Source of the DNA: a virus
Length of the DNA: 59,828 nt
Strand: one strand, 5' to 3'
Virus record (IMG/VR): IMGVR_UViG_3300022602_000103
Span: 1-59,828 of that record
Of this stretch, positions 1 to 59,828 are shown piece by piece (within the stretch, counting starts at the first letter, position 1; each line of letters begins with the position of its first letter). The notes below the pieces were generated by a model. That model was not told the DNA's origin and searched no databases. It saw only the letters and a list, made by a program, of their open reading frames with translations. The translations under genes were made by a program, and so were the position numbers.

Positions 1-757
1 TTGCACCGATAGTGCCAGCCAATGCGACCATCGTAGCGTTATCGCCTAAGTAATCTCTATTCTTCACGATCACATCGCACTTAGCAAGAGAACGAGGAGA
101 ACAGAATGACAGGGCAGTCTTCTTAGGATTGAACACATACGGATTGTCGTCTTGGTTGCCATCACGATAGCTTGCCAACACACGAGGGAACATCGCAACG
201 AAAGCACGAACAACACGAGAGATACCATTAGCTGATGACCACTCTAACCATTCATTAACTGATGGCTTACTCATCTCCATGATGCACACACGATTACCAG
301 CATGAGCAAGCATTGTGTCGCCTACCCCATCGCTTGCATTGTTTGATGTCCCGAAAACTATTGATCCACGAGGTAGTGGTTCGTCGCCTACCATTCTTTC
401 CAACATCAGACGGGTGAAGATAACTTGCAATAGCTTGGGTGATTTCATGAACTCGTCAAGCAATATGACCTTTGGCTTAGGAGAGTCAAGCTTGAAGAGA
501 GATGAGACATAGTATTCCAACGACTTGGTTGCATGGTTTGGAATAGTCATACCGATGTCCGACATATCCTTAACAGGGCAGTCTACATAGATATAGTCAT
601 AGTCTTCGCCCAAATCCTCACGAATCATAGATAACAGAGAGGTCTTACCACAACCAGGTTCAGACAGTATGATTGGTGTGAGTAATGATCCTATTGTAGG
701 AATGGTTTTGCGTAACTCGTTGATGGTTACTGTGGAATTGAAATTTAATTTAGACAT
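1..757 (-). CDS. MoxR-like AAA+ ATPase, cut by the window edge
   Basis: The frame starts with ATG at 757, after an AGGAGAAG Shine-Dalgarno, and runs leftward off the window, so only the first 252 codons are visible. A Walker A motif (EPGCGKTSLL, about residues 33-42) and a Walker B motif (VILLDEFMK, about residue 100) are clear. They are followed by GTSNNASDGVGDT, typical of the sensor region of MoxR/CobS-type AAA+ ATPases. These proteins form rings that remodel a partner protein. The next gene upstream (783-1697) resembles DUF3150 proteins, which commonly accompany such ATPases in phages. If the genome is circular, the frame continues without a stop into the frame at the right edge (357 residues in total). 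The ATPase call is firm; the biological role is unknown. Confidence 0.85.
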   Translation of the reverse strand, partial: MSKLNFNSTVTINELRKTIPTIGSLLTPIILSEPGCGKTSLLSMIREDLGEDYDYIYVDCPVKDMSDIGMTIPNHATKSLEYYVSSLFKLDSPKPKVILLDEFMKSPKLLQVIFTRLMLERMVGDEPLPRGSIVFGTSNNASDGVGDTMLAHAGNRVCIMEMSKPSVNEWLEWSSANGISRVVRAFVAMFPRVLASYRDGNQDDNPYVFNPKKTALSFCSPRSLAKCDVIVKNRDYLGDNATMVALAGTIGA

Positions 758-782
758 TTGCTTCTCCTTATTTAGAATGTCA

Positions 783-1697
783 TTACTGCATGGATTGGAA
801 ACTACCGAACTTGGAAAGAATATCGTCTATCCCTTCCTTAACATGATGGCGCACCGCATCGGAATCACGGATGTCCTCTGCCTTTACACCATTTAAAACT
901 TTCTCTAGCGACGCACGAGCCAACTCTAGCCCTGAATCATTCTTAAGATTAAATCGCTTAAAACTTTCGATGTAATCTCTAGCCTTTTGTAGCGTTCCCT
1001 CGTAAATCTTTCTGCGCTTGGTTCGCACTTCGCCATTTACTTCTGACTCATCTACACCGCAACAATGACTGATGGACTCCATCACCTCGACCATGCGTTC
1101 TGACTGTTCCTCTGCAATCGAATCTATAATCCCTTGCGCTTGATTACTGAGTGTTGTAAATAAATCATCAGCGATGTCCTTAGCTATGCCACAGCGAAAG
1201 TCGTTCGTAGGCACTTCTGACACATATAGATTTAAGCTGAACTTTGCCTTGACTTGCTCTTTAGCTGGATAGTCTGTTCGATTGAACATATCACCTTGCT
1301 TGAAAGCCATGTCCGATACGATTGAGTCATAGTCCGTTACCAATGAATCCACTAGGGCATGGAAAGCTATTTCATGCTCGTGATACTCTTGCTTGAACTT
1401 AGGCACATCAATACTTGGCAGTAATTGTTGGGATTGATTCCATCTGTAAGTCCGACGCTGAAGCCAGTTATAGATGGTTTGCCGATAGTTAACGACCGCT
1501 TTATGTTTGGGATGATTAGCTAAGAGATTCTTAACATACCTGCCCGCGGACTTATCAGCGTTCTTTGAGGTAGTAACCTCATCACTGATACCCCGATCCT
1601 GTTTGGTTGCTGACCACACGCTGATGTCAACGCTGACTAGCACCGCACTACTCGCCAATGAGATTAAATGCTCAGGCATTTCTAGATTCATTTCCAT
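783..1697 (-). CDS. DUF3150-like protein, partner of the AAA+ ATPase
   Basis: A 304-residue protein, mostly charged and helical. The N-terminal stretch around residues 20-50 (VSVDISVWSATKQD, then a conserved-looking Lys/Asn region) resembles the start of DUF3150 proteins, which often sit next to MoxR-like ATPases in phages. It lies 25 bases upstream of the ATPase gene on the same strand, so the two are probably co-transcribed and may work together. The start at 1697 is preceded by an AAGGAGAAG Shine-Dalgarno; a second in-frame ATG lies at 1691. A palindrome (1727-1744) and a strong promoter (1810-1838) lie upstream. Family assignment is from memory of sequence style; the function of the family is unknown. 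Confidence 0.6.
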   Translation of the reverse strand: MEMNLEMPEHLISLASSAVLVSVDISVWSATKQDRGISDEVTTSKNADKSAGRYVKNLLANHPKHKAVVNYRQTIYNWLQRRTYRWNQSQQLLPSIDVPKFKQEYHEHEIAFHALVDSLVTDYDSIVSDMAFKQGDMFNRTDYPAKEQVKAKFSLNLYVSEVPTNDFRCGIAKDIADDLFTTLSNQAQGIIDSIAEEQSERMVEVMESISHCCGVDESEVNGEVRTKRRKIYEGTLQKARDYIESFKRFNLKNDSGLELARASLEKVLNGVKAEDIRDSDAVRHHVKEGIDDILSKFGSFQSMQ

Positions 1698-1726
1698 TTA
1701 CTTCTCCTTTACTTGATTAAATTGAA

Positions 1727-1744
1727 ATCCACTACGACGTGGAT
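1727..1744 (-). promoter_or_regulatory. Palindrome, copy 1 of 6
   Basis: ATCCAC, six bases, GTGGAT: a perfect 6-bp inverted repeat with a 6-base spacer, 30 bases upstream of the start of the DUF3150-like gene. On the leftward strand it is preceded by a TATATAGC-like sequence, as in the other copies. It could be a protein-binding operator or an mRNA 5' hairpin, since it lies about 60 bases downstream of the predicted transcription start. Confidence 0.7.
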
Positions 1745-1809
1745 CGCTATATAAAACCACACCAAAAACAAAAACAACTTGAACATAAATTGCTCCCTTC
1801 ACTATGATA

Positions 1810-1838
1810 AGTATACTACAACTTTACATTTGAGTCAA
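1810..1838 (-). promoter_or_regulatory. Sigma70-type promoter for the DUF3150-like/ATPase genes
   Basis: On the leftward strand the sequence reads TTGACT, 17 bases, TATACT, close to consensus at both boxes with optimal spacing. Just upstream of the -35 box lies a direct repeat of GTCATATA (as TATATGAC on the forward strand, 1845-1852 and 1858-1865, period 13). The whole arrangement recurs at 3703-3757 with the same spacing. Predicted transcription start is near 1803, giving a leader of about 105 bases that contains palindrome copy 1. The direct repeat is a candidate activator or repressor site. Confidence 0.8.
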
Positions 1839-1894
1839 TGGTGATATATGACTTTTTTATATGACACTAGGTACTTCTTGGCGGTTAATTTGTT

Positions 1895-2320
1895 TCACAT
1901 CCAATCCACAATTACCTGACGTGATACAGACACCCAGTCATAATCGGCATTACCACCAACATCCTCGACAATATCTTGGGCATCCTCTCCAACCCTTGCA
2001 AACGCATAGCCTAAATACTGTGAGTGAGGGTTATCTTCCTCGATCCAGTCTCTTGCCATTTGCAGTAAGTCCTCATGGCATTTAACGTCGGCATAATCCT
2101 CATACCACTTCACGTCTTCGGCTAGAAAATTTATTGCGCACCCATCTACATCAACTGACAAGTTATCGCTATCGCTATCATCAAAACACCTAGCAGTATC
2201 TTCATGTTTCATAGCTTGGGTTAGGAATAACTCGAACGAGCCTTTCAATTCTTCCTGTTTAGTATCTTGGTTGTTAGGTGTAAAGCGTATTGAATACGCA
2301 ACTGTTGATCTATAACCCAC
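1895..2320 (-). CDS. Hypothetical acidic protein
   Basis: Function not recognised. The frame is open from a GTG at 2368, but I prefer the GTG at 2320 (141 residues). It has a good Shine-Dalgarno (AAAGGAGAG, 2329-2336), and the 2368 start overlaps a copy of the palindromic element that lies upstream of other genes here. The protein is strongly acidic with an Asp/Ser-rich middle (DDSDSDNLSVDVDG) and a DWIEEDNPHSQYLGYAFARVG segment near the C-terminus. Its neighbours are other small early-type genes on the same strand. Confidence 0.65.
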   Translation of the reverse strand: MGYRSTVAYSIRFTPNNQDTKQEELKGSFELFLTQAMKHEDTARCFDDSDSDNLSVDVDGCAINFLAEDVKWYEDYADVKCHEDLLQMARDWIEEDNPHSQYLGYAFARVGEDAQDIVEDVGGNADYDWVSVSRQVIVDWM

Positions 2321-2362
2321 GATTGACTCTCCTTTTATAAGTGTTAAATCGCTTTGGTTCTT

Positions 2363-2380
2363 TTCCACTATGTAATGGAT
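2363..2380 (-). promoter_or_regulatory. Palindrome, copy 2 of 6 (degenerate)
   Basis: TTCCAC, six bases, ATGGAT, followed on the forward strand by AGTTAAATAGCAC, which closely matches the flank of the copy at 6205. It keeps the 6-6-6 geometry but has mismatches in the right arm. It lies 43 bases upstream of the preferred start of the 141-residue gene, which argues against the longer reading of that gene. Confidence 0.55.
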
Positions 2381-2421
2381 AGTTAAATAGCACCCTTACC
2401 ATCCATGCCATCGCTTCGCTT

Positions 2422-2616
2422 TCATGCTTCATGTTCATCTCCTATGAATGTTTTAACCCAGTCTATGTAGACTTCGTCAAAGTAAAACCACCTCGCCTCT
2501 CGCTTGCGGTTAGGTTTATCTATGGGGTAATTAACTAATAGAGCATGGTCATCGCTACGCACTAGCTTGTAGAACTCAGGCTTATTAGGGTTGCGATATA
2601 GCTTGATGATTTTCAT
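2422..2616 (-). CDS. Small hypothetical protein
   Basis: 64 residues, not recognised. It begins MKIIKLYRNPNKPEF and has an aromatic-rich middle (ARWFYFDEVYIDWVK). Its ATG shares four bases (ATGA) with the stop codon of the 51-residue gene just upstream, so it is probably expressed by translational coupling. It is the last member of a compact leftward run of genes from 3586 to 2422. Small and basic to neutral, with no signal peptide or membrane segment. Confidence 0.6.
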   Translation of the reverse strand: MKIIKLYRNPNKPEFYKLVRSDDHALLVNYPIDKPNRKREARWFYFDEVYIDWVKTFIGDEHEA

Positions 2617-2768
2617 TGTTGTTCCAGTTCTTTTTGTCTTTGCTCTATTACGGATAGCAATACTTTTTCTACTTCTGCTTTTTCAGCTTCAGTCATTTCT
2701 CTATCCTCAGCCTGTATTTTTTCTATAGACTTTATTACTTCTTTAATCTTATTGACTATGCTCTTCAT
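2613..2768 (-). CDS. Small coiled-coil protein (51 aa)
   Basis: A short gene of 51 residues, starting MKSIVNKIKEVIKSIEK, very rich in Lys and Glu, and predicted to be one long helix or coiled coil (heptad-like Ile/Val/Leu spacing). Support comes from exact ATGA overlaps at both ends: its start overlaps the stop of the zinc-ribbon gene (2765-2983), and its stop overlaps the start of the 64-residue gene. Such overlaps at both ends are unlikely by chance. Function unknown. Confidence 0.65.
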   Translation of the reverse strand: MKSIVNKIKEVIKSIEKIQAEDREMTEAEKAEVEKVLLSVIEQRQKELEQQ

Positions 2769-2983
2769 TTCACCAACCCCCCTTTGTTATTGAGTCCTAC
2801 CAAGTCGGACTTGTCTGTGATAAGAACGTAATTACTCTTGTGCATGGGAGCAACTGTGCGAACCACCTTCTTTGCGATCTCATCACCGCATGGACAACAA
2901 ACTGCATAGCCCAGTCTGAACCGCTCCTCGTTGAACACATCACCGCATAGCTTGCACTGTGGTGTAAAAGTTTCATCAATCAT
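2765..2983 (-). CDS. Small zinc-ribbon protein
   Basis: 72 residues with two Cys pairs near the N-terminus: CKLCG at about residues 10-14 and a CCPCG group at about 29-33. This is the pattern of a small zinc ribbon, which would bind nucleic acid or protein. The rest is short and basic. Its start overlaps the stop of the 73-residue gene upstream by four bases, and its stop overlaps the next start, so it belongs to a translationally coupled set. The specific role is unknown; small zinc ribbons are common among early phage genes that act on host machinery. Confidence 0.65.
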   Translation of the reverse strand: MIDETFTPQCKLCGDVFNEERFRLGYAVCCPCGDEIAKKVVRTVAPMHKSNYVLITDKSDLVGLNNKGGLVK

Positions 2984-3201
2984 GATTTTATCCTTTCGGG
3001 TATTTGGTGGATTGCGCTACGGATTTGGTCGATTAACTCCTCGCCATACTTTTCTTCAAAGTAATTTTGGTCAGCGATAACTTTCTCGAATCGTTCCCAC
3101 TCAGCTTCACTATCATCTTGTTCTTCGGGAGCGCACAGGCAATACACAATGTCGCATATGTCACGACGTAGTGAGTTAAAAGTTTCTTGGCTGATAGTCA
3201 T
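2980..3201 (-). CDS. Small acidic hypothetical protein
   Basis: 73 residues, acidic, with three cysteines near the N-terminus (DICDIVYCLCAPEE) and a helical C-terminal half (ELIDQIRSAIHQIPERI). Not recognised. It overlaps its upstream neighbour by four bases at 3198-3201 and its downstream neighbour by four bases, consistent with coupled translation. The cysteines do not form an obvious zinc site on their own. Confidence 0.6.
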   Translation of the reverse strand: MTISQETFNSLRRDICDIVYCLCAPEEQDDSEAEWERFEKVIADQNYFEEKYGEELIDQIRSAIHQIPERIKS

Positions 3202-3386
3202 TTGGTTTCTCCTTGATTACCGAACGATGCTTCATACCTATCCAACCAGTCGTTGAACTCCGCTTCGTAGATCGCCCACTCTTCGTCGCTATCTACCATT
3301 CCACGCTTGCGTGGATCGAGGATTGGCTTTTGACTGCTGGCACGTTGTTCCTCGAAAGCAATCAATGCGTTTTTAAGTTTGCCCAT
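3198..3386 (-). CDS. Small hypothetical protein
   Basis: 62 residues, highly charged, starting MGKLKNALIAFEEQRA and containing an acidic, aromatic region (DEEWAIYEAEFNDWLDRY). Not recognised. Its stop overlaps the start of the 73-residue gene by four bases, and it starts three bases after the stop of the 65-residue gene. Part of the compact leftward run beginning at 3586. Confidence 0.6.
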   Translation of the reverse strand: MGKLKNALIAFEEQRASSQKPILDPRKRGMVDSDEEWAIYEAEFNDWLDRYEASFGNQGETK

Positions 3387-3388
3387 GA

Positions 3389-3586
3389 TTAAACCTCTTC
3401 TTTCATTGTTGGAATAAATTCATAGCCGACTGTTAATAAATCCACGAGGACATGGACTGTTAATAATTCCCCTCTGCAATACATCACGTCTTGCGTATCG
3501 GGATGCGCTAAGTCTTGCGCCAAATACAACCCCTCATTGAGGACAGGGTTAAATATCTGCACTTCTACCTCTTCTCTATTACTCAT
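3389..3586 (-). CDS. Small hypothetical protein, first gene of its operon
   Basis: 65 residues from the ATG at 3586. That start is chosen over an upstream ATG at 3610 because it has an AAAGGAGAAG Shine-Dalgarno at the right distance, the standard ribosome site of this phage's leftward genes. The protein starts MSNREEVEVQIFNP and is acidic. Upstream lie palindrome copy 3 (3625-3644) and a strong sigma70-type promoter (3703-3731), so this is the leader gene of the small-gene operon down to about 2422. Function unknown. Confidence 0.65.
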   Translation of the reverse strand: MSNREEVEVQIFNPVLNEGLYLAQDLAHPDTQDVMYCRGELLTVHVLVDLLTVGYEFIPTMKEEV

Positions 3587-3624
3587 ATGCTTCTCCTTTA
3601 TTAGAGTCATACATCATCAAACGA

Positions 3625-3644
3625 TTTCCACTACCTCGTGGAAA
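3625..3644 (-). promoter_or_regulatory. Palindrome, copy 3 of 6
   Basis: TTTCCAC, six bases, GTGGAAA: a perfect 7-bp inverted repeat, followed on the forward strand by GCTAATTAAC. It lies 39 bases upstream of the ATG at 3586 and about 55 bases downstream of the predicted transcription start, the same geometry as copy 1. Confidence 0.75.
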
Positions 3645-3702
3645 GCTAATTAACATCTCAGGGTGCCACTTGCTTCGTAAAAATGCGCCCATCGACATTA
3701 TT

Positions 3703-3731
3703 AGTATACCACAACTTGACATATAAATCAA
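3703..3731 (-). promoter_or_regulatory. Sigma70-type promoter for the small-gene operon
   Basis: On the leftward strand: TTGATT, 17 bases, TATACT. A direct repeat (TATATGAC at 3737-3744 and TAAATGAC at 3750-3757, period 13) lies six bases upstream of the -35 box, exactly as at the promoter at 1810-1838. The two regions are alike over about 60 bases, so they share a duplicated promoter with presumably one regulator. Confidence 0.8.
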
Positions 3732-3766
3732 GCTGGTATATGACTTTTTTAAATGACAGGCTGTTC

Positions 3767-4105
3767 TTATTTCTGTGGTAATGCTTTTTTATGGGTATAT
3801 CTGCGTCTGAATAGGACATCACCTCGTTCGCCTTTGGCATAGCGTTGCGTTAATGTATTAACTCCTATGCCAATCTCCTCTGCCCATTCTTTAAGCGTTT
3901 TAGTTTCTTCTCCGTTGCCTGTGTCGTATGTAACAAAATCTAGATAGCTGGTTTCTATCTCGCATGGTCTGAGTAGGTCTGCACCTCTATCGCCTTTCTT
4001 CCATCGGTAGCGCAACACATTGATGTCTATGCCTGTCTCTTTTGCCCACTCTTTCATGGTCATCTCTTTGTGGTTGCGTAGTCTATAAATCATCTTAGTG
4101 AACAT
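3767..4105 (-). CDS. Putative DNA-binding protein with two helix-turn-helix-like repeats
   Basis: 112 residues containing two copies of one motif. The first runs from about residue 15 (TMKEWAKETGIDINVLRYRW), the second from about residue 69 (TLKEWAEEIGIGVNTLTQRY); each ends in KGxRG. This pattern (T-x-K-E-W-A, then G-I, then a putative recognition helix with R-x-x-K-G) resembles the small helix-turn-helix units found at the ends of HNH/AP2-type endonucleases. No nuclease motif is present, so a regulator or a remnant of a homing endonuclease are both possible. Start at 4105 has an AAAGG Shine-Dalgarno. The gene borders the repeat-rich region at 4.1-4.6 kb, so it could bind there (inference). 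Confidence 0.6.
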   Translation of the reverse strand: MFTKMIYRLRNHKEMTMKEWAKETGIDINVLRYRWKKGDRGADLLRPCEIETSYLDFVTYDTGNGEETKTLKEWAEEIGIGVNTLTQRYAKGERGDVLFRRRYTHKKALPQK

Positions 4106-4273
4106 GGTTTACCTTTCTGTTTTGGGTGATTAAAAATTCCGAAAAAAATTCCGTTGTTCCAAGTGTATTCTTAAAAATAAATAAATTCAAGAACTTTTTT
4201 GTAAGGGTGAAAACGGACAGGAAAGCCTTATAGTATATATAGATATATATAATATAATAATAAAAATAAAAAT

Positions 4274-4415
4274 AAAGTTCTAAAGTTCTGTATGTTTTTG
4301 ATAGGGGACAATACCTTGCGTTACTTTTTTGCATTGGGAAAACAAGCCTTGCTCTCCCATCTTTTTATCTTTTTAGTCCACCCCCTGTGCTAAATCGACA
4401 GAACTTTAGAACTTT
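4274..4415. repeat. 18-bp perfect inverted repeat built from AAAGTTCT units
   Basis: The arm at 4274-4291 (two tandem AAAGTTCT units plus GT) is exactly complementary to 4398-4415, with 106 bases between. It is nested inside the pair 4187-4200/4452-4465. The tandem units resemble iterons. Confidence 0.8.
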
Positions 4416-4512
4416 TTTACAAAGCCCAACATAATCAATAACTTGTAAGCGAAAAAAGTTCTTGAGTTTTACAAAAGTTCCGAGTCGGTTTTGGAATTTC
4501 CACGCAAAACCA

Positions 4513-4532
4513 TTTCCACTACATCGTGGAAA
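4513..4532 (-). promoter_or_regulatory. Palindrome, copy 4 of 6
   Basis: TTTCCAC, six bases, GTGGAAA, followed by GCTAAATAGC on the forward strand: almost identical to copy 3. It lies in the non-coding block, about 400 bases from the next gene downstream on the leftward strand. Confidence 0.75.
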
Positions 4533-4599
4533 GCTAAATAGCGACCTTGCGCTATCAAATCTGATAATTCTAAATGACACAAAGTCCTTGCTTGCTCAC

Positions 4600-4627
4600 G
4601 CGCGCGAAAACAAAGAACTGGTTTCAA
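4600..4627 (-). repeat. Spacer element, copy 1 of 3
   Basis: Contains AACTGGTTTCAA preceded by ACAA and a GCGCG-rich stretch. The same block recurs at 5371-5398 and 6261-6287, each time just downstream of a leftward gene's 3' end and upstream of a palindrome copy. Confidence 0.7.
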
Positions 4628-4639
4628 TTTGGGCAAGCC

Positions 4640-4665
4640 AAAAAAGGGGAGGCTTTCGCCTCCCC
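4640..4665 (-). terminator. Rho-independent terminator after the 191-residue gene
   Basis: GGGGAGGC, TTTC loop, GCCTCCCC, with a six-T run following on the leftward strand. It lies 7 bases past the stop codon of the gene at 4672-5247. Confidence 0.9.
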
Positions 4666-4671
4666 CTAGTC

Positions 4672-5247
4672 CTACTTGATAGCCTTCACTATCGCATTGA
4701 CTACTGAGTCATTCACAGTAGTATCACCACGTCCCTTTGCTGTCTTAGCTCGGGTCTTGATTGTATCCACAGTCTCTTTGAGCCATACCTCGAAATCCTT
4801 GGTGCTGGCACGGGTAGTGGTTTTACCCTCGAGTAAATCCTTGTATGCTTTGACATACTTGCGTAGGTCTGCCATACGATTGGATTTGTATGTCCCCCAA
4901 TCCTTGCGCCATTTGGCATGGACACCATGTTTAACAGGGTCTTCGGATTTCATACGTCCAAATTCCTGCTGGGAGTGAGACATTACTACATTGATGTCTA
5001 CTTTAATTGCTCCCTTGGTATCAGCACTACATGGGACATAATCTGTCGTGTAATACTGTGCTGGATGATTCTCATGGAATCGGAGCATTTGACCCTCTTC
5101 AATCTGAGCCTTAACCTCTTCGGGCACAGATTCAAGGAACATAGGGCATACGTTATAAATATACTGTCCGATGGTTTGACCACGTTCAGCGCTGATACAA
5201 CCTTGATACGATGCATCCTTTAAGGATGTGATTTCTACTTTAGACAT
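4672..5247 (-). CDS. Hypothetical protein, paralogue of the gene at 5465-6109
   Basis: 191 residues, function unknown. It clearly shares ancestry with the 214-residue neighbour. Both start with an ITSLKD motif, have LRFxExxPAxxY at about residues 55-66, then a SQQEFGRMKSEDPVKH block at about 92-107 (SQQEYGKLKTSDPYKH in the neighbour), and both end with a RGDTT motif and a basic helical tail. The conserved Arg/Lys and aromatic residues suggest nucleic-acid or protein binding, but this is inference. The gene has its own promoter (5294-5323) and terminator, unlike most genes here, which suggests it is made in quantity. Start at 5247 is preceded by a GGAGG-type ribosome site. Confidence 0.7.
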   Translation of the reverse strand: MSKVEITSLKDASYQGCISAERGQTIGQYIYNVCPMFLESVPEEVKAQIEEGQMLRFHENHPAQYYTTDYVPCSADTKGAIKVDINVVMSHSQQEFGRMKSEDPVKHGVHAKWRKDWGTYKSNRMADLRKYVKAYKDLLEGKTTTRASTKDFEVWLKETVDTIKTRAKTAKGRGDTTVNDSVVNAIVKAIK

Positions 5248-5293
5248 AATGTCCTCCGTTGTTAATCGGTGCTTAATTGCATCCGATATGATA

Positions 5294-5323
5294 GTTATAA
5301 CTGATAGCTAGACTGTTAATCAA
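5294..5323 (-). promoter_or_regulatory. Promoter for the 191-residue gene
   Basis: Leftward strand: TTGATT, 18 bases, TATAAC. It resembles the promoters at 6174-6203 and 6565-6594 in spacing and in the bases around the -10 box (a TCAG just before the -10 box and an ATCATAT-like block after it). Palindrome copy 5 begins two bases upstream of the -35 box. Confidence 0.65.
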
Positions 5324-5325
5324 GC

Positions 5326-5343
5326 TTTCACGGGGTAGTGGAA
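5326..5343 (-). promoter_or_regulatory. Palindrome, copy 5 of 6
   Basis: TTTCAC, six bases, GTGGAA (one mismatch between the arms), followed on the forward strand by CGCTATCTAAGC. It abuts the -35 box of the promoter for the 191-residue gene. Confidence 0.65.
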
Positions 5344-5370
5344 CGCTATCTAAGCCACACGCACACGGAC

Positions 5371-5398
5371 GCGCCCGAGAACAAGTAACTGGTTTCAA
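5371..5398 (-). repeat. Spacer element, copy 2 of 3
   Basis: GCGCCCGAGAACAAG followed by TAACTGGTTTCAA. Matches copies at 4600-4627 and 6261-6287 at most positions. Confidence 0.7.
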
Positions 5399-5423
5399 AT
5401 GGGGGGCTTGTGAAAATCAGGGC

Positions 5424-5459
5424 AAAAAAAAGCCCCACCAGTCAATGACTGGCAGGGCT
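5424..5459 (-). terminator. Rho-independent terminator after the 214-residue gene
   Basis: AGCCC pairs with GGGCT and CCAGT with ACTGG, with small internal bulges, followed on the leftward strand by a run of seven T. It ends 6 bases from the gene's stop codon. Confidence 0.85.
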
Positions 5460-5464
5460 AAGTC

Positions 5465-6109
5465 TTACTTATTCCATTGAACCATAAAGGCGTCAATAGC
5501 TAACTTCAGTCGCTTCTCATCAGCAGTGGTATCACCACGCTTGGAAGCATTTTTGCACTTCTGAATTAAACCCTGATCACCTTTGAATACTTCAATAATG
5601 CGGTGAGCAAAATCTAATGTAGCACCACGCTCTTTCTGTTTACCCTCATTGAGGATCGTACGAGCTTGACGCTTGAGATCACCTAAGCGATTAGAGCAAT
5701 AAGTGTTTACCTTATCACGCCATTCCTTGATGACTGCGTGCTTGTATGGATCGCTAGTCTTTAGCTTGCCATACTCTTGCTGACTAAACGCAAACACATA
5801 GTCAGTACCAATCAACACAACTTCCTTTTCCTTTTCAAGATCAGGATTAGAGCCGTCAATCAATAGGTAATGATCATTGACAACTGCGTACCGCTTGGCG
5901 GGATTGGTTTCGTTGAAGCGTAAACGATAGCCGTCATATAACTGCTCTTTGACTTCGTCGCTTACTTCGTCAGGGAAACCCTTACAAGTGGTTAAAACAT
6001 AGCGAGCAACGCCACGCATTTTGTCGCTTGCTACTGCTTGCTTGTAAGCACCATCTTTTAGACTGGTGATCTGATCTTTTACTTCTACTGCTAGGGCTTT
6101 AGTAGCCAT
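5465..6109 (-). CDS. Hypothetical protein, paralogue of the gene at 4672-5247
   Basis: 214 residues from the ATG at 6109, which follows a GGAGAAG ribosome site; the frame stays open further upstream to 6235, but that part runs through the promoter. It shares several blocks with the 191-residue neighbour: ITSLKDGAYKQ near the start, LRFNETNPAKRY in the middle, SQQEYGKLKTSDPYKH and then a CSNRLGDLKRQ segment. It has an insertion around residues 75-100 and a longer C-terminus. The protein is basic. Function unknown; a duplicated, highly expressed nucleic-acid-binding or host-takeover protein is one possibility. It has its own promoter and terminator. Confidence 0.7.
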   Translation of the reverse strand: MATKALAVEVKDQITSLKDGAYKQAVASDKMRGVARYVLTTCKGFPDEVSDEVKEQLYDGYRLRFNETNPAKRYAVVNDHYLLIDGSNPDLEKEKEVVLIGTDYVFAFSQQEYGKLKTSDPYKHAVIKEWRDKVNTYCSNRLGDLKRQARTILNEGKQKERGATLDFAHRIIEVFKGDQGLIQKCKNASKRGDTTADEKRLKLAIDAFMVQWNK

Positions 6110-6173
6110 TTTGCTTCTCCTCATAAAATGAAGTACTGCGTTGATGACAAGCGGAATTGCCTGCCATGTAATA

Positions 6174-6203
6174 CTTATAGCTGACACAAGGTCGTTAAGT
6201 AAA
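6174..6203 (-). promoter_or_regulatory. Promoter for the 214-residue gene
   Basis: Leftward strand: TTTACT, 18 bases, TATAAG, with GTCAGC immediately before the -10 box, exactly as in the promoter at 6565-6594. Palindrome copy 6 begins one base upstream of the -35 box. Confidence 0.7.
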
Positions 6204-6204
6204 G

Positions 6205-6222
6205 TTTCACGCCTAAGTGGAT
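6205..6222 (-). promoter_or_regulatory. Palindrome, copy 6 of 6
   Basis: TTTCAC, six bases, GTGGAT, followed by AGCTAAGTAGCAC on the forward strand. The arms match imperfectly, but geometry and flank follow the other copies. It abuts the -35 box of the 214-residue gene. Confidence 0.65.
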
Positions 6223-6260
6223 AGCTAAGTAGCACGCTTGATCACGCACTCACAAAGCCA

Positions 6261-6287
6261 CGCCCGACAACAAATAACTGGTATCAA
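6261..6287 (-). repeat. Spacer element, copy 3 of 3
   Basis: CGCCCGACAACAAA followed by TAACTGGTATCAA. It lies between the 3' end of the 69-residue gene and palindrome copy 6. Confidence 0.7.
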
Positions 6288-6306
6288 TCCCAGCTTGCGC
6301 TGGGAT
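6287..6306 (-). terminator. Hairpin after the 69-residue gene, weak terminator
   Basis: ATCCCAGC, TTGC loop, GCTGGGAT: a perfect 8-bp stem just beyond the gene's stop codon. There is no T run after it on the leftward strand, so termination may be inefficient or factor-dependent. Confidence 0.5.
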
Positions 6307-6311
6307 CTTGG

Positions 6312-6521
6312 TTACTTAGTTAAAACCCATCGAGCACCGAAGTCACCTTGCCATGCGTTGATCATCAGGTGTTGCTCATCCATACTGCGAACCCAAACCT
6401 TAGTCTCAAGGAACTTAGGTGTCTCGTTGATCTCCTCAACAGTCCAAGCACGATTACTGAAGTGAACTACATCACCGACTTGAACAGGTTGCATGTTGGT
6501 TGAATAGAATAGTTTGTACAT
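6312..6521 (-). CDS. Small hypothetical protein, first leftward gene
   Basis: 69 residues, starting MYKLFYSTNMQPVQVGDVVH and containing an Arg/Trp segment (NRAWTVEEINE). It looks like a small beta-rich (SH3-like) protein and resembles hypothetical proteins recalled from other phages; no function can be given. Start at 6521 has an AAAGGAGAAG ribosome site. It has its own strong promoter (6565-6594) and is the first gene to the left of the divergent control region, the usual place for an immediate-early gene. Confidence 0.65.
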   Translation of the reverse strand: MYKLFYSTNMQPVQVGDVVHFSNRAWTVEEINETPKFLETKVWVRSMDEQHLMINAWQGDFGARWVLTK

Positions 6522-6564
6522 CTGCTTCTCCTTTGTAAGTGGCAGAACATACTGCCATATGATC

Positions 6565-6594
6565 TATATAGCTGACCCACCCCTTATAAGTCAA
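6565..6594 (-). promoter_or_regulatory. Leftward promoter at the divergent control region
   Basis: Leftward strand: TTGACT, 18 bases, TATATA, the best of the three related promoters. GTCAGC precedes the -10 box. The following ATCATATGGCAG resembles ATTACATGGCAG after the promoter at 6174-6203. Confidence 0.75.
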
Positions 6595-6759
6595 GTTTGG
6601 GCGCGAAGTCCGACCCCCCACCCCCCGCTTTTTAGAAATGGTTCCATCCAGCCTCTCTACTCTAAGATTTACACAAATAACATCCCTAATTTCTCAAATT
6701 CAATATATAGGATTTAGATAGCACACCTAAACAAATCCTACAAAACCCTCCTTATTATT

Positions 6760-6796
6760 TTGTTTTATAAAGCTTTTTTGCTTAAAACACACGACC
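6760..6796. repeat. Direct repeat, copy A
   Basis: Contains TATAAAGCTTTTTTGCT and ends ACACACGACC. It matches 6859-6894 with a one-base length difference and a few substitutions. Confidence 0.75.
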
Positions 6797-6858
6797 CCCA
6801 GTTCGTTTATTTAAGGGTACTTATTGCCGATTTTTATTTTAAAAAACGTTGCAACTCT

Positions 6859-6894
6859 TTGTTCTATAAAGCTTTTCTTCTCAAACACACGACC
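6859..6894. repeat. Direct repeat, copy B
   Basis: Second copy of the control-region repeat, containing TATAAAGCTTTTCTTCT and ending ACACACGACC. The copies begin 99 bases apart. Possible paired regulator sites. Confidence 0.75.
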
Positions 6895-7104
6895 TAAATT
6901 GCACCCATCTAATACTTTACATATTTATTAGGGTTAACACTTAAGGGTACCCCCCTTACTCTTTATTCCCACACACGGGTGTCAATTTTGCAAAACGAAC
7001 TACCCCCCATAGGAGTCCCAAGTACCTATATAGAAAACCGTAAAATTTATGCATGTCCCAAAAACGTATATACTTTCTTTAATACACGTGAGGGTGTGTT
7101 CTTC

Positions 7105-7136
7105 GGGGACTTTAAGTTAATAGTCCCCACTTTTTT
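7105..7136 (+). terminator. Forward rho-independent terminator upstream of the late operon
   Basis: GGGGACT, ten-base loop, AGTCCCC, then a run of six T. No forward gene precedes it, so it must end either a short RNA from the control region or read-through from elsewhere, and it insulates the late promoter at 7165. Confidence 0.8.
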
Positions 7137-7164
7137 GGTTTATAGTTAGTGAGTAAAAATAATC

Positions 7165-7194
7165 TTTACACATACTTAACAATTAAGATACACT
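7165..7194 (+). promoter_or_regulatory. Putative late promoter
   Basis: TTTACA, 18 bases, TACACT. The predicted start of transcription falls about at the ATG at 7201, so the first late message may lack a leader. The -10 box is moderate. Confidence 0.5.
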
Positions 7195-7200
7195 CTGCGC

Positions 7201-7767
7201 ATGGACACGTACATTCCAGACATTGAGCAGAACGTTCCTCTGCCAAAAAATGCCCAAGAAGCATTTCCTGCTCTCACGCCACAAGAAGAGCTAAACATGC
7301 GGGCTAATGTAGTAAAGCTAATGTCCGATCTAACAGGGCAGCCTATCACACCAAACCAAGAAAATGTTGAGCAAGCTAAGTCTTTAGCTGTGCAAATGGC
7401 ATCTGACCCTAAATTTAGACCAGAATTTAATGAATATCCCAATGAAACATTAGCAATGCTAGCTGGCATGGTTGCCCAGATGAATGTTTCTATTGTGGAT
7501 GAACTATCTGAACTAAAAACCTATGTAGTTAATCATCTATTGCATTCGGTTGAAGCATCTAAAGATGTAAAAACCAAGATTGCAGCCCTAAGAGCGCTTG
7601 GAGAGATAGATGGGGTCGATGCATTTAAGAAAAGAACCGAAGTTACTGTCAAAATCCAAACAAAAGAAGAAGTTGAGAGTGAATTATTATCACTTTTGGA
7701 CGAGGTTGAGGGTAAATATATAGATGTAGAAGCCAAAAACGTGGTTAATAAAGACAATGACAAGTAA
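7201..7767 (+). CDS. Putative terminase small subunit
   Basis: 188 residues, acidic, directly before and overlapping the large terminase gene by 11 bases. That position, the size, and a helical C-terminal half (KTKIAALRALGEIDGVDAFKKRTE, read in two parts) fit a small terminase subunit that recognises phage DNA for packaging; the call rests mostly on position. An N-terminal Pro-rich segment precedes the first helix. There is no Shine-Dalgarno before the ATG at 7201, and the nearest promoter would start transcription at or beside it, so initiation may be leaderless. An internal ATG at 7297 has a weak GAAGAG site and is the alternative. Confidence 0.6.
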   Translation: MDTYIPDIEQNVPLPKNAQEAFPALTPQEELNMRANVVKLMSDLTGQPITPNQENVEQAKSLAVQMASDPKFRPEFNEYPNETLAMLAGMVAQMNVSIVDELSELKTYVVNHLLHSVEASKDVKTKIAALRALGEIDGVDAFKKRTEVTVKIQTKEEVESELLSLLDEVEGKYIDVEAKNVVNKDNDK

Positions 7768-9280
7768 ATTGTCCCAAGAACAGCTATTTAAGCTGCGTTT
7801 ATTGGCAGAAAACCCAAAAACACCCCTCGATGTTAAGCGAAAAGCCAAGGATTTAATTGAAAAATACGATGAATTTCTTACCCAAGAGCGAGGAAAAGTA
7901 TCCTTTTTGGACTTTGTTAAACACGTATACCCAGGCTATATGGTCGGGCAACATCATCTCAAACTGGCTCAAATTTTTGAAGATATTGCTAACGGTAAGA
8001 AAAAACGAGTCATTGTTAATATCGCTCCACGACACGGTAAGTCTGAACTCATATCCTACCTTGCTCCCGCCTGGTTCCTGGGAAAATACCCCCAGAAGAA
8101 GATTATCATGGCGTCTCACACAGCAGATTTGGCGGTTAACTTTGGTCGTCGCGTTAGAAACCTTGTCGGTTCAGACGACTATAAAGAGATATTTCCGCAA
8201 GTAGAACTGCAAGCTGACAGTAAATCAGCATCACGATGGGGAACAAATTTTAATGGTGAATATTTTGCAATCGGTGTCGGTGGCGCCCTTGCTGGTCGCG
8301 GGGCTGACTTGTTTATTATTGACGACCCGCACTCCGAGCAGGATGCTAAGACTGGAAGACCCGATGTATTTTTGCCTGCGTGGGAGTGGTTCCAGTCTGG
8401 TCCTCTCCAGCGTCTTATGCCTGGTGGTGCAATTGTTATTGTGATGACTCGTTGGTCAAAACTTGACTTAACAGGGCAGATAGAGAAACAGTTAGAGGCA
8501 AATGATGACGTAGATAAGTGGGAAGTGATTCAGTTTCCTGCAATTAAAGATGATGGCGAGAGCCTATGGCCCGAGTTTTGGCCTGTGGAAGAGTTACTAG
8601 CTAAGAAAGCAGCACTTGACATTAGGTATTGGAATGCCCAGTACTTACAAAACCCAGTATCAGAAGAGGGTGCGCTGATCAAACGGGAGTGGTGGAACAT
8701 CTGGGAAAAAGATACGCCGCCAGAGTGTGAGTTTATTATCATGTCGCTAGACGCGGCTCAGGAGGCAAATAACCGTGCGGACTATAACGCGCTCACGACG
8801 TGGGGCGTCTTCTTCAACGAAGAAGTCAATAATTACAACATCATTCTCCTTAATGCAATCAAAAAACGATTGGAGTTTCCAGAACTCAAGAAGCTTGTAC
8901 TTGAGGAGTATAGTGCGTGGCAACCAGATGCGTTCATGGTTGAGAAAAAGTCCAACGGGGCTGCGCTATATCAGGAGCTTAGGCGCATGGGTATACCTGT
9001 CGGCGAGTTCACACCTGGCAAGGGTCAGGATAAGATCGCGCGCGTTAACGCTATTTCAGACTTGTTTTCGGGTGGGGTTGTCTGGGCGCCGTCGCACCGC
9101 TGGGCGAAAGATGTGATTGAGGAATGTAATGATTTTCCTAGCGGATTGAACGATGACTTGGTAGACTCTACAACATTAGCTCTGTTAAGATTTCGGCAGG
9201 GTGGGTTTATTCGTCTACCCAATGATGAACCAGAAGACGACATGCTTTACAAATACCGCAAAAAAGCTGCGTATTATTAA
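7757..9280 (+). CDS. terL: Terminase large subunit
   Basis: 507 residues with the hallmarks of a phage DNA-packaging motor. There is a Walker A-like motif (APRHGKSE, about residues 89-96), a Walker B motif (LFIIDDPH, about 184-191), and a C-terminal RNase H-like nuclease with a first catalytic Asp in IIMSLDAAQ (about 328) and a late Asp pair in DDLVDS (about 464). It would pump DNA into the prohead and cut it at the end. Full family length and both domains are present. The gene overlaps the small subunit and is followed after ten bases by the portal gene. The cut type (headful or site-specific) cannot be read directly. Confidence 0.95.
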   Translation: MTSKLSQEQLFKLRLLAENPKTPLDVKRKAKDLIEKYDEFLTQERGKVSFLDFVKHVYPGYMVGQHHLKLAQIFEDIANGKKKRVIVNIAPRHGKSELISYLAPAWFLGKYPQKKIIMASHTADLAVNFGRRVRNLVGSDDYKEIFPQVELQADSKSASRWGTNFNGEYFAIGVGGALAGRGADLFIIDDPHSEQDAKTGRPDVFLPAWEWFQSGPLQRLMPGGAIVIVMTRWSKLDLTGQIEKQLEANDDVDKWEVIQFPAIKDDGESLWPEFWPVEELLAKKAALDIRYWNAQYLQNPVSEEGALIKREWWNIWEKDTPPECEFIIMSLDAAQEANNRADYNALTTWGVFFNEEVNNYNIILLNAIKKRLEFPELKKLVLEEYSAWQPDAFMVEKKSNGAALYQELRRMGIPVGEFTPGKGQDKIARVNAISDLFSGGVVWAPSHRWAKDVIEECNDFPSGLNDDLVDSTTLALLRFRQGGFIRLPNDEPEDDMLYKYRKKAAYY

Positions 9281-9289
9281 GGATAAATT

Positions 9290-11863
9290 ATGGCAATAGA
9301 TAAGGCACTTTACTCAGCCCCTCAAGGACTAGATCAACTTGGCGAGGAGGGTGACGAGCCAGCGTTAGAAATATCTATTGAAGATCCAGAGGCTGTTGAG
9401 ATTGGGATTGATGGTCAGCCAATCATGCGTATAGAGAAAGATGAAGAGCCAGACGGCTTTGATGATAACTTAGCAGAACAATTAGATGACAGACTATTAG
9501 CTACATTAGCTAGTGATTTAACTTCCGACTTTGATAATGACATAGCCTCTAGAAAAGATTGGATACAAACTTATGTGGATGGTCTAGAACTTCTGGGCCT
9601 TAAAATTGAAGAGCGTGCTGAACCTTGGGAAGGCGCCTGTGGCGTGTACCATCCACTCCTCTCAGAAGCAGTAGTCAAGTTCCAAGCTGAGACCATGATG
9701 GAGACCATGCCAGCGGCAGGTCCAGTCAAGACACAGATCATTGGCAAAGAAACCCCAGATAAAAAAGCCGCGGCTGAACGTGTTCAAGATGACATGAACT
9801 ATCAGTTGATGGACGTGATGAAAGAGTTTAGACCTGAGCATGAGCGTATGCTGTGGGGCTTAGGCTTAGCGGGTAATGCGTTTAAAAAAGTCTATTACGA
9901 TCCAAGTTTGCAACGTCAAGTATCCATGTATGTTCCAGCAGAAGATGTGGTTGTCCCCTATGGAGCTTCTAGCCTAGAGTCAGCTGAGCGTGTCACGCAT
10001 GTGATGCGTAAGACAGAGAATGATGTGCGTCGCTTGCAGCATGAAGGTTTCTACCGAGACGTAGACTTGGGTGAGCCAGTTCAAGTAATGGACGAGATTG
10101 AGAAGAAGATTGCTGAGAAGCTTGGCTTTAGGGCAACTACAGATGATCGTTTTAAGTTATTAGAAATGCATGTGGAGCTTGACCTTGAAGGGTTTGAGCA
10201 TACAGATGAAGATGGTGAACCCACTGGCATTGGTCTACCTTATGTAGTCACAATCGAGAAGGGTACTAGTACTATTCTAGCAATCCGTCGCAACTGGAGA
10301 CCAGAAGATGAGAAACACCATAAGAGAAACCATTTCGTCCATTATCCATACATTCCAGGCTTTGGTTTTTATGCTTTTGGGCTTATTCACCTTATCGGCG
10401 CTTTTGCTAAGTCTGGTACTTCTCTTATCAGGCAATTGGTTGACGCTGGGACACTTTCAAATCTGCCAGGCGGCTTTAAGGCCCGTGGGATGCGAGTCAA
10501 AGGCGATGACACGCCAATAGCTCCAGGTGAATGGCGTGACGTAGATGTTCCAGCAGGGACAATGCGTGACAACTTGTTACCACTTCCATACAAAGAACCA
10601 AGCCAAGTTTTATATAGTTTGTTAGGAACTATTGTAGAAGAGGGTCGCAAGTTTGCTGGGTCTGCAGAGATTCAAGCATCTGACATGAGCGCTAATGCGC
10701 CAGTTGGAACAACACTAGCAATTCTAGAAAGAACATTGAAGTCAATGAGTGCGATACAAGCTCGTATCCACTACGCAATGAAGCAAGAGTTTAAGCTTCT
10801 TAAAGACATCATCAGAGATTACACACCAGAAGAATACTCATACGACCCAGTTGAAGGTGATCGTCGAGCAAAGCAATCAGACTATGACATGGTTGCTGTT
10901 ATTCCTGTGTCCGATCCCAACGCGGCTACTATGGCGCAAAAAGTCGTGCAGTATCAAGCAGCTCTACAACTCGCTCAAACCGCACCTCAGCTCTATGATC
11001 TTCCACTTCTGCATCGTCAGATGTTAGACGTGTTGGGAATCAAAAACTATCAAAAGCTTGTACCGATGCCCGAAGATATGAAGCCTCGTGACCCAGTTTC
11101 TGAGAATCAGAATATTTTGATGAATAAACCTGTCAAAGCATTCTTGGCGCAAGACCACCAATCTCATATCACGGTGCATATGAGTATGGCACAAGACCCA
11201 CATATCCAAATGTTGATACAACAAAACCCACAACTAGCTCAACAGATTCAAGCGGAGTTGTCTGCTCACGTAGCTGAACACTTGGGAATGGAGTATCGCA
11301 AACAGATGGAGCAACGGATGGGTACGCTATTGCCTGCAGTTCCACAAGACCCAGATGATGAGGAGCCAAATATGTCTCCACAGATGGAAGAGCAGATTTC
11401 TCAAATGGCAGCGCAAGCGGCAACACAGATGTTGCAACAGCATCAACAGGAAGCTCAACAACAGCAAGCGCAACAACAGGCTCAAGATCCAATCATCCAG
11501 TTACAACAACAAGAGTTACAGATTAAGATGGCTGAACAACAACGCAAAGCTAAAAAAGATCAAGATGACTTCCAGCTTAAGTTGCAACAGATCCAACTTG
11601 AAGCAAAACGGATTGCTGCCCAACAGGAAACTGAAGGAGCAAAGATGGCTATCCAAGCATCATTAGCTAAGCATAAAGAGAAGAACCAACAGGAAACTGA
11701 AGGCGCTCGCATGGCTATTGATCTAGGTAAACAACGTGAACAACACCAGCATCAAAAAGAAGTAACAACAATGCAGACGGATGTGCAAAGGGAGCTAGCT
11801 GCGAAACAAGCTGAAACCCAAGCGCAAACTAAAGAAATTAAAAAGGAAACGAAAGGTAAATAA
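9290..11863 (+). CDS. Portal protein with Gln-rich C-terminal extension
   Basis: 857 residues; position right after the large terminase and size fit a P22-class portal (long portals of short-tailed phages), the ring through which DNA enters. An acidic N-terminal arm (residues 1-60) precedes the core, which contains the EERAEPWEGACGVYHPLL region near residue 105 typical of such portals. The last 250 residues are extremely rich in Gln and form a long coiled coil with a near-repeat of QQETEGA(K/R)MAI, probably a barrel-type extension. The stop overlaps the next start (TAATG). Call by context and composition; the core fold is not proven here. Confidence 0.85.
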   Translation: MAIDKALYSAPQGLDQLGEEGDEPALEISIEDPEAVEIGIDGQPIMRIEKDEEPDGFDDNLAEQLDDRLLATLASDLTSDFDNDIASRKDWIQTYVDGLELLGLKIEERAEPWEGACGVYHPLLSEAVVKFQAETMMETMPAAGPVKTQIIGKETPDKKAAAERVQDDMNYQLMDVMKEFRPEHERMLWGLGLAGNAFKKVYYDPSLQRQVSMYVPAEDVVVPYGASSLESAERVTHVMRKTENDVRRLQHEGFYRDVDLGEPVQVMDEIEKKIAEKLGFRATTDDRFKLLEMHVELDLEGFEHTDEDGEPTGIGLPYVVTIEKGTSTILAIRRNWRPEDEKHHKRNHFVHYPYIPGFGFYAFGLIHLIGAFAKSGTSLIRQLVDAGTLSNLPGGFKARGMRVKGDDTPIAPGEWRDVDVPAGTMRDNLLPLPYKEPSQVLYSLLGTIVEEGRKFAGSAEIQASDMSANAPVGTTLAILERTLKSMSAIQARIHYAMKQEFKLLKDIIRDYTPEEYSYDPVEGDRRAKQSDYDMVAVIPVSDPNAATMAQKVVQYQAALQLAQTAPQLYDLPLLHRQMLDVLGIKNYQKLVPMPEDMKPRDPVSENQNILMNKPVKAFLAQDHQSHITVHMSMAQDPHIQMLIQQNPQLAQQIQAELSAHVAEHLGMEYRKQMEQRMGTLLPAVPQDPDDEEPNMSPQMEEQISQMAAQAATQMLQQHQQEAQQQQAQQQAQDPIIQLQQQELQIKMAEQQRKAKKDQDDFQLKLQQIQLEAKRIAAQQETEGAKMAIQASLAKHKEKNQQETEGARMAIDLGKQREQHQHQKEVTTMQTDVQRELAAKQAETQAQTKEIKKETKGK

Positions 11864-12060
11864 TGGACGCAAGCCAAGCGCTGGCTCATATAACACGACA
11901 GTTAGATGAAAGAATTTTGCAACTCCAAGAAAGTCTAGCAGACGACAACTGCAAAACAATTGAAGAGTACAAGAAAGTATGCGGAGAAGTGAGAGGTCTC
12001 TTTACCGCACGAAACTTTATAACGGACCTTAATAAAACGATGGAGAACTCCGATGAGTGA
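11863..12060 (+). CDS. Small hypothetical protein of the head module
   Basis: 65 residues, predicted entirely helical, starting MDASQALAHITRQLDERILQ. It sits between the portal and the GroES-like gene, and its start overlaps the portal stop by one base. It overlaps the following gene by eight bases. Small helical proteins in this place occur in related short-tailed phages, but I can assign no function. Confidence 0.65.
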   Translation: MDASQALAHITRQLDERILQLQESLADDNCKTIEEYKKVCGEVRGLFTARNFITDLNKTMENSDE

Positions 12061-12466
12061 CCAAACGGTAGTAGATTTGAGTCAAGCAATTGACTTACGA
12101 GCGGTAATGAAAGAAGCTGAAGATAAAGCCAAACAGCTTCCAGAGCCAAAGGGTTATCGCATCTTGTGTGCAATCCCAGAAGCAGAAGAGGCTTTTGATA
12201 GTGGCATCCTTAAATCAGATGAAACTCGTCGGCATGATGAACTCCTAACTACAGTGTTATTTGTAGTCAAAATGGGACCAGATTGCTATAAAGACCCAGA
12301 GCGTTTTCCAACTGGCGCTTATTGCCAAGAGGGCGACTTTGTGTTGACCAGACCAAATGCAGGTACACGCCTTGTAATTCACGGTCGTGAGTTTCGCATT
12401 ATTAACGATGATTCCGTAGAGGCTGTAGTCCAAGATCCTCGTGGGATTACTCGCAAATTCATTTAA
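12053..12466 (+). CDS. GroES-like (Cpn10) co-chaperonin
   Basis: 137 residues. After a helical N-terminus of about 35 residues it follows the Cpn10 pattern: YRILCAIPEAEE (strand), SGILKSDE (mobile-loop position), VVKMGPDCYKDPERFPTG, then EGDFVLTRPNAGTRLVIHG and a final EFRIINDDSVEAVV. The order G-V..VG, GD.V, G, EY.I....I.AVV matches the GroES fold. Phage co-chaperonins such as T4 gp31 cap host GroEL so that the capsid protein can fold. Its place between portal and scaffold fits that role. The GroES assignment is from pattern, and the long N-terminus is unusual. Confidence 0.75.
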   Translation: MSDQTVVDLSQAIDLRAVMKEAEDKAKQLPEPKGYRILCAIPEAEEAFDSGILKSDETRRHDELLTTVLFVVKMGPDCYKDPERFPTGAYCQEGDFVLTRPNAGTRLVIHGREFRIINDDSVEAVVQDPRGITRKFI

Positions 12467-12476
12467 GGAGCTATAA

Positions 12477-13451
12477 ATGCCAGACGAATTTAAATTTCCT
12501 GATGAAATAGAAGATCAGGGTAAACCCGTAGATACTAATCAAGATACTGATGATAATGATGATATTAGTATAGAGATAGTTGACGATACTCCTAAAGAAG
12601 ACCGTAATAGAAAGCCACTTGAGCCAGAAGCTAAGGCGCAATTGGAAAATCTAGATGAGTCTGAAGAGTATTCTAAGAATGTAAAAGACAAGTTTTCTCA
12701 GTATAAAAAGGCTTGGCATGAAGAAAGACGTGCTAAAGAAGCAGCGTTGCGCGAGCAACAAGAAGCTTTAGCGGCGGCGCAAGCCATCCTAGATGAGAAT
12801 AAACGACTCAAAAAACAGTTGCAATCAGGTGAAAAAGAGTTAAATACTGCGTCTAAAGATGCAGCAAAAGCTGAGTTAGAAAAAGCTAAAAAGGAATATA
12901 AGGATGCTTATGACTCTGGTGACTCTGATAAGTTATTAGATGCTCAAGAAAAGCTAACTAAAGCTCAGATCAAACTTGATAAAACTAAAAAAAGTAAAAA
13001 TACTGTACAAAATTCTCAAAATGATGTACAAATACCTCAAAGGGCTAATGCACAACCGCAACAGCCCCAGATGGATCCAAGAGTTGCAGAGTGGGTGTCA
13101 CGGAATCAGTGGTTTGTTGATCCGACCAAAAAGTCGATGCGCAAATATGCTGAAGGCGTTCACGAAGAACTTGCAGAGAAATATGGCATGGGCTTTATTG
13201 GTACCGATGAGTACTATAGGTCTATTGACAATGAAGTAAAACGTCGCTTCCCAGAGGAGTTTGACGCTGCATCAAGAAACGATGAGGACGATAAACCTCA
13301 GCGTACGAAAATGAGTACGGTCGTAGCTCCCGCGAAGAGAAGCACTTCTTCTAAAAGAGTGGTACTTACAAAGACGCAGGTAGCCTTGTCCAAAAAACTT
13401 GGTCTATCCCCAGAGCAATACGCCCGTGAACTTAGCAAATTGGAGGCCTAA
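12477..13451 (+). CDS. Putative capsid scaffolding protein
   Basis: 324 residues, with a very acidic N-terminus (residues 1-50), a long charged coiled coil rich in Ala, Lys and Glu (about 60-180), a Gln/Asn/Pro linker, and a compact C-terminal part ending in a basic helix (KLGLSPEQYARELSKLEA). This is the usual composition of a scaffolding protein, which directs prohead assembly and then leaves or is degraded. It lies a few genes before the major capsid gene. Start at 12477 follows an AAGGAGC ribosome site. No similarity to a named family can be claimed from the sequence alone. Confidence 0.7.
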   Translation: MPDEFKFPDEIEDQGKPVDTNQDTDDNDDISIEIVDDTPKEDRNRKPLEPEAKAQLENLDESEEYSKNVKDKFSQYKKAWHEERRAKEAALREQQEALAAAQAILDENKRLKKQLQSGEKELNTASKDAAKAELEKAKKEYKDAYDSGDSDKLLDAQEKLTKAQIKLDKTKKSKNTVQNSQNDVQIPQRANAQPQQPQMDPRVAEWVSRNQWFVDPTKKSMRKYAEGVHEELAEKYGMGFIGTDEYYRSIDNEVKRRFPEEFDAASRNDEDDKPQRTKMSTVVAPAKRSTSSKRVVLTKTQVALSKKLGLSPEQYARELSKLEA

Positions 13452-13453
13452 TA

Positions 13454-13906
13454 ATGGCAACAAATAGATTACAACGTGAGATGGAAAACCGTGAAATTAC
13501 AGAGCGTCCTAAGCAGTGGATGCCACCTGAACTTTTACCTGAGCCTGATAAACAAGCTGGTTTTGCCTATCGCTGGATTCGTGTATCAATGTTAAATGCT
13601 GCTGATCCTCGGAACATTTCTGCGAAATTTCGTGAGGGTTGGGAGCCAGTGCATGTAGACGAACAACCGAAATACAAACTGCTAGCCGCTCGTGAAGGTC
13701 AATATAAAGACAATATCGAGATCGGCGGGTTATTACTCTGCAAGATTCCAGAAGAACTTGTGCAGCAACGTATGGATTATGAAAATAACCAGACACAAGC
13801 TCAGACAGAAGCTGTAGATAATAATTTAATGCGCCAAAGTGATTCGAGAATGCCAATCTTTATGGAACGGAAATCCTCGGTGACCTTTGGTAAAGGTTCT
13901 CAATAA
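13454..13906 (+). CDS. Hypothetical protein of the head module
   Basis: 150 residues. It has an N-terminal basic/Pro-rich region (RPKQWMPPELLPEPD), a middle RWIRVSMLNAADPRNISAKF segment and a polar C-terminus. It starts three bases after the scaffold stop. Similar genes between scaffold and capsid genes are recalled from aquatic short-tailed phages. A head-assembly role is inferred from position only. Confidence 0.65.
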   Translation: MATNRLQREMENREITERPKQWMPPELLPEPDKQAGFAYRWIRVSMLNAADPRNISAKFREGWEPVHVDEQPKYKLLAAREGQYKDNIEIGGLLLCKIPEELVQQRMDYENNQTQAQTEAVDNNLMRQSDSRMPIFMERKSSVTFGKGSQ

Positions 13907-13920
13907 TTTAGGAGATTTAC

Positions 13921-14790
13921 ATGGCTTATCCTACAGTTTCGGCCCCTTACGGTCTAAAGCCTGTTAACCTCATTGGTGGACGTGTATTTGCGGGGTCTAC
14001 TCGTATGTTCCCAATCGTTAATGGCTATAACACCAGCCTATACAACGGCGACGTTGTTCAGCTTGGTACTGGCGCCAATATTGGTGCTTTAGTTGCCTCT
14101 ACTCTTACATACAACGCTTCTAGCGCTGTTGCAGGTACTATTGGCGTGTTTGTTGGTTGCGAGTATTCAACTACTGGCGGTCCAATTTACGGCAAAAACC
14201 GTTATCAGTTCTGGCAGTCTTCAACAACTGCTCCTGATGCACAAGGTTATGTTGTAGATGATCCTCAAGCTGTTTTCCAAGCTGCAGTTGTTGTAAGCCC
14301 AGCTGGTACTGGTGGTTCTACTACTATTCAGTACATTAACCCAGCTTTCATCGGTTCTAATGCTTATTACATTGGTGCTGCTGCTGGTAACACTGGTTCT
14401 ACTACAACAGGTGACTCACAAGCAGGTATTGCAGTTTCTGCAACTGCTACTGTAAGCACACCTATCACTACTTCTGCTGCTTTCCGTATCGTTGGTATGG
14501 TTCCTGCTTCAGCTGTTACTGTGACAAATAATGCTACATCTTCTAGCACTACTATCACTTTATCTGCTGCAAACAGTGCAATCCTTCCTGGTATGGCAGT
14601 AAATGGCCCTGGTATTAACCAAGGTTCAAATACTTATGTAACAGCAGTATCTGGCACTACTGTAACTATCAACACAGCAGTTTCTACTGCTCAGTCGACA
14701 GCTGCACAGTTTTCTTTCACTGGCTACCCAGAAGCATTAGTAACATGGAACGCAGGTTACCATGGTTACAACAATGCAACTGGCGTTTAA
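13921..14790 (+). CDS. Putative capsid decoration or minor head protein
   Basis: 289 residues, Thr/Ala/Gly-rich and beta-rich, beginning MAYPTVSAPYGLKPVNLIGG. It lies directly before the major capsid gene, and its low charge and beta content fit a surface structural protein. Residues about 200-280 carry a separate module (TTITLSAANSAILPGMAVNG, then PGI) that also appears in a fibre and in the nozzle-like protein of this phage. The AGGAG ribosome site is strong. Head location is inferred from position; a decoration role is the most likely but unproven. Confidence 0.65.
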   Translation: MAYPTVSAPYGLKPVNLIGGRVFAGSTRMFPIVNGYNTSLYNGDVVQLGTGANIGALVASTLTYNASSAVAGTIGVFVGCEYSTTGGPIYGKNRYQFWQSSTTAPDAQGYVVDDPQAVFQAAVVVSPAGTGGSTTIQYINPAFIGSNAYYIGAAAGNTGSTTTGDSQAGIAVSATATVSTPITTSAAFRIVGMVPASAVTVTNNATSSSTTITLSAANSAILPGMAVNGPGINQGSNTYVTAVSGTTVTINTAVSTAQSTAAQFSFTGYPEALVTWNAGYHGYNNATGV

Positions 14791-14805
14791 TTAAGGAGCT
14801 TTTAA

Positions 14806-15708
14806 ATGGCTATTTCACGCGCACAACTACTGAAAGAGTTGCTCCCTGGATTGAACGCATTGTTCGGTTTAGAGTATGCTCGCTACGGTGAAGAACACAA
14901 AGAGATCTATGAAACAGAGACTTCTGAGCGTTCTTTTGAAGAAGAAACAAAACTGTCAGGCTTCTCAGCTGCACCAGTCAAAAACGAAGGCCAAGCCATC
15001 GCGTATGACAATGCACAAGAAGCATGGACAGCTCGCTACAACCACGAAACTATCGCCCTTGGCTTTAGCTTGACTGAAGAGGCAATTGAGGACAACCTCT
15101 ACGACTCTTTATCTGCTCGCTACACCAAAGGTCTAGCTCGTGCTATGGCTTATACCAAACAGGTAAAAGCGGCAGCAGTTTTGAATAACGGCTTTAATAG
15201 TCAAGTTACCTACGGTGACGGACAGCCTTTGTTCTCTACAGCACATCCGTTGATTTCTGGTGGTACTAACGCCAACACTCCATCTACTCCTGCTGACTTG
15301 AACGAAACTGCGTTGGAAAACGCTGTTATTCAAATTGCAGCTTGGACTGATGAACGTGGTCTGTTGATCGCTGCTCGTCCTAAGAAACTTGTAGTTCCAC
15401 CAGCATTGCAATTCGTTGCTACCCGTTTGCTCGACACAGAACTCCGTGTTGGTACAAACAACAACGATATCAACGCTATTAAGAACAACGGTTCTGTTCC
15501 AGAAGGTTACACAATTAACCACTTCTTGACCGCAACCAATGCATGGTTCTTGACAACTGATGTACCAAACGGTTTGAAACACTTTGTTCGTATTCCATTG
15601 CAAAACAGCATGGACGGTGACTTTGACACTGGTAACGTACGTTACAAATCCCGTGAGCGTTATAGCTTCGGCGTTTCTGATCCATTAGGTGTATACGGTT
15701 CATACTAA
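14806..15708 (+). CDS. Major capsid protein
   Basis: 300 residues with strong signs of an HK97-fold major capsid protein of the Mu gpT-like type. It begins with a helical N-terminal part (ISRAQLLKELLPGLNALFGLEYARY, in two pieces), has the segment GFSLTEEAIEDNLYDSLSAR around residues 84-103 and FSTAHPL near 145, and ends with a LGVYGSY tail. Codon use looks like that of a highly expressed gene (inference). A strong terminator follows the stop codon, the usual arrangement for a capsid gene. Start at 14806 has an AAGGAGC site. Confidence 0.9.
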   Translation: MAISRAQLLKELLPGLNALFGLEYARYGEEHKEIYETETSERSFEEETKLSGFSAAPVKNEGQAIAYDNAQEAWTARYNHETIALGFSLTEEAIEDNLYDSLSARYTKGLARAMAYTKQVKAAAVLNNGFNSQVTYGDGQPLFSTAHPLISGGTNANTPSTPADLNETALENAVIQIAAWTDERGLLIAARPKKLVVPPALQFVATRLLDTELRVGTNNNDINAIKNNGSVPEGYTINHFLTATNAWFLTTDVPNGLKHFVRIPLQNSMDGDFDTGNVRYKSRERYSFGVSDPLGVYGSY

Positions 15709-15716
15709 GTAGTGTG

Positions 15717-15745
15717 GAGGGGGCATAAAAAACCCCCTCTTTTTC
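15717..15745 (+). terminator. Rho-independent terminator after the major capsid gene
   Basis: GAGGGGG, nine-base loop of CATAAAAAA, CCCCCTC, then TTTTTCTTTT. Located 9 bases past the capsid stop codon. Confidence 0.95.
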
Positions 15746-15780
15746 TTTTATTTGTTGTATGATTTAAATACTGGGTGATT

Positions 15781-15839
15781 ACTCATAACACCACTGCCCC
15801 AGCAGACGATGCAAAGATCCGTTATGAGTACTTTTGCAT
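15781..15839 (+). promoter_or_regulatory. Two overlapping, mutually exclusive hairpins in the leader of the next gene
   Basis: ACTCATAAC (15781-15789) pairs with GTTATGAGT (15821-15829). ATGCAAAG (15809-15816) pairs with CTTTTGCAT (15831-15839, one bulge). The right arm of the first lies inside the loop of the second, so they can form a pseudoknot or alternate. The second ends next to the AAGGAG ribosome site at 15840, so it could control translation. Confidence 0.5.
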
Positions 15840-15851
15840 AAGGAGTCCATT

Positions 15852-16553
15852 ATGGGACGTAGTACATTTGATGGTCCGATTCTATCGGGTGATAATCGTT
15901 TTGGTCCACAACGTGACGTTGGTCCAGTCTTATTGGCTCAACAAGCCTTTTTAGATTTTTCTGTAACTTCCGCAGGTCAAGCTGGTTATGGTGGCGGTTC
16001 TGGTGTATTTGTTACTTCTGACAATATTCCTAACCAAGCAGCAACTATTTGGAACCCACAGTCTGGTGTTTATAGCACTAGTGGTCCTACTGTTGCTACT
16101 GCTCCTACAGCAGATGCTTCTGGAACTATTTATCGTGGCGTATCATTTTTGGTTCCACAAGGTTCAAACATTACTGATGTAATCATTGATGTTGGAGTAT
16201 TGCCAACTGACGGAACAGTAACTGCTAACTCTATTCAACCATATGTTTCTAACAAATTTGCTACCGCTACAGGCGTGTATGCAACGATGGCTGCTATTAC
16301 TTCAGCAACTCGTGGCACTGCAACATTTGTAGGTACACAGTTAGATTACGCTTATGGCACATTACAAGACGTTCAAAATATTCAACCTGGTCAACAGCCT
16401 ACATGGTTTAGCCAGATTGTTGTGACATTGAAGATTACTAATACCAGCTTGACCGCTCCTACATCTGGTCAAATTGCTGTTACATTGAAATATGCACAAC
16501 AAGATATGAACATTGGTAATGCGACAACTTACCCATACGGTAACTTTGACTAA
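15852..16553 (+). CDS. Structural protein, probably virion surface
   Basis: 233 residues from the ATG at 15852, preceded by an AAGGAG ribosome site (the frame is open from 15834, but that start has none). It begins MGRSTFDGPILSGDNRFGPQ and is rich in Thr, Gly, Val and Ala with no obvious helices, which fits a beta-sheet virion protein. It lies just after the capsid gene, between two terminators, so it may be a separate high-level transcript. The exact place in the virion is unknown; a capsid decoration or adhesin-like protein is possible. Confidence 0.65.
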   Translation: MGRSTFDGPILSGDNRFGPQRDVGPVLLAQQAFLDFSVTSAGQAGYGGGSGVFVTSDNIPNQAATIWNPQSGVYSTSGPTVATAPTADASGTIYRGVSFLVPQGSNITDVIIDVGVLPTDGTVTANSIQPYVSNKFATATGVYATMAAITSATRGTATFVGTQLDYAYGTLQDVQNIQPGQQPTWFSQIVVTLKITNTSLTAPTSGQIAVTLKYAQQDMNIGNATTYPYGNFD

Positions 16554-16564
16554 TTAATCCTCTT

Positions 16565-16590
16565 GGGGGGTGTAAAAGCCCCCCTCTTTT
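16565..16590 (+). terminator. Rho-independent terminator after the 233-residue gene
   Basis: GGGGGG, eight-base loop, CCCCCC, then TCTTTT. It ends about 20 bases before the next start codon. Confidence 0.9.
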
Positions 16591-16608
16591 AAAACTTAGG
16601 AGATTAAT

Positions 16609-17463
16609 ATGGCACAAAGCCCAAGTGGAATACCAAGCACCAATAACTCGGTGCAGTCGATTAGCCGTCAGGCTAAGTATGAGCCATTTGATTTGCAAGT
16701 ATCACGCAATCAAATTACTGGTCATACACCTGTAAGTATTTTTGGTTATGGAACAACTGGCACAACTGCTGGTTTATTTGTAACCATGTGGGAAAACTCT
16801 CCCACCACCAATTATGTATTCCCAGTAGCAGCACAAGTAATGTATGTTGCAAGTACAGTAGGCGCAGGGGATGCTGGTGCGTTAATTCAAGTTACTGGAT
16901 TAGATGCAAACTATAACCCAATTTCTGAAGTTGTTGCATTAGGCGCAACCGCAGGTACAGGCGTAGCAACCGTTAAATCATATTACCGTATTAACAACAT
17001 TGCCGTAGCTTTTGCTAGTACTGTAAACCCAACTGGCGTAATTACTATTCAAAACCAAGCTGCAACGTCTGGTGCTGTTGAATATGCACAGATCAATACA
17101 ACTACTTACAACGGTAGCACTATCAGTATTGGCACATCCCAAATGTCTGTTTACACAGTTCCAGCAAACACCACTTTGCAATTGACAAGATTTACTGCAA
17201 ATAGTTCGTTTACTGGTAATACTGCAAACTACGGCACATATAGGGTTGTAGCACAGTACCCATCTGTTTTAAATTCATCGGCAACATTAGTTCGTAGAGT
17301 AATTTTAAATACTCCATTTGTACAACAGTTCAATATTCAACGTACTTTCCCATTTGCTTATCCAGCTGGTACGGATGTTCAATGGCAAATTGCTCCTAGT
17401 GGTACTGTTGCTTGTACTGTAGGTATTAATATTGGCGGCGTTTTGATTGATAGCGGCAGCTAA
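16609..17463 (+). CDS. Structural protein, beta-rich
   Basis: 284 residues, beginning MAQSPSGIPSTNNSVQSISR, then long stretches rich in Thr, Val, Asn and Gly with almost no charge. This composition is that of a virion beta-sheet protein. It follows a terminator and has its own AGGAG ribosome site, so part of its expression may be independent. A role at the head vertex or tail is possible but not visible in the sequence. Confidence 0.65.
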   Translation: MAQSPSGIPSTNNSVQSISRQAKYEPFDLQVSRNQITGHTPVSIFGYGTTGTTAGLFVTMWENSPTTNYVFPVAAQVMYVASTVGAGDAGALIQVTGLDANYNPISEVVALGATAGTGVATVKSYYRINNIAVAFASTVNPTGVITIQNQAATSGAVEYAQINTTTYNGSTISIGTSQMSVYTVPANTTLQLTRFTANSSFTGNTANYGTYRVVAQYPSVLNSSATLVRRVILNTPFVQQFNIQRTFPFAYPAGTDVQWQIAPSGTVACTVGINIGGVLIDSGS

Positions 17464-17464
17464 A

Positions 17465-17725
17465 ATGGCAACCAAGAAAAAAAGTCCTTCTCTTGCAATT
17501 GGTCGTGGTGAAAAGCTACCTGTATCTAAGGGCGCTGGGCTTACCGCCAAGGGTCGTGCTAAATATAATGCAGCTACTGGCTCGCATTTGAAAGCCCCAC
17601 AACCTGAAGGTGGTGCCCGTAAGCGTTCATTTTGTGCTCGTATGTCTGGCATGCCAGGACCGATGAAAGATGAGAATGGTAAACCAACTCGTAAAGCAGC
17701 TTCTTTAAAGAGATGGAAATGCTAA
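17465..17725 (+). CDS. Small basic protein, DUF6321-like
   Basis: 86 residues from the ATG at 17465, one base after the previous stop; an in-frame start at 17447 would lie inside the previous gene and is rejected. It is highly basic and contains the pattern SLAIGRGEKLPVSKGAGLTA, then a CARMSGMPGPMKDENGKPT segment, which I recall from DUF6321 proteins found in many phages. Function of the family is unknown. It opens a run of tiny basic proteins (17465-19568, and again 20954-21464) embedded among structural genes. Confidence 0.7.
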   Translation: MATKKKSPSLAIGRGEKLPVSKGAGLTAKGRAKYNAATGSHLKAPQPEGGARKRSFCARMSGMPGPMKDENGKPTRKAASLKRWKC

Positions 17726-17965
17726 ATGTCAGTATTCGAGATATTAACTTTGGTTTCGTACCTATTGGGTGGTATTGTGGCTTTTATCGTCAAAGATAAA
17801 TCTGACGAACTTAAACGTCAGGGTATTCTTTTAAATAAAACTCGTGAGGAATTAGCTCGTGAATACATTACTAAAATTGAAGTACGTACAGATATGGAAC
17901 GGATTATTAACCGTTTTGACAGGATTGAAGAAAAGCTTGACCGATTTATTGAAGGGCATAAATAA
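17726..17965 (+). CDS. Small membrane-anchored coiled-coil protein
   Basis: 79 residues. Residues about 4-21 form a hydrophobic segment (ILTLVSYLLGGIVAFIV), followed by a charged coiled coil to the end with regular Ile/Leu/Phe positions. One transmembrane segment plus a coiled coil fits an inner-membrane accessory protein, for example a spanin-like or holin-accessory protein, but it is far from the lysis genes. Starts immediately after the previous stop and ends sharing one base with the next start. Confidence 0.55.
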   Translation: MSVFEILTLVSYLLGGIVAFIVKDKSDELKRQGILLNKTREELAREYITKIEVRTDMERIINRFDRIEEKLDRFIEGHK

Positions 17966-18258
17966 TGCCAAGTAAATCAAAAAAGCAGCATAATCTGATG
18001 GAGATGGTAGCTCATAACCCTAAGATGGCTAAAAAAGTTGGTATTCCTCAGTCAGTAGGTAAAGAGTTTGTAGCTGCTGATAAGGGCAAGAAGTTTGGTA
18101 CAGGTGGCGGTGTTGGTGTAACTCGAGGCGGTAAAGGTATGATTAATCGTCAAGAGACAAGGTTTGGTAGCGTTCTAGGGCAAGAAAAGAATGTGCCAAA
18201 TGTTAATTTAAACAAATACGTCGGAAAAAAGACTGGCGGAAAGGTGAAGAAAAAATGA
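17965..18258 (+). CDS. Small basic protein of the virion module
   Basis: 97 residues, strongly basic, with N-terminal MPSKSKKQHNLMEMVAHNPK and a Gly/Lys-rich end (KKTGGKVKKK). The start resembles short phage proteins beginning with a P-A/S-K-S-x-K/A-Q pattern (DUF3008-like, from memory). Gly-Gly dipeptides in a basic setting recur in its neighbours. It overlaps the 58-residue gene by four bases. A DNA-binding or packaged protein is plausible; no function is established. Confidence 0.6.
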   Translation: MPSKSKKQHNLMEMVAHNPKMAKKVGIPQSVGKEFVAADKGKKFGTGGGVGVTRGGKGMINRQETRFGSVLGQEKNVPNVNLNKYVGKKTGGKVKKK

Positions 18259-18431
18259 TGGCAACTAAAAAATTCTCTCAAAAAGAGACAATGGGTAGCG
18301 AGTCTATGGGCAAAGTTAAAACTGGCGCTCCTAGCATTGATGGTATTGCAGAACGTGGCAAGACCAAAACTAAATACCCAAAGATGGCTGGTAACACTAT
18401 TGGCAATGGTCCTTTGGTTCATTGTAAATAA
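18255..18431 (+). CDS. Tiny basic protein (58 aa)
   Basis: A 58-residue gene, beginning MMATKKFSQKETMGSESMGK and ending PLVHCK. It is supported by a four-base ATGA overlap with the previous gene and by the next gene starting three bases after it. Lys/Gly-rich like its neighbours. No known function. Part of a chain of small genes with no gaps between. Confidence 0.65.
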   Translation: MMATKKFSQKETMGSESMGKVKTGAPSIDGIAERGKTKTKYPKMAGNTIGNGPLVHCK

Positions 18432-18433
18432 TC

Positions 18434-18775
18434 ATGACTCCAGAACAGCAAAAGAAGTACTATGCTGATAATGCAGCTAAGTACGACAAGATAGAAAAAG
18501 ATAAAGACTACGAAATCTTTGGATCTCGTGGTGACGCCGCTCGTAAGGGCATGGAAGAAAGTCGTATGGATCAAATGGGCAATGCCTATAAGAAAGGTGG
18601 AAAAGCTATGGAACACAAACACAACGTTGAGCACGTAAAACAACACGCTGCTGGTCACATGCACGAACAAGAAAAAGTAGCTAAGCATTATGGTAGCGAA
18701 GGTCATAAGATGCATCATGACCATGTAAAAGCTATGTGCGGCGGCGGCATGAGCTACGGTAAAAAAGCAAAATGA
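18434..18775 (+). CDS. Small His/Lys-rich protein
   Basis: 113 residues, beginning MTPEQQKKYYADNAAKYDKI, with a KKGGK motif at about residues 55-59 and then a stretch unusually rich in His (about one in five from residue 61 to 100), ending GGGMSYGKKAK. A His-rich segment could bind metal, but no ordered motif is seen. Overlaps the next gene by four bases. Function unknown. Confidence 0.6.
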   Translation: MTPEQQKKYYADNAAKYDKIEKDKDYEIFGSRGDAARKGMEESRMDQMGNAYKKGGKAMEHKHNVEHVKQHAAGHMHEQEKVAKHYGSEGHKMHHDHVKAMCGGGMSYGKKAK

Positions 18776-19032
18776 TGGCAAGCCGAGGTATGGGCGCAGT
18801 TGCGCCTTCAAAAATGCCTAAAGCTAAAACGATTGTCCGCAAAGACAATCCTGATGACGTCACTATGTACAAAAAAGGTGGCGAAGTCTGGGATAAACCC
18901 CGTCCAAAAGGGCTTGGCAAACCTAAAAAAATGTCAGCAGCTAAAAAGTCTAGCGCTAAAGCTATGGCTAAGGCAGCTGGTAGACCGTATCCCAATCTAG
19001 TTGATAATATGAGAGCCGCGAGGAAAAAATGA
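18772..19032 (+). CDS. Small very basic protein
   Basis: 86 residues, isoelectric point clearly very high, with the motif MYKKGGEVWDKP at about residues 31-42 and a histone-like C-terminus rich in Lys and Ala (KKMSAAKKSSAKAMAKAAGR). It could bind DNA non-specifically or be a packaged internal protein; this is inference from composition. Four-base overlaps with both neighbours show tight coupling. Confidence 0.6.
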   Translation: MMASRGMGAVAPSKMPKAKTIVRKDNPDDVTMYKKGGEVWDKPRPKGLGKPKKMSAAKKSSAKAMAKAAGRPYPNLVDNMRAARKK

Positions 19033-19385
19033 CTTTATTTGATCACGTACTAGGCTACGTTAAAAGCGTAGGACATGCAGTAGAAGGTGAAGAGCATAAG
19101 CTATTACAAGAGTTTGTTACCTATTTGGCTAGCAATTCTGTAGTTGCTGGGTTCTTTCAATACTCAGGAACTGACAAAGAAAAAGAAGTGGTAGCTAATT
19201 TTGCTTCTACTTTAATGCCAGCTGAACAGTTTGTGGCTCCTGCTATTCCTGAGCCTATTGTCGAAGTTGCTCCAGAACCTGCTCCAGTAGAAGAACCTGC
19301 TCCAGTAGAAGAACCTGCTCCAGTAGAAGAACCTGCTCCAGTAGAAGAACCTGTTGCACCAGCAGTAGAACCTACTCAGGAGTAA
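19029..19385 (+). CDS. Small protein with Glu-Glu-Pro-Ala-Pro-Val repeat tail
   Basis: 118 residues: an N-terminal helical domain of about 70 residues (beginning MTLFDHVLGYVKSVGHAVEG) and a Pro/Glu/Ala tail. The tail contains about four copies of the hexapeptide EEPAPV encoded by an 18-base tandem repeat. Such tails are extended and stiff and are prone to length change by slippage. The function is unknown; the domain architecture suggests a spacer arm. Overlaps the previous gene by four bases. Confidence 0.6.
   Translation: MTLFDHVLGYVKSVGHAVEGEEHKLLQEFVTYLASNSVVAGFFQYSGTDKEKEVVANFASTLMPAEQFVAPAIPEPIVEVAPEPAPVEEPAPVEEPAPVEEPAPVEEPVAPAVEPTQE
19284..19355 (+). repeat. Tandem 18-bp repeat, four units
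   Basis: Units of CCAGTAGAAGAACCTGCT, the last with one or two changes (ending CTGTT), within the gene at 19029-19385. Copy number may vary between isolates. Confidence 0.9.
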
Positions 19386-19388
19386 GTA

Positions 19389-19568
19389 ATGGCTACTAAA
19401 AACTGGATTAAAGGCGCTATTAAAAAACCTGGCGCTTTACGTGCTTCATTAGGAGTTAAAAAAGGCGAGCCTATTCCTGAGAAAAAACTTGTTGCAGCAG
19501 CTAAAAAACCTGGCAAACTAGGTCAAAGAGCACGCTTGGCTGAAACGCTTAAAGGCATGAAAAAATGA
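19389..19568 (+). CDS. Tiny basic protein (59 aa)
   Basis: 59 residues, beginning MATKNWIKGAIKKPGALRAS, with two similar segments (KKPGALRASLG and KKPGKLGQRAR), each in a Lys-rich setting. It ends by a four-base ATGA overlap with the next gene at 19565, which supports it strongly. Composition suggests nucleic-acid binding. It is the last of the first group of small basic genes. Confidence 0.7.
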   Translation: MATKNWIKGAIKKPGALRASLGVKKGEPIPEKKLVAAAKKPGKLGQRARLAETLKGMKK

Positions 19569-20512
19569 CAACGTCATCCACTACGCTATTTAATTTAGAT
19601 ATGGGTGACCTCATTGAGGAAGCCTTTGAGCGTTGTGGTACGCAACTACGATCTGGCTATGACTTTAGAACCGCCCGCCGTAGTGTCAATATGCTTACTA
19701 TTGAGTGGGCAAATCGCGGGATTAACCTATGGACTATTGAGCAGGGGCAAATTCCTATCAATATCAATGCTGGGCAAATTAGTTACCCAATTCCAGTTGA
19801 TACCATTGACCTATATGACCAAGTTATTCGTCAAGGCACTGGGCAAAATCAAGTTGATATTAATCTTACTCGCATATCTGGGGATACATATCTCACAATA
19901 CCTACTAAAAACGCTTATGGTCGTCCTATTCAAGTCTGGATTGATAGGCAGTCAGGTAACGTAGATGCTCTTCCTGTAACGGCTTTAACACAAGCTGCAT
20001 CGGCAACTGATACTACTTTGTATGTAACATCTACTGCTAATATGCGTAGCCAAGGCTATATCAACATAGACGGCGAAACAATCCTTTATCAAAACCTTGG
20101 GCAAGCTAACTCTAGTAACGCAAATCAGTTACTAAATTGCTATCGTGGGGTTAACAATACTACGGCAACTGCCCATAATTTAGGGGCTAGTGCCTATAAT
20201 AATTTCTTGCCAAACGTCAATATTTGGCCTACTGGCAATCCTGGAACCCAATATACGTTGATTTACTGGCGTATGCGTCGCATGCAGGATGCTGGCACAG
20301 GTGTAACTACTGAAGATATTCCATTCCGTTTTATTCCATGTATGGCTGCAGGTCTTGCTTATTACTTGTCTATGAAGTTGATGGACATTAATCCTCAGCG
20401 CATTCCAATGTTAAAAGCGGATTATGAACAACAGTTCCAGTTTGCGTCAGAAGAAGATAGAGAGAAAGCGCCTTTGCGATTTGTGCCCCGCAACATGAAT
20501 TACTATAGATAA
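19565..20512 (+). CDS. Structural connector or tail-associated protein
   Basis: 315 residues. It begins with a helical domain (about 1-70, including SGYDFRTARRSVNMLTIEW) and continues into a beta-rich middle with an inserted domain (VTALTQAASATDTTLYVTST, near residue 140-160), ending in another helical part rich in Arg and aromatic residues. The order helical head, beta insertion, helical tail resembles phage head-to-tail connector proteins, and it lies upstream of a second adaptor-like gene. Exact identity not determined; a stopper or connector of a short tail is the best inference. Confidence 0.6.
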   Translation: MTTSSTTLFNLDMGDLIEEAFERCGTQLRSGYDFRTARRSVNMLTIEWANRGINLWTIEQGQIPININAGQISYPIPVDTIDLYDQVIRQGTGQNQVDINLTRISGDTYLTIPTKNAYGRPIQVWIDRQSGNVDALPVTALTQAASATDTTLYVTSTANMRSQGYINIDGETILYQNLGQANSSNANQLLNCYRGVNNTTATAHNLGASAYNNFLPNVNIWPTGNPGTQYTLIYWRMRRMQDAGTGVTTEDIPFRFIPCMAAGLAYYLSMKLMDINPQRIPMLKADYEQQFQFASEEDREKAPLRFVPRNMNYYR

Positions 20513-20514
20513 TC

Positions 20515-20943
20515 ATGCCAAATAAGTTCGCCTCTGGTAAACACTCAATAGCGGAATGTGACCGTTGTGGACAGCGGTATAAGTTGCATGAGTTAAAAAC
20601 TCAAGTACTTAAAACTAAACCTTATAAAGTTAAAGTCTGTCCACCTTGCTGGGATCCTGATCAACCACAACTACAACTTGGTATGTATCCTGTATCTGAT
20701 CCACAAGGTGTACGGGAACCGCGCCCTGATGTGAGTTATTATTCATCAGGAAACACAGGGTTATACATAAACCCAAATGCTAGTAATAATGTAAATAATG
20801 CTGGGTATCCTAGCGATGGCAGTAGGGAGTTTCAGTGGGCTTGGAACCCTGTAGGAGGAGCTAGTTATTTTGATAGATATTTAACTCCAAATAGCTTGAT
20901 TCCAGTAATAACAATCGGTACAGTCACAATATCAACCACTTAG
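20515..20943 (+). CDS. Zinc-finger protein of the structural module
   Basis: 142 residues. A zinc-binding site is visible at the start: CDRCG at about residues 15-19 and CPPC at about 42-45, in a basic context. The rest is rich in Asn, Tyr and Gly and beta-like. It starts two bases after the previous stop. Genes with this pattern next to connector genes are recalled from aquatic short-tailed phages. The role of the zinc finger in a virion module is unknown. Confidence 0.65.
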   Translation: MPNKFASGKHSIAECDRCGQRYKLHELKTQVLKTKPYKVKVCPPCWDPDQPQLQLGMYPVSDPQGVREPRPDVSYYSSGNTGLYINPNASNNVNNAGYPSDGSREFQWAWNPVGGASYFDRYLTPNSLIPVITIGTVTISTT

Positions 20944-20953
20944 GAGCATTAAA

Positions 20954-21160
20954 ATGGCAAAAATGAAACATGACGACGTTGCAGAAGACAAAAAATTAAT
21001 CAAAAGCATGATGAAACCTGATGCTATGAAAGCTGGCATGAAAAAAGGTGGTAAGGCTAAAAAAATGGCTAAAGGCGGCGTAACTAGCATGCAAGAAAAA
21101 ACTATGGGTCGTAATATGGCTCGTGCTATGAATCAAAAATCTGGCTCAAGAGGTCGTTAA
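20954..21160 (+). CDS. Small Lys/Met-rich protein
   Basis: 68 residues, extremely basic and Met-rich, with MKKGGKAKKMAKGGVTSM at about residues 29-46, i.e. two Gly-Gly units on a basic background. The AGGAGC ribosome site is good. It resembles the basic proteins at 17.5-19.6 kb. Probably nucleic-acid associated or packaged; function unknown. Confidence 0.65.
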   Translation: MAKMKHDDVAEDKKLIKSMMKPDAMKAGMKKGGKAKKMAKGGVTSMQEKTMGRNMARAMNQKSGSRGR

Positions 21161-21161
21161 T

Positions 21162-21464
21162 ATGGCAACTCAAATTAAACCAACTAGCAAAAACAGTTCG
21201 CCTATGCGTACTGGACATGCTAAAAACAACGGTCCTGCAGAGCAATATGAAGCTAATGGCACAGGCGTAGCAGCTATGCGCAAGGCTACTGGTCATGATG
21301 CAAAAGACCCAAATACTTTACGCGCTGATGAAGTTACTCCAAAAACTGTACCTATGCGTGTAAGCATTGGTGATCGTGCTCGTGGTCCTAAAACTGATGG
21401 TATCGAAGTACGTGGTTCTGGTGCAGCTACTAAAGGTCGTATGGCTAGAGGTCCAATGGCATGA
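21162..21464 (+). CDS. Small basic protein
   Basis: 100 residues, basic and polar, with a conserved-looking PMRVSIGDRARGPKTDG segment near residues 63-79 and an Arg/Gly-rich end. Starts one base after the previous stop and overlaps the next gene by four bases. No known domain. Belongs to the second cluster of tiny basic proteins between the two connector-like genes. Confidence 0.6.
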   Translation: MATQIKPTSKNSSPMRTGHAKNNGPAEQYEANGTGVAAMRKATGHDAKDPNTLRADEVTPKTVPMRVSIGDRARGPKTDGIEVRGSGAATKGRMARGPMA

Positions 21465-21664
21465 GCTTAGATCCAAAAACTCAAGTTAAAGTTGATTTAA
21501 CTATTGAGGATATAGATTTTGTTATTACGGCTCTTGGTGAAATGCCAGCTAAGACCAACGCGTTTGGTTTAATAATGAAAATTCGCGCCCAAGTAATGAC
21601 ACAAATTCCACAAGAACCACAAGTTCAAGACGCTAAATCTGAAGATATTAAACCAACAGAATGA
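21461..21664 (+). CDS. Small hypothetical protein
   Basis: 67 residues, beginning MSLDPKTQVKVDLTIEDIDF and continuing into a helix (ALGEMPAKTNAFGLIMKIR). Less basic than its neighbours. Four-base overlaps at both ends. Similar short proteins with a valine-leucine-serine/threonine start are common phage hypotheticals; function unknown. Confidence 0.6.
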   Translation: MSLDPKTQVKVDLTIEDIDFVITALGEMPAKTNAFGLIMKIRAQVMTQIPQEPQVQDAKSEDIKPTE

Positions 21665-22611
21665 ACTACGAACAGTTATATAACAATATCCAAGCCTACG
21701 CTGAGAACACTGAACAGTTGTTCGTAGCAAATATTCCAGTCTTTGTGATGGAGGCTGAAGAGCGTATATATAACTCAGTTCAATTACCATCATTGCGTAA
21801 AAACGTAACAGGAACTTTAACCGCTGGTAATCAGTATTTAGCGCTTCCAAATGACTATTTATCTACGTTTTCCTTTGCGGTTATTGATAGTTCTAATAAC
21901 TACAATTTTTTGTTAAATAAAGACGTTAACTTTTTACGTGAAGCCTATCCATCTACTGTAGTAACAAGTGGTACTTATCAAGGGACACCAGGTGGAATAC
22001 CTAAATACTATGCTTTATTTGGGTCTCAAAACGGATATGGTGGGGCTAATATTGATGAGTTAACTTTTATGGTTGCTCCTACTCCAGATGCTAATTACAC
22101 AGTAGAGATGCATTATTTTTACTACCCACCCACCATTGTACAAGGTCAAATTGCTACATTAGGGACTATTACGGCTGGCTCTTTATATACCAATGGTATA
22201 TACCAAAACGTATCTTTAACAGGAGGTTCAGGTGCTAATGCAACTGCTGATATCCTTATTGCCTCAGGTGCAGTGGTCTCCTGCAGCCTTAAGTTTGGCG
22301 GTAATTTTTATATTGCTGGTGATATATTGTCTTGTTCTTCTTTGGGGTCTACTGGTAGCGGTTTTTCAGTCACTGTAGCTACTGTATCTAACTCTACAGG
22401 TCAAAGTTGGCTTGGTGATAACTATGACCCAGTCCTATTTTATGGGGCTATGCGTGAAGCTATGATTTTTATGAAGGGTGAAGCTGACATGGTTAAGTAC
22501 TATGAAGATAAGTACACCGAAGCTCTTGCTCAGCTCAATCGTCTTGGAACTGGTCTCGAGCGTGGTGACGCCTATAGAGATGGTCAAGCTCGTATCAAGG
22601 TTAATCCATGA
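21661..22611 (+). CDS. T7 gp11-like adaptor/tail protein with an inserted beta domain
   Basis: 316 residues. The first 130 and last 90 residues form the usual alpha/beta adaptor (ENTEQLFVANIPVFVMEAEE at the start, and YGAMREAMIFMKGEADMVKYYEDK at the end), which in short-tailed phages joins the portal to the nozzle. Between about residues 160 and 235 lies a separate beta module (SLYTNGIYQNVSLTGGSGAN), a known decorative insertion in phage structural proteins (recalled). Overlaps both neighbours by four bases. Adaptor call is from sequence style and context. Confidence 0.7.
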   Translation: MNYEQLYNNIQAYAENTEQLFVANIPVFVMEAEERIYNSVQLPSLRKNVTGTLTAGNQYLALPNDYLSTFSFAVIDSSNNYNFLLNKDVNFLREAYPSTVVTSGTYQGTPGGIPKYYALFGSQNGYGGANIDELTFMVAPTPDANYTVEMHYFYYPPTIVQGQIATLGTITAGSLYTNGIYQNVSLTGGSGANATADILIASGAVVSCSLKFGGNFYIAGDILSCSSLGSTGSGFSVTVATVSNSTGQSWLGDNYDPVLFYGAMREAMIFMKGEADMVKYYEDKYTEALAQLNRLGTGLERGDAYRDGQARIKVNP

Positions 22612-23063
22612 TAGTTCAAGGCTCTACTACTACCTTTGCCCAGAATTTATTAAATGGCAATGAAAACTTTACTACAGGTACTTACTATATTGCCCTGTAT
22701 AACGCTAATGCTAATTTGAATAATACGACACAGTCTTATACAACTACTAATGAAGTTGTTGGTACTGGGTATACAGCGGGTGGCCAGCCCTTAACTATTA
22801 CAGTAACACCAACTGTAGACAATACTTATAACCTTGTGTATTTATCGTTTGCTAATGTAACTTGGAACCCTGCAGCGTTTACTTGTAGAGGCGCATTAGT
22901 CTACAATTACACAACAAAGGCAGCGTGTTTTGTTTTAAATTTTGGGTCTGATAAGACTTGTAATAATAGTTTTACTGTGCAGTTCCCAGCAGCGACTAGT
23001 ACGTCTGCTATTTTGTCTATTGGTAGCTATACTAGTGCTACTGTTGTAAGTTCTGGAGATTAA
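22608..23063 (+). CDS. Structural protein, fibre-associated
   Basis: 151 residues, beta-rich, with the sequence FTTGTYYIALYNANANLN near the start, resembling a family recalled from tail-fibre modules of aquatic phages. Overlaps the adaptor gene by four bases. It lies at the beginning of the fibre gene group. The exact role is unknown. Confidence 0.6.
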   Translation: MIVQGSTTTFAQNLLNGNENFTTGTYYIALYNANANLNNTTQSYTTTNEVVGTGYTAGGQPLTITVTPTVDNTYNLVYLSFANVTWNPAAFTCRGALVYNYTTKAACFVLNFGSDKTCNNSFTVQFPAATSTSAILSIGSYTSATVVSSGD

Positions 23064-23065
23064 TT

Positions 23066-23677
23066 ATGCAAAAAGAATTAGCAAGCTGTGGTGACCAAGC
23101 AGAGATTACTTTGCAAGCAAACGCAAACATTCCCGAAGGTATGGGTGTCGATGGATACTACCACGTCGAATGTCGTGATAAAGAAGGCAATCTAAAATGG
23201 ACTGAAGAGTTTCCTAACTTAGTCGTTGCTGTAGGTAAGCAGTTATTGCTTGATACTTTATTGCGAACTTCAGGCACATACACTACTGTTGGACCATACC
23301 TTGGTCTTACTAAGGTTAGCTTGACTCCAGCTGCTACAGATACCATGACTACTTTGGTAACTACTAATGCTGCTGAGTTTACTAACTATACAGTTGGCGG
23401 TTCCGCAGTTCGTGGTACAGCTGTATTTGGTGCTTCTACTTCAAGTGGATCTACACCATCTAACGTAACTACTTCTTCAGCTTCTGCAATTACTTACACC
23501 ATTACTGGTGCAGGTGGTACTGTATATGGTTGTTTTTTAGTTACTGGCTCGGGTGCAAGTTCAACCCAGAGCAATACTAGCGGTACTTTGTATTCTGAAG
23601 GTAACTTTTCTACAGCTAAAGTTACAACTGCTGGTGATACAGTAAGCGTTACATACAGCACAACTGCAACTTCTTAA
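23066..23677 (+). CDS. Structural protein, fibre module
   Basis: 203 residues. The N-terminal part (residues 25-70; ECRDKEGNLKWTEEFPNLV) resembles phage tail proteins seen in tail-fibre regions; the rest is Thr/Ser-rich and beta-like. Starts two bases after the previous stop. No enzyme motif. Probably a tail-tip or fibre-attachment protein, by position. Confidence 0.6.
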   Translation: MQKELASCGDQAEITLQANANIPEGMGVDGYYHVECRDKEGNLKWTEEFPNLVVAVGKQLLLDTLLRTSGTYTTVGPYLGLTKVSLTPAATDTMTTLVTTNAAEFTNYTVGGSAVRGTAVFGASTSSGSTPSNVTTSSASAITYTITGAGGTVYGCFLVTGSGASSTQSNTSGTLYSEGNFSTAKVTTAGDTVSVTYSTTATS

Positions 23678-23687
23678 GGAGTCCTAA

Positions 23688-25721
23688 ATGGCTCTGGCGT
23701 TATATGATCGTGTACAGGAAACCACGAGCACTACTGGTACGGGGTCAATAACCCTAGCTGGTGCTGTATCGGGCTATCAGTCTTTTGCTGCAGTAGGCAA
23801 TGGAAATACTACCTATTACACAATAGTTAATGGTTCTGCGTGGGAAGTAGGTATTGGCACGTACTCAACTACGGGGCCAACTTTAGCTAGAACTACAGTT
23901 CTTTCGAACTCCAATGGTAATACATCGCCTATTACTTTGTCTGGCGCATCAAGCGTATTTGTTACTTATCCAGCTGAAAAGTCAATTAACTACGATGCTA
24001 ATGGTGTTGCAACTATTGGTTCTATTCTTGGCTATTCTGATACTGGCATTATTGCTTCATTTGCCTCGACAGTAGCTAACTACAATCAAGTTATTCTTCA
24101 GAATAAAAGCAACGCTACAAATGCGTCTTGTAACTTTAACGTATCAAACGATGTAGGCACTTCTGGCGCAAACTTTGCCGAGTTTGGTATTAACTCAAGT
24201 ACTTTTTCTGGTACAGGTGCATTTAATATTGCTGGCGCAGCTTATTTAGCTTCTGCATCTACAGATTTAGCTATTGGTACATATGGTGCTTACAACATAC
24301 ACTTTGTAACAAACAGCAGCACTACCGATGCAATGACCATTTACAACTCAGGTGGTGTTTCATTAGGTGGTCAACCAGATCCTGGCTTAGGAACTTTATA
24401 TGCCAATAACGTATATATTGGTTTTACTACAGTTACAGCAGCGGCGGGTACCACAGTACTTACAAATTCCTCTTCGGGTTGGATACAAGTAGTTGGAACA
24501 ACAACTCAAACCATTCAGTTACCAAATGCTACAACGCTATATAAAGGCTTAGCATACACAATTGCAAACAATTCAACTGGCAACGTAACTATTAAAGATA
24601 ATGCTGGTACTACAATTGATACTACCGTTAATGGTGGTTCATCTATTTTAGTTTTAACTGCTAATGGTACATCGGCAGGAACTTGGGTTGCCTATAGTTA
24701 TATTCCAGCATCCTATGATTTTAGTTCTTCCACCGCTAACTTTGGTACTGCTACATTAACTAATGGTACTTGGCAAGGAAATACTGTTGCTACAGGCTAT
24801 GGTGGCACAGGACTTACAACATTCTCTGCGGCTAACAACGCTCTTTATTCCACATCTTCTTCGGCTTTAACTGCGGGTACTTTACCTGTCGCTGCAGGCG
24901 GTACTGGAAATACAACCAACACTTTAAATGGCGTTGTTTATGGAAATGGAACAAGTGCGATAGGCACAACCGCTGCTGGTACTACGGGGCAATTTTTAAT
25001 TGGGAATACTGGCGCAGCTCCTTCTTGGGGAACAATTTCTAGCTCTTTAGTTAGCTCGTTTTCTGCTGGTACTACTGGATTTACTCCTTCCACTGCAACT
25101 ACTGGCGCAGTTACTTTAGCTGGTACTTTAAACGTTGCTAACGGCGGTACTGGTGTAACAACATCTACTGGCTCAGGTTCTAATGTTTTAAGCACAAGTC
25201 CAACTTTAGTAACGCCTAATCTTGGCACTCCATCTGCTATTAATTTAAGTAATGCTACTGCTTTACCTCGGTCTGCATTGCCTTCAGGTTCGGTTTTAAA
25301 GGTTCAGCAATTTACAGATACTGGAAGTGGAACTACATCAGGAACTTTAGTAAATTTAAATAATGCTGGGTTTGGATATACCCCAGTAAGCACAAACTCA
25401 ACTTTGTACATTATGTGCAGTTTTTATGCCTATTTAAGCCCTACAACTGGTTATGGTGCTGGTAGTTGCTATGGTTTTTATAACATGGGTGAATACAATG
25501 GCTCATCTTATGTAGCTTTTGCAAATACTGGATATTTATGGAACTATCAATATTCTACTGGTTATGCCCAATCTATAGGCATTCAAAGTAATTTAATGTT
25601 TTCAAGGTCTAATTCAGCATTAACTTCTAGAAGTTTTGACTTAATGGGAGCCGTAACAAATAGTAACTTTCCATTTTATGCAAACAGTATTGTTATGACA
25701 ATTATTGAGGTAGCAAACTAA
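23688..25721 (+). CDS. Tail fibre protein
   Basis: 677 residues, low charge, Gly/Thr/Ser-rich. The N-terminal 100 residues (starting MALALYDRVQETTSTTGTGS) resemble an attachment domain. The central part has Gly-Thr-Gly-rich segments such as AAGGTGNTTNTLNG, typical of trimeric fibre shafts. The C-terminal 120 residues (from about 555) are more complex and may form the receptor-binding tip. Start follows an AAGGAGTCC ribosome site. Stop overlaps the next start by one base. Confidence 0.75.
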   Translation: MALALYDRVQETTSTTGTGSITLAGAVSGYQSFAAVGNGNTTYYTIVNGSAWEVGIGTYSTTGPTLARTTVLSNSNGNTSPITLSGASSVFVTYPAEKSINYDANGVATIGSILGYSDTGIIASFASTVANYNQVILQNKSNATNASCNFNVSNDVGTSGANFAEFGINSSTFSGTGAFNIAGAAYLASASTDLAIGTYGAYNIHFVTNSSTTDAMTIYNSGGVSLGGQPDPGLGTLYANNVYIGFTTVTAAAGTTVLTNSSSGWIQVVGTTTQTIQLPNATTLYKGLAYTIANNSTGNVTIKDNAGTTIDTTVNGGSSILVLTANGTSAGTWVAYSYIPASYDFSSSTANFGTATLTNGTWQGNTVATGYGGTGLTTFSAANNALYSTSSSALTAGTLPVAAGGTGNTTNTLNGVVYGNGTSAIGTTAAGTTGQFLIGNTGAAPSWGTISSSLVSSFSAGTTGFTPSTATTGAVTLAGTLNVANGGTGVTTSTGSGSNVLSTSPTLVTPNLGTPSAINLSNATALPRSALPSGSVLKVQQFTDTGSGTTSGTLVNLNNAGFGYTPVSTNSTLYIMCSFYAYLSPTTGYGAGSCYGFYNMGEYNGSSYVAFANTGYLWNYQYSTGYAQSIGIQSNLMFSRSNSALTSRSFDLMGAVTNSNFPFYANSIVMTIIEVAN

Positions 25722-25990
25722 TGAATGATATTTCTCAAGCATTATTAAACATTGTTCCAGGTGCACAATGGACTTTGCGAGGTGATACATATGACGATCT
25801 TGAATGGCATGATGACAAAATAGCAAAGCCAACAGAAACTGAAATAGCTAATGCAGTAGCAGATTTGCCAAACCAACAAGCAAAATTAGAAGCAGAAAAA
25901 CAAGCACAAGAAGCAGCAAAGGCTTCTGCAATAGCTAAATTAGCTGCACTTGGTTTAACTGAAGACGAAGTAAAAGCGTTAGTAGGGTAA
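25721..25990 (+). CDS. Putative fibre assembly/chaperone-like protein
   Basis: 89 residues. Its middle (YDDLEWHDDKIAKPTETEI) matches the pattern of small proteins encoded next to tail fibres (XkdW-like, from memory). The C-terminal half is a helical Ala/Lys/Glu-rich coiled coil. It follows the fibre gene directly and ends where the repeat protein starts (one-base overlap). Probably helps fibre folding or attachment, or caps it; inference. Confidence 0.6.
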   Translation: MNDISQALLNIVPGAQWTLRGDTYDDLEWHDDKIAKPTETEIANAVADLPNQQAKLEAEKQAQEAAKASAIAKLAALGLTEDEVKALVG

Positions 25991-26901
25991 TGTTTGGTAT
26001 ATCAACGTTCGCCCAAACAACCTATGCTGGACTAGCTGGGGGAAACCAATTTGTCTTTTCTATTACAGAAAACTTTACTTCTGCGGACAATAACTCACAA
26101 ACTTGGGCGTTTTTACAGTCTATAACTGAACCCGCCACAATGGCGGATGTAATTAATAATAGCGGTAGTAACTTTTTTGGTAGTACAACAGAAATTATAA
26201 CTTCTGGGGATTCCAGCGTCCAAGCGTCCACCTTTTTGCAATCCATAGCAGAAAACTTTAACCCTACCGATGCCCCTACAATAACAGCGCAATTTGTTGC
26301 AGCGCAAACAGAAAACTTTAAACCTGCTGATTCTAATATTCAATACTTTGCCGCTTTAGAAACCCGCTCTGAACCAATTGATTCAGTACAAGACTCAAGT
26401 ACTCAATCTTCAGTATTTGGCCAAACCATAACTGAGACAATTACTTCTGGTAACACCCAAGCCATTACTGCCCAGTTTGCCTCTAGCATTACCGAGAACA
26501 TCGCTAGTGCAGATATTATTGTAATAGCCGCTCAGTTTGCTTCGTCTATTACTGAAAATTTGAATCTGGCTGATGTAAGTACGATTGTTAATGCGTTCTT
26601 TTTAAGCATTATTGAAAACTTAAACCCCGCAGATACCATTACGATAATTCAAGTATTCACTGACAGGATTACCGAAAACTTAAATTCTGGGGATTCTATT
26701 TCTGTCCAAGCAGCTTTTTTGGCCGCCATTACGGAAAATGTTTTCTTGCTAGACTCGCTAATTGCCCGTGGTTGGATTAAAATCAACGATAATCAAAGCA
26801 CTACTTGGAACGCTATTAACAATTCTGGGGGCGAAAGCTGGAACATAGTTAATAATGCACAAACTACGGACTGGAATCCAGTCGACAATTCGCAAGGATA
26901 A
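25990..26901 (+). CDS. Repeat protein, fibre-like (20-residue repeats)
   Basis: 303 residues built from about ten copies of a 20-22-residue unit with consensus ITEN(L/F)xxADxxxIxAxFxxS, most regular between residues 145 and 255. The register of an aromatic, a hydrophobic and a charged position suggests a beta-solenoid or rod. The C-terminal 50 residues instead carry a Trp-Asn repeat (TTWNAINNSG, ESWNIVNN, TDWNPVDN). Probably a fibre shaft; number of units may vary. Starts at the last base of the previous stop codon. Confidence 0.75.
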   Translation: MFGISTFAQTTYAGLAGGNQFVFSITENFTSADNNSQTWAFLQSITEPATMADVINNSGSNFFGSTTEIITSGDSSVQASTFLQSIAENFNPTDAPTITAQFVAAQTENFKPADSNIQYFAALETRSEPIDSVQDSSTQSSVFGQTITETITSGNTQAITAQFASSITENIASADIIVIAAQFASSITENLNLADVSTIVNAFFLSIIENLNPADTITIIQVFTDRITENLNSGDSISVQAAFLAAITENVFLLDSLIARGWIKINDNQSTTWNAINNSGGESWNIVNNAQTTDWNPVDNSQG

Positions 26902-26904
26902 AAT

Positions 26905-28203
26905 ATGGCATCTACGTATACAACTAATCTAAAAATCCAAGAAATTGGTAACGGCGAACAATCGGGTGTTTGGGGGTCAACAACCAATACTAACTGGACT
27001 TTAATTGAACAAGCTGTGGCTGGTGTTCAGACAATTACAATGTCTAATGCTAACTACACACTGACCAATTTAAACGGTCTTTTAGACGAAGCTCGTAATA
27101 TGGTGCTTGTTGTACAAGGCACAAATTCAGGGATTTACAAGGTTATTGCTCCACTAAATCAGTCAAAAATGTATGTTGTGTCTAACCAAACTTCTGGGGG
27201 ATATGCAATTACTATAGGCGCTTCTACTGGCTCTTATATCACTATCCCTAATGGAGTAACAGCTCAAGTATATACAGATGGTACAAATTTTTATTCTGCC
27301 CAAACAGGATCTGCCGGTGATTTTAATGTAAACGGTACTTTGACCGCTACCGGTGTTACCGATACTGGGGCTTTATCGTGTCTATCATTAACTGTTTCCA
27401 GTGGGTTAGGTTCATACTTTGCAAGTTCTGTTACTGGTTCTATTTCTGGAACAACGCTAACTGTAACTGCAGTTGCTAGCGGGCAGTTGTTTGTTGGACA
27501 AACAATTTCAGGTGCTGGGATTACTTCTGGTACTACGATAACTGCATTTGGTACGGGTACTGGAGGATTAGGAACTTACACTGTAAGCACATCCCAAACG
27601 GTATCAAGCACAACTATTACAGGTGCTGCGGGTACAGTAGCTACTACGCCAACAGCGGGAGATAATACAACAAAAGTGGCTACTACTGCTTTTGTAACTA
27701 CCGCTATTGCAGCTGCTGCTGTTATTACGGGGTCTATTGTTATGTGGCCGACAAGTTCCGCCCCATCTGGCTACTTAAACTGTGATGGCACTGCAGTTTC
27801 TCGTACTACTTATGCTGCCTTATTTGCAGTAGTAGGTACTACCTTTGGTGTAGGTGATGGTTCTACTACATTTAATGTACCAAACTATACAAACCGTATG
27901 CCTTATGGCACAACTATCGGTGCAACAGGCGGCTCTGCAACATCAACCATAGCCAAAGCCAACTTACCAGACTATAACCTAAACATAAACGACCCAGGCC
28001 ATGCTCACGTTGAACAATATAATGGCGGTACATCTGGTGCTGGTAATGGTATTTCAGATAGTTCTGTTTCTGTAAGCCCAACAGCAAGTTCTGTAAGCAC
28101 AGCAACGGCAACTACTGGAATTACGGTTGGTTTAGGTGGTTCTGGTACTCCATTAAGTACTATTTCTCCATACCTCGGTATTAATTTTATCATTAAGGCT
28201 TAA
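26905..28203 (+). CDS. Tail fibre/collar protein 1
   Basis: 432 residues. The N-terminal attachment part contains [16 protein letters not shown] at about 12-27. A beta module at about 190-245 ([20 protein letters not shown]) is shared with other virion proteins of this phage. The C-terminus is a phage tail-collar domain: [20 protein letters not shown] at about 275-294 and then [20 protein letters not shown]. Collar domains occur in tips of phage fibres. The last 60 residues repeat almost exactly in the protein at 28433-29278. Confidence 0.85.
28039..28088 (+). repeat. 50-bp exact repeat, copy 1
   Basis: Identical to 29108-29157, inside the C-terminal fibre-tip coding sequence. It encodes a Ser/Val-rich stretch containing [15 protein letters not shown]. 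Confidence 0.9.
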
Positions 28204-28212
28204 GGATAAATC

Positions 28213-28431
28213 ATGGGTCAATTTACAATTACTGGCGATACAAGTGGTACTTTAACTTTAGCGGCTTCATCTGCTGCAGGTACACCAACAATTACTTTTC
28301 CAACAGTTTCTGGTAACGCTTTGGCTTCTACTGGAGTTACTGCATCCACAACAAATACTGTAACTAATAAGATTGCTGTCAATATTGGTGGCACAGTTTA
28401 TTACTTATTGGCTTCTACATCAGGAACTTAA
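28213..28431 (+). CDS. Small beta-rich fibre-associated protein
   Basis: 72 residues, beginning MGQFTITGDTSGTLTLAASS, without charge and rich in Thr/Ser/Ala. It looks like a single beta domain or a detached fragment of a fibre. It is flanked by two paralogous collar fibres, and starts after a GGATAA spacer rather than a strong ribosome site. Function unknown; may be a remnant or an accessory of the fibre tip. Confidence 0.55.
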   Translation: MGQFTITGDTSGTLTLAASSAAGTPTITFPTVSGNALASTGVTASTTNTVTNKIAVNIGGTVYYLLASTSGT

Positions 28432-28432
28432 T

Positions 28433-29278
28433 ATGGCTACTACACTTAATGCTGGCACTACAACAAGTACCGCTCTTGCTATAACTACAGATACGTCTGG
28501 TGCAATGGTCATCCAGACTAGTGGCGCTAATGCAATATCAATTAGTGCTTCTCAAGCAGTTACTTTAGCCAATCCTCTTCCAGTAGGATCAGGTGGTACA
28601 GGACTTACATCACTAGGCACTGGAGTCGCTACAGCCTTGGGTCAAAACACTACAGGTACTGGTGGATTAGTTTCTGCAGCAAGTCCGACATTGACAGGAA
28701 CTCCTTTAGCCCCAACTGCAACTTCTGGTACAAATACTACCCAAATAGCTACTACAGCGTTTGTTCAAACAGCCGCCACTTTAGCCGTCCCAACAGGCAC
28801 AATTAATATGTGGGCAACAGGTAGTACCCCATCAGGATACTTACTTTGTGATGGCTCTGCCGTTTCTAGAACTACTTACGCAGCATTATTTTCAGCAATT
28901 GGCACTTATTTTGGTTCTGGTAATGGTTCAACTACCTTTAATTTACCAAACTTTACGGATAGATTCCCTGCCGGTGCAGGTTATACTATTGGGTTTGCAG
29001 CAACCGGTGGTAGCAAAGATGCGGTAGTTGTAAATCATACCCATACTGCAAATTCTTATGATGCTGGACATACCCATGTGGAGCAATTTAATGGTGGCAC
29101 TTCTGGGGCTGGTAATGGTATTTCAGATAGTTCTGTTTCTGTAAGCCCAACAGCAAGCTCTGTAAGTACAGCAACTGGTTTTGCAAATATTTCTACATTT
29201 GTTGTTGCTACTGGTGTAAGTGGCACTAATGCAAACCTACCTCCATATCTTGGTCTTTATTTTATTATCAAAACATAA
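28433..29278 (+). CDS. Tail fibre/collar protein 2, paralogue
   Basis: 281 residues from the ATG at 28433, one base after the previous stop (the frame is open to 28373, which would overlap the previous gene). It contains the same tail-collar domain as the protein at 26905: GTINMWATGSTPSGYLLCDG at about residues 121-140 and [20 protein letters not shown]. Its tip shares a nearly identical segment around [21 protein letters not shown] recent duplication or gene conversion at the tip is likely. Confidence 0.8.
   Translation: MATTLNAGTTTSTALAITTDTSGAMVIQTSGANAISISASQAVTLANPLPVGSGGTGLTSLGTGVATALGQNTTGTGGLVSAASPTLTGTPLAPTATSGTNTTQIATTAFVQTAATLAVPTGTINMWATGSTPSGYLLCDGSAVSRTTYAALFSAIGTYFGSGNGSTTFNLPNFTDRFPAGAGYTIGFAATGGSKDAVVVNHTHTANSYDAGHTHVEQFNGGTSGAGNGISDSSVSVSPTASSVSTATGFANISTFVVATGVSGTNANLPPYLGLYFIIKT
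29108..29157 (+). repeat. 50-bp exact repeat, copy 2
   Basis: Identical to 28039-28088. Confidence 0.9.
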
Positions 29279-29331
29279 TGAACGAAATCCTCAATCATCT
29301 TCTTACTGGTAAAGATAACCACTATGACTAA
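29278..29331 (+). CDS. Tiny reading frame at the start of the lysis genes
   Basis: 17 codons, MNEILNHLLTGKDNHYD, beginning on the last base of the fibre stop (TAATG) and overlapping the start of the next gene by eight bases. It may be a truncated remnant of a longer gene, or a leader that couples translation of the holin-like gene. The N-terminus looks like that of short phage membrane proteins I recall. Existence as a product is uncertain. Confidence 0.35.
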   Translation: MNEILNHLLTGKDNHYD

Positions 29332-29683
29332 TCAAACCTATATTGAAACCGCAAAAGAAGTAGCTGGTAAAGCTATTGGAAAACATGGCTTAATTTATAT
29401 CACCATTATTGTTATTGTTGGTGTTGGCGCTTCAATCGTTCTAGAAGAATCCAAAATGGCTGCTGTCATGGGTTTATTAGGTGCTTCTTTAACAGCGTTA
29501 ATTTCCATGCTAAACAATGTAGCTGGAGCTAATGATAAAGAAGAAAAGCCTGAGTTTGAAATTATGAAAGAGTTAATTGCTCGCTTAGATAGCATGGCTG
29601 ATCGTGACCCTATGTCAGTAAACGTAGACGGTGAAAAGGTAACGGTTCGTAAAGGTAGTAACGAAACCCAAATAGGAAAATGA
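29324..29683 (+). CDS. Putative holin, two membrane segments
   Basis: 119 residues. Two hydrophobic segments are visible: LIYITIIVIVGVGASIVL at about residues 24-41 and AAVMGLLGASLTALISML at about 46-63. The C-terminal half is charged. Two transmembrane segments with a cytoplasmic tail fit a class II holin or an antiholin, which controls membrane pore formation at lysis. It stands at the start of the lysis cassette before another holin-like gene and the endolysin. Which of the two is the active holin is not known. Confidence 0.6.
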   Translation: MTNQTYIETAKEVAGKAIGKHGLIYITIIVIVGVGASIVLEESKMAAVMGLLGASLTALISMLNNVAGANDKEEKPEFEIMKELIARLDSMADRDPMSVNVDGEKVTVRKGSNETQIGK

Positions 29684-29684
29684 T

Positions 29685-30182
29685 ATGGAATGGCTTAAAC
29701 AAATTGCACCTACTATTGCTACTTGCCTTGGTGGTCCTCTTGCTGGCTTGGCTGTATCAGCAGTATCAAAAGCCTTGGGAATAGATGAATCTCAAGTACA
29801 AGACACTATAGATAGTGGTAAATTAAATTCAGATCAGATAGCCTCTATCAAACAAGCTGAGATTGAACTACAAAAATCAGCTCAAGAACTAGGTTTAAAT
29901 TTTGAGCAACTGGCTGTACAAGATCGTGCTTCTGCTCGTGATATGCAATCTCAGACTAAGTCTATTGTTCCACCTGTATTAGCGTTTGGTGTTACTTTAG
30001 GGTTCTTTGGTATTTTATTTGGTCTAATGACTGGCAAAGTAGATTCAACTAATCAAGCTTTAATGATTATGTTAGGAAGTCTTGGCACCGCTTGGGTGTC
30101 AATAATTAGTTTTTATTTTGGTTCTTCTGCTGGCTCTCAAGCAAAAGATAAATTAATCTATAACGCTACCCCTACTAAATAA
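29685..30182 (+). CDS. Putative holin of the 3TM type
   Basis: 165 residues. An N-terminal hydrophobic segment (IAPTIATCLGGPLAGLAVSA, about 7-26) is followed by a helical linker (KQAEIELQKSAQELGLNF) and two more membrane segments (IVPPVLAFGVTLGFFGILFG and a second around residues 125-148). This matches the organisation of 3TM holins, which pass endolysin out of the cell. The stop overlaps the next start by one base. The preceding gene is a smaller membrane protein. Confidence 0.7.
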   Translation: MEWLKQIAPTIATCLGGPLAGLAVSAVSKALGIDESQVQDTIDSGKLNSDQIASIKQAEIELQKSAQELGLNFEQLAVQDRASARDMQSQTKSIVPPVLAFGVTLGFFGILFGLMTGKVDSTNQALMIMLGSLGTAWVSIISFYFGSSAGSQAKDKLIYNATPTK

Positions 30183-30328
30183 TGGATATGGTAGATGTTT
30201 TAGCTAAGATTTGGCCTATGGTTATAGGTTTTGTAGCTTTAGTCATTGCCTTGGCAAAGATGGATGTTCGCATCGGTGTACTAGAAGAAAAAGTTAAAAG
30301 TTTATTTGAGCTATGGAATAAAAAATGA
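30182..30328 (+). CDS. Small single-TM protein (48 aa), lysis module
   Basis: 48 residues: a hydrophobic segment (IWPMVIGFVALVIALAK, about 10-26) followed by a short coiled coil (VLEEKVKSLFELWNKK). The start overlaps the 3TM holin stop and its stop overlaps the endolysin start (ATGA), so it is translationally coupled to both. Membrane segment plus coiled coil in this place suggests an inner-membrane spanin-like or holin-accessory protein; too short for a normal spanin. Function inferred from position. Confidence 0.6.
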   Translation: MDMVDVLAKIWPMVIGFVALVIALAKMDVRIGVLEEKVKSLFELWNKK

Positions 30329-30918
30329 CATATGATCAACTGCAAGCGCTTGATATTGACGAAAAGTGGCTAGAGCCAATCAATGAGACTTTTCAAAAGT
30401 ACGATATTTCTACCCCCGCAAGGCAGGCTTCTTTTATAGGACAGTGCCAACATGAATCTGATAATTTTAGAACTTTGGAAGAAAACCTTCATTACTCCGC
30501 TCCTCGACTTATGGCTGTTTGGCCCAGTAGATTTCCTAGTCTTGATGTGGCTGCGCAGTATGCAAACAACCCCGAAAAGCTAGCTAACAAAATATATTCT
30601 GGGCGCATGGGTAATGGCGATGAGGAGTCTGGTGAGGGTTACGCTTACAGAGGAAGAGGTCTTATACAGATGACTGGCAAGGAGTCGTATGCAAACTGCG
30701 GATCTGGTCTGGGTGTGGATCTTGTTGGGAATCCTAATTGGTTGGTTGATCCTAAATATGCGGCTCTAAGCGCTGGTTGGTTCTGGAACAAAAAAGGACT
30801 AAACAGCTTGGCAGACGTGCAAGATTACGAGACAATGACTAAAAGAATTAATGGGGGCTTAAATGGTTTAGATGACCGCAAAGCCAAAATTGCGAAAGCA
30901 CTATCCGTATTAGGGTAA
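30325..30918 (+). CDS. Endolysin, glycoside hydrolase family 19
   Basis: 197 residues, single catalytic domain. GH19 signatures are present: CQHESDNFRTLEENLHYSAP at about residues 41-60 with catalytic Glu candidates at 44 and 53, then AYRGRGLIQMTG at about 107-118 and the NGGLNGLDDR near the end. It would cut peptidoglycan after holin action. It is full length for GH19 endolysins and has no separate cell-wall binding domain. The overlap with the small membrane gene marks it as part of the lysis cassette. No signal peptide is seen, so it relies on the holin. Confidence 0.9.
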   Translation: MTYDQLQALDIDEKWLEPINETFQKYDISTPARQASFIGQCQHESDNFRTLEENLHYSAPRLMAVWPSRFPSLDVAAQYANNPEKLANKIYSGRMGNGDEESGEGYAYRGRGLIQMTGKESYANCGSGLGVDLVGNPNWLVDPKYAALSAGWFWNKKGLNSLADVQDYETMTKRINGGLNGLDDRKAKIAKALSVLG

Positions 30919-30924
30919 TCCCGT

Positions 30925-33417
30925 ATGCCATTACAGAAACTACAATTTAGACCTGGTCTTAACCGAGAAGGCACTATCTACTCTAATGAGGGTGGCTGGT
31001 ATGACGGAGATAAGGTGCGGTTTCGTTCTGGACTTGCTGAAAAAATAGGTGGCTGGACGCAGTTTTCCCCCAACGTATTTATTGGTATTTGTCGTTCTAT
31101 TTGGGTATGGTCAGATGGTGATGCGGGCGTTGGCAACCTTTATACTGGGCTTGGAACCAATATTAAATACTATATCTATTCTGCTGGTATTTATAACGAT
31201 ATTACTCCAATTATTCAAACTGATACACTTACAAATCCGTTTCAAACTACTCTTGATTCGACCACCGTTACAGTAACAGACCCATCTTATAACCCTAATA
31301 TCGGGGACTATGTAATATTTTCTGGGGGTTCTATAGTAGGCGGGCTTACTATTACTGGTGAATATGTAGTAACAGCGATTACCGGTGTATCAAGTTATAC
31401 AATTCAATCTATAAACCCAGCTACATCTACAGCTACCGGTGGTGGAACTGTTACAGTTCAATACGAATATCCAAAAGGGGCAGAAATTTTTAGCGTTGGT
31501 ACTGGTTGGGGCGCAGGTCCTTGGTCTCCTACCAATTTGGTTACATTGCCTAACAATCCGTTTACAACAACGGCTGGTAGTAATGTAGTTATAGTTAATC
31601 AACCTAATCATGGATTAACTACTGGGCAATATGTTGCGTTTACTAATGTATCTACATTGGTTACGCCTAATATAACCTATGGTTTTACACCAAGTACCTA
31701 TAGTATTTCAGCCCCTAGGGGTATGAGTATGAATGCTTTAATATTTGATACTGTGCCAAATAACTATTTAAATGGCACGTTCCAAATTACTTATGTAGAT
31801 GCAAACACATATACCATTACTATGCAAAAAACAGCTATTACCGGAATTGTCGGTGGTGGAACTAATGTAATTGTATATCCGCAGTATGGTACTCGTGGTT
31901 GGGGCGATGCATACGTTACTGGTATTGGATCACAACTAAGGCTTTGGTCTAGCGATAACTATGGTGCAGATCTTGTTATTGCTCCACGTGGCGGCGGTAT
32001 TTTTTACTGGTCAGATGCTGGAACAGTAGCTCAGAGAGCCAAACCACTATCTACTGTTGCTAATTCAACTACTGCGGTCACTGATGCATCTACATTTGGC
32101 TCTGGCGCAACATCTATTACTGTTACTTCAGCTAATGCGCCATATATTTACCCGTACATGGTTATTACTGGTACTGGAATCCCGACTGGCACTAAAGTTG
32201 CTTCTAATTATATTACTGGCGCTACAACAGTACCAATTACTACTACTACTACTAGTTCTAGCTCTAACAACTATAACTTTTCTTATGCTGGCGCATATGT
32301 GCCAATTGATACGTATCAAGTAATTACTTCGGAAGTTCAAGAATTTGTTATTGCTTTTGGCGCTAATAACTATGTGCCTGGAAATGCAAATTCACCGTTT
32401 AACCCAATGTTAGTACGTTGGTCAGATCAAGCTAATCAATTTCAATGGGTACCAGAACTAACTAACCAGTCAGGCGAATATACCCTAACTAACGGCTCTT
32501 TCATTATGGGCGCACGAGCAACCCGCCAAGAAATTTTGGTATGGACTGATTCAGCTATTTATTCTATGCAGTATATTGGCGCTCCTTATGTTTGGGGCTT
32601 CCAAATCTTGATGGATAACATTTCTATCATGTCGCCTAATTGCATGATTACGGTCAATAACATAACGTACTGGATGGGTAAAGACCGCTTTTATATGTAT
32701 GACGGATCAGTAAAAACCTTACCTTGTTCATTAAAACAATACATCTTTGAAGACATTAATCAAGACCAAGCCTACCAAGTATTTGCAGGGGCTAATGAAG
32801 GATTTAATGAAATTTGGTGGTTCTATTGTTCTGTTGATGGTAATGGCGGTACCCGTGCAAACCCTAATAATGCGGTAGATAAATACGTCATTTATAACTA
32901 TTTAGATCAAGTTTGGTACTACGGCACTATGGCTAGAACGGCTTGGTTGCAAACTGGTACGCAACCTTATCCTATTGCTGCTGACTATAATAACCGTCTT
33001 TTAAACCATGAAAATGGTAATGATGATCTGTCTACCGCAGTTACTTTGCCTATAGACGCATACATTCAGTCTTCTGATTTTGATATTGGTGATGGACAGC
33101 AGTTTGGTTTTGTATGGCGTATGTTGCCAGACGTAAATTTTAATAGCTCTACTACTAATCAGCCTTCAATAACAATGCAATTGCTGCCACGCCAAAACTC
33201 AGGTAGTGTCTACAATACATCCGTTGATAATCTACAAGTTCAAAGTCCACAAAACTTTACTAACATCCCAGCGTACACAGTCAATCAATTTACTGGTCAG
33301 GTATATACCCGTGTGCGGGGGCGTCAAATGGCTATTCGGATTGAGTCTACTGGCACTGGAGTAGCTTGGCAGTTGGGCGCTCCTCGTATAGATATTAGAC
33401 CTGATGGACGCAGATAA
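30925..33417 (+). CDS. Putative tail nozzle / DNA-stabilising structural protein
   Basis: 830 residues, large and beta-rich, starting MPLQKLQFRPGLNREGTIYS with a basic and aromatic N-terminus (GGWYDGDKVRFRSGLAEKIG). This start is recalled from structural proteins of short-tailed phages that act after the adaptor (P22 gp10-like or T7 nozzle type). It contains inserted beta modules around residues 115-180 and 385-450, the second of a type shared with other virion proteins here. Its place between endolysin and fibre-end genes is unusual for a nozzle, but size and the beta-rich organisation fit. Start has no strong ribosome site; coupling is possible. Confidence 0.65.
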   Translation: MPLQKLQFRPGLNREGTIYSNEGGWYDGDKVRFRSGLAEKIGGWTQFSPNVFIGICRSIWVWSDGDAGVGNLYTGLGTNIKYYIYSAGIYNDITPIIQTDTLTNPFQTTLDSTTVTVTDPSYNPNIGDYVIFSGGSIVGGLTITGEYVVTAITGVSSYTIQSINPATSTATGGGTVTVQYEYPKGAEIFSVGTGWGAGPWSPTNLVTLPNNPFTTTAGSNVVIVNQPNHGLTTGQYVAFTNVSTLVTPNITYGFTPSTYSISAPRGMSMNALIFDTVPNNYLNGTFQITYVDANTYTITMQKTAITGIVGGGTNVIVYPQYGTRGWGDAYVTGIGSQLRLWSSDNYGADLVIAPRGGGIFYWSDAGTVAQRAKPLSTVANSTTAVTDASTFGSGATSITVTSANAPYIYPYMVITGTGIPTGTKVASNYITGATTVPITTTTTSSSSNNYNFSYAGAYVPIDTYQVITSEVQEFVIAFGANNYVPGNANSPFNPMLVRWSDQANQFQWVPELTNQSGEYTLTNGSFIMGARATRQEILVWTDSAIYSMQYIGAPYVWGFQILMDNISIMSPNCMITVNNITYWMGKDRFYMYDGSVKTLPCSLKQYIFEDINQDQAYQVFAGANEGFNEIWWFYCSVDGNGGTRANPNNAVDKYVIYNYLDQVWYYGTMARTAWLQTGTQPYPIAADYNNRLLNHENGNDDLSTAVTLPIDAYIQSSDFDIGDGQQFGFVWRMLPDVNFNSSTTNQPSITMQLLPRQNSGSVYNTSVDNLQVQSPQNFTNIPAYTVNQFTGQVYTRVRGRQMAIRIESTGTGVAWQLGAPRIDIRPDGRR

Positions 33418-33719
33418 TGACTATTCCAGATTATCAATCCTATAACGGCACTCCATTAAATCCAGCGCCGCCAAACTTACAAAATGCGCCACAAAGCTAT
33501 AGTGCCGAGTTTGAAAACCGTTTACTAAACCAATTACGTTTGTACTTTAACCAGCTAAATAACTATACACAGGCTACAGCAGCCCCAGATTACGGCAAAA
33601 CAACCCAAAGACCTACTGCTAATCAACAAATTGGTCAGTTTTACTTTGATACAACTCTTGGGTATCCTATATGGTGGAACGGTACTAAATGGGTAAACTA
33701 TAATGGCACAGTAGTATGA
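33417..33719 (+). CDS. Small structural/fibre-associated protein
   Basis: 100 residues, Asn/Pro/Gln-rich and beta-like, with a C-terminal pattern IGQFYFDTTLGYPIWWNGTK. This matches the style of fibre-tip or head-fibre attachment segments recalled from other phages. Overlaps the nozzle-like gene by one base and the cupin gene by four bases. Role unknown. Confidence 0.6.
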   Translation: MTIPDYQSYNGTPLNPAPPNLQNAPQSYSAEFENRLLNQLRLYFNQLNNYTQATAAPDYGKTTQRPTANQQIGQFYFDTTLGYPIWWNGTKWVNYNGTVV

Positions 33720-34108
33720 ACAAACTTTTATATACCCCCCATAAACGCATAGAGTCTTTAATGCCTCAGCTGCGGGCTGCTCCCCAAGTAGACTGTATTG
33801 AAAAACATCATTTTGGCCCAGGGATATATGTAAAAGAAGTCACAATGCCCGCTGGCTCTGTGATTGTAGGGAAACCCCATAAAGTAGAACATTTATGCGT
33901 CATGCTACAAGGACGTATGAAATTAGTAAAAGAAGACGGTGAAGTTATAGAAGTTAGCGCCCCTGCTACATTTGTAGGTAAACCTGGGCGTAAAATAGCT
34001 TATATCATTGAAACAGTAGTATTTCAGAATATTTATGCAACCGATGAAACTGATGTAGAAAAGTTAGAACTGATGTTTATCGAGACTCCAGCATTGGAAG
34101 GAAACTAA
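33716..34108 (+). CDS. Cupin-fold protein
   Basis: 130 residues with a typical small cupin pattern. Motif 1 region GSVIVGKPHKVEHLCVMLQG (about 48-67) with two candidate metal-binding His (56 and 60), then a Gly-containing turn and motif 2 region GKPGRKIAYIIETVVFQNIY with a conserved Pro-Gly turn. Cupins form a beta barrel that often binds metal and small molecules. In phages such proteins are known in virion modules without an assigned reaction. It is placed among internal structural genes. Structural or enzymatic role unknown. Confidence 0.7.
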   Translation: MNKLLYTPHKRIESLMPQLRAAPQVDCIEKHHFGPGIYVKEVTMPAGSVIVGKPHKVEHLCVMLQGRMKLVKEDGEVIEVSAPATFVGKPGRKIAYIIETVVFQNIYATDETDVEKLELMFIETPALEGN

Positions 34109-34109
34109 T

Positions 34110-35573
34110 ATGGCATTCGTTGACGCAGCTTTAGCAGTTGGTACATTTGTAGGAGCTGATGCTCTTGGCGCTGGTGCAGCTACTTTAATTGGTGGTGGAC
34201 TTATGGGCGCTGGCGCAGGTGCTCTTTTTGGTGGACTTACTGGTGGCAACATTGGGCAAGACGCATTAAAAGGCGCTGGGATTGGGGCTTTAGGTGCTGG
34301 GGCTGCTTCTGCTATGGGTGCTGGCGCCGCTAGTGCCGCTGAACCTCTTGCCGCTGCTGGTCCTGCCGCTACTACTTATTCAACTGCTATGGGTGAAATG
34401 GCTACCGCACCTTCAGCTACTAGTGCTTTTAGTCCATATGCTCAAGCTTTAGGTTCTTCTGCGGAAACAACCGCAGCAAATGCTGGTGAGTATATGAATG
34501 CTATTGGTCAAGCTGGTAATGCTCCTATTGTTTCTGACGCTGCATCTGCGGCTCTTAATGCTGGTTCTGGCTCATCATTAGGGTCTGGTTTTAGTCAAGC
34601 TTTAAGTTGGATGGGGCAACATCCTGGAATTACTGCAGCTGGGGGGCTTTTAGGTATTTCAGCTTTAGGTGGTACTAAACCAACTACATTCCAAACTCCA
34701 GGCCAAACAACAATGAATACTGGGTACTTTAAATTAGACCCTTCAAAGTTTCAACCTACTAGAATGCAGCCTACAACCCCATTAGGTGGTTTTAAACCAA
34801 CTTATCCTGATTATGTTGCTAACCCTTATCAACCTACTCAAGGTTACGCACAAGGTGGAATTGCTAGTTTTAGTGCTGGTGGTGATGCAATGAGTAAGTA
34901 CAGAGACTACCAGGATACTGCTCAAATGCTTAATAGCTACGAGTCTATGTTAACTGGACAACCAGCAATGGGCAGTTCTTATGCGCAACAACCTGTGCCA
35001 AGTTATATAAGTAATCCAACTATACCAGCTGATAATCAATTAATTGATGCAAATACTAAAGGTATGTCTCCTTATGATGCAGCTAAATATCGCTTAGCGC
35101 AATCGTACGCAAGTGCGGGAGCACCAACTAATGCTGGTATTGGGCTTGCAAATAGAGCTAATCCTTCTTATGGACAAGTAAATACAGACCCTGCTATGGT
35201 TCAAGCAGCTATGGCAGCTCAGCAACAACAAGTACAAGGCGCTGCGCAAGGCGGTATTATGGGTTATGCAGGTGGTGGACAAACAGAATATAGCTTAGGA
35301 GGCTACGCAGATGGTGGTAACCCCCGTTTACTTAAAGGTCCTGGCGACGGCATGTCTGATAATATTCCTGCCACTATTGCTGGTAGGCAGCCTGCTCGTT
35401 TGGCTGATGGAGAATTTGTTGTTCCTGCGGATGTGGTTTCTCATCTCGGTAATGGTTCTACTGACGCTGGTGCTAAAAAGTTACATAGCATGATGGATAA
35501 AGTACGGATGTCTCGTACAGGTAAAAAGAAACAAGCACCACAAGTAAAAACGGATAAATTTATTCCAACATGA
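34110..35573 (+). CDS. Internal virion protein, Gly/Ala-rich
   Basis: 487 residues. The first 100 residues are Gly/Ala-rich with long hydrophobic stretches (ATLIGGGLMGAGAGALFGGL), as in ejection proteins that cross membranes. The middle is polar with Gln and Pro. The last 120 residues contain the motifs GGIASFSAGGD and GGIMGYAGGGQ, then ADGEFVVPADVVSHLGNGST and a basic C-terminus. The pattern and place resemble internal core proteins of short-tailed phages (T7 gp14 type in position). Overlaps the next gene by four bases. Function as an ejection protein is inferred. Confidence 0.65.
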   Translation: MAFVDAALAVGTFVGADALGAGAATLIGGGLMGAGAGALFGGLTGGNIGQDALKGAGIGALGAGAASAMGAGAASAAEPLAAAGPAATTYSTAMGEMATAPSATSAFSPYAQALGSSAETTAANAGEYMNAIGQAGNAPIVSDAASAALNAGSGSSLGSGFSQALSWMGQHPGITAAGGLLGISALGGTKPTTFQTPGQTTMNTGYFKLDPSKFQPTRMQPTTPLGGFKPTYPDYVANPYQPTQGYAQGGIASFSAGGDAMSKYRDYQDTAQMLNSYESMLTGQPAMGSSYAQQPVPSYISNPTIPADNQLIDANTKGMSPYDAAKYRLAQSYASAGAPTNAGIGLANRANPSYGQVNTDPAMVQAAMAAQQQQVQGAAQGGIMGYAGGGQTEYSLGGYADGGNPRLLKGPGDGMSDNIPATIAGRQPARLADGEFVVPADVVSHLGNGSTDAGAKKLHSMMDKVRMSRTGKKKQAPQVKTDKFIPT

Positions 35574-35989
35574 GTTTAGAGATTAGAAAGGTAAGCATTG
35601 AAAATATTGCGCAAATCTTTCCGTCAGTTAAAAGTTATATTGAACAAGGTTTAAAACGCTCAGACGATTGTACGATTGATCAAGTAAAACTTTATTTGAT
35701 GAACGGGTCTTGGGAATTGTTAGTTGTAGTAGATGAAAAGAATGCAATTAATGGTTGTTATGTTTTATCGCTAGTGAATTCTCCTAATGATAGAACTGCT
35801 ATGATTGTATCGGCGGCTGGAAAAGGGTTAGCTGGTCAAGAAATATTTGACCAAGTTTGTATGTATGTAAAAGGATTAGGAGCTACTAGGATACAAGCAT
35901 TAGCTAGTGAATCAGCAGCTCGCTTGTATAAACGTGTTGGCTTAACTGAAAAAGCAATTTTGGTGGAGAAAAAATTATGGGTGGAATAG
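35570..35989 (+). CDS. GNAT-like acetyltransferase-type protein
   Basis: 139 residues with the order of a small GNAT fold: an N-terminal alpha-helical start, beta strands containing WELLVVVDEKNAINGCYV (about 43-60) and a C-terminal SESAARLYKRVGLTEKAILV (about 113-132), which resembles the last motif (A/L-Y-x-R-x-G-F) of acetyltransferases. The acetyl-CoA loop (R-x-x-G-x-G/A) is weak (SAAGKGLAGQEI, about 84-95). Similar proteins lie beside internal virion proteins in T7-like phages. It could be a packaged or structural protein rather than an active enzyme. Confidence 0.65.
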   Translation: MSLEIRKVSIENIAQIFPSVKSYIEQGLKRSDDCTIDQVKLYLMNGSWELLVVVDEKNAINGCYVLSLVNSPNDRTAMIVSAAGKGLAGQEIFDQVCMYVKGLGATRIQALASESAARLYKRVGLTEKAILVEKKLWVE

Positions 35990-38637
35990 TAAATTCAATT
36001 TTTGGCGGTGGGGGCGGTGGCGGTGGCGGCTCTCAACAAGCTGCACCCCAACAAACTAGTAGCAACGTATATCAAACAAATATACCTGATTATGCACAGC
36101 CTTATGTGCAGAACATGCTCAATGCTACTCAAGCTCAATTATTTAATACTGATTCTAGTGGCAACATAACAGGGTTTAATCAATACCAGCCATACACTGG
36201 TATGACTCAAGATCAATTAACTGCAGCGCAATCTGCTGTAGCTGGGTTTTCACCGCTCCAACAACAAGCTCAATCTTCCGCCGCTAACTTACAAGTGCCT
36301 GGTCAATATGGCGCTGCTACTGGTCAAACTATGCGCGGTATTATGGGGGCTAACCAGATAGGTAGACAAATGCAAGGTCTTGCTGCGTCTGCTACTCCGC
36401 AAGATTTTCAAAATCAAGTAGGTGGTTATATGAACCCCTACATTCAACAATCTTTAGCCCCACAATTACAACTAGCTAACCAACAATATGGTATGGCTGG
36501 ACAACAGATGGCTGGTCAAGCTACTGGTGCTGGTGCTTTTGGTGGGTCTCGTAATGCGTTGCAACAAAGTTTAAATCAACAGAATCAAATGTTGGCGCAA
36601 AACCAATTAATTAGCCAAGGCTATAACACCGCATTTACTGCAGCGCAAAACCAGTATAACCAAAGCGGTGCGTTCCAATTACAAGGTTTACAAGGTGCGC
36701 TTGGCGCACAGCAACAAGGTATGGCTGGTGCAGCTCAGTTAGGTAGTTTAGGTCAAGCTCAGCTTGCAGCACAACAAGGCATTCTTGGTACACAAAACCA
36801 ATTGGGTGCGCAACAACAGGCTAATGCTCAACAAGTTATTAACCAAGGTATTCAGAACTACGCTACTGCACAGCAGTATCCACTCATGCAGTTGGGTACT
36901 ATGTCTAATATGTTGCGTGGTCTACCATTGCAATCATCTACTACTCAATCTTATCAAGCTGCGCCTAGCGCATTAACCCAAGCTGTGGGCGCTGCAGGTA
37001 CTGGTGCTATGTTGGGTTCTATGTATGCTGCTAAAGGCGGACTACTTAAAACTAAAAAAATGGCAGCTGGTGGTATAGCTAGCTATGGCGCTGGCGATAT
37101 TGTTGAAAGCACTGAGTCTGATTTAGAACAAATGCCTAGTAATGCTTTAAATAAAGAACTGGCTTCAACTACAAGCGACTTAGTTAAATCTAAAATCCGT
37201 GGCATCTTACAAGCTCGTGCTGGCGCACAATATGCGGGCGGTGGCATTATTGCATTTGCTGATGGTAATGATGGTCAAGCTATTAGTGCTGACCCAGCTA
37301 TGGTTCGTCAAGCTTATGTTGATGCTGCTAATTTACAAGCTGCACAAAACCCTCCTTCAGATACCCCTGTTGCTCCAACTAATACTTCTAGATTTAGCCA
37401 AATGGGTCCTCAGACTTCTAGATTTAGTCCGCAAGGTATTACTGCAGCAGCACCTACTGATCCCAATGCGCCAGTTTTAGCTGGTCGTGGTGTTCCAGTA
37501 CAACCAACTATTAGTCCTCGTATGCAAGCTGCTTTGGCTGATCAAGCTAGAACGCAGCAAGTTCAAACTCCTCCTGCAGCTTCTGGGTCACTTGGGCTAA
37601 CTCCTAATGAGTCAGTAGTTCAACCTAACGCTGCCCCTGCTCCAGTTGCTGCTGCCCCAGCTGGTGTTAAAGCCGCTCCTAGCCCAGAACAAACAGTTAC
37701 TGCGGTTCAAAAACAAGCTACTAACCAAACTATTGCAAGAGCTACTGATCCTACTTCAACCAGTTGGATGGACTTATTATTACCAAAAGACAAAAGCGAA
37801 ACTATTAAACAGTACTTAGCTGAAAAAGAAAAGTATGTTGGTCCTGATACTTCTGAAGCAAATAAAGCGTCTTTAGAAGCTCGTAAAGAGCGTGAGCAAA
37901 AGTCCTATGACCAAATGGATAAATTAGTCAAAGCACAGATGTTTGCAAAAATGGGTACAACTCCTGGTTCATTATTAACTGCTGCTTTAACTGGGTTTCA
38001 AGCTGGCGTACCAGCTTTAGTTTCTAACATTCAAAAACGCGATGAAATTATGAATCAGATTGATGATTCTATTATGAACATTGATAAAGCTAAGCGTTTA
38101 GAACGTGCTGGTAATTTTGATGAATCTTATAAGTTTGCAGATAAAGGCATAGATCAATCCATCCAAGCTCATAAAGCATTATGGGAACACATGGATAAAC
38201 AAGCTGAAGTTAGTGCTAAATTTGCGCAAACTGGTTTAGATAAAAGTATCTTGCAGTATCAAAAAGCTCAAGGTCAGTACCAAACCGAAGTAGAAAAAAT
38301 AGCTACTGAAAAACAAAAAGATACTCAGTATGGTATGGATAAACGCATGCAAGAGATGTATGCTACTCGCCTTAAACAAAATCCTAACGATACAGAAGCA
38401 AAAACTAAATACGATGAAATTTCTAGAAGAATAGCACCTAAAGAAACTGATTGGAATAATCGTATAAATGAAATTCGTGAGTATAGAGATAGGTTTGATA
38501 CAGGCAGAGTTCCTCCAAAACAAGGAATTACTCAAGCTGCGCCTCAACAAAATATGCCGTTGTATGCATCTAATGGAAAAGATCGTATAGTATCTAATGA
38601 TGGTGGTAGAACATGGCAACCTGTCGGAGTTAAATAA
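35977..38637 (+). CDS. Internal virion protein, Gln-rich
   Basis: 886 residues, starting MGGIVNSIFGG followed by a run of eight Gly and a Gln-rich region (to about 330), then a helical C-terminal part with a coiled coil (about 640-820). Contains the motifs AAKGGLLKTKKMAAGGIAS (about 350-370) and AQYAGGGIIAFADG (about 415-430), shared in style with other proteins here. No enzyme signature is visible. Its place between two other internal proteins and its size fit an ejection protein. Start overlaps the previous gene by 13 bases. Confidence 0.65.
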   Translation: MGGIVNSIFGGGGGGGGGSQQAAPQQTSSNVYQTNIPDYAQPYVQNMLNATQAQLFNTDSSGNITGFNQYQPYTGMTQDQLTAAQSAVAGFSPLQQQAQSSAANLQVPGQYGAATGQTMRGIMGANQIGRQMQGLAASATPQDFQNQVGGYMNPYIQQSLAPQLQLANQQYGMAGQQMAGQATGAGAFGGSRNALQQSLNQQNQMLAQNQLISQGYNTAFTAAQNQYNQSGAFQLQGLQGALGAQQQGMAGAAQLGSLGQAQLAAQQGILGTQNQLGAQQQANAQQVINQGIQNYATAQQYPLMQLGTMSNMLRGLPLQSSTTQSYQAAPSALTQAVGAAGTGAMLGSMYAAKGGLLKTKKMAAGGIASYGAGDIVESTESDLEQMPSNALNKELASTTSDLVKSKIRGILQARAGAQYAGGGIIAFADGNDGQAISADPAMVRQAYVDAANLQAAQNPPSDTPVAPTNTSRFSQMGPQTSRFSPQGITAAAPTDPNAPVLAGRGVPVQPTISPRMQAALADQARTQQVQTPPAASGSLGLTPNESVVQPNAAPAPVAAAPAGVKAAPSPEQTVTAVQKQATNQTIARATDPTSTSWMDLLLPKDKSETIKQYLAEKEKYVGPDTSEANKASLEARKEREQKSYDQMDKLVKAQMFAKMGTTPGSLLTAALTGFQAGVPALVSNIQKRDEIMNQIDDSIMNIDKAKRLERAGNFDESYKFADKGIDQSIQAHKALWEHMDKQAEVSAKFAQTGLDKSILQYQKAQGQYQTEVEKIATEKQKDTQYGMDKRMQEMYATRLKQNPNDTEAKTKYDEISRRIAPKETDWNNRINEIREYRDRFDTGRVPPKQGITQAAPQQNMPLYASNGKDRIVSNDGGRTWQPVGVK

Positions 38638-41600
38638 TGGCACTTCCTGCTGGATTTGAACTTGAAAAGCCGCAATTACCAGAAGGATTTAAGCTTGAAG
38701 ATCAGCCTAAACCTGATGCTCTGGGTAGATTTGTAGCTGACCAAACCGCACCGCAAGAAGGTCCTGTTCAAGTAGGCGAGAATGCGCCTGACTTTACCCG
38801 TGGTTTAACTAATGAATTAGGTAGTCTCCAAAATGTATATGGCGGGGCTAAAGTATTAGCAGGTAAAGTTCTTGGCAGTCAAAGCTTAATGCAATCTGGT
38901 TTAGAAAGCATGAAAGCTGGAGAAGCTAAAACTGAGGTTAAACCCACTGATGATTTAACAGATGCTTTTAAAAAAGGTATTGGTTCTGTAGTTGGTGATT
39001 GGTTGCCATATCAAATAGGTTCTGGCGTTGGTAATATTCTTGAGACCCTTGGTTTTATGGGTATTGGAGCTGGTGTCGGTGCTTTAACTGGAGCAGGTGC
39101 TGGAGCATTACCTGGCGCTGTAGCAGGTGCAGTAGAAAAATCACTAGTTAAAAAAGGTGTTCAGTTAGCCGCAGAAAATGTTTTAAAAGAAACATTAGCT
39201 AAAGAATTAGCCGCTGGGACTGAAAAAGCCGCAGCAAAAGAAGTAGCAAAAACTGCTGCTGAGAAATATGTAGCTGAACATGCAATAGATATGTTAGCTC
39301 AAATTGATGCTAAAGCCGCTGCTCAATCTGCTGCAAGAAATATTGGTGGTAATTTAGGTATTGTTAGCCAAGCTGGTTTGCACGGCGCAGGTGAAGTTAC
39401 TGGGCAAGCTGTCCAACAAGCTGAAGCTGAAGGTCGTGCCCCTACTGATATTAATATGACCCGCGTAGTACCTGCTGCATTGGTACACGGCGTAGCAGAT
39501 TTCTTTGCAGAAAAGATTGGTTTACATGCTTTAGATGGTATGGCGTTAAATTCGTCTGGCAAAATGGTTCAAGATATTGCTAAAGCAATTGCACTGACTG
39601 GTACTAAAGAAGTTGTTCCAGAAACAATCCAAGAAATTGCTCAGCGCTATGGCGCTAATATGTCTCTTACCGATGCAGATGCGCTAAAAGATTATTTAAA
39701 CACAGTTGGTGCTTCATATGCTATGTCAGTTGTTCCAGCTGGCATTGGTGGTGTTCGTGCTAATTTGGCCCATAGAGCGGCTGAAATACCAGATCAAACA
39801 AATACTTTACAAGACTCTTTAGCAACTAAAGTAGCTACAGCCCCTGGTTTATTAGATGCAAATGGTAAACCGATTGTTGCTCCAGACCAAACTGAAACAA
39901 CTTTGTCAGCTGCTCCACCTCAAGAATCTATTTATGATGTGCCTAAAAAAGAAGCAGCTGACTATCTTGCAAAAATAGATTCTGGTGAAGTACAACCTAA
40001 TGCTTCTATTCTTAAAAAACACTTAGCTGCTACTGGCGCTGAAATGCCTGAGACTGGAAAAGGTTTTAGAGATAGAGCTTTAGAAGCACTAAAAACTCAT
40101 TTAGCACCGCAAGGAGAACAAAATGTCGGGACAACTAGCACTGTCAATGGAACAGATAGAAGTAGCGCTGAAGTACTTGGACAGCAAACAGATAGCACCG
40201 CCACCACAGGAACTACCACAGTTGGAGACCAAGGACTGGGAAGAGTTACACCACCTGCTAACGTGTCTCAAGCTGGAAAAGGAACAGAGCGTACTGCATT
40301 AAGCCAAACAGCTACAGATGAAGAGTTACGTGCAGCGCTTGAAAAAGACCAAGCACAAGCTGCCGCTACAGAAGCACAACGTCAAGCTGCACTGCAAGAA
40401 GTGGCTGGCAAAAATATTCCTCAGACTAAAACTGATGAACAAATACGTGATGAATATGAGCTAGCAAGACAGGCTCATACAGATACTCAAACTAAACTAA
40501 GCGCTAGCATTGATGAGTTAAATGCGCAGCGTGACGCATTAGTTAAAGAAGAAAATGCCCCTGGCAATGAAGATATTGACAATGGTGAAAAGATTGCCAA
40601 AATTGATGACCAGTTAACTAATCTAGAAAACCAACGCTTAGGTGCTATTCCTGCATGGGAAAATTTAGCAGCTGATGAAAAAGATACTTATTTAGGTAGC
40701 CTTAAAACTAATCCATCCGCTCAAGACTTTGACAATGCAGCTAAAGCACTAGCTTCTTATAAAGAACAGAAAAAAGGTTCTGGACTCAAACCAACTGAAC
40801 AACGTGTAGTTAATGGATACGAAGATAGTCGTTCAGCTTATCAGCGCTCTTTGGGCATGGATTTACCAGCATGGGGTCAATTATCACCAGCTGCGCAAGC
40901 TGCATACACTAGTAACGTAAAAAATAATACAGTTGCTGAGCAAGATGTTGGCTTTAATGCCGTAGCTGACCAGTTAGAAAAAGAAGGTAGAAGCATAAGA
41001 GGTGTATCTCGTGCTGGCATGGAGACCCTCAAACTTAAAGGTACTGAGCAAGAGGCGCAAGCTAAAGCGCAAGAGCGCACTGCCAAAGAAAGAGTTGCAG
41101 CTAGTGAAGCTGTTGGCAAAGGCAAGCCTGTAGCCCAAGATGTTAAGATTGCTCTTGAGAATAATGACATCAATGGTGCGCTTCAAGTTCTGATTGATAC
41201 TGGAGAAGGTCTAAAGATTGGCCCACAAGAAGGCGAGACTGGCGCAATTAAACAGTTAGCTCAACGCCAATCTATCCTAACTAAATTTGTAAATCGGTTC
41301 TTAGCTCGTTCCTTAAGTGGTGTTAAGTTTAACTCTACAGTTGTTACTGACCAGAACAATGAAGTTATCCAGCGCTTAGAGAAACAAGGCAAGCTGGCAG
41401 AGTATGACCCAAAAACAGATACATTCTATTTCACTAAGGATGGGTTTGATGAAGCTACCGTCTTGCATGAGATTGTTCACGCTGGCACTGTTAAGCTTAT
41501 TAATCAGTTTTTAACTAACCCAGCTAGCATGGCTCCGTACCAACGTGAAGCTATGGAGCATCTCCAAAAGATATTTAATTTTGCTAAGAATCGTCTGGGT

Positions 41601-44600
41601 AAAAAGTATCCTAACGCATTTGAAAACTTGTATGAGTTTGTTAGCTATGCATTAACTGACTCTAAATTCCAAAACGAGCTAGCTAATACCCAAGTTCGTC
41701 CTCTAGCTAAATATACTGTGGGCGCAGTTAAAACTTTATGGGATAACCTAACTCAAGCGTTTGCCAAACTCTATAACTTAGTTACTGCAGGTCCTGTTCG
41801 CACACAAGTACGCCCAGAGTTATTTGATGCCATATCCAAAGGCTTAGCGCCGATGAATAAAGAAGGGCTTTACGAAGCTACTGAAGAAGGTATCACCACT
41901 ACTGAAGTTGGTGAGATGGTGCCAGGTCGTGAAGCAGAAGTTAAAGAAAAGAAGCAAAAGTACAAACCAGGCAAAGTGTTTTTAGGGTTAGAGCCTGGGT
42001 TTGAAGGCAATCTATTGTTAGAAGTATCTGAAGCTTTTAGCGACATTTTAGATGCCCCGCAAAAAGGTATTGAGGTTGCGCCACTTGCAGTTAAAAAAGC
42101 TGAAACCAAAATGGATAACGGCAGTATTCTGCCTAGCAAAGACAAACCTGGAAGTATTACTAAAGAGCAACAGCCACGCAATATCAAGTACTTTAAAGAC
42201 CTATTGTTTACCCGCCAAGGCTGGAGACGAATTGCCACTGCTGTACAAAATGATCGCTATGAAGTTAAGCACTGGCAGGATATGCGCGATTTGGCTGGTC
42301 AGATTTACTATGAAGGCAAAGACAAAATCAATAACGTCTATGGTCAGTTAGCTCGTGCTCCTGCACAAGGCATGAATTTATACCGCTCTTTAATTGAAGG
42401 AACGTATGAGAAGCTAGATAAATCTATTTCTGACTTGTCTAAAGCAACTGGTTTTGATATTAAAGATACTTTAGAGCTACTGCATAACGTTGCGGTGGGT
42501 ATGCACGACTATGAACGTCGCCTTGTTAAGTATTTAAAGATTGTGCCGCTATCTGAAAAGAAAAACTTAAAGTACAGCGGTCAGATGATTAGCGCTGCTG
42601 ACTTCCGTAAGATGGCATTTGAAAAGCTAAACGACAATAAAACTACAGAAGCTGAAGCCCGTCAGTTGCGCCACGAGTTAGATGCTATTGTATTTACCAA
42701 AAACACTAAAGGTGAATTGCAGCCTAATACTAAATACGTAAGCGAACTTGGAGATAGCCCTCGTCAAGTAACAGATAAAGGTGGTGTTCGTAAAGGTGTT
42801 AACACTGAGCTTGATAACCCTATATATGACGTATCGTTGCTTACTTATAAAGAAGCCCAGCAACGTATGGATGAGTACCATAAATTTCAACATAAAGGAT
42901 TAGTTGATACTGCGTTGCAACAAGTACGAGAGTTGCATCATACAACTACTGAGCTTAATAAGATGGCTAACTATTGGTCTCAGCCAGTAAGTAACCACGT
43001 AGCATTTTATGGGTGGGATAACTATGTACCTTTGGCTGGCTATCATAGCGAAGAAGATGAGGGTCTAAACCTTAACGGCAAACATATGGGTCGTGAGTTG
43101 CAAGATATGGCTCACTCATTTGAAGGTCGTGTATCTGAATCTAATAACACCATTTTGCAATCAATGACTGACGCTGTGCGTTCTGCTATGCGAGCAGGGC
43201 GTAAAGACTTAACCCAGTCTATTAAAAATGCATCTAAGTATGACAAAAAACTTAATCCTAACGGTACAGGCATACTGCCAACAGCCAAAGTATGGGGACG
43301 GATTACTTTTGAAGAGCGTCGCAATAAAGAAGTTGTTGACTCATTGCCACGTGAAAATACTATCTTTCACTATAACGAGGATGGCAGTATTGACATCATT
43401 GAGATTGCAGATAACAAATTAAGGGAATCAATTCGTCGTAGTTTTAAAGATACTAATCCGTTAGTTACTATGGCTAATAATATTACTAGCCGACTCGGTA
43501 TGATGCATACCCGTTATAACTTTAACTTTGCACCTTTAAATTTTGTACGTGATGCATTGACTAATGCTTGGGCTATTGGCGCTGAACTAGGACCACTTCA
43601 ATCAGCTAAATATATTGCTGATATTGCTACTAAAGTTACAACTCAAAATAGTCTTGGTAAGGCTTTAAAAGTTGCGGCTCTTTATGAAAGCAAAGACTAT
43701 AACCAGATTAAAATATTAGCTGCTAAAGACCCAATCATCAAGGATATGTATGACTTTGTTGAGAAGGGTGGTATGGTGGACTATCTGCAAGGTTTATCAT
43801 TAAAGTCTAATTTCCAAAGATTACACAAAGAACTTGGTCGTAGTGGCGTAATAAAAAATGTCACCCAGCTAAATAGATTTGTTGATATCTGGACAGACAT
43901 GTTTGAATTGTCTAGCCGTTCTGCTGCATATGCTATCGCCAAACAAAATTTTAAATCACGCGGTTTAAGTGAAGAAGCAGCTACAACTAAAGCCGTTGAA
44001 TATGCTAAAAACTTAGCCAACTTTGAACAAGTAGGTCAGTATGGTAAAGAGCTTGGCGCTGTATTTATGTTCTTCCGCCCATCTGCAACAGGTGCTGTTC
44101 GTGCAATTGAAGCAGTTGCTCCAGCATTCCAAAATGTAAAAAGCGCTTTAAGAGATTTACCGCCAGGCACTAGCGAAGAAGCTATAGCTACATTTAAAAC
44201 TAACTTTGCAGAGCGCCAAAGAAATGCACGATACATGACTGCTGCTTTAATGGGTCTTGGCGCATTGGCATACACAATGTCTAGCATGATGGCTGGTGAT
44301 GATGACTTGGGGCGTAATAGAGTAGCTAATGATGATCCTGCACAGTGGACACGTTTTGCTAGATTCTTTACTCCATTTAGTGATAACCCAATTCAATTGC
44401 CTTGGGGCTTTGGTCTAGGTTCATTTGCTGCGGCTGGCGCACAATTAGCAGCTGTAGGTAGCGGACACCAATCATTTGGTGGTGCTATGGGTAATATTTT
44501 GACTCAGATTTCATTGGATTCATTTGTTCCTATTCCAGTATCCCGTATGCCTATCCAAGATAATCCAGCGCTATGGATGCTAGACTCATTAACACCTAGC

Positions 44601-45266
44601 ATGCTACGCCCTGCTATGGAGTTTGTAGTTAACAAAAATGGTTTAGGTCAAAGCATTTATAGCGATGCTAATCGCCGTATGGGTGATGCCTACTTAGGTG
44701 GTAATAATATCCCAGAAATTTACAAAACAATTGCACGTCAGTTGTTTGACTCTTCAGCAGGTGCTATTGACTTTTCACCTAATAGTATTTATTTCCTTGC
44801 CAATAGTTATATGGATGGCCCTGCACGTATTATAGAATCTACTACTAATGGTATGTATTTGGCATCGGGTCAAGCTGAAGAAAAAGATGCTATAGCAAGG
44901 ATGAAAGGTACACCATTTATTGGCTCGTTTATTGGTTCTGTACCTAATGTGGATAGTCGTGAGTTCTCATCTATAGAAAATCAAATTAAAGACAAACAAA
45001 AAATTTACACACAGGCGCAATTAAATCCAGAAGTAGAAGCTAAATACGTAGATAAAAACCCATTAGACCCTGAGATTATTGATTACTATAACCATGTTGT
45101 TAATGGTAGGTTAAAAGAATTACGTTCTCAAGCTAATCAAATTAGACTAATGCAAGGTGTATCTCCAAAAGATAGAGCTTCAATGCTAAAAGAAATTAAT
45201 AAAGAACAAAATCTTGTTAAGTATGATTTAGTACAACAATTTAAATCCTATGGTATGAAACCCTAG
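38637..45266 (+). CDS. Giant internal virion protein (2209 aa) with metallopeptidase-like site
   Basis: 2209 residues. The first 250 are Ala/Gly-rich and hydrophobic in places (EITLGFMGIG-like), then charged coiled-coil segments. A zinc-peptidase-like motif HEIVH occurs at about residues 944-948 (VLHEIVHAGTV). Near residue 1885-1960 the sequence DDLGRNRVANDDPAQWTRFA resembles the large polyvalent protein domain LPD38 recalled from phage ejection proteins. The rest is helical. As in T7 gp16, such proteins enter the cell with the DNA. The peptidase motif may help cross the cell wall or be structural. Stop overlaps the stop of the leftward gene. Confidence 0.75.
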   Translation: MALPAGFELEKPQLPEGFKLEDQPKPDALGRFVADQTAPQEGPVQVGENAPDFTRGLTNELGSLQNVYGGAKVLAGKVLGSQSLMQSGLESMKAGEAKTEVKPTDDLTDAFKKGIGSVVGDWLPYQIGSGVGNILETLGFMGIGAGVGALTGAGAGALPGAVAGAVEKSLVKKGVQLAAENVLKETLAKELAAGTEKAAAKEVAKTAAEKYVAEHAIDMLAQIDAKAAAQSAARNIGGNLGIVSQAGLHGAGEVTGQAVQQAEAEGRAPTDINMTRVVPAALVHGVADFFAEKIGLHALDGMALNSSGKMVQDIAKAIALTGTKEVVPETIQEIAQRYGANMSLTDADALKDYLNTVGASYAMSVVPAGIGGVRANLAHRAAEIPDQTNTLQDSLATKVATAPGLLDANGKPIVAPDQTETTLSAAPPQESIYDVPKKEAADYLAKIDSGEVQPNASILKKHLAATGAEMPETGKGFRDRALEALKTHLAPQGEQNVGTTSTVNGTDRSSAEVLGQQTDSTATTGTTTVGDQGLGRVTPPANVSQAGKGTERTALSQTATDEELRAALEKDQAQAAATEAQRQAALQEVAGKNIPQTKTDEQIRDEYELARQAHTDTQTKLSASIDELNAQRDALVKEENAPGNEDIDNGEKIAKIDDQLTNLENQRLGAIPAWENLAADEKDTYLGSLKTNPSAQDFDNAAKALASYKEQKKGSGLKPTEQRVVNGYEDSRSAYQRSLGMDLPAWGQLSPAAQAAYTSNVKNNTVAEQDVGFNAVADQLEKEGRSIRGVSRAGMETLKLKGTEQEAQAKAQERTAKERVAASEAVGKGKPVAQDVKIALENNDINGALQVLIDTGEGLKIGPQEGETGAIKQLAQRQSILTKFVNRFLARSLSGVKFNSTVVTDQNNEVIQRLEKQGKLAEYDPKTDTFYFTKDGFDEATVLHEIVHAGTVKLINQFLTNPASMAPYQREAMEHLQKIFNFAKNRLGKKYPNAFENLYEFVSYALTDSKFQNELANTQVRPLAKYTVGAVKTLWDNLTQAFAKLYNLVTAGPVRTQVRPELFDAISKGLAPMNKEGLYEATEEGITTTEVGEMVPGREAEVKEKKQKYKPGKVFLGLEPGFEGNLLLEVSEAFSDILDAPQKGIEVAPLAVKKAETKMDNGSILPSKDKPGSITKEQQPRNIKYFKDLLFTRQGWRRIATAVQNDRYEVKHWQDMRDLAGQIYYEGKDKINNVYGQLARAPAQGMNLYRSLIEGTYEKLDKSISDLSKATGFDIKDTLELLHNVAVGMHDYERRLVKYLKIVPLSEKKNLKYSGQMISAADFRKMAFEKLNDNKTTEAEARQLRHELDAIVFTKNTKGELQPNTKYVSELGDSPRQVTDKGGVRKGVNTELDNPIYDVSLLTYKEAQQRMDEYHKFQHKGLVDTALQQVRELHHTTTELNKMANYWSQPVSNHVAFYGWDNYVPLAGYHSEEDEGLNLNGKHMGRELQDMAHSFEGRVSESNNTILQSMTDAVRSAMRAGRKDLTQSIKNASKYDKKLNPNGTGILPTAKVWGRITFEERRNKEVVDSLPRENTIFHYNEDGSIDIIEIADNKLRESIRRSFKDTNPLVTMANNITSRLGMMHTRYNFNFAPLNFVRDALTNAWAIGAELGPLQSAKYIADIATKVTTQNSLGKALKVAALYESKDYNQIKILAAKDPIIKDMYDFVEKGGMVDYLQGLSLKSNFQRLHKELGRSGVIKNVTQLNRFVDIWTDMFELSSRSAAYAIAKQNFKSRGLSEEAATTKAVEYAKNLANFEQVGQYGKELGAVFMFFRPSATGAVRAIEAVAPAFQNVKSALRDLPPGTSEEAIATFKTNFAERQRNARYMTAALMGLGALAYTMSSMMAGDDDLGRNRVANDDPAQWTRFARFFTPFSDNPIQLPWGFGLGSFAAAGAQLAAVGSGHQSFGGAMGNILTQISLDSFVPIPVSRMPIQDNPALWMLDSLTPSMLRPAMEFVVNKNGLGQSIYSDANRRMGDAYLGGNNIPEIYKTIARQLFDSSAGAIDFSPNSIYFLANSYMDGPARIIESTTNGMYLASGQAEEKDAIARMKGTPFIGSFIGSVPNVDSREFSSIENQIKDKQKIYTQAQLNPEVEAKYVDKNPLDPEIIDYYNHVVNGRLKELRSQANQIRLMQGVSPKDRASMLKEINKEQNLVKYDLVQQFKSYGMKP

Positions 45267-45293
45267 GCGGTACGCCAACAACGTACCCCTAGG
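45262..45293. terminator. Hairpin at the convergence of the two transcription units
   Basis: CCTAGG then GGTACG (with one bulged C) pair with CGTACC then CCTAGG: 12 bp around a seven-base loop. It spans both stop codons (TAG at 45264-45266 forward; TAG from 45265 leftward). It lacks a T run, so it may act as a bidirectional pause or terminator, or protect both 3' ends. Confidence 0.6.
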
Positions 45294-45472
45294 TGACTGT
45301 CTTTAGTTGTAACGTACGACTTTACACGCACTCCAGCGCGCTTTGCGCCACAGTCTAAAGAGTAAATTAACTCCGCTGGGCGAAGGGTAGGGATAAAAAA
45401 ACTCTCCCCAACCTCCATGCCTTCAAACGGTAGCAGCCATTCTGGTTCAATGATCTGCGTGGGGTTTATCAT
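45263..45472 (-). CDS. Small hypothetical protein at the convergence
   Basis: 69 residues, containing PFEGMEVGESFFIPTLRPAE and a C-terminal basic/aromatic part (KDSHLGVRCWRTA). Similar short proteins downstream of replication genes are recalled from uncultured aquatic phages. Its stop codon overlaps the stop codon of the giant virion gene, and its start lies inside the 3' end of the primase gene (26-base overlap). Function unknown; possibly nucleic-acid or protein binding. Confidence 0.6.
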   Translation of the reverse strand: MINPTQIIEPEWLLPFEGMEVGESFFIPTLRPAELIYSLDCGAKRAGVRVKSYVTTKDSHLGVRCWRTA

Positions 45473-48344
45473 CCGTGAACTCCATTGTATTTTTGAATAA
45501 ATAAACGTTGGTAGCTTTGGTAGTAGTCGTTGCCTTCCAGCCAGTCTCCAAATGCTTCTTGGCGCCTTTGTCTATCATGTCGCCAGACTCTATCATCGAC
45601 TTCTCAAACTCTCGTGGAGAAATCTTTTTCTTCTGCAAGTATTCTTTGAACGCTTCTTTAGATATGCGAGTAGGTTCATCGGTAGCAACCCTTGCAACTA
45701 ACTTGCCACGTGGTTCATCAATCACCTTGCTATCCTTGATACGTAGGATGTTACCCATATTCTCGTAGATAAAGTCATTAAGAACAGCAGAGTAGTCAGT
45801 ACTATTAACTTTGACCACATTAAGCTTGATGTTGATAAGCTCATGGATTACCTTGCGATAAATACGTTCTAAGTCATACTTCACAATACCTGCATCGTTC
45901 AGAATCTCCCCTGCCGTAAACACAGCTGCTACAAAGTTTTGGTGGAAGCGGTAAGCTGAATCGCCACCTGTGTCAGTTAAATATCTATTAATCCAATGAC
46001 CAATCCGCATTTGGATATGAGCATCGCCAATCTGATAGACCTGCTGGATAAACATCGGTCCTGCATGACCATAGTTATGTTTGAACGCATCAAAGATATG
46101 AACACCTAGCTTTGCGCCCTCTGCCCCTTTTAAGTCCTCTGGTTGTTCAATCAAGAACTCAATCAGACGAGCTACTTCTCCGTCAGGGCTTCCCTTAAGA
46201 ACCTCAAACTTGTTGTAAACAGATTCGTTGGTGGTTAACACCGCTATTAAAGATGCCATCATCTCGGTAACCCGTTCAGCATTGACTGATGCTTGCATAC
46301 GAATCTTGGCTTTACCGTTAGATACGTTATGAACTAACTGAGATAGTGGCTTAGGGTCTTTATTGCCAACCTCGTCAACTCCAAACATCAAGTTCTTAAG
46401 ACCAAGCATACGACCAGTCAAACCGTTGTCCGTACTTTCAAATACGCTTAGCGCATCGGGGTCACCAAAAGCACTAATGCCAGCATACATAGCACCAGTC
46501 TTAGCGCTACCTGATCTACCCAACAAAGATATTACAACACCAGGTGTAGACATATAGGACATGAGTGTGGTTCCAAAACCAGCCATGCAGACCATAGCAT
46601 GCAACTCAAACCCAAGACGGTTTAATTCATTAGCAGACTCTTGCCAACGTTCAAAAGTTCCAACTGTTTTAAAGTGTTTAGATACTCCACGAATGTAGGG
46701 CGAGATAGGTGCTTCAACTAATTGTCCGTCGTGGGTAATCTCTTTATCGCCTACAACAAAACTACGTTTATTCCATTCTTCAGAGTTCTTAGACTCTGTC
46801 CAACCTAACTGCATACGCATCTGTTGCGCTTTACTCATGAGAATCATATATTTGCTCCATGTGACAATGTATTCTTGTATGTGATTGATGTGCTTCGGAC
46901 TATAAATAACTTGGTGAAATGACAGCGTCTTCTTAAATTCTTCTAACGCATATACAGACTTCATAGGTAGTAAAAACTCTTTAAGACCATCATTAGGAAG
47001 AATCAAATGCATAGTCAAGCACTCACCATCTAGAGGACTAAATAGTCTGCGTGTGGGGTATAACAGTTGTGCAAGAATTTCAAATGGGTCTTCGTAATGA
47101 ACCTGCCCCTTCTTATCAGCTTTCGGTAAAGGTACAAAATAAACACCACCACTAGCGCCTATTACATAGGGGGTTGGTAATTTTGGAATTTTTTGGGTAT
47201 TCGATGTCTCCCGAACTGATTCCTTTTCATCGGTTTGTATTCCGAGGGCGGCGTTAATGTCGCTGGCGGATTGTTCTCCTGCTGGGGTGATGATAATTTC
47301 GTCGGTTGCTTCCTTAATAACTTTTCCCAAAACGATTGGGGTTTTAATTTTTCCACGGTGTTTGCATCCTTTGCATCTGTCAGGGTAGTTATCTTCAAAC
47401 CATTCGCATGTGCGAGGGGCTGGAAAGTCTTTAGCTTTCTTCTCTGTTTCTTCGTATGAATAAGTGGGATAGTCTTCTGATATTAGATGTATGGCTTTTG
47501 CACCATCAGTACAGAACTTAGCTATAGATAGACCAGCATGCCATAGTGGCTCTTCTAGCGTTGCAGCTTCAACTAATATGTGCTCAATCTGCGCACAGCC
47601 ATCACCAGCAAGTGTACGTTCCGCAATCTTTTGAAAGCTCCACTCGTAGTCATCTATCTTTTTCATAGCTAGCGCATCTTCGTCCAAGCCTTTGCGTACA
47701 TTAGCAAATGGGTCTACGGTCTTAGCTTGTTCAACAACTTCAAAAGAATCTAAGAATGCTTTAAACTCATCCCAGTCATAGCTAGAAATCTCATCACCAA
47801 TAACTGATGTAGGTTCTGGGGGATTAAACTTATGATTGAATGTGTCAGGGCAACGCATGATCCTAGCTGGATCAGCCATCACCATTGGATCAGCGCCTAT
47901 CCTTGCTAATGCAAATGTCTTGAACTTCTGTGCATAGGGAAGGTACTCTTCAATTGGGATATCCCTATCCATAATCCAATAGGCATGCAGACCACCGCCA
48001 GAATCAATACACACAGGATCAGGCAGACCTGTTTCACCAAGGAATTTCCATAAGGCTGTTTGCGCCTCGCCTTTGTCACCATAAGCTTTACCCTCTCCAA
48101 CATCGAGATCAACAAAGAACGACTTATAAAAGATGCAGTTCTCCGCTTTACGGCTAAACCCATCAAACGACCCAGGTGCTACAAATACATTTAACTGCTG
48201 ACTTTTTAACTTCTCGACTAATTTAAATACATCTTCAAGTGTTTCTGCAAAGCGGTTGACTGTTTTCTTTGTTGTTTGTTCTATACCACTTACACAATAA
48301 ACACCCTGCGATGGCAATGCTTTCTCATAGAATTGTTTTAACAT
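45447..48344 (-). CDS. Primase-polymerase/helicase fusion (AEP + DUF927)
   Basis: 965 residues. N-terminal archaeo-eukaryotic primase-type domain with FFVDLDVGEG (about 74-83, metal-binding Asp pair) and DSGGGLHAYW (about 112-121). A CKGCKHRGK zinc-like segment lies at about 323-331. From about 380 on lies a DUF927/SF3-like ATPase with Walker A (LGRSGSAKTG, about 603-612) and Walker B (LMFGVDEVGN, about 648-657). Such fusions prime and unwind DNA at phage replication forks. Start at 48344 lacks a ribosome site; the eleven bases before it (ACTCTGCGCAT) also occur at the late-operon start. Confidence 0.9.
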   Translation of the reverse strand: MLKQFYEKALPSQGVYCVSGIEQTTKKTVNRFAETLEDVFKLVEKLKSQQLNVFVAPGSFDGFSRKAENCIFYKSFFVDLDVGEGKAYGDKGEAQTALWKFLGETGLPDPVCIDSGGGLHAYWIMDRDIPIEEYLPYAQKFKTFALARIGADPMVMADPARIMRCPDTFNHKFNPPEPTSVIGDEISSYDWDEFKAFLDSFEVVEQAKTVDPFANVRKGLDEDALAMKKIDDYEWSFQKIAERTLAGDGCAQIEHILVEAATLEEPLWHAGLSIAKFCTDGAKAIHLISEDYPTYSYEETEKKAKDFPAPRTCEWFEDNYPDRCKGCKHRGKIKTPIVLGKVIKEATDEIIITPAGEQSASDINAALGIQTDEKESVRETSNTQKIPKLPTPYVIGASGGVYFVPLPKADKKGQVHYEDPFEILAQLLYPTRRLFSPLDGECLTMHLILPNDGLKEFLLPMKSVYALEEFKKTLSFHQVIYSPKHINHIQEYIVTWSKYMILMSKAQQMRMQLGWTESKNSEEWNKRSFVVGDKEITHDGQLVEAPISPYIRGVSKHFKTVGTFERWQESANELNRLGFELHAMVCMAGFGTTLMSYMSTPGVVISLLGRSGSAKTGAMYAGISAFGDPDALSVFESTDNGLTGRMLGLKNLMFGVDEVGNKDPKPLSQLVHNVSNGKAKIRMQASVNAERVTEMMASLIAVLTTNESVYNKFEVLKGSPDGEVARLIEFLIEQPEDLKGAEGAKLGVHIFDAFKHNYGHAGPMFIQQVYQIGDAHIQMRIGHWINRYLTDTGGDSAYRFHQNFVAAVFTAGEILNDAGIVKYDLERIYRKVIHELINIKLNVVKVNSTDYSAVLNDFIYENMGNILRIKDSKVIDEPRGKLVARVATDEPTRISKEAFKEYLQKKKISPREFEKSMIESGDMIDKGAKKHLETGWKATTTTKATNVYLFKNTMEFTDDKPHADH

Positions 48345-48355
48345 ATGCGCAGAGT
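48345..48355 (-). promoter_or_regulatory. ACTCTGCGCAT element before the primase start
   Basis: The 11 bases immediately upstream of the ATG at 48344 are identical to 7192-7202 around the ATG of the first late gene. Both starts lack a Shine-Dalgarno. Each is preceded by a TA(C/G)ACT that could be a -10 box; the first two T of ACTCT overlap it. Confidence 0.5.
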
Positions 48356-48357
48356 CT

Positions 48358-48380
48358 AAAAAGGCGGATTACTCCGCCTT
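48358..48380 (-). terminator. Rho-independent terminator before the primase gene
   Basis: AAGGCGG, six-base loop, CCGCCTT, with a T run on the leftward strand. It ends transcripts from the 104-residue gene, so the primase gene probably has its own start of transcription. Confidence 0.8.
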
Positions 48381-48408
48381 GGTTAATTCATGGGGTTTCC
48401 CCCGCCCT

Positions 48409-48723
48409 TTAAATCTTTTGACCGATCATGTCCTCTATATAAGCCTTAGCTTGGGCGGTGCTCTTAGCTGGCAATACGCCATCGTCTAAGTCCTTCTCTA
48501 CTAAAGATGTAAATGCAGCAATCAATCGGCGCTTCTTATCACGGATAGGATTGCCACGGAACCAGCTATGAACCGACATCCGAGTTACTTCTAGTGCGAC
48601 AGCAACGTACTTTGCGGGGAGGTTCGCTCTCACACAAGCCTTTGCCAACTGCACCCCTGTAGTATCAAATGGGCGCAGTCCACCTAACTCTTTAATAAAT
48701 TCTTTGCTATACGTCCGTGGCAT
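48409..48723 (-). CDS. Helix-turn-helix DNA-binding protein
   Basis: 104 residues. A helix-turn-helix lies at about residues 36-60: YVAVALEVTRMSVHSWFRG, with the pattern of a Cro/C1-type recognition helix. The C-terminal part (VEKDLDDGVLPAKSTAQAKA) resembles small HTH proteins that sit near phage replication genes. It could repress or activate the genes around it. No ligand domain. It is followed by a terminator, and the next gene upstream (48732) is nine bases away. Confidence 0.7.
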   Translation of the reverse strand: MPRTYSKEFIKELGGLRPFDTTGVQLAKACVRANLPAKYVAVALEVTRMSVHSWFRGNPIRDKKRRLIAAFTSLVEKDLDDGVLPAKSTAQAKAYIEDMIGQKI

Positions 48724-48731
48724 TTTTATCC

Positions 48732-49577
48732 TTACTTCTTAGACCATTTTTTAACAATATCCGATACGTCGGACGCTTTTTCACCAGCGGAAGCTTTTGA
48801 TTCACGCTTGACTGGTTCTGCAACTTCTGGCTCTGCAACCTCTGGAGCTTCACCAGCGCTATCTGTTTGATAGACATTTAACTTAATGGCTTGTTCAGCC
48901 GTTGGGCTTTTAGCTTGACGAGCAATAATTTCTAAATCGCTATCAGACACAGCACCAACTGGAGAGAACAATACTTTTGGCGTAGGAGATTTTGTATCGA
49001 AAGCCATCTTAGTAACAACGCGGCCCGCTGACACATTGTGTGACGCTAGGTGTTGAATGTACGGACGGAAAGGCCAACGACCATTATCTTCTTTGCCAAA
49101 AGACGAAGTAGCGGGTAGAACTAACTGCATAACATCACCTGCTGGGTCGTTCGGTAAAACGACTGCGGTGCGCCATGACAGTCTGCATTTTGCGCTTGTA
49201 CCATTATCGCTAGAACCCTTCGCACTATTCGGACATGCCGAGCAACTGGATGCAACTGGATTTTTAACATCTTCATCAGGCTTGTTAGAGTCAGAAGACC
49301 AGCAAGCTGGAGATACCTTCTCACCTTCTTTGTAGCCCTTGTCATAAAACATACGTGAGGCATTGTGTGCCATCTTAACAATGATGACATTCATATAGCG
49401 GTCTTCAATAGCACCGATCTCTTTACCACCTGCATACTTACGGAAGACTCCGCCCTTAATAGAAATACGCTTATTGCCTTGGCGATTGCCACCAGCAACG
49501 GCTAATGTATCTTCATCTAATCCGCCAACCGTAGCCAACGCACCGAGGGCACTTAAATTAACTAATTCTGTACTCAT
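48732..49577 (-). CDS. Putative single-stranded DNA-binding protein
   Basis: 281 residues. A cysteine cluster (CWSSDSNKPDEDVKNPVASS, then CSACPNSAKG and a final Cys near 128) spans about residues 92-128 and could bind zinc. The flanking part is beta-like (RISIKGGVFRKYAGG). The tail (about 235-281) is Pro/Glu-rich and then basic. The order zinc cluster plus OB-like part plus tail, and the location with replication genes, resemble phage ssDNA-binding proteins (T4 gp32-like role), but no catalytic or DNA-binding residue can be proven. Start at 49577 has a GGAG ribosome site. Confidence 0.6.
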   Translation of the reverse strand: MSTELVNLSALGALATVGGLDEDTLAVAGGNRQGNKRISIKGGVFRKYAGGKEIGAIEDRYMNVIIVKMAHNASRMFYDKGYKEGEKVSPACWSSDSNKPDEDVKNPVASSCSACPNSAKGSSDNGTSAKCRLSWRTAVVLPNDPAGDVMQLVLPATSSFGKEDNGRWPFRPYIQHLASHNVSAGRVVTKMAFDTKSPTPKVLFSPVGAVSDSDLEIIARQAKSPTAEQAIKLNVYQTDSAGEAPEVAEPEVAEPVKRESKASAGEKASDVSDIVKKWSKK

Positions 49578-49605
49578 TTAAAACTCCTTATTTAACTGTA
49601 TTTAA

Positions 49606-50019
49606 CTAATCTTGAGTGGGTTTATATACTACTGCGGTAAACTCTCTCATTACATTCACGCCAGGCGGCAAGCCATCACCTGCATGCTCAGCCATGAATT
49701 CTTTAAAGTTTGTTTGGTGTATGCGCCCTTCAAACAACTCAGGCATTTCCTTCTCCATAACAAACTTACGAAAGCTATCTCCATCAGATATGGTGTAGCG
49801 TTCATTTAACTTTTTAACCACTCGACCTTCTTTGGTTTTAATACTGGTTGCGTTTGTTTCGTTGCACACTGCAAGCATTTGCTGACCTAAAACTACCAAA
49901 TCATTCTCAAATACTTTGTCTTGTACTTTCCACTCTGCAGCAATTCTTTCACGCTCTGCTCTTATTGTCAAGTAAGTTTTTACTAATTCATCTAAATTAA
50001 CTTCAGTCATTGTTGTCAT
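49606..50019 (-). CDS. Hypothetical protein of the replication module
   Basis: 137 residues, charged and mostly helical in the N-terminal half (LVKTYLTIRAERERIAAEWKVQ, in two pieces), then RKFVMEKEMPELFEGRIHQT. Related short proteins adjacent to SNF2-type helicases occur in aquatic phages (recalled). Gam-like or recombination-mediator functions are possible but unproven. Overlaps the helicase gene by 17 bases. Start at 50019 has an AGGA ribosome site. Confidence 0.55.
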   Translation of the reverse strand: MTTMTEVNLDELVKTYLTIRAERERIAAEWKVQDKVFENDLVVLGQQMLAVCNETNATSIKTKEGRVVKKLNERYTISDGDSFRKFVMEKEMPELFEGRIHQTNFKEFMAEHAGDGLPPGVNVMREFTAVVYKPTQD

Positions 50020-51580
50020 CTTCTATTCCTAACTCTTCTCTATACAGGTCAACCAGCTTCTCGTGGCTATCAACTTTAGACTGAAGCATCGCATACATCT
50101 TTCGTTCAATTTCTGAACCTTGCAAGTGTACGACAGTCATCTTGTTAACCTGACCAACACGGTCAATACGGGCTACGCACTGCAGATATGTTTCCACACT
50201 CATTACTGGAGACCAAAATACTACTGTGTCTGCGGCAGTTAGAGTCACACCATGCGATGCAGCTTGTGGTTGAATAATTAACACTCGTGGAAATTCTGAA
50301 TTTTGAAACCGACTAATAATTTCCGATCGCTCTTTAGCGGCTACGCTTCCTCTAATAATTTCATTAGTGACTCCTTCTCCTTGTAAATGTTTAGCAACTA
50401 AATCAATAGTGTGACCGTAGGGAACAAAGATAATAACTTTATGTTCCGTCTCATCAAGCACTTCCATTAGGGCATTTAATCGTGGAGACACATCAAACTC
50501 CACAACTTCACGGGTATCTGTATAGACAGCCCCTCCCGAAATTTGTAACAATTTTGTTAACTTTGCCGCAGCGTTAACAGCGCTAATTTTTTCTCCTGCC
50601 GCTTCAATAAGCATCTGACTCTTGATGACTTGGTAATACTTATTAACTTGAACGCTAAGGGGTACTATGCGAGTCTGGTACATCACAGGCGGTAGGTCTA
50701 AGCATTGAGCCTTCTCAAAACGAATGGCTGGTTGTAGAGCGTTGTAAACATCTTGCCGTGCATTAGGCTTTGGTACATACTTAAAGCGGGTTACTTGGTG
50801 CATTACCTTATCTCGCCACGCAGTAAAATACTTAGGCACATTCCCAGGAGATACAAGCCTTGCAAGCCCAAACGCATCAAGCGGGGACTGCGAAGCGGGA
50901 GTGCCAGTAAGCATCCAAAGTTTTGTTGAGGGCTTCATTATTTTTGCTAGTGTTTTCCATCTTTTGGTCGTAACTGTTTTATAAGCGTTAGCTTCATCAA
51001 TTACTATTAGGTCAAACCCTAGTTTACTTATTTCTTCTTTAACAATGTTCACACCATCATAGTTAATGATGACAAACTCATAGACTCCATTAAGAACTTT
51101 CTTGCGTTTATCTGCATCGCCATAAGCTACAGCTACGCTTCTGTGCATGGCAGTTTTAAAGATATCTGCTTGCCATGCTGAATACATAATAGATAGTGGG
51201 CAGATGATTAAAACGCGCTTAATCAAGCCTTGCGTCATTAGATAGTCGGCAGCCCATATAACCGATGAAGTCTTGCCTGTACCCGCTTCATTAAAGCAGA
51301 ATGCGCGTTGTTGTAGTGAAAGGAATGAGGCAGTAGTTTCTTGGTGTTTGAATGGCGTGTACATTCCAGGCCAAGTGTAATCTCTTTGCATCGGTGAAGG
51401 AACTTTATCCCCATACACTTTGACCATGTGTTGCATCTCTTCGATGCCCCAATACACTAAAACTTCTGCGTGGTTGCCGTTGTCTTCTACGACTTCGCTT
51501 TTTTCTAGGTAGTCCGTAATCAGGTTGACTTCGTCTGATTTGATCCTAAATTTAACGGCTTGGTTATCAACTATTTCCAC
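50003..51580 (-). CDS. SNF2-type superfamily II helicase
   Basis: 525 residues with the helicase motif order of SNF2/SWI2 proteins: Walker A in FNEAGTGKTSS (about 97-107), DEAN-type motif II in LIVIDEANAY (about 190-199), GTPASQSPLD motif III (about 222-231), and motif VI in ARIDRVGQ (about 470-477). It would use ATP to move along double-stranded DNA or remodel protein-DNA complexes, in phage replication or recombination. Start at 51580 is GTG with a GAGGA site. It is full length for single-domain phage SNF2 proteins and lacks extra DNA-binding domains. Confidence 0.9.
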   Translation of the reverse strand: MEIVDNQAVKFRIKSDEVNLITDYLEKSEVVEDNGNHAEVLVYWGIEEMQHMVKVYGDKVPSPMQRDYTWPGMYTPFKHQETTASFLSLQQRAFCFNEAGTGKTSSVIWAADYLMTQGLIKRVLIICPLSIMYSAWQADIFKTAMHRSVAVAYGDADKRKKVLNGVYEFVIINYDGVNIVKEEISKLGFDLIVIDEANAYKTVTTKRWKTLAKIMKPSTKLWMLTGTPASQSPLDAFGLARLVSPGNVPKYFTAWRDKVMHQVTRFKYVPKPNARQDVYNALQPAIRFEKAQCLDLPPVMYQTRIVPLSVQVNKYYQVIKSQMLIEAAGEKISAVNAAAKLTKLLQISGGAVYTDTREVVEFDVSPRLNALMEVLDETEHKVIIFVPYGHTIDLVAKHLQGEGVTNEIIRGSVAAKERSEIISRFQNSEFPRVLIIQPQAASHGVTLTAADTVVFWSPVMSVETYLQCVARIDRVGQVNKMTVVHLQGSEIERKMYAMLQSKVDSHEKLVDLYREELGIEDDNND

Positions 51581-51776
51581 AACTATCCTCTAACTAAAAT
51601 TTAACTGTGACCCCTTACGGGGGTTAGTCGGTCAAGCCTGTCGTGCAAAGGAGAAGTGCAAATGAACTTCATAACACCGCCTGACTGACATGGTTATAAG
51701 GGGAAGTCAATACCCTACCGCCCACTCATGCCTTACAGCGGTAACTTTACAATCCTACTTCTTTAACTTTACAATC
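51581..51776 (-). other. Intergenic region with tandem repeat
   Basis: 196 bases. It holds a CCCC-TTAC-GGGG hairpin (about 51611-51622), an 8-codon forward reading frame with an AAAGGAGAAG ribosome site (51647-51688), and the tandem 22-bp repeat at its left-strand upstream end. No leftward gene fits. A short transcript or control element is possible. Confidence 0.5.
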
Positions 51777-51798
51777 CTACTTCTTTAACTTTACAATC
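51742..51798 (-). repeat. 22-bp tandem repeat, two full and one partial unit
   Basis: Units at 51742-51763 and 51764-51785, plus a partial copy from 51786. Each unit contains TAACTTTACAATC. On the leftward strand the unit matches the last codons and stop of the gene at 51777-52124, so the end of that gene was duplicated. Confidence 0.85.
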
Positions 51799-52124
51799 TT
51801 GCTCAATTTTTTCTCTCCGCCCTTTTCTTTCTTGGACTTCTCAGAAACTAAATTGCCTTTTGAATCTCTTTTAAACGAGCGGTTACCGTGCGCGCTCTCA
51901 ATAAACACACCAGCTTTATTTGAACCACCTTTGTCCAAAGCTTTAACGTGAGCCACATCTTTGCCTTCACGAATATCTGCTTTTTTATTTTTATCTTTGT
52001 CAGGATACATCTTATCAATCGCACGACGGGCGCGCTGTCTTTCCATTCGACGTTCATGTTCACCACGGGCTTTCTCTTGTTGGTATTCTTTAGCATAGGG
52101 TCTAGGTTTATTAACGTAAGGCAT
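51777..52124 (-). CDS. HNH-like protein
   Basis: 115 residues. The C-terminal half has a motif GKDVAHVKALDKGGSNKAGV (about 53-72) followed by an Asn/Arg segment SAHGNRSFKRD (about 76-86), resembling the His/Asn arrangement of small HNH-type proteins of phages. A nuclease function would fit the replication module, but an intact H-N-H triad is not obvious. The N-terminus is very basic and Arg/Glu-rich. The 3' end overlaps a tandem repeat that duplicates its last codons. Confidence 0.55.
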   Translation of the reverse strand: MPYVNKPRPYAKEYQQEKARGEHERRMERQRARRAIDKMYPDKDKNKKADIREGKDVAHVKALDKGGSNKAGVFIESAHGNRSFKRDSKGNLVSEKSKKEKGGEKKLSKIVKLKK

Positions 52125-52777
52125 TATCTCTCCTTGTGAAACTCACAGGTTCTAACAGGACACCAGCCACATAGCGGTGTAGGATTTGGATTCCATACAT
52201 CATTTTCGTAGGATATGTTTAATCTTTCAAGGTCTGTACTAAATTGATTCCACAACTTAGGAATCTGATCCCGTGTGTATTCTTCGTCTATGAAACTCTC
52301 GTGCATCACAAACAGTAGACCAGCTTTGATACGCTTGACTTCGGGAAAATGCTCAAAGGTCATCAGCGCCATCAGCTTTAACTGTTTAGGGTCAGGGTAA
52401 CGATTAGACCCAGTCTTGTAGTCCACAATGAATGCTTGCTCACCATCCACAATCAGCAAATCCACGATGCCACGTACCCAGTAGCCCTTACCAAAAGCAC
52501 ATGCTTTTTTATTGGCATCTAGTCCCATTCTATGTTCGGGATATTTAATCCCAGGGATTTCCCTAAGTGAATCTAATACAGGCTGAAACCGCTTGTAGTT
52601 TTCAGCTAGGGGTTTACCCTCACCCACATAGTCTTCACAGGCTTTATGGACTTCCGTGCCATAGCGCATCTGTTCTGTTGGGTATTTAACAAAGTGCTTT
52701 AATACTTTAACTTCCTGATACTGCTTAGGACAGTTAACGTAGTCTTTGAGAGAGGAGAATGACCAAGTAAAGTTCAT
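52124..52777 (-). CDS. PD-(D/E)XK nuclease, Cas4/RecB-like, with probable Fe-S cluster
   Basis: 217 residues. The nuclease core is visible: Asp in VRGIVDLLIV (about 110-119) and VDYKTG (about 127-132) form the D...D-x-K site. One Cys near the N-terminus (CPKQY, about residue 17) and three near the C-terminus (CGWCPVRTC, about 204-212) match the four-Cys Fe-S cluster of Cas4 and AddB/RecB-type nucleases. It would trim DNA ends in replication or recombination. Stop overlaps the next start by one base. Confidence 0.85.
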   Translation of the reverse strand: MNFTWSFSSLKDYVNCPKQYQEVKVLKHFVKYPTEQMRYGTEVHKACEDYVGEGKPLAENYKRFQPVLDSLREIPGIKYPEHRMGLDANKKACAFGKGYWVRGIVDLLIVDGEQAFIVDYKTGSNRYPDPKQLKLMALMTFEHFPEVKRIKAGLLFVMHESFIDEEYTRDQIPKLWNQFSTDLERLNISYENDVWNPNPTPLCGWCPVRTCEFHKER

Positions 52778-52786
52778 GTTTACATA

Positions 52787-52978
52787 TTACAACAAATCGT
52801 CTTTGTTGTATCCCCTTTTGAACAACTCTTTGCGAATTTTTTTAAATGCACTAGCTTCTATATTGCGCACAGTCTGACGACTAACTCCCATAACTGATGC
52901 TATGTCTTCTTGAGTCATCATAGGTGATGGCTCATCATCAACTTCAATAAAACCTACAAAAGGGATAGGCTCTTTCAT
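52787..52978 (-). CDS. Sigma-region-4-like HTH protein
   Basis: 63 residues. The helix-turn-helix MTQEDIASVMGVSRQTVRNI (about 21-40) followed by EASAFKKIRKEL looks like region 4 of sigma70 factors, which contacts the -35 box, without any region 2. Such short proteins may redirect host RNA polymerase to phage promoters or recruit an accessory. In this phage several sigma70-type promoters exist, so it could act there (inference). Overlaps the next gene upstream by four bases. Confidence 0.65.
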   Translation of the reverse strand: MKEPIPFVGFIEVDDEPSPMMTQEDIASVMGVSRQTVRNIEASAFKKIRKELFKRGYNKDDLL

Positions 52979-53265
52979 TTCATAGCCTTCTTTTTCATGC
53001 CAATAGCTTTGCGTAAATCATGACTATGAAGTTTTTTACCAACTGACTTTGGAACTTCGCCAGCAGCTTCAGCTACTTTTGCGGCGCGTTTGCGATTAGC
53101 AATCTCACCATCGGACAAAACAAATTCATGTTTAGCGCCCTTTGCTTTCTTACCTTCTTTAGCAATTAACTCATCATGTGAATATGACTTGTTTGGAGCT
53201 TTAACTATTTTGCCCGATTTTTCTTTGATGGCGGGGGCTTTTACCGTCAATTTTTTAGATGCCAT
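52975..53265 (-). CDS. Small very basic protein
   Basis: 96 residues from the ATG at 53265, after an AGGAGTCTAGT ribosome site; an open frame continues to 53313 but is inside the previous gene. Composition is Lys/Ala-rich (GKKLHSHDLRKAIGMKKKAMK at the end), histone-like. It may bind DNA or RNA. Overlaps the sigma-like gene by four bases, so the two may be expressed together. Confidence 0.6.
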   Translation of the reverse strand: MASKKLTVKAPAIKEKSGKIVKAPNKSYSHDELIAKEGKKAKGAKHEFVLSDGEIANRKRAAKVAEAAGEVPKSVGKKLHSHDLRKAIGMKKKAMK

Positions 53266-53266
53266 A

Positions 53267-54034
53267 CTAGACTCCTTTAAGGATGTTTGGGTTAATTGCC
53301 CCAATGTTTTCAAGGTTCCGATCAGGGTAATCGTTTTTTAATAATACATACTGCATACTAGCAATCCTAGCACTTCTTTTACAATCAGATTGTACTTGTA
53401 TCCACGGACATTCTTTAGTGCTAGTCTTATCAAGCATCTGTATTTTTGCTTTGGTATATTCATCCCACATAGTTTGACTAGCAACATCTATCGGGCTGAG
53501 CTTGCCTTGCTTGAGCGGGTGCGTTTCACGTTCTTGGAAGCGACGGGCTTGCTCTTTTTTGCTGACGGAGTACCAGAACTTGATAATTTTAATTCCTCCT
53601 TCGACCCAGATTTTTTCAAGGACGGGCGTTTCTTTGAAGAACTGCTTGGTTTGGTTAACTGTGCAGAAACCCATGACAGGCTCGACTCCTGCTCGGTTGT
53701 ACCATGACCTATCCCAGAACGTGATTTCTCCTGCTTTAGGAAACTCTTTGATGTAGCGTTGCCAGTACCACTCTTTCGCTTCTTGCTCTGTGGGCTTGGA
53801 GAGGGCAACGACTCTTGCGGTTCTTGGGTTGAGGTGTTCCATGAATCGCTTAATTGACCCACCTTTACCTGCGGCATCGCGCCCTTCAAAAATAATGATA
53901 TGTTGTGTATTAGTTTCTTTAACATGGTTTTGCCATTTCAAAAGTTCTACTTGTAATAAATACTTTTTTGCCTCGTACTCCTTGAGACTAATCAAGTTCC
54001 GTGGTGATTCTTCTGACTGATCTATTGTACTCAC
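53267..54034 (-). CDS. Polyphosphate kinase 2 (PPK2)
   Basis: 255 residues from a GTG at 54034 that overlaps the DNA polymerase stop (GTGA), after a GGAGGAG site; an upstream GTG at 54043 has no usable site. PPK2 hallmarks are present: Walker A FEGRDAAGKGGSIKRF (about 49-64), Walker B DRSWYNRAGVEPVMGF (about 110-125), and a lid region with RFQERETHPLKQGKLSP (about 165-181). The family uses polyphosphate to phosphorylate nucleoside mono- or diphosphates. Single-domain length fits class I/III. The gene is coupled to DNA polymerase, suggesting dNTP supply for replication (inference). Confidence 0.95.
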   Translation of the reverse strand: MSTIDQSEESPRNLISLKEYEAKKYLLQVELLKWQNHVKETNTQHIIIFEGRDAAGKGGSIKRFMEHLNPRTARVVALSKPTEQEAKEWYWQRYIKEFPKAGEITFWDRSWYNRAGVEPVMGFCTVNQTKQFFKETPVLEKIWVEGGIKIIKFWYSVSKKEQARRFQERETHPLKQGKLSPIDVASQTMWDEYTKAKIQMLDKTSTKECPWIQVQSDCKRSARIASMQYVLLKNDYPDRNLENIGAINPNILKGV

Positions 54035-55917
54035 GCTTTCCACTCCTCCATCTCACCATAATTCTTACCAAAGTGAGCTTCACAAGCTACTGGTAAACCC
54101 TTAGCCCATTCTGGTGGTGTTGACATGACCTCGACGATCCATGCACAAGCCTCATCTACTTCATCCTCGGGAACTACGCACACCGCCGCATCATGCACAG
54201 TTAGCACGGGTCGATAGCGCTCCGTTAATTTAATCATCTGCTGACCTACAATAATCCTAGCTAACGCTTGAACTACGTTCTCCACAACTGAACCGCCCCA
54301 TAGAGACACGGGGCCTTTGCGTGACTTGTATTGGTATCCGCCTTTAGAGTCATCAGTGATCTGTAAGTCAGGGTAGCGGATGTATAGTCCGTTTGGCAGT
54401 TCAATCCCTTCTTTAGTAACCCGCACACACTTGTGTTTGCCATAGGCAAACGGCTTTTGTTTAGGTTGCCAATCAGCTAACCGCTTAAGAGCGTCGTCGC
54501 CTTCTCGCCATAGCTTAACAATCATATCGTTGGTGTCTCTGTATAGATTAACTATTTCCTTACACTTATCCTCTGTGAGGTCTGCGCCTGGCGGACTAGT
54601 CTTTAGTGTGTGCTGTAACTTTAACGCACCAGTCCCATAGCCCAATCCAAGGATGCAGGTTTTACCCACAAACCTTTCAACGGGGTCTTTTTTGGTAATG
54701 GTTCTTTCATAGATTTTCGACGCAAAGACGGAATAAACATCATTCCCTTTGGCGAAGTCTTTGACCAAATCTTCCTGACCCGAAAGCCATGCGAGTACTC
54801 TTGCTTCAATCTGAGACGAGTCGCAGTTGATAACCATATATCCCTCGGGGGCAACCACCGCATTCTTAAGAGCCTTTTTCTTCTTGTCTCGACTCGGTAG
54901 GTTTTGGAAATTAACCTTATCCGACCCTGCCCAACGACCCGTATGCGCCCCGTAATATTTAAGCGGGATAGGTAATCTACCTTTGTTGCGTGAACCGACA
55001 TCTATGAACCTTTCTATTCTTGACTCTTCAATGGTTGATTTAGTCCCCAGTCGCACGGCAGCGAGTTGTTGGATGATAGGGTCTTCGTGTTCTGTTAGCG
55101 CTATGAACCCTTCGTCATTTTTTGCCAGCGCAAAGGTCTGCTTGCCAGTTGTCTTGCTCTCCTTCATCGGTGGCTCGACTCCAAACTCCTTTAGCACGGC
55201 AGCGAATTGTTTATTACTAGCTAACTTCTTGCGTACTTGCTCTTCGTTCTCACATTGCAAGGTAGCTTTGAGTGTCCCTAATAACTGTAATTTCTCATGC
55301 TTAAGTTCCTCTAGTCGGTCATTGAGTAGCGCATCGTCAACCTCTAGGATTGGATTGATAAACATTTTTAAAGTCATATCTATCAAAAGCAATTCATCAG
55401 GTGGAAACGCACTCGACAATACTTGGAAGAGCTTAAAAGTTAACTCCACATCGTTGATGCAGTATGAACCGTAGGCTGTGAGTTCGGCTGAAGTGAAACC
55501 AGTTATTTGCTTACCTTCTGCCAACACAACCTCGTGACCCTTGACACCTAGCTTATAACGCTCGGCAAGATAGGATAAAGAACCCCCGACATCTACCCCA
55601 TTCGTAGCCCGACCCATGCACAATGTATCAAGATAAAAAGATGGCTTGATACCAAACTTCCACGCAAGAATAGAGCCGTCAAATAAAGTATTGTGGCAAA
55701 GCAAAGCAGAATCTTTCCACGGGAGTGTGGAAAGGTATTTTTGGATGTCGAGGTGTGAACCAGAAAACCATTCAGTCACACCTTCACCTACCTTGACACC
55801 AACACCGATTACTTCAAAGCGCTTGTCTCTGATGTATTCCTCAGTCGTCTGATGCTTAAAACCAAGCTTGATCTTGGAGTCGTAGTAGGTTTCAAAATCC
55901 AAAACTATTAAGTTCAT
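54031..55917 (-). CDS. Family A DNA polymerase with 3'-5' exonuclease
   Basis: 628 residues. Exonuclease: DFETYYD (about 7-13) and CHNTLFDGSI (about 73-82). Polymerase motif A: DSSQIEARVLAW (about 365-376); motif B: RFVGKTCILGLGYG (about 415-428); motif C: TVHDAAV (about 573-579). Motif C reads HDA instead of the common HDE. At the position matching E. coli Pol I Phe762 there is a Leu, a type reported to go with different phage replication styles. It is the main replicative polymerase. The stop overlaps PPK2 and the start overlaps the homing endonuclease. Confidence 0.95.
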   Translation of the reverse strand: MNLIVLDFETYYDSKIKLGFKHQTTEEYIRDKRFEVIGVGVKVGEGVTEWFSGSHLDIQKYLSTLPWKDSALLCHNTLFDGSILAWKFGIKPSFYLDTLCMGRATNGVDVGGSLSYLAERYKLGVKGHEVVLAEGKQITGFTSAELTAYGSYCINDVELTFKLFQVLSSAFPPDELLLIDMTLKMFINPILEVDDALLNDRLEELKHEKLQLLGTLKATLQCENEEQVRKKLASNKQFAAVLKEFGVEPPMKESKTTGKQTFALAKNDEGFIALTEHEDPIIQQLAAVRLGTKSTIEESRIERFIDVGSRNKGRLPIPLKYYGAHTGRWAGSDKVNFQNLPSRDKKKKALKNAVVAPEGYMVINCDSSQIEARVLAWLSGQEDLVKDFAKGNDVYSVFASKIYERTITKKDPVERFVGKTCILGLGYGTGALKLQHTLKTSPPGADLTEDKCKEIVNLYRDTNDMIVKLWREGDDALKRLADWQPKQKPFAYGKHKCVRVTKEGIELPNGLYIRYPDLQITDDSKGGYQYKSRKGPVSLWGGSVVENVVQALARIIVGQQMIKLTERYRPVLTVHDAAVCVVPEDEVDEACAWIVEVMSTPPEWAKGLPVACEAHFGKNYGEMEEWKA

Positions 55918-56396
55918 TTGTACGATTCCCCACGAACCACTAAACTAATTACTCTTTGGCTTACACCAAATTCTTTTGCTAACGGCACTTGATATTCTCC
56001 TTTGGTATAGCGTTTGCGTATTTGAATTACTTGTTTAGCTGATAGTTTCGCATTGACATGATTAGCCCCTTTAGGTTGCGCTTTACGCTTTTTGGTATAA
56101 GCGTCTTTCATATTGTCTGAAAAATTACCTATAAAGAAATGGCTAGGGTTACAGCATTTGCGGTTGTCACACTTATGCAAAACATACCCTTTTTCCGTTG
56201 TATGTTTTGGTGCACTAGGATCAGATATGAGTCCACTTAACCACGCAGAAATGCGGTGTGAGACATATATTTTCCCATCCCACGCTACATTACCATACCC
56301 GACACTATTGCAAGCTCCTTGCCATTCCCAGCAATCTGACTTTTTGCCAATACTTACCCTAGCCCAAAAAGACTCAGAGGTCTGTTTTCTACTCAC
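55914..56396 (-). CDS. HNH homing endonuclease
   Basis: 160 residues. The HNH fold is seen in WEWQGACNSVGYGNVAWDGK (about 23-42) and YVLHKCDNRKCCNPSHFFIG (about 71-90) with paired Cys for zinc. A C-terminal HTH (KLSAKQVIQIRKRYTKGEYQ, then PLAKEFGVSQRVISLV) would bind the target site. Free-standing homing endonucleases of this type spread by cutting related DNA next to polymerase genes; its stop overlaps the polymerase start, so it was inserted at the gene's boundary. Start is GTG at 56396 with an AGGAGTCTAGT ribosome site, which also precedes the gene at 53265. Confidence 0.9.
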   Translation of the reverse strand: MSRKQTSESFWARVSIGKKSDCWEWQGACNSVGYGNVAWDGKIYVSHRISAWLSGLISDPSAPKHTTEKGYVLHKCDNRKCCNPSHFFIGNFSDNMKDAYTKKRKAQPKGANHVNAKLSAKQVIQIRKRYTKGEYQVPLAKEFGVSQRVISLVVRGESYK

Positions 56397-56427
56397 ACTA
56401 GACTCCTAATACGTTTTACCAGTCTAG

Positions 56428-56436
56428 AGTATATCA
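56428..56436 (-). promoter_or_regulatory. Extended -10 promoter for the homing endonuclease
   Basis: Leftward strand: TGATATACT, i.e. TGn followed by TATACT. No clear -35 box. An inverted repeat CTAGACT/AGTCTAG (56398-56404/56421-56427) lies between this and the start codon. Confidence 0.55.
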
Positions 56437-56970
56437 TAGGTAATTAAATAACTTTCCGAATATGGTTTTGTGTTTCTTTTCTTTTTTTGCTAAATCTTTT
56501 TGTGCTTTCACTAGGTCATATTGCGCTTCGAGTTGCTCATTATAGAAACGTAGTTGTTGATCCACAGTAGAGATAGCGGTAGTACCCCATGTCCCGCCGT
56601 TAGAGATAGCATTAGTGTTAAGTGATACTGTTGACTGCCCCGCACTCGTAGTCATACCAAGTGGAACTGACCCTAAGTGGTATGGATTGGTGCTGGTGAT
56701 TCTGACTGGCTTTCCCATTTCACTCACTTCGTCCTCGCCAGTAAGTGCTTTCATGATGCGCTCGGTAAAGTTCTCACGTATCGCATCGTTAAAGGCTGTC
56801 CTGACCGCTTGCTTTTCTTCGTCGGTAAAGTACTCTGTATTAAGAACCTCACTTAAGAAAGGACTCCATATATTTTTCTTAGGATCATGATGATACATCG
56901 TAGGGTCTACTGAAAAGTCCTCGGGTCTATCTTTCATCCGTTGTAAAAGTATTTCAACTCCTGAGTTCAT
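56434..56970 (-). CDS. GVEILLxRM-family protein, copy 1 (longest)
   Basis: 178 residues. The N-terminus MNSGVEILLQRMKDRPEDFS is shared with the next two genes. The middle contains TDEEKQAVRTAFNDAIRENF, helical. A polar central part (GSVPLGMTTSAGQSTVSLNT) and a coiled coil end (LVKAQKDLAKKEKKHKTIFG) are unique to this copy and may be a tether or oligomerisation part. Function unknown. The start overlaps the stop of copy 2 by four bases. Similar family members are recalled from many aquatic phages. Confidence 0.65.
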   Translation of the reverse strand: MNSGVEILLQRMKDRPEDFSVDPTMYHHDPKKNIWSPFLSEVLNTEYFTDEEKQAVRTAFNDAIRENFTERIMKALTGEDEVSEMGKPVRITSTNPYHLGSVPLGMTTSAGQSTVSLNTNAISNGGTWGTTAISTVDQQLRFYNEQLEAQYDLVKAQKDLAKKEKKHKTIFGKLFNYL

Positions 56971-57209
56971 TTAAATTTCTCCATTAGTTCTTTGTCTTCT
57001 CTTTCTTCGCCAATTAACTTGCCCATCACCTTCTGTGTGAACTCTTCTTGACGACACTTAGCTATGCCTTCTTCTAACAACTTATACTCGGCTGGGTCTA
57101 GTGAACGCTCAAAGTCCATAATGAGATTGTTCCATCGGCTACCATGATTAAAAAACTCTTCGGGGTGAGTCTCCATCCTCGCTAATAATATTTCTACTCC
57201 GCCGTTCAT
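56967..57209 (-). CDS. GVEILLxRM-family protein, copy 2
   Basis: 80 residues. It keeps only the shared core: MNGGVEILLARMETHPEEFF, a Trp-containing segment (HGSRWNNLIMDFERSLDP) and a helical end with CRQEEFTQKVMGKLIG. No extra domain. Overlaps copies 1 and 3 by four bases each. A triplet of small paralogues points to gene duplication and perhaps to a hetero-oligomer. Function unknown. Confidence 0.65.
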   Translation of the reverse strand: MNGGVEILLARMETHPEEFFNHGSRWNNLIMDFERSLDPAEYKLLEEGIAKCRQEEFTQKVMGKLIGEEREDKELMEKFK

Positions 57210-57577
57210 ACCTTGTATCTCCCTTTACCAGCATAAGAAATTGCACTACCTTGAGCTTTTGCTACTGCACGACCAAATGGGCTATCGTCTTCTTCTGTCT
57301 CGCACTCTTCTTCCTCGGGTGGGACTAGGGTCTGCAACACCATCTGATTAAACTCGTTCTTGCGAATCTGTTTAATTTTGTCAAAGATCATACCCTTCTC
57401 GGTCTCGTTCATAGCGTCTCGGAAATAATCTTTATAGATGAACTTCCACTTATCACTATTGGCATGGAACTCTTCGGGATGCGTGTCCATCCTTGCCAGC
57501 ACGATGCCTACACCGCCACCGCAGATACCAGCTAGGTCTACGCTCTCTTCTTCCATCTTCTTAATGTCTTCACTCAT
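57206..57577 (-). CDS. GVEILLxRM-family protein, copy 3
   Basis: 123 residues with an N-terminal acidic extension (about 1-20) before the core GVGIVLARMDTHPEEFHANS, a Trp-containing segment (DKWKFIYKDYFRDAM), QIRKNEFNQMVLQTL and an acidic C-terminus (PPEEEECETEEDDS) ending in GKGRYKV. It is the first of the three coupled genes, with an AAGGAGAAG ribosome site, and is separated from the next upstream gene by a terminator. Function unknown. Confidence 0.65.
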   Translation of the reverse strand: MSEDIKKMEEESVDLAGICGGGVGIVLARMDTHPEEFHANSDKWKFIYKDYFRDAMNETEKGMIFDKIKQIRKNEFNQMVLQTLVPPEEEECETEEDDSPFGRAVAKAQGSAISYAGKGRYKV

Positions 57578-57611
57578 TTACTTCTCCTTAAATAACGTCT
57601 TGTATAGTTAC

Positions 57612-57646
57612 AAAAAAAGGGAGCAAGGCATAGCCTAAACTCCCTT
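57612..57646 (-). terminator. Rho-independent terminator after the DUF3310 gene
   Basis: AAGGGAG pairs with CTCCCTT, with an inner GGC/GCC pair in the loop, followed on the leftward strand by seven T. Confidence 0.85.
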
Positions 57647-57650
57647 GGGT

Positions 57651-58076
57651 TTACTTCTTACTTAGTTTGCCAACTTCACGATTGAGATACCATTGGGCTT
57701 TCTTCAAATCTTCTAACTTGTTCCCCTTGTGGTCTGCACGAGTAATATACTTCACCACATTACCGAGGTTATAGTTAAGAGACTTTGCTTCGATGAAATC
57801 AATCGTCTCGATCCCGCCTGTCTTGTAGTGGGGTGGATGGTTGACGTTATCGGTCTTCACAACAGTCTTAGGTTTTCTTCCACGCTTGGGTGGATACTTA
57901 ATTAGAACTGCTGGTGATGCGCTCATGGTGAGGGCTTGATCTTTCTTTGATTTATGAATTATCTGATACACACTATTGGGTGTAACACCAATCGCCTTTG
58001 CTATTTCGATTGCTTTTGCATTGGGGTTGTTCTTAACATAAGCCAATACCTTTGCAGTTTTAGTTAACTTCTTCAT
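57651..58076 (-). CDS. HTH-DUF3310 protein, putative nucleotide kinase
   Basis: 141 residues. An N-terminal HTH (AIEIAKAIGVTPNSVYQIIH, about 22-41) is followed by an AT-hook-like PPKRGRKPK (about 62-70) and then the DUF3310 domain from about residue 76: VNHPPHYKTGGIETIDFIEA and NLGNVVKYITRADHKGNKLE. DUF3310 is related to the T7 gp1.7 nucleotide kinase. The fusion with a DNA-binding front is not typical; it may be a regulatory, DNA-tethered kinase, or the kinase function may be lost. Start at 58076 has an AAGGAGAAG ribosome site. Confidence 0.75.
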   Translation of the reverse strand: MKKLTKTAKVLAYVKNNPNAKAIEIAKAIGVTPNSVYQIIHKSKKDQALTMSASPAVLIKYPPKRGRKPKTVVKTDNVNHPPHYKTGGIETIDFIEAKSLNYNLGNVVKYITRADHKGNKLEDLKKAQWYLNREVGKLSKK

Positions 58077-58266
58077 CTTTACTTCTCCTTTTTGGTTTTA
58101 CTGCGGTTATCCCGATGTCGGGGGTTTTACTTCTTGCTTCGAGCATAGCGTCTGCTATTCTGTAACATCTTTCTGCCCCACCACTGTATGCACAATCCGT
58201 ATCCCCAAATGACATACGCAACAACGCAAACATCGCAAAGCAATCTCTTAGGTCTTGTTCATTCAT
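58060..58266 (-). CDS. Small conserved hypothetical protein
   Basis: 68 residues, beginning MNEQDLRDCFAMFALLRMSF and containing CYRIADAMLEARS near the middle, ending in a basic tail (KPKRRSKDEEVN). This Met-Asn-Glu-Gln start with an A-D-A-M-L-E-A-R core is a common phage hypothetical pattern from memory. Overlaps the DUF3310 gene by 17 bases and the next gene by eight. Function unknown. Confidence 0.6.
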   Translation of the reverse strand: MNEQDLRDCFAMFALLRMSFGDTDCAYSGGAERCYRIADAMLEARSKTPDIGITAVKPKRRSKDEEVN

Positions 58267-58468
58267 CGGTTAGGTCTCGATTCTTTTTAAATAGGTAATC
58301 CATTCGGTACTCGGATGGCGGAACAAAACCATGTCGCTTAAAAGTCTTCATCACGTCAGCACCTTTAGTCCAAACAAACTTGGAATCTTTATCGGTTAGT
58401 TTTGGTTTGACTTCTTTCTTGGGTGGTTCTACTACCTGATACCTACGCAAAACGGATGCCAGTTTCAT
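58259..58468 (-). CDS. Small conserved hypothetical protein
   Basis: 69 residues, beginning MKLASVLRRYQVVEPPKKEV and ending YRMDYLFKKNRDLTDE, basic. The core FVWTKGADVMKTFKRHGFVP resembles short phage proteins recalled from freshwater phages. ATGA overlap with the 43-residue gene upstream. Function unknown. Confidence 0.6.
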   Translation of the reverse strand: MKLASVLRRYQVVEPPKKEVKPKLTDKDSKFVWTKGADVMKTFKRHGFVPPSEYRMDYLFKKNRDLTDE

Positions 58469-58596
58469 GATCTTCTCCCTGTTACTAGACTTGGTATTGA
58501 ACGGAACTCATCAATGCGGTGTTGCATCGGATGAGGTGCTGGTTTGTACGGCTTTAAATCATCAAAGGTTAAATACTTTTTCTTACTTGCTTTCAT
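58465..58596 (-). CDS. Tiny basic protein (43 aa)
   Basis: 43 residues, MKASKKKYLTFDDLKPYKPA followed by a Pro/His-rich middle and RRS end. Support: a four-base ATGA overlap with the start of the following gene and a 14-base overlap with the gene before. Function unknown. Its start is embedded in a junction sequence (CATTTnTCTTGTGCCTTTC on the forward strand) repeated at two other gene boundaries nearby. Confidence 0.6.
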   Translation of the reverse strand: MKASKKKYLTFDDLKPYKPAPHPMQHRIDEFRSIPSLVTGRRS

Positions 58597-58822
58597 TTTT
58601 CTCTTGTGCCTTTCCAATCATCCAGTTAGCCATATTCAAATCGTTTTGTAGGGCTACATTTTCGTTTTTTAAATCACGAACTTGACAAGCCAATTCGTTT
58701 GCCCTAGTGCATTGTTTTCCGTATGCTTCTCCTAACTTTTCAATGCGCTCTTGTTGTTCTTGTATCAATTCGGTGCAACTGTGATATTCACCACAATTAG
58801 GACATGGTTCATTTGCGTTCAT
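58583..58822 (-). CDS. Small protein with N-terminal zinc motif and coiled coil
   Basis: 79 residues from the ATG at 58822 (an upstream TTG at 58849 is rejected). CPNCG at about residues 7-11 and a Cys near 16 suggest zinc binding; the rest is a coiled coil (LIQEQQERIEKLGEAYGKQC, then LKNENVALQNDLN). Its start shares an ATGA overlap with the 45-residue gene upstream and its end overlaps the 43-residue gene. Function unknown. Confidence 0.6.
   Translation of the reverse strand: MNANEPCPNCGEYHSCTELIQEQQERIEKLGEAYGKQCTRANELACQVRDLKNENVALQNDLNMANWMIGKAQEKNESK
58594..58612 (-). repeat. Gene-junction repeat, copy 1 of 3
   Basis: Forward-strand CAT followed by T/C-rich TCTTGTGCCTTT; on the leftward strand it encodes the end ..K-A-Q-E-K and the start codon of the next gene. 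Matches at 58820-58841 and 58954-58975. Confidence 0.7.
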
Positions 58823-58956
58823 TTCTCTTGTACCTTTCTTTCTGCCCAATATACAAGACTATTCATTCCACTTACTTCCATTTCCAACGGCAACTTTTTT
58901 AGTTCATCAATCAGTTCTTGTATAGTCATTCTTAGTTCGCCATTGACTTCTCTCAT
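58819..58956 (-). CDS. Small protein (45 aa)
   Basis: 45 residues, MREVNGELRMTIQELIDELK followed by KLPLEMEVSGMNSL and ending KVQEK. Supported by exact ATGA overlaps at both ends. The first half is helical. Function unknown. Its ends coincide with two copies of the junction repeat. Confidence 0.65.
   Translation of the reverse strand: MREVNGELRMTIQELIDELKKLPLEMEVSGMNSLVYWAERKVQEK
58820..58841 (-). repeat. Gene-junction repeat, copy 2 of 3
   Basis: Forward-strand CATTTCTCTTGTACCTTTCTTT. Second copy at a stop/start boundary. Confidence 0.7.
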
Positions 58957-59207
58957 TTCTCTTGTGCCTTTCTTAGTATTGCTTGTTCAACGGCTCTGCC
59001 TAAACCGCACTTGATTCCTGACCAATCTTTTTCGTAAATGCCAATCATTTCCTCATCTGTTAGTGTCTTTGCTGGATGGGTGTAGAGCGGATAAGGATGA
59101 TGACTAATTTTCATATCCCTTGTTGGTTTTTCAAAAGTTATAAAATCAGGGCAATGCAAACTTGGTTCTCTTGCTTTCATCATCCAAGCTACTGGTTCAT
59201 TATTCAT
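58953..59207 (-). CDS. Small conserved hypothetical protein
   Basis: 84 residues from the ATG at 59207 (MNNEPVAWMMKAREPSLHCP), which overlaps the VRR-NUC stop by one base and follows a GGGAG site; an earlier ATG at 59213 has none. Contains HHPYPLYTHPAKTLTDEEMI at about residues 36-55, a pattern common in phage hypotheticals. The end, AILRKAQEK, is repeated at the ends of neighbouring genes. Function unknown. Confidence 0.65.
   Translation of the reverse strand: MNNEPVAWMMKAREPSLHCPDFITFEKPTRDMKISHHPYPLYTHPAKTLTDEEMIGIYEKDWSGIKCGLGRAVEQAILRKAQEK
58954..58975 (-). repeat. Gene-junction repeat, copy 3 of 3
   Basis: Forward-strand CATTTCTCTTGTGCCTTTCTTA. Third copy at a stop/start boundary. Confidence 0.7.
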
Positions 59208-59512
59208 CAGCATCTCCCATCTTCGTCACTAAATAGTTTCACCATAGTCGCATCAACATTATTCTCATCAACGACAACTGCGATTCCACCACCCTGTGTA
59301 ATCCTATTCATATGCTCTGCCTGTAATGCGGTTGGCTTGTTACCACCAGCCTTACACTCTATCGCTATGAACTTTCCTTTATAGCACACAAGAATATCGG
59401 GAACACCACTTGCGCCGTAACCAGCAGTAAACGGCATTGTGAAATAAATATCATTTAACTTTAAAAACTTCTTAACCTTATCTTTAACTTTCGCTTCGGG
59501 GGTTGATGCCAT
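59207..59512 (-). CDS. VRR-NUC nuclease
   Basis: 101 residues from the ATG at 59512, which overlaps the upstream stop by one base; the frame is open to 59569, but that start is inside the neighbour. The VRR-NUC core is clear: GVPDILVCYKGKFIAIECKA at about residues 36-55, with Asp39, Glu52 and Lys54 in the PD-(D/E)XK arrangement. VRR-NUC proteins are Holliday-junction or flap nucleases in phage replication. Short, single domain, as is usual in phages. Confidence 0.9.
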   Translation of the reverse strand: MASTPEAKVKDKVKKFLKLNDIYFTMPFTAGYGASGVPDILVCYKGKFIAIECKAGGNKPTALQAEHMNRITQGGGIAVVVDENNVDATMVKLFSDEDGRC

Positions 59513-59828
59513 CAGCTTTCTCCTCTTAGTTTCATTAGTGATGGATACGGCAATACAATCACAAACCAACTGTCGCTTGATCGCCAGCCCACCTCTTGCA
59601 TATCCTCATCTTGGCAAGTGGATAACAATTCTATCTCCCTTACTTCATGGTCTTGCAAGATTTGTTTATGCCTTGCAAGAATCATCGCCATCTTAGATTT
59701 GATTTCATCAGGCAAAGTGTTTTCATCAAACTCTCTGGTAAATCCATCAGCAACATACAAGGTGTAATGGTTTCCTACACGACGTAGTGGCACACGATAC
59801 AAGTCCCAGTTATATTGATGCACGACTG
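59512..59828 (-). CDS. Hypothetical protein, cut by the window edge
   Basis: The frame is open to the right edge of the window; a GTG at 59823 is a possible start, but only five bases precede it, so the true start cannot be seen. The visible part contains YRVPLRRVGNHYTLYVADGF and later EVGWRSSDSWFVIVLPYPSL. It looks like a standalone phage hypothetical protein. If the window is circular, it continues the frame of the AAA+ ATPase at 1-757 without a stop. Function unknown. Confidence 0.5.
   Translation of the reverse strand, partial: VVHQYNWDLYRVPLRRVGNHYTLYVADGFTREFDENTLPDEIKSKMAMILARHKQILQDHEVREIELLSTCQDEDMQEVGWRSSDSWFVIVLPYPSLMKLRGES

Follow-up and report, generated by a model that had tools for sequence, protein, structure and literature searches.

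A directional array of palindromic candidate operators and an adjoining pair of paralogous candidate regulators in the early region of uncultured podoviruses

Results

Palindromic sites around the leftward genes

The window, by which we mean the whole stretch of DNA analysed, is a linear virus record of 59,828 bases. The terminase gene lies at 7757-9280 and the portal gene at 9290-11863; the rightward strand carries the late genes, and the leftward strand carries the early and replication genes, which run from 6521 to 1 and from 59,823 to 45,447. Among isolates, those closest by terminase (about 50% identity) are phage DSL-LC04, 023Pt_psg01 and the Pelagibacter phages of HTVC023P type. Compared with the related genome G010, the window is without genes of 437, 339 and 307 amino acids, which probably fall between the ends of the linear record.

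Six copies of an 18-bp palindrome had been reported in the left arm, and all six are present on the minus strand, at 1727-1744, 2363-2380, 3626-3643, 4514-4531, 5326-5343 and 6205-6222; four of the start positions given in the preliminary description were exact, while those of the copies at 3626 and 4514 were off by one. The core that the copies were said to share, TTCCAC-N6-GTGGAA, is perfect only at these last two sites and carries one or two mismatches in the other four. Allowing up to two mismatches, the core occurs 11 times in the window compared to 2.1 expected, a number reached in none of 100 shuffles. With a 35-position matrix built from the six copies on the minus strand, the scores of the six are 33-44 bits, compared to 16 bits for the next-best place. 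When each copy was left out in turn, five of the six stayed among the top six places, while the copy at 5326 dropped to rank 12, so that its inclusion depends on its promoter context, which is kept in relatives. The one-sided flank described earlier is real and, in the direction of leftward transcription, precedes the palindrome as TTAnnTA(G); the full element is thus directional, TTAnnTAG-n(2-3) followed by the 18-bp palindrome. Its restriction to the surroundings of leftward genes also holds. The count of six is nevertheless incomplete, since further candidates are found inside genes, as detailed below.

The sites occur in two main contexts. In the first (class 1), found at genes 5465-6109 and 4672-5247 and at their homologues, the palindrome is separated by one base from a TTTACT -35 box, behind which lies a -10 box. 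The candidate operator at 6205-6222 (TACTTAGCTATCCAC-N6-GTGAAA) lies 1 bp upstream of the -35 box of gene 5465-6109 (TTTACT, 6203-6198; -10 TATAAG, 6179-6174), a layout kept in many relatives, and the candidate at 5326-5343 lies upstream of the promoter of gene 4672-5247 (-35 TTGATT, 5323-5318; -10 TATAAC, 5299-5294). Two copies adjoining -35 boxes had been noted before. Among 73 unique class-1 sites, which were chosen for having a TTnAC-type -35 at a fixed position, so that their fixed spacing arises partly by selection, a near-invariant C precedes TTTACT and TTAA follows it, neither of which was used for the selection. Upstream of the class-1 sites there is a conserved element, block A (TTGATACCAGTTATTTGTTGTCGGGCG, 6262-6288, minus strand), of which further copies begin near 5373 and 4602; this block, with the conserved sequence TTTGATACCAGTTATTTGTTGTCGGGCGCG, in several cases comes after a terminator-like hairpin.

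In the second context (class 2), the palindrome lies approximately 55-75 nt behind a promoter of the form TTGACT-N17-TATACT or TTGATT-N17-TATACT, in the leaders of genes 783-1697 and 3389-3586; the preliminary description had likewise placed two copies in operon leaders. The perfect palindrome at 3626-3643 is located at about +54 to +71 behind TTGATT-N17-TATACT (3731-3703), and the site at 1727-1744 at about +60 to +77 behind TTGACT-N17-TATACT (1838-1810). Most relatives keep a site at the 1727 position, several of them with altered arms. These sigma-70 promoters are near-consensus and should therefore need no activator. Of the remaining two copies, the one at 4514-4531, a perfect palindrome with the flank TATTTAGC, is intergenic and lies upstream of gene 3767-4105, and the one at 2363-2380 is an operator-like copy, ATCCAT-N6-GTGGAA, directly upstream of gene 1895-2320.

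The intragenic candidates, likewise on the minus strand, are found at 1347-1364 (AAATAGC-TTTCCATGCCCTAGTGGAT) in gene 783-1697, at 367-384 (GACGAACCACTACCTCGTGGATC) in the ATPase gene and at 57878-57895 (TAATTAAG-TATCCAC-N6-GTGGAA) in the DUF3310 gene 57651-58076. The first recurs at the corresponding position in close relatives; the second has counterparts in G008, G009, G011 and G012, as well as in G002, G003 and G004, where the arms are switched; and the third has counterparts in G010 and G012. A peptide reading of the 1727 site, as part of a small ORF (MFKLFLFLVWFYIAIHVVVDFNLIK), was rejected because the other sites do not lie in a matching frame. Literature searches found no published description of this palindrome element.

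The array in related phages

Relatives were collected as 24 stretches from an IMG/VR pattern search and many more from protein searches, and 12 of them were examined nearly whole. The array is shared by dozens of related phages, in a version of the site particular to each lineage, with approximately 4-12 sites per genome. When 13 genomes were each scored with their own palindrome, 87 of 94 sites fell in the early arm, compared to 41.5% expected (p ~1.6e-25). The flank in its strict form was on the sense side at 36 sites, on the antisense side at 5, on both sides at 4 and absent at 42, and is thus frequent but not universal. The array extends into coding sequence, some sites being located inside genes. 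For instance, the variable linker of a 437-463-aa protein encodes the genome's own palindrome in G001, G003, G007 and G010; in G004 the linker reads CCAGCCGACACTGG, which is of that genome's type only roughly, and in G005 it holds no clear palindrome copy.

The palindrome has been switched in a concerted manner. Both the leader and the promoter positions carry ATCTGTCA-type palindromes in G001, TTCCGTCA-type palindromes in G002 and G003, CCAGC-type palindromes in G004 and its kin, and GTCACAT-type palindromes in G005. Some intragenic sites follow the same rule and, at matching places, show the palindrome type of their genome, so that promoter, leader and some intragenic sites have changed jointly within a genome, and the matrix of motifs by genomes is nearly diagonal. 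There are exceptions: some sites behind the first paralogue (see below) are degenerate in the CCAGC lineage, the distance to the -35 box is different in G001-G003, and the flank is shifted in G005. The switches differ between phages whose core proteins are otherwise close. Such a pattern would be simply explained by sequence-specific recognition, with one kind of factor per phage. The shared regulator suggested in the preliminary description thus gains support from positional conservation, early-arm restriction, directionality and concerted change within each genome, all of it comparative evidence.

A paralogous pair as candidate regulators

The best candidates for this regulator appear to be two paralogous leftward genes that adjoin the sites. 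Candidate regulator 1 (5465-6109, 214 aa) and candidate regulator 2 (4672-5247, 191 aa), which share 33% identity, each lie behind a class-1 site. Many relatives have two copies, while for others one was present in the stretch examined. No known DNA-binding family is matched by either paralogue: there was no PHROG or Pfam match for the candidate regulator and there were 0 matches for a paralogue in 50,697 phage records. The predicted structure is confident (pLDDT 91.8, pTM 0.71), and Foldseek searches of the PDB and BFVD with this model returned no structural match at E<=0.001. VIA-align gave a best Z of 4.2, in a comparison that covered only Foldseek's own top chains, so that a new fold is not proven.

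Within genomes, the concerted changes of site go together with changes at residues 138-144 of the two paralogues. An alignment of 55 members has Asn140 in 45 of 45 proteins from standard loci and in 0 of 10 switched ones, and the conserved columns 113, 116, 124, 138, 141 and 144 are also lost in the switched proteins; these columns were chosen with the site classes already known. The ten switched proteins are partly related, occupy at least four separate places in the family tree and are more diverged overall. Residues 138-144 are predicted to lie in the middle of a helix spanning 121-153. The link between site and paralogue is not just phylogeny, since site class is not mirrored in the tree of protein 783-1697, which places the standard locus L119 beside the switched loci L128 and L132. 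On the other hand, the candidate genes are linked to two of the sites, and co-inheritance could inflate the correlation between residues and sites. Most additional loci conform to this link: SNR/SNK proteins go with (T/C)CCAY-GTGR sites and the SG/QG proteins of L190, L193 and L194 with CC(A/T)G-type sites. Loci L214-L217 are an exception, since they retain Asn140 and yet have TCAG-type sites, which indicates that Asn140 is not the sole determinant.

Discussion

Our interpretation is that the palindromes probably serve as operators for a phage-encoded, sequence-specific regulator, most likely both paralogues, that damps early transcription. A protein with two-fold symmetry would recognise the palindrome, and the one-sided TTAnnTAG flank would confer direction. 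Since the paralogue genes lie directly behind two of the operators, they could regulate themselves. Bound beside a -35 box, the regulator would limit initiation, and at sites within genes or in the leaders of strong promoters it would impede the elongating RNA polymerase; we propose that limited initiation and roadblocks together damp early transcription along the operon. From comparative data we infer that the paralogues bind these sites, form dimers and act by repression or as a roadblock. The most likely form of this regulation would be an autoregulatory silencer of early transcription, resembling stoperators but with an unrelated regulator, which is favoured by the near-consensus class-2 promoters, the sites behind the transcription start and inside genes, and the autogenous position. 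We put forward more tentatively, at somewhat below even confidence, the fuller proposal that the paralogues form a new DNA-binding family of unrecognised fold, two autoregulated members of which act on an array reaching into coding sequence, with the helix segment 138-144 and the operator repeatedly switched together in phages in which no integrase was found.

The same operators and regulator could instead serve activation, with RNA polymerase recruited at the weak class-1 -35 boxes and the other sites being further promoters or loading sites for a processivity factor. The fixed 1-bp spacing to the weak TTTACT box in the standard lineage would fit such a role, and lambda Q antiterminator chains were among the very weak structural matches, which were not significant. 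However, G001-G003 keep the site although their -35 boxes are consensus TTGACA-like and differently spaced, and the class-2 sites, some 55-75 nt downstream of near-consensus promoters, as well as those inside genes, speak against an activator. We therefore consider activation unlikely, although it is the strongest of the alternatives.

It is less probable still that a host regulator or another phage regulator binds the sites and that the paralogues vary for a different reason. The absence of a recognised DNA-binding domain in the paralogues would be consistent with this, and the window does encode a protein with two HTH motifs at 3767-4105. We rejected the latter as the regulator because blastp detected its gene in no more than 3 of the 12 relatives that were complete or nearly so. 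Moreover, the switches differ between phages with close core proteins and track the paralogue residues.

An RNA element, also envisaged in the preliminary description, would be a hairpin in the 5′ leaders that affects mRNA stability or translation. It could draw on the arms at the 1727 position, which change in a compensatory manner between lineages, and on the 4514 site, which scored as a stem-loop. However, the apparent covariation at 1727 was discounted once the promoter sites in those genomes proved to have identically changed arms. In 458 unique oriented sites, the inner pair was C-A in 68 and T-G in 64, equally common, and the two arms varied independently at this pair (p=0.97), while at the third pair C-A was commoner than T-G (81 versus 57) and an association was observed (p=3e-4) that may reflect lineage. 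Furthermore, the class-1 sites are located upstream of a -35 box, the arms follow a genome-wide consensus, and Rfam returned no family match at gathering score in the window. The palindrome is a DNA site and not an RNA hairpin, a role to which we assign only a very small probability; the matrix scan, the conservation in relatives and the comparison of arms with spacer all favour a protein site. Equally improbable are N4-like hairpin promoters read by an RNA polymerase of the phage itself: a 2209-aa ORF matches a PHROG named virion RNA polymerase and the sites are directional and early, but that match spans a stretch with a conserved HExxH motif, the other domain match of the ORF is LPD38, class-1 sites precede a sigma-70 promoter, and the single-subunit RNA polymerase family PF00940 gave no match in 8 genomes, a search in which the control genomes were silent too.

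The window phage belongs to a family of uncultured, apparently non-integrating podoviruses. The tyrosine integrase family PF00589 was found in none of 11 genomes, some of which may be fragments, while 14 of 14 controls were positive; this suggests a lytic life style but falls short of proof. The sole match of protein 783-1697 in a scan of genome collections was a contig of 7.6 kb placed in an actinobacterial MAG, which is too little to assign a host.

Recurrent short elements near early genes, some with inverted repeats, occur in Cluster K mycobacteriophages as SAS/ESAS, which are tied to translation starts, whereas the sites described here are also found upstream of -35 boxes and inside genes. 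Among the isolates nearest by terminase, the HTVC023P-type podoviruses and DSL-LC04, the palindrome and block A were absent from the examined parts of DSL-LC04, 023Pt_psg01 and HTVC027P.

A closer likeness is offered by the stoperators of Cluster A mycobacteriophages such as L5 and TipsytheTRex, which are present in many copies at promoters and along operons and are oriented with transcription (PMC9283540, PMC6550527). In L5 they lose function on reversal (PMC9283540), and the motif differs between related Cluster A phages together with the repressor (PMC6550527, PMC9283540). The array described here likewise has multiple dispersed sites in one orientation (36 sense versus 5 antisense) and a motif that differs between related phages. 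However, the L5 site is a 13-bp asymmetric sequence, in contrast to an 18-bp palindromic core with a one-sided flank; the L5 regulator is a monomeric repressor with an N-terminal HTH, whereas the candidates here are two paralogues in which no HTH is recognised; and the L5-like phages are temperate, while in 11 genomes of the phages studied here no tyrosine integrase family was found, and some of their sites are located inside genes. By this comparison the resemblance is one of likeness, not membership. Directional operator arrays along operons are best known from temperate mycobacteriophages, and a similar array in uncultured, apparently non-integrating podoviruses would, if true, widen this mode of control, as would a candidate regulator without a recognised fold. 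Operators and recognition residues that have switched repeatedly in nature would in addition provide a data set for the joint change of a regulator and its scattered sites, intragenic ones included.

Sequence elements around the candidate operators

A conserved element, block A (TTTGATACCAGTTATTTGTTGTCGGGCGCG; 6262-6288, minus strand, with further copies from approximately 5373 and 4602), was found upstream of the class-1 sites, the palindromes adjoining the -35 boxes of the candidate regulator genes 5465-6109 and 4672-5247, and this upstream position was kept across the genomes that we read. In several relatives, block A was also present as a reversed version, AAATAACTGGCATC, upstream of the 783 promoter (that of gene 783-1697). 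In leaders homologous to the one at 6110-6145 (minus strand), an inverted repeat, GTTCAT...ATGAAC, immediately 5′ of the regulator gene start encloses the ribosome-binding site, for instance GTTCATTTTATGGAGATATGAACATG. A small ORF (MFKLFLFLVWFYIAIHVVVDFNLIK; 1708-1786, minus strand) overlaps the whole of site 1727, the palindrome in the leader of gene 783-1697, and a similar YLAxHVxVD-like peptide was seen again in close relatives.

A perfect TTCCAC-N6-GTGGAA palindrome lies within the DNA polymerase gene (55715-55732). Four close relatives have it at the matching position, and no counterpart was seen in the site lists of the switched genomes, whose palindromes have other arms; this copy may reflect coding constraint.

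Record ends and other proteins

The ATPase gene (from 757) is incomplete and continues past the left end of the window (ends 1 and 59828), which also lacks the 437-, 339- and 307-aa genes carried by relatives; some kilobases of the early region are therefore probably missing from the record. A 112-aa protein (3767-4105, minus strand) with two helix-turn-helix-like segments in tandem was detected by blastp in 3 of the 12 relatives. In the 2209-aa ORF (38637-45266), an HExxH motif is conserved near residue 941; the ORF also carries an LPD38 domain, and the PHROG that it matches bears the name virion RNA polymerase.
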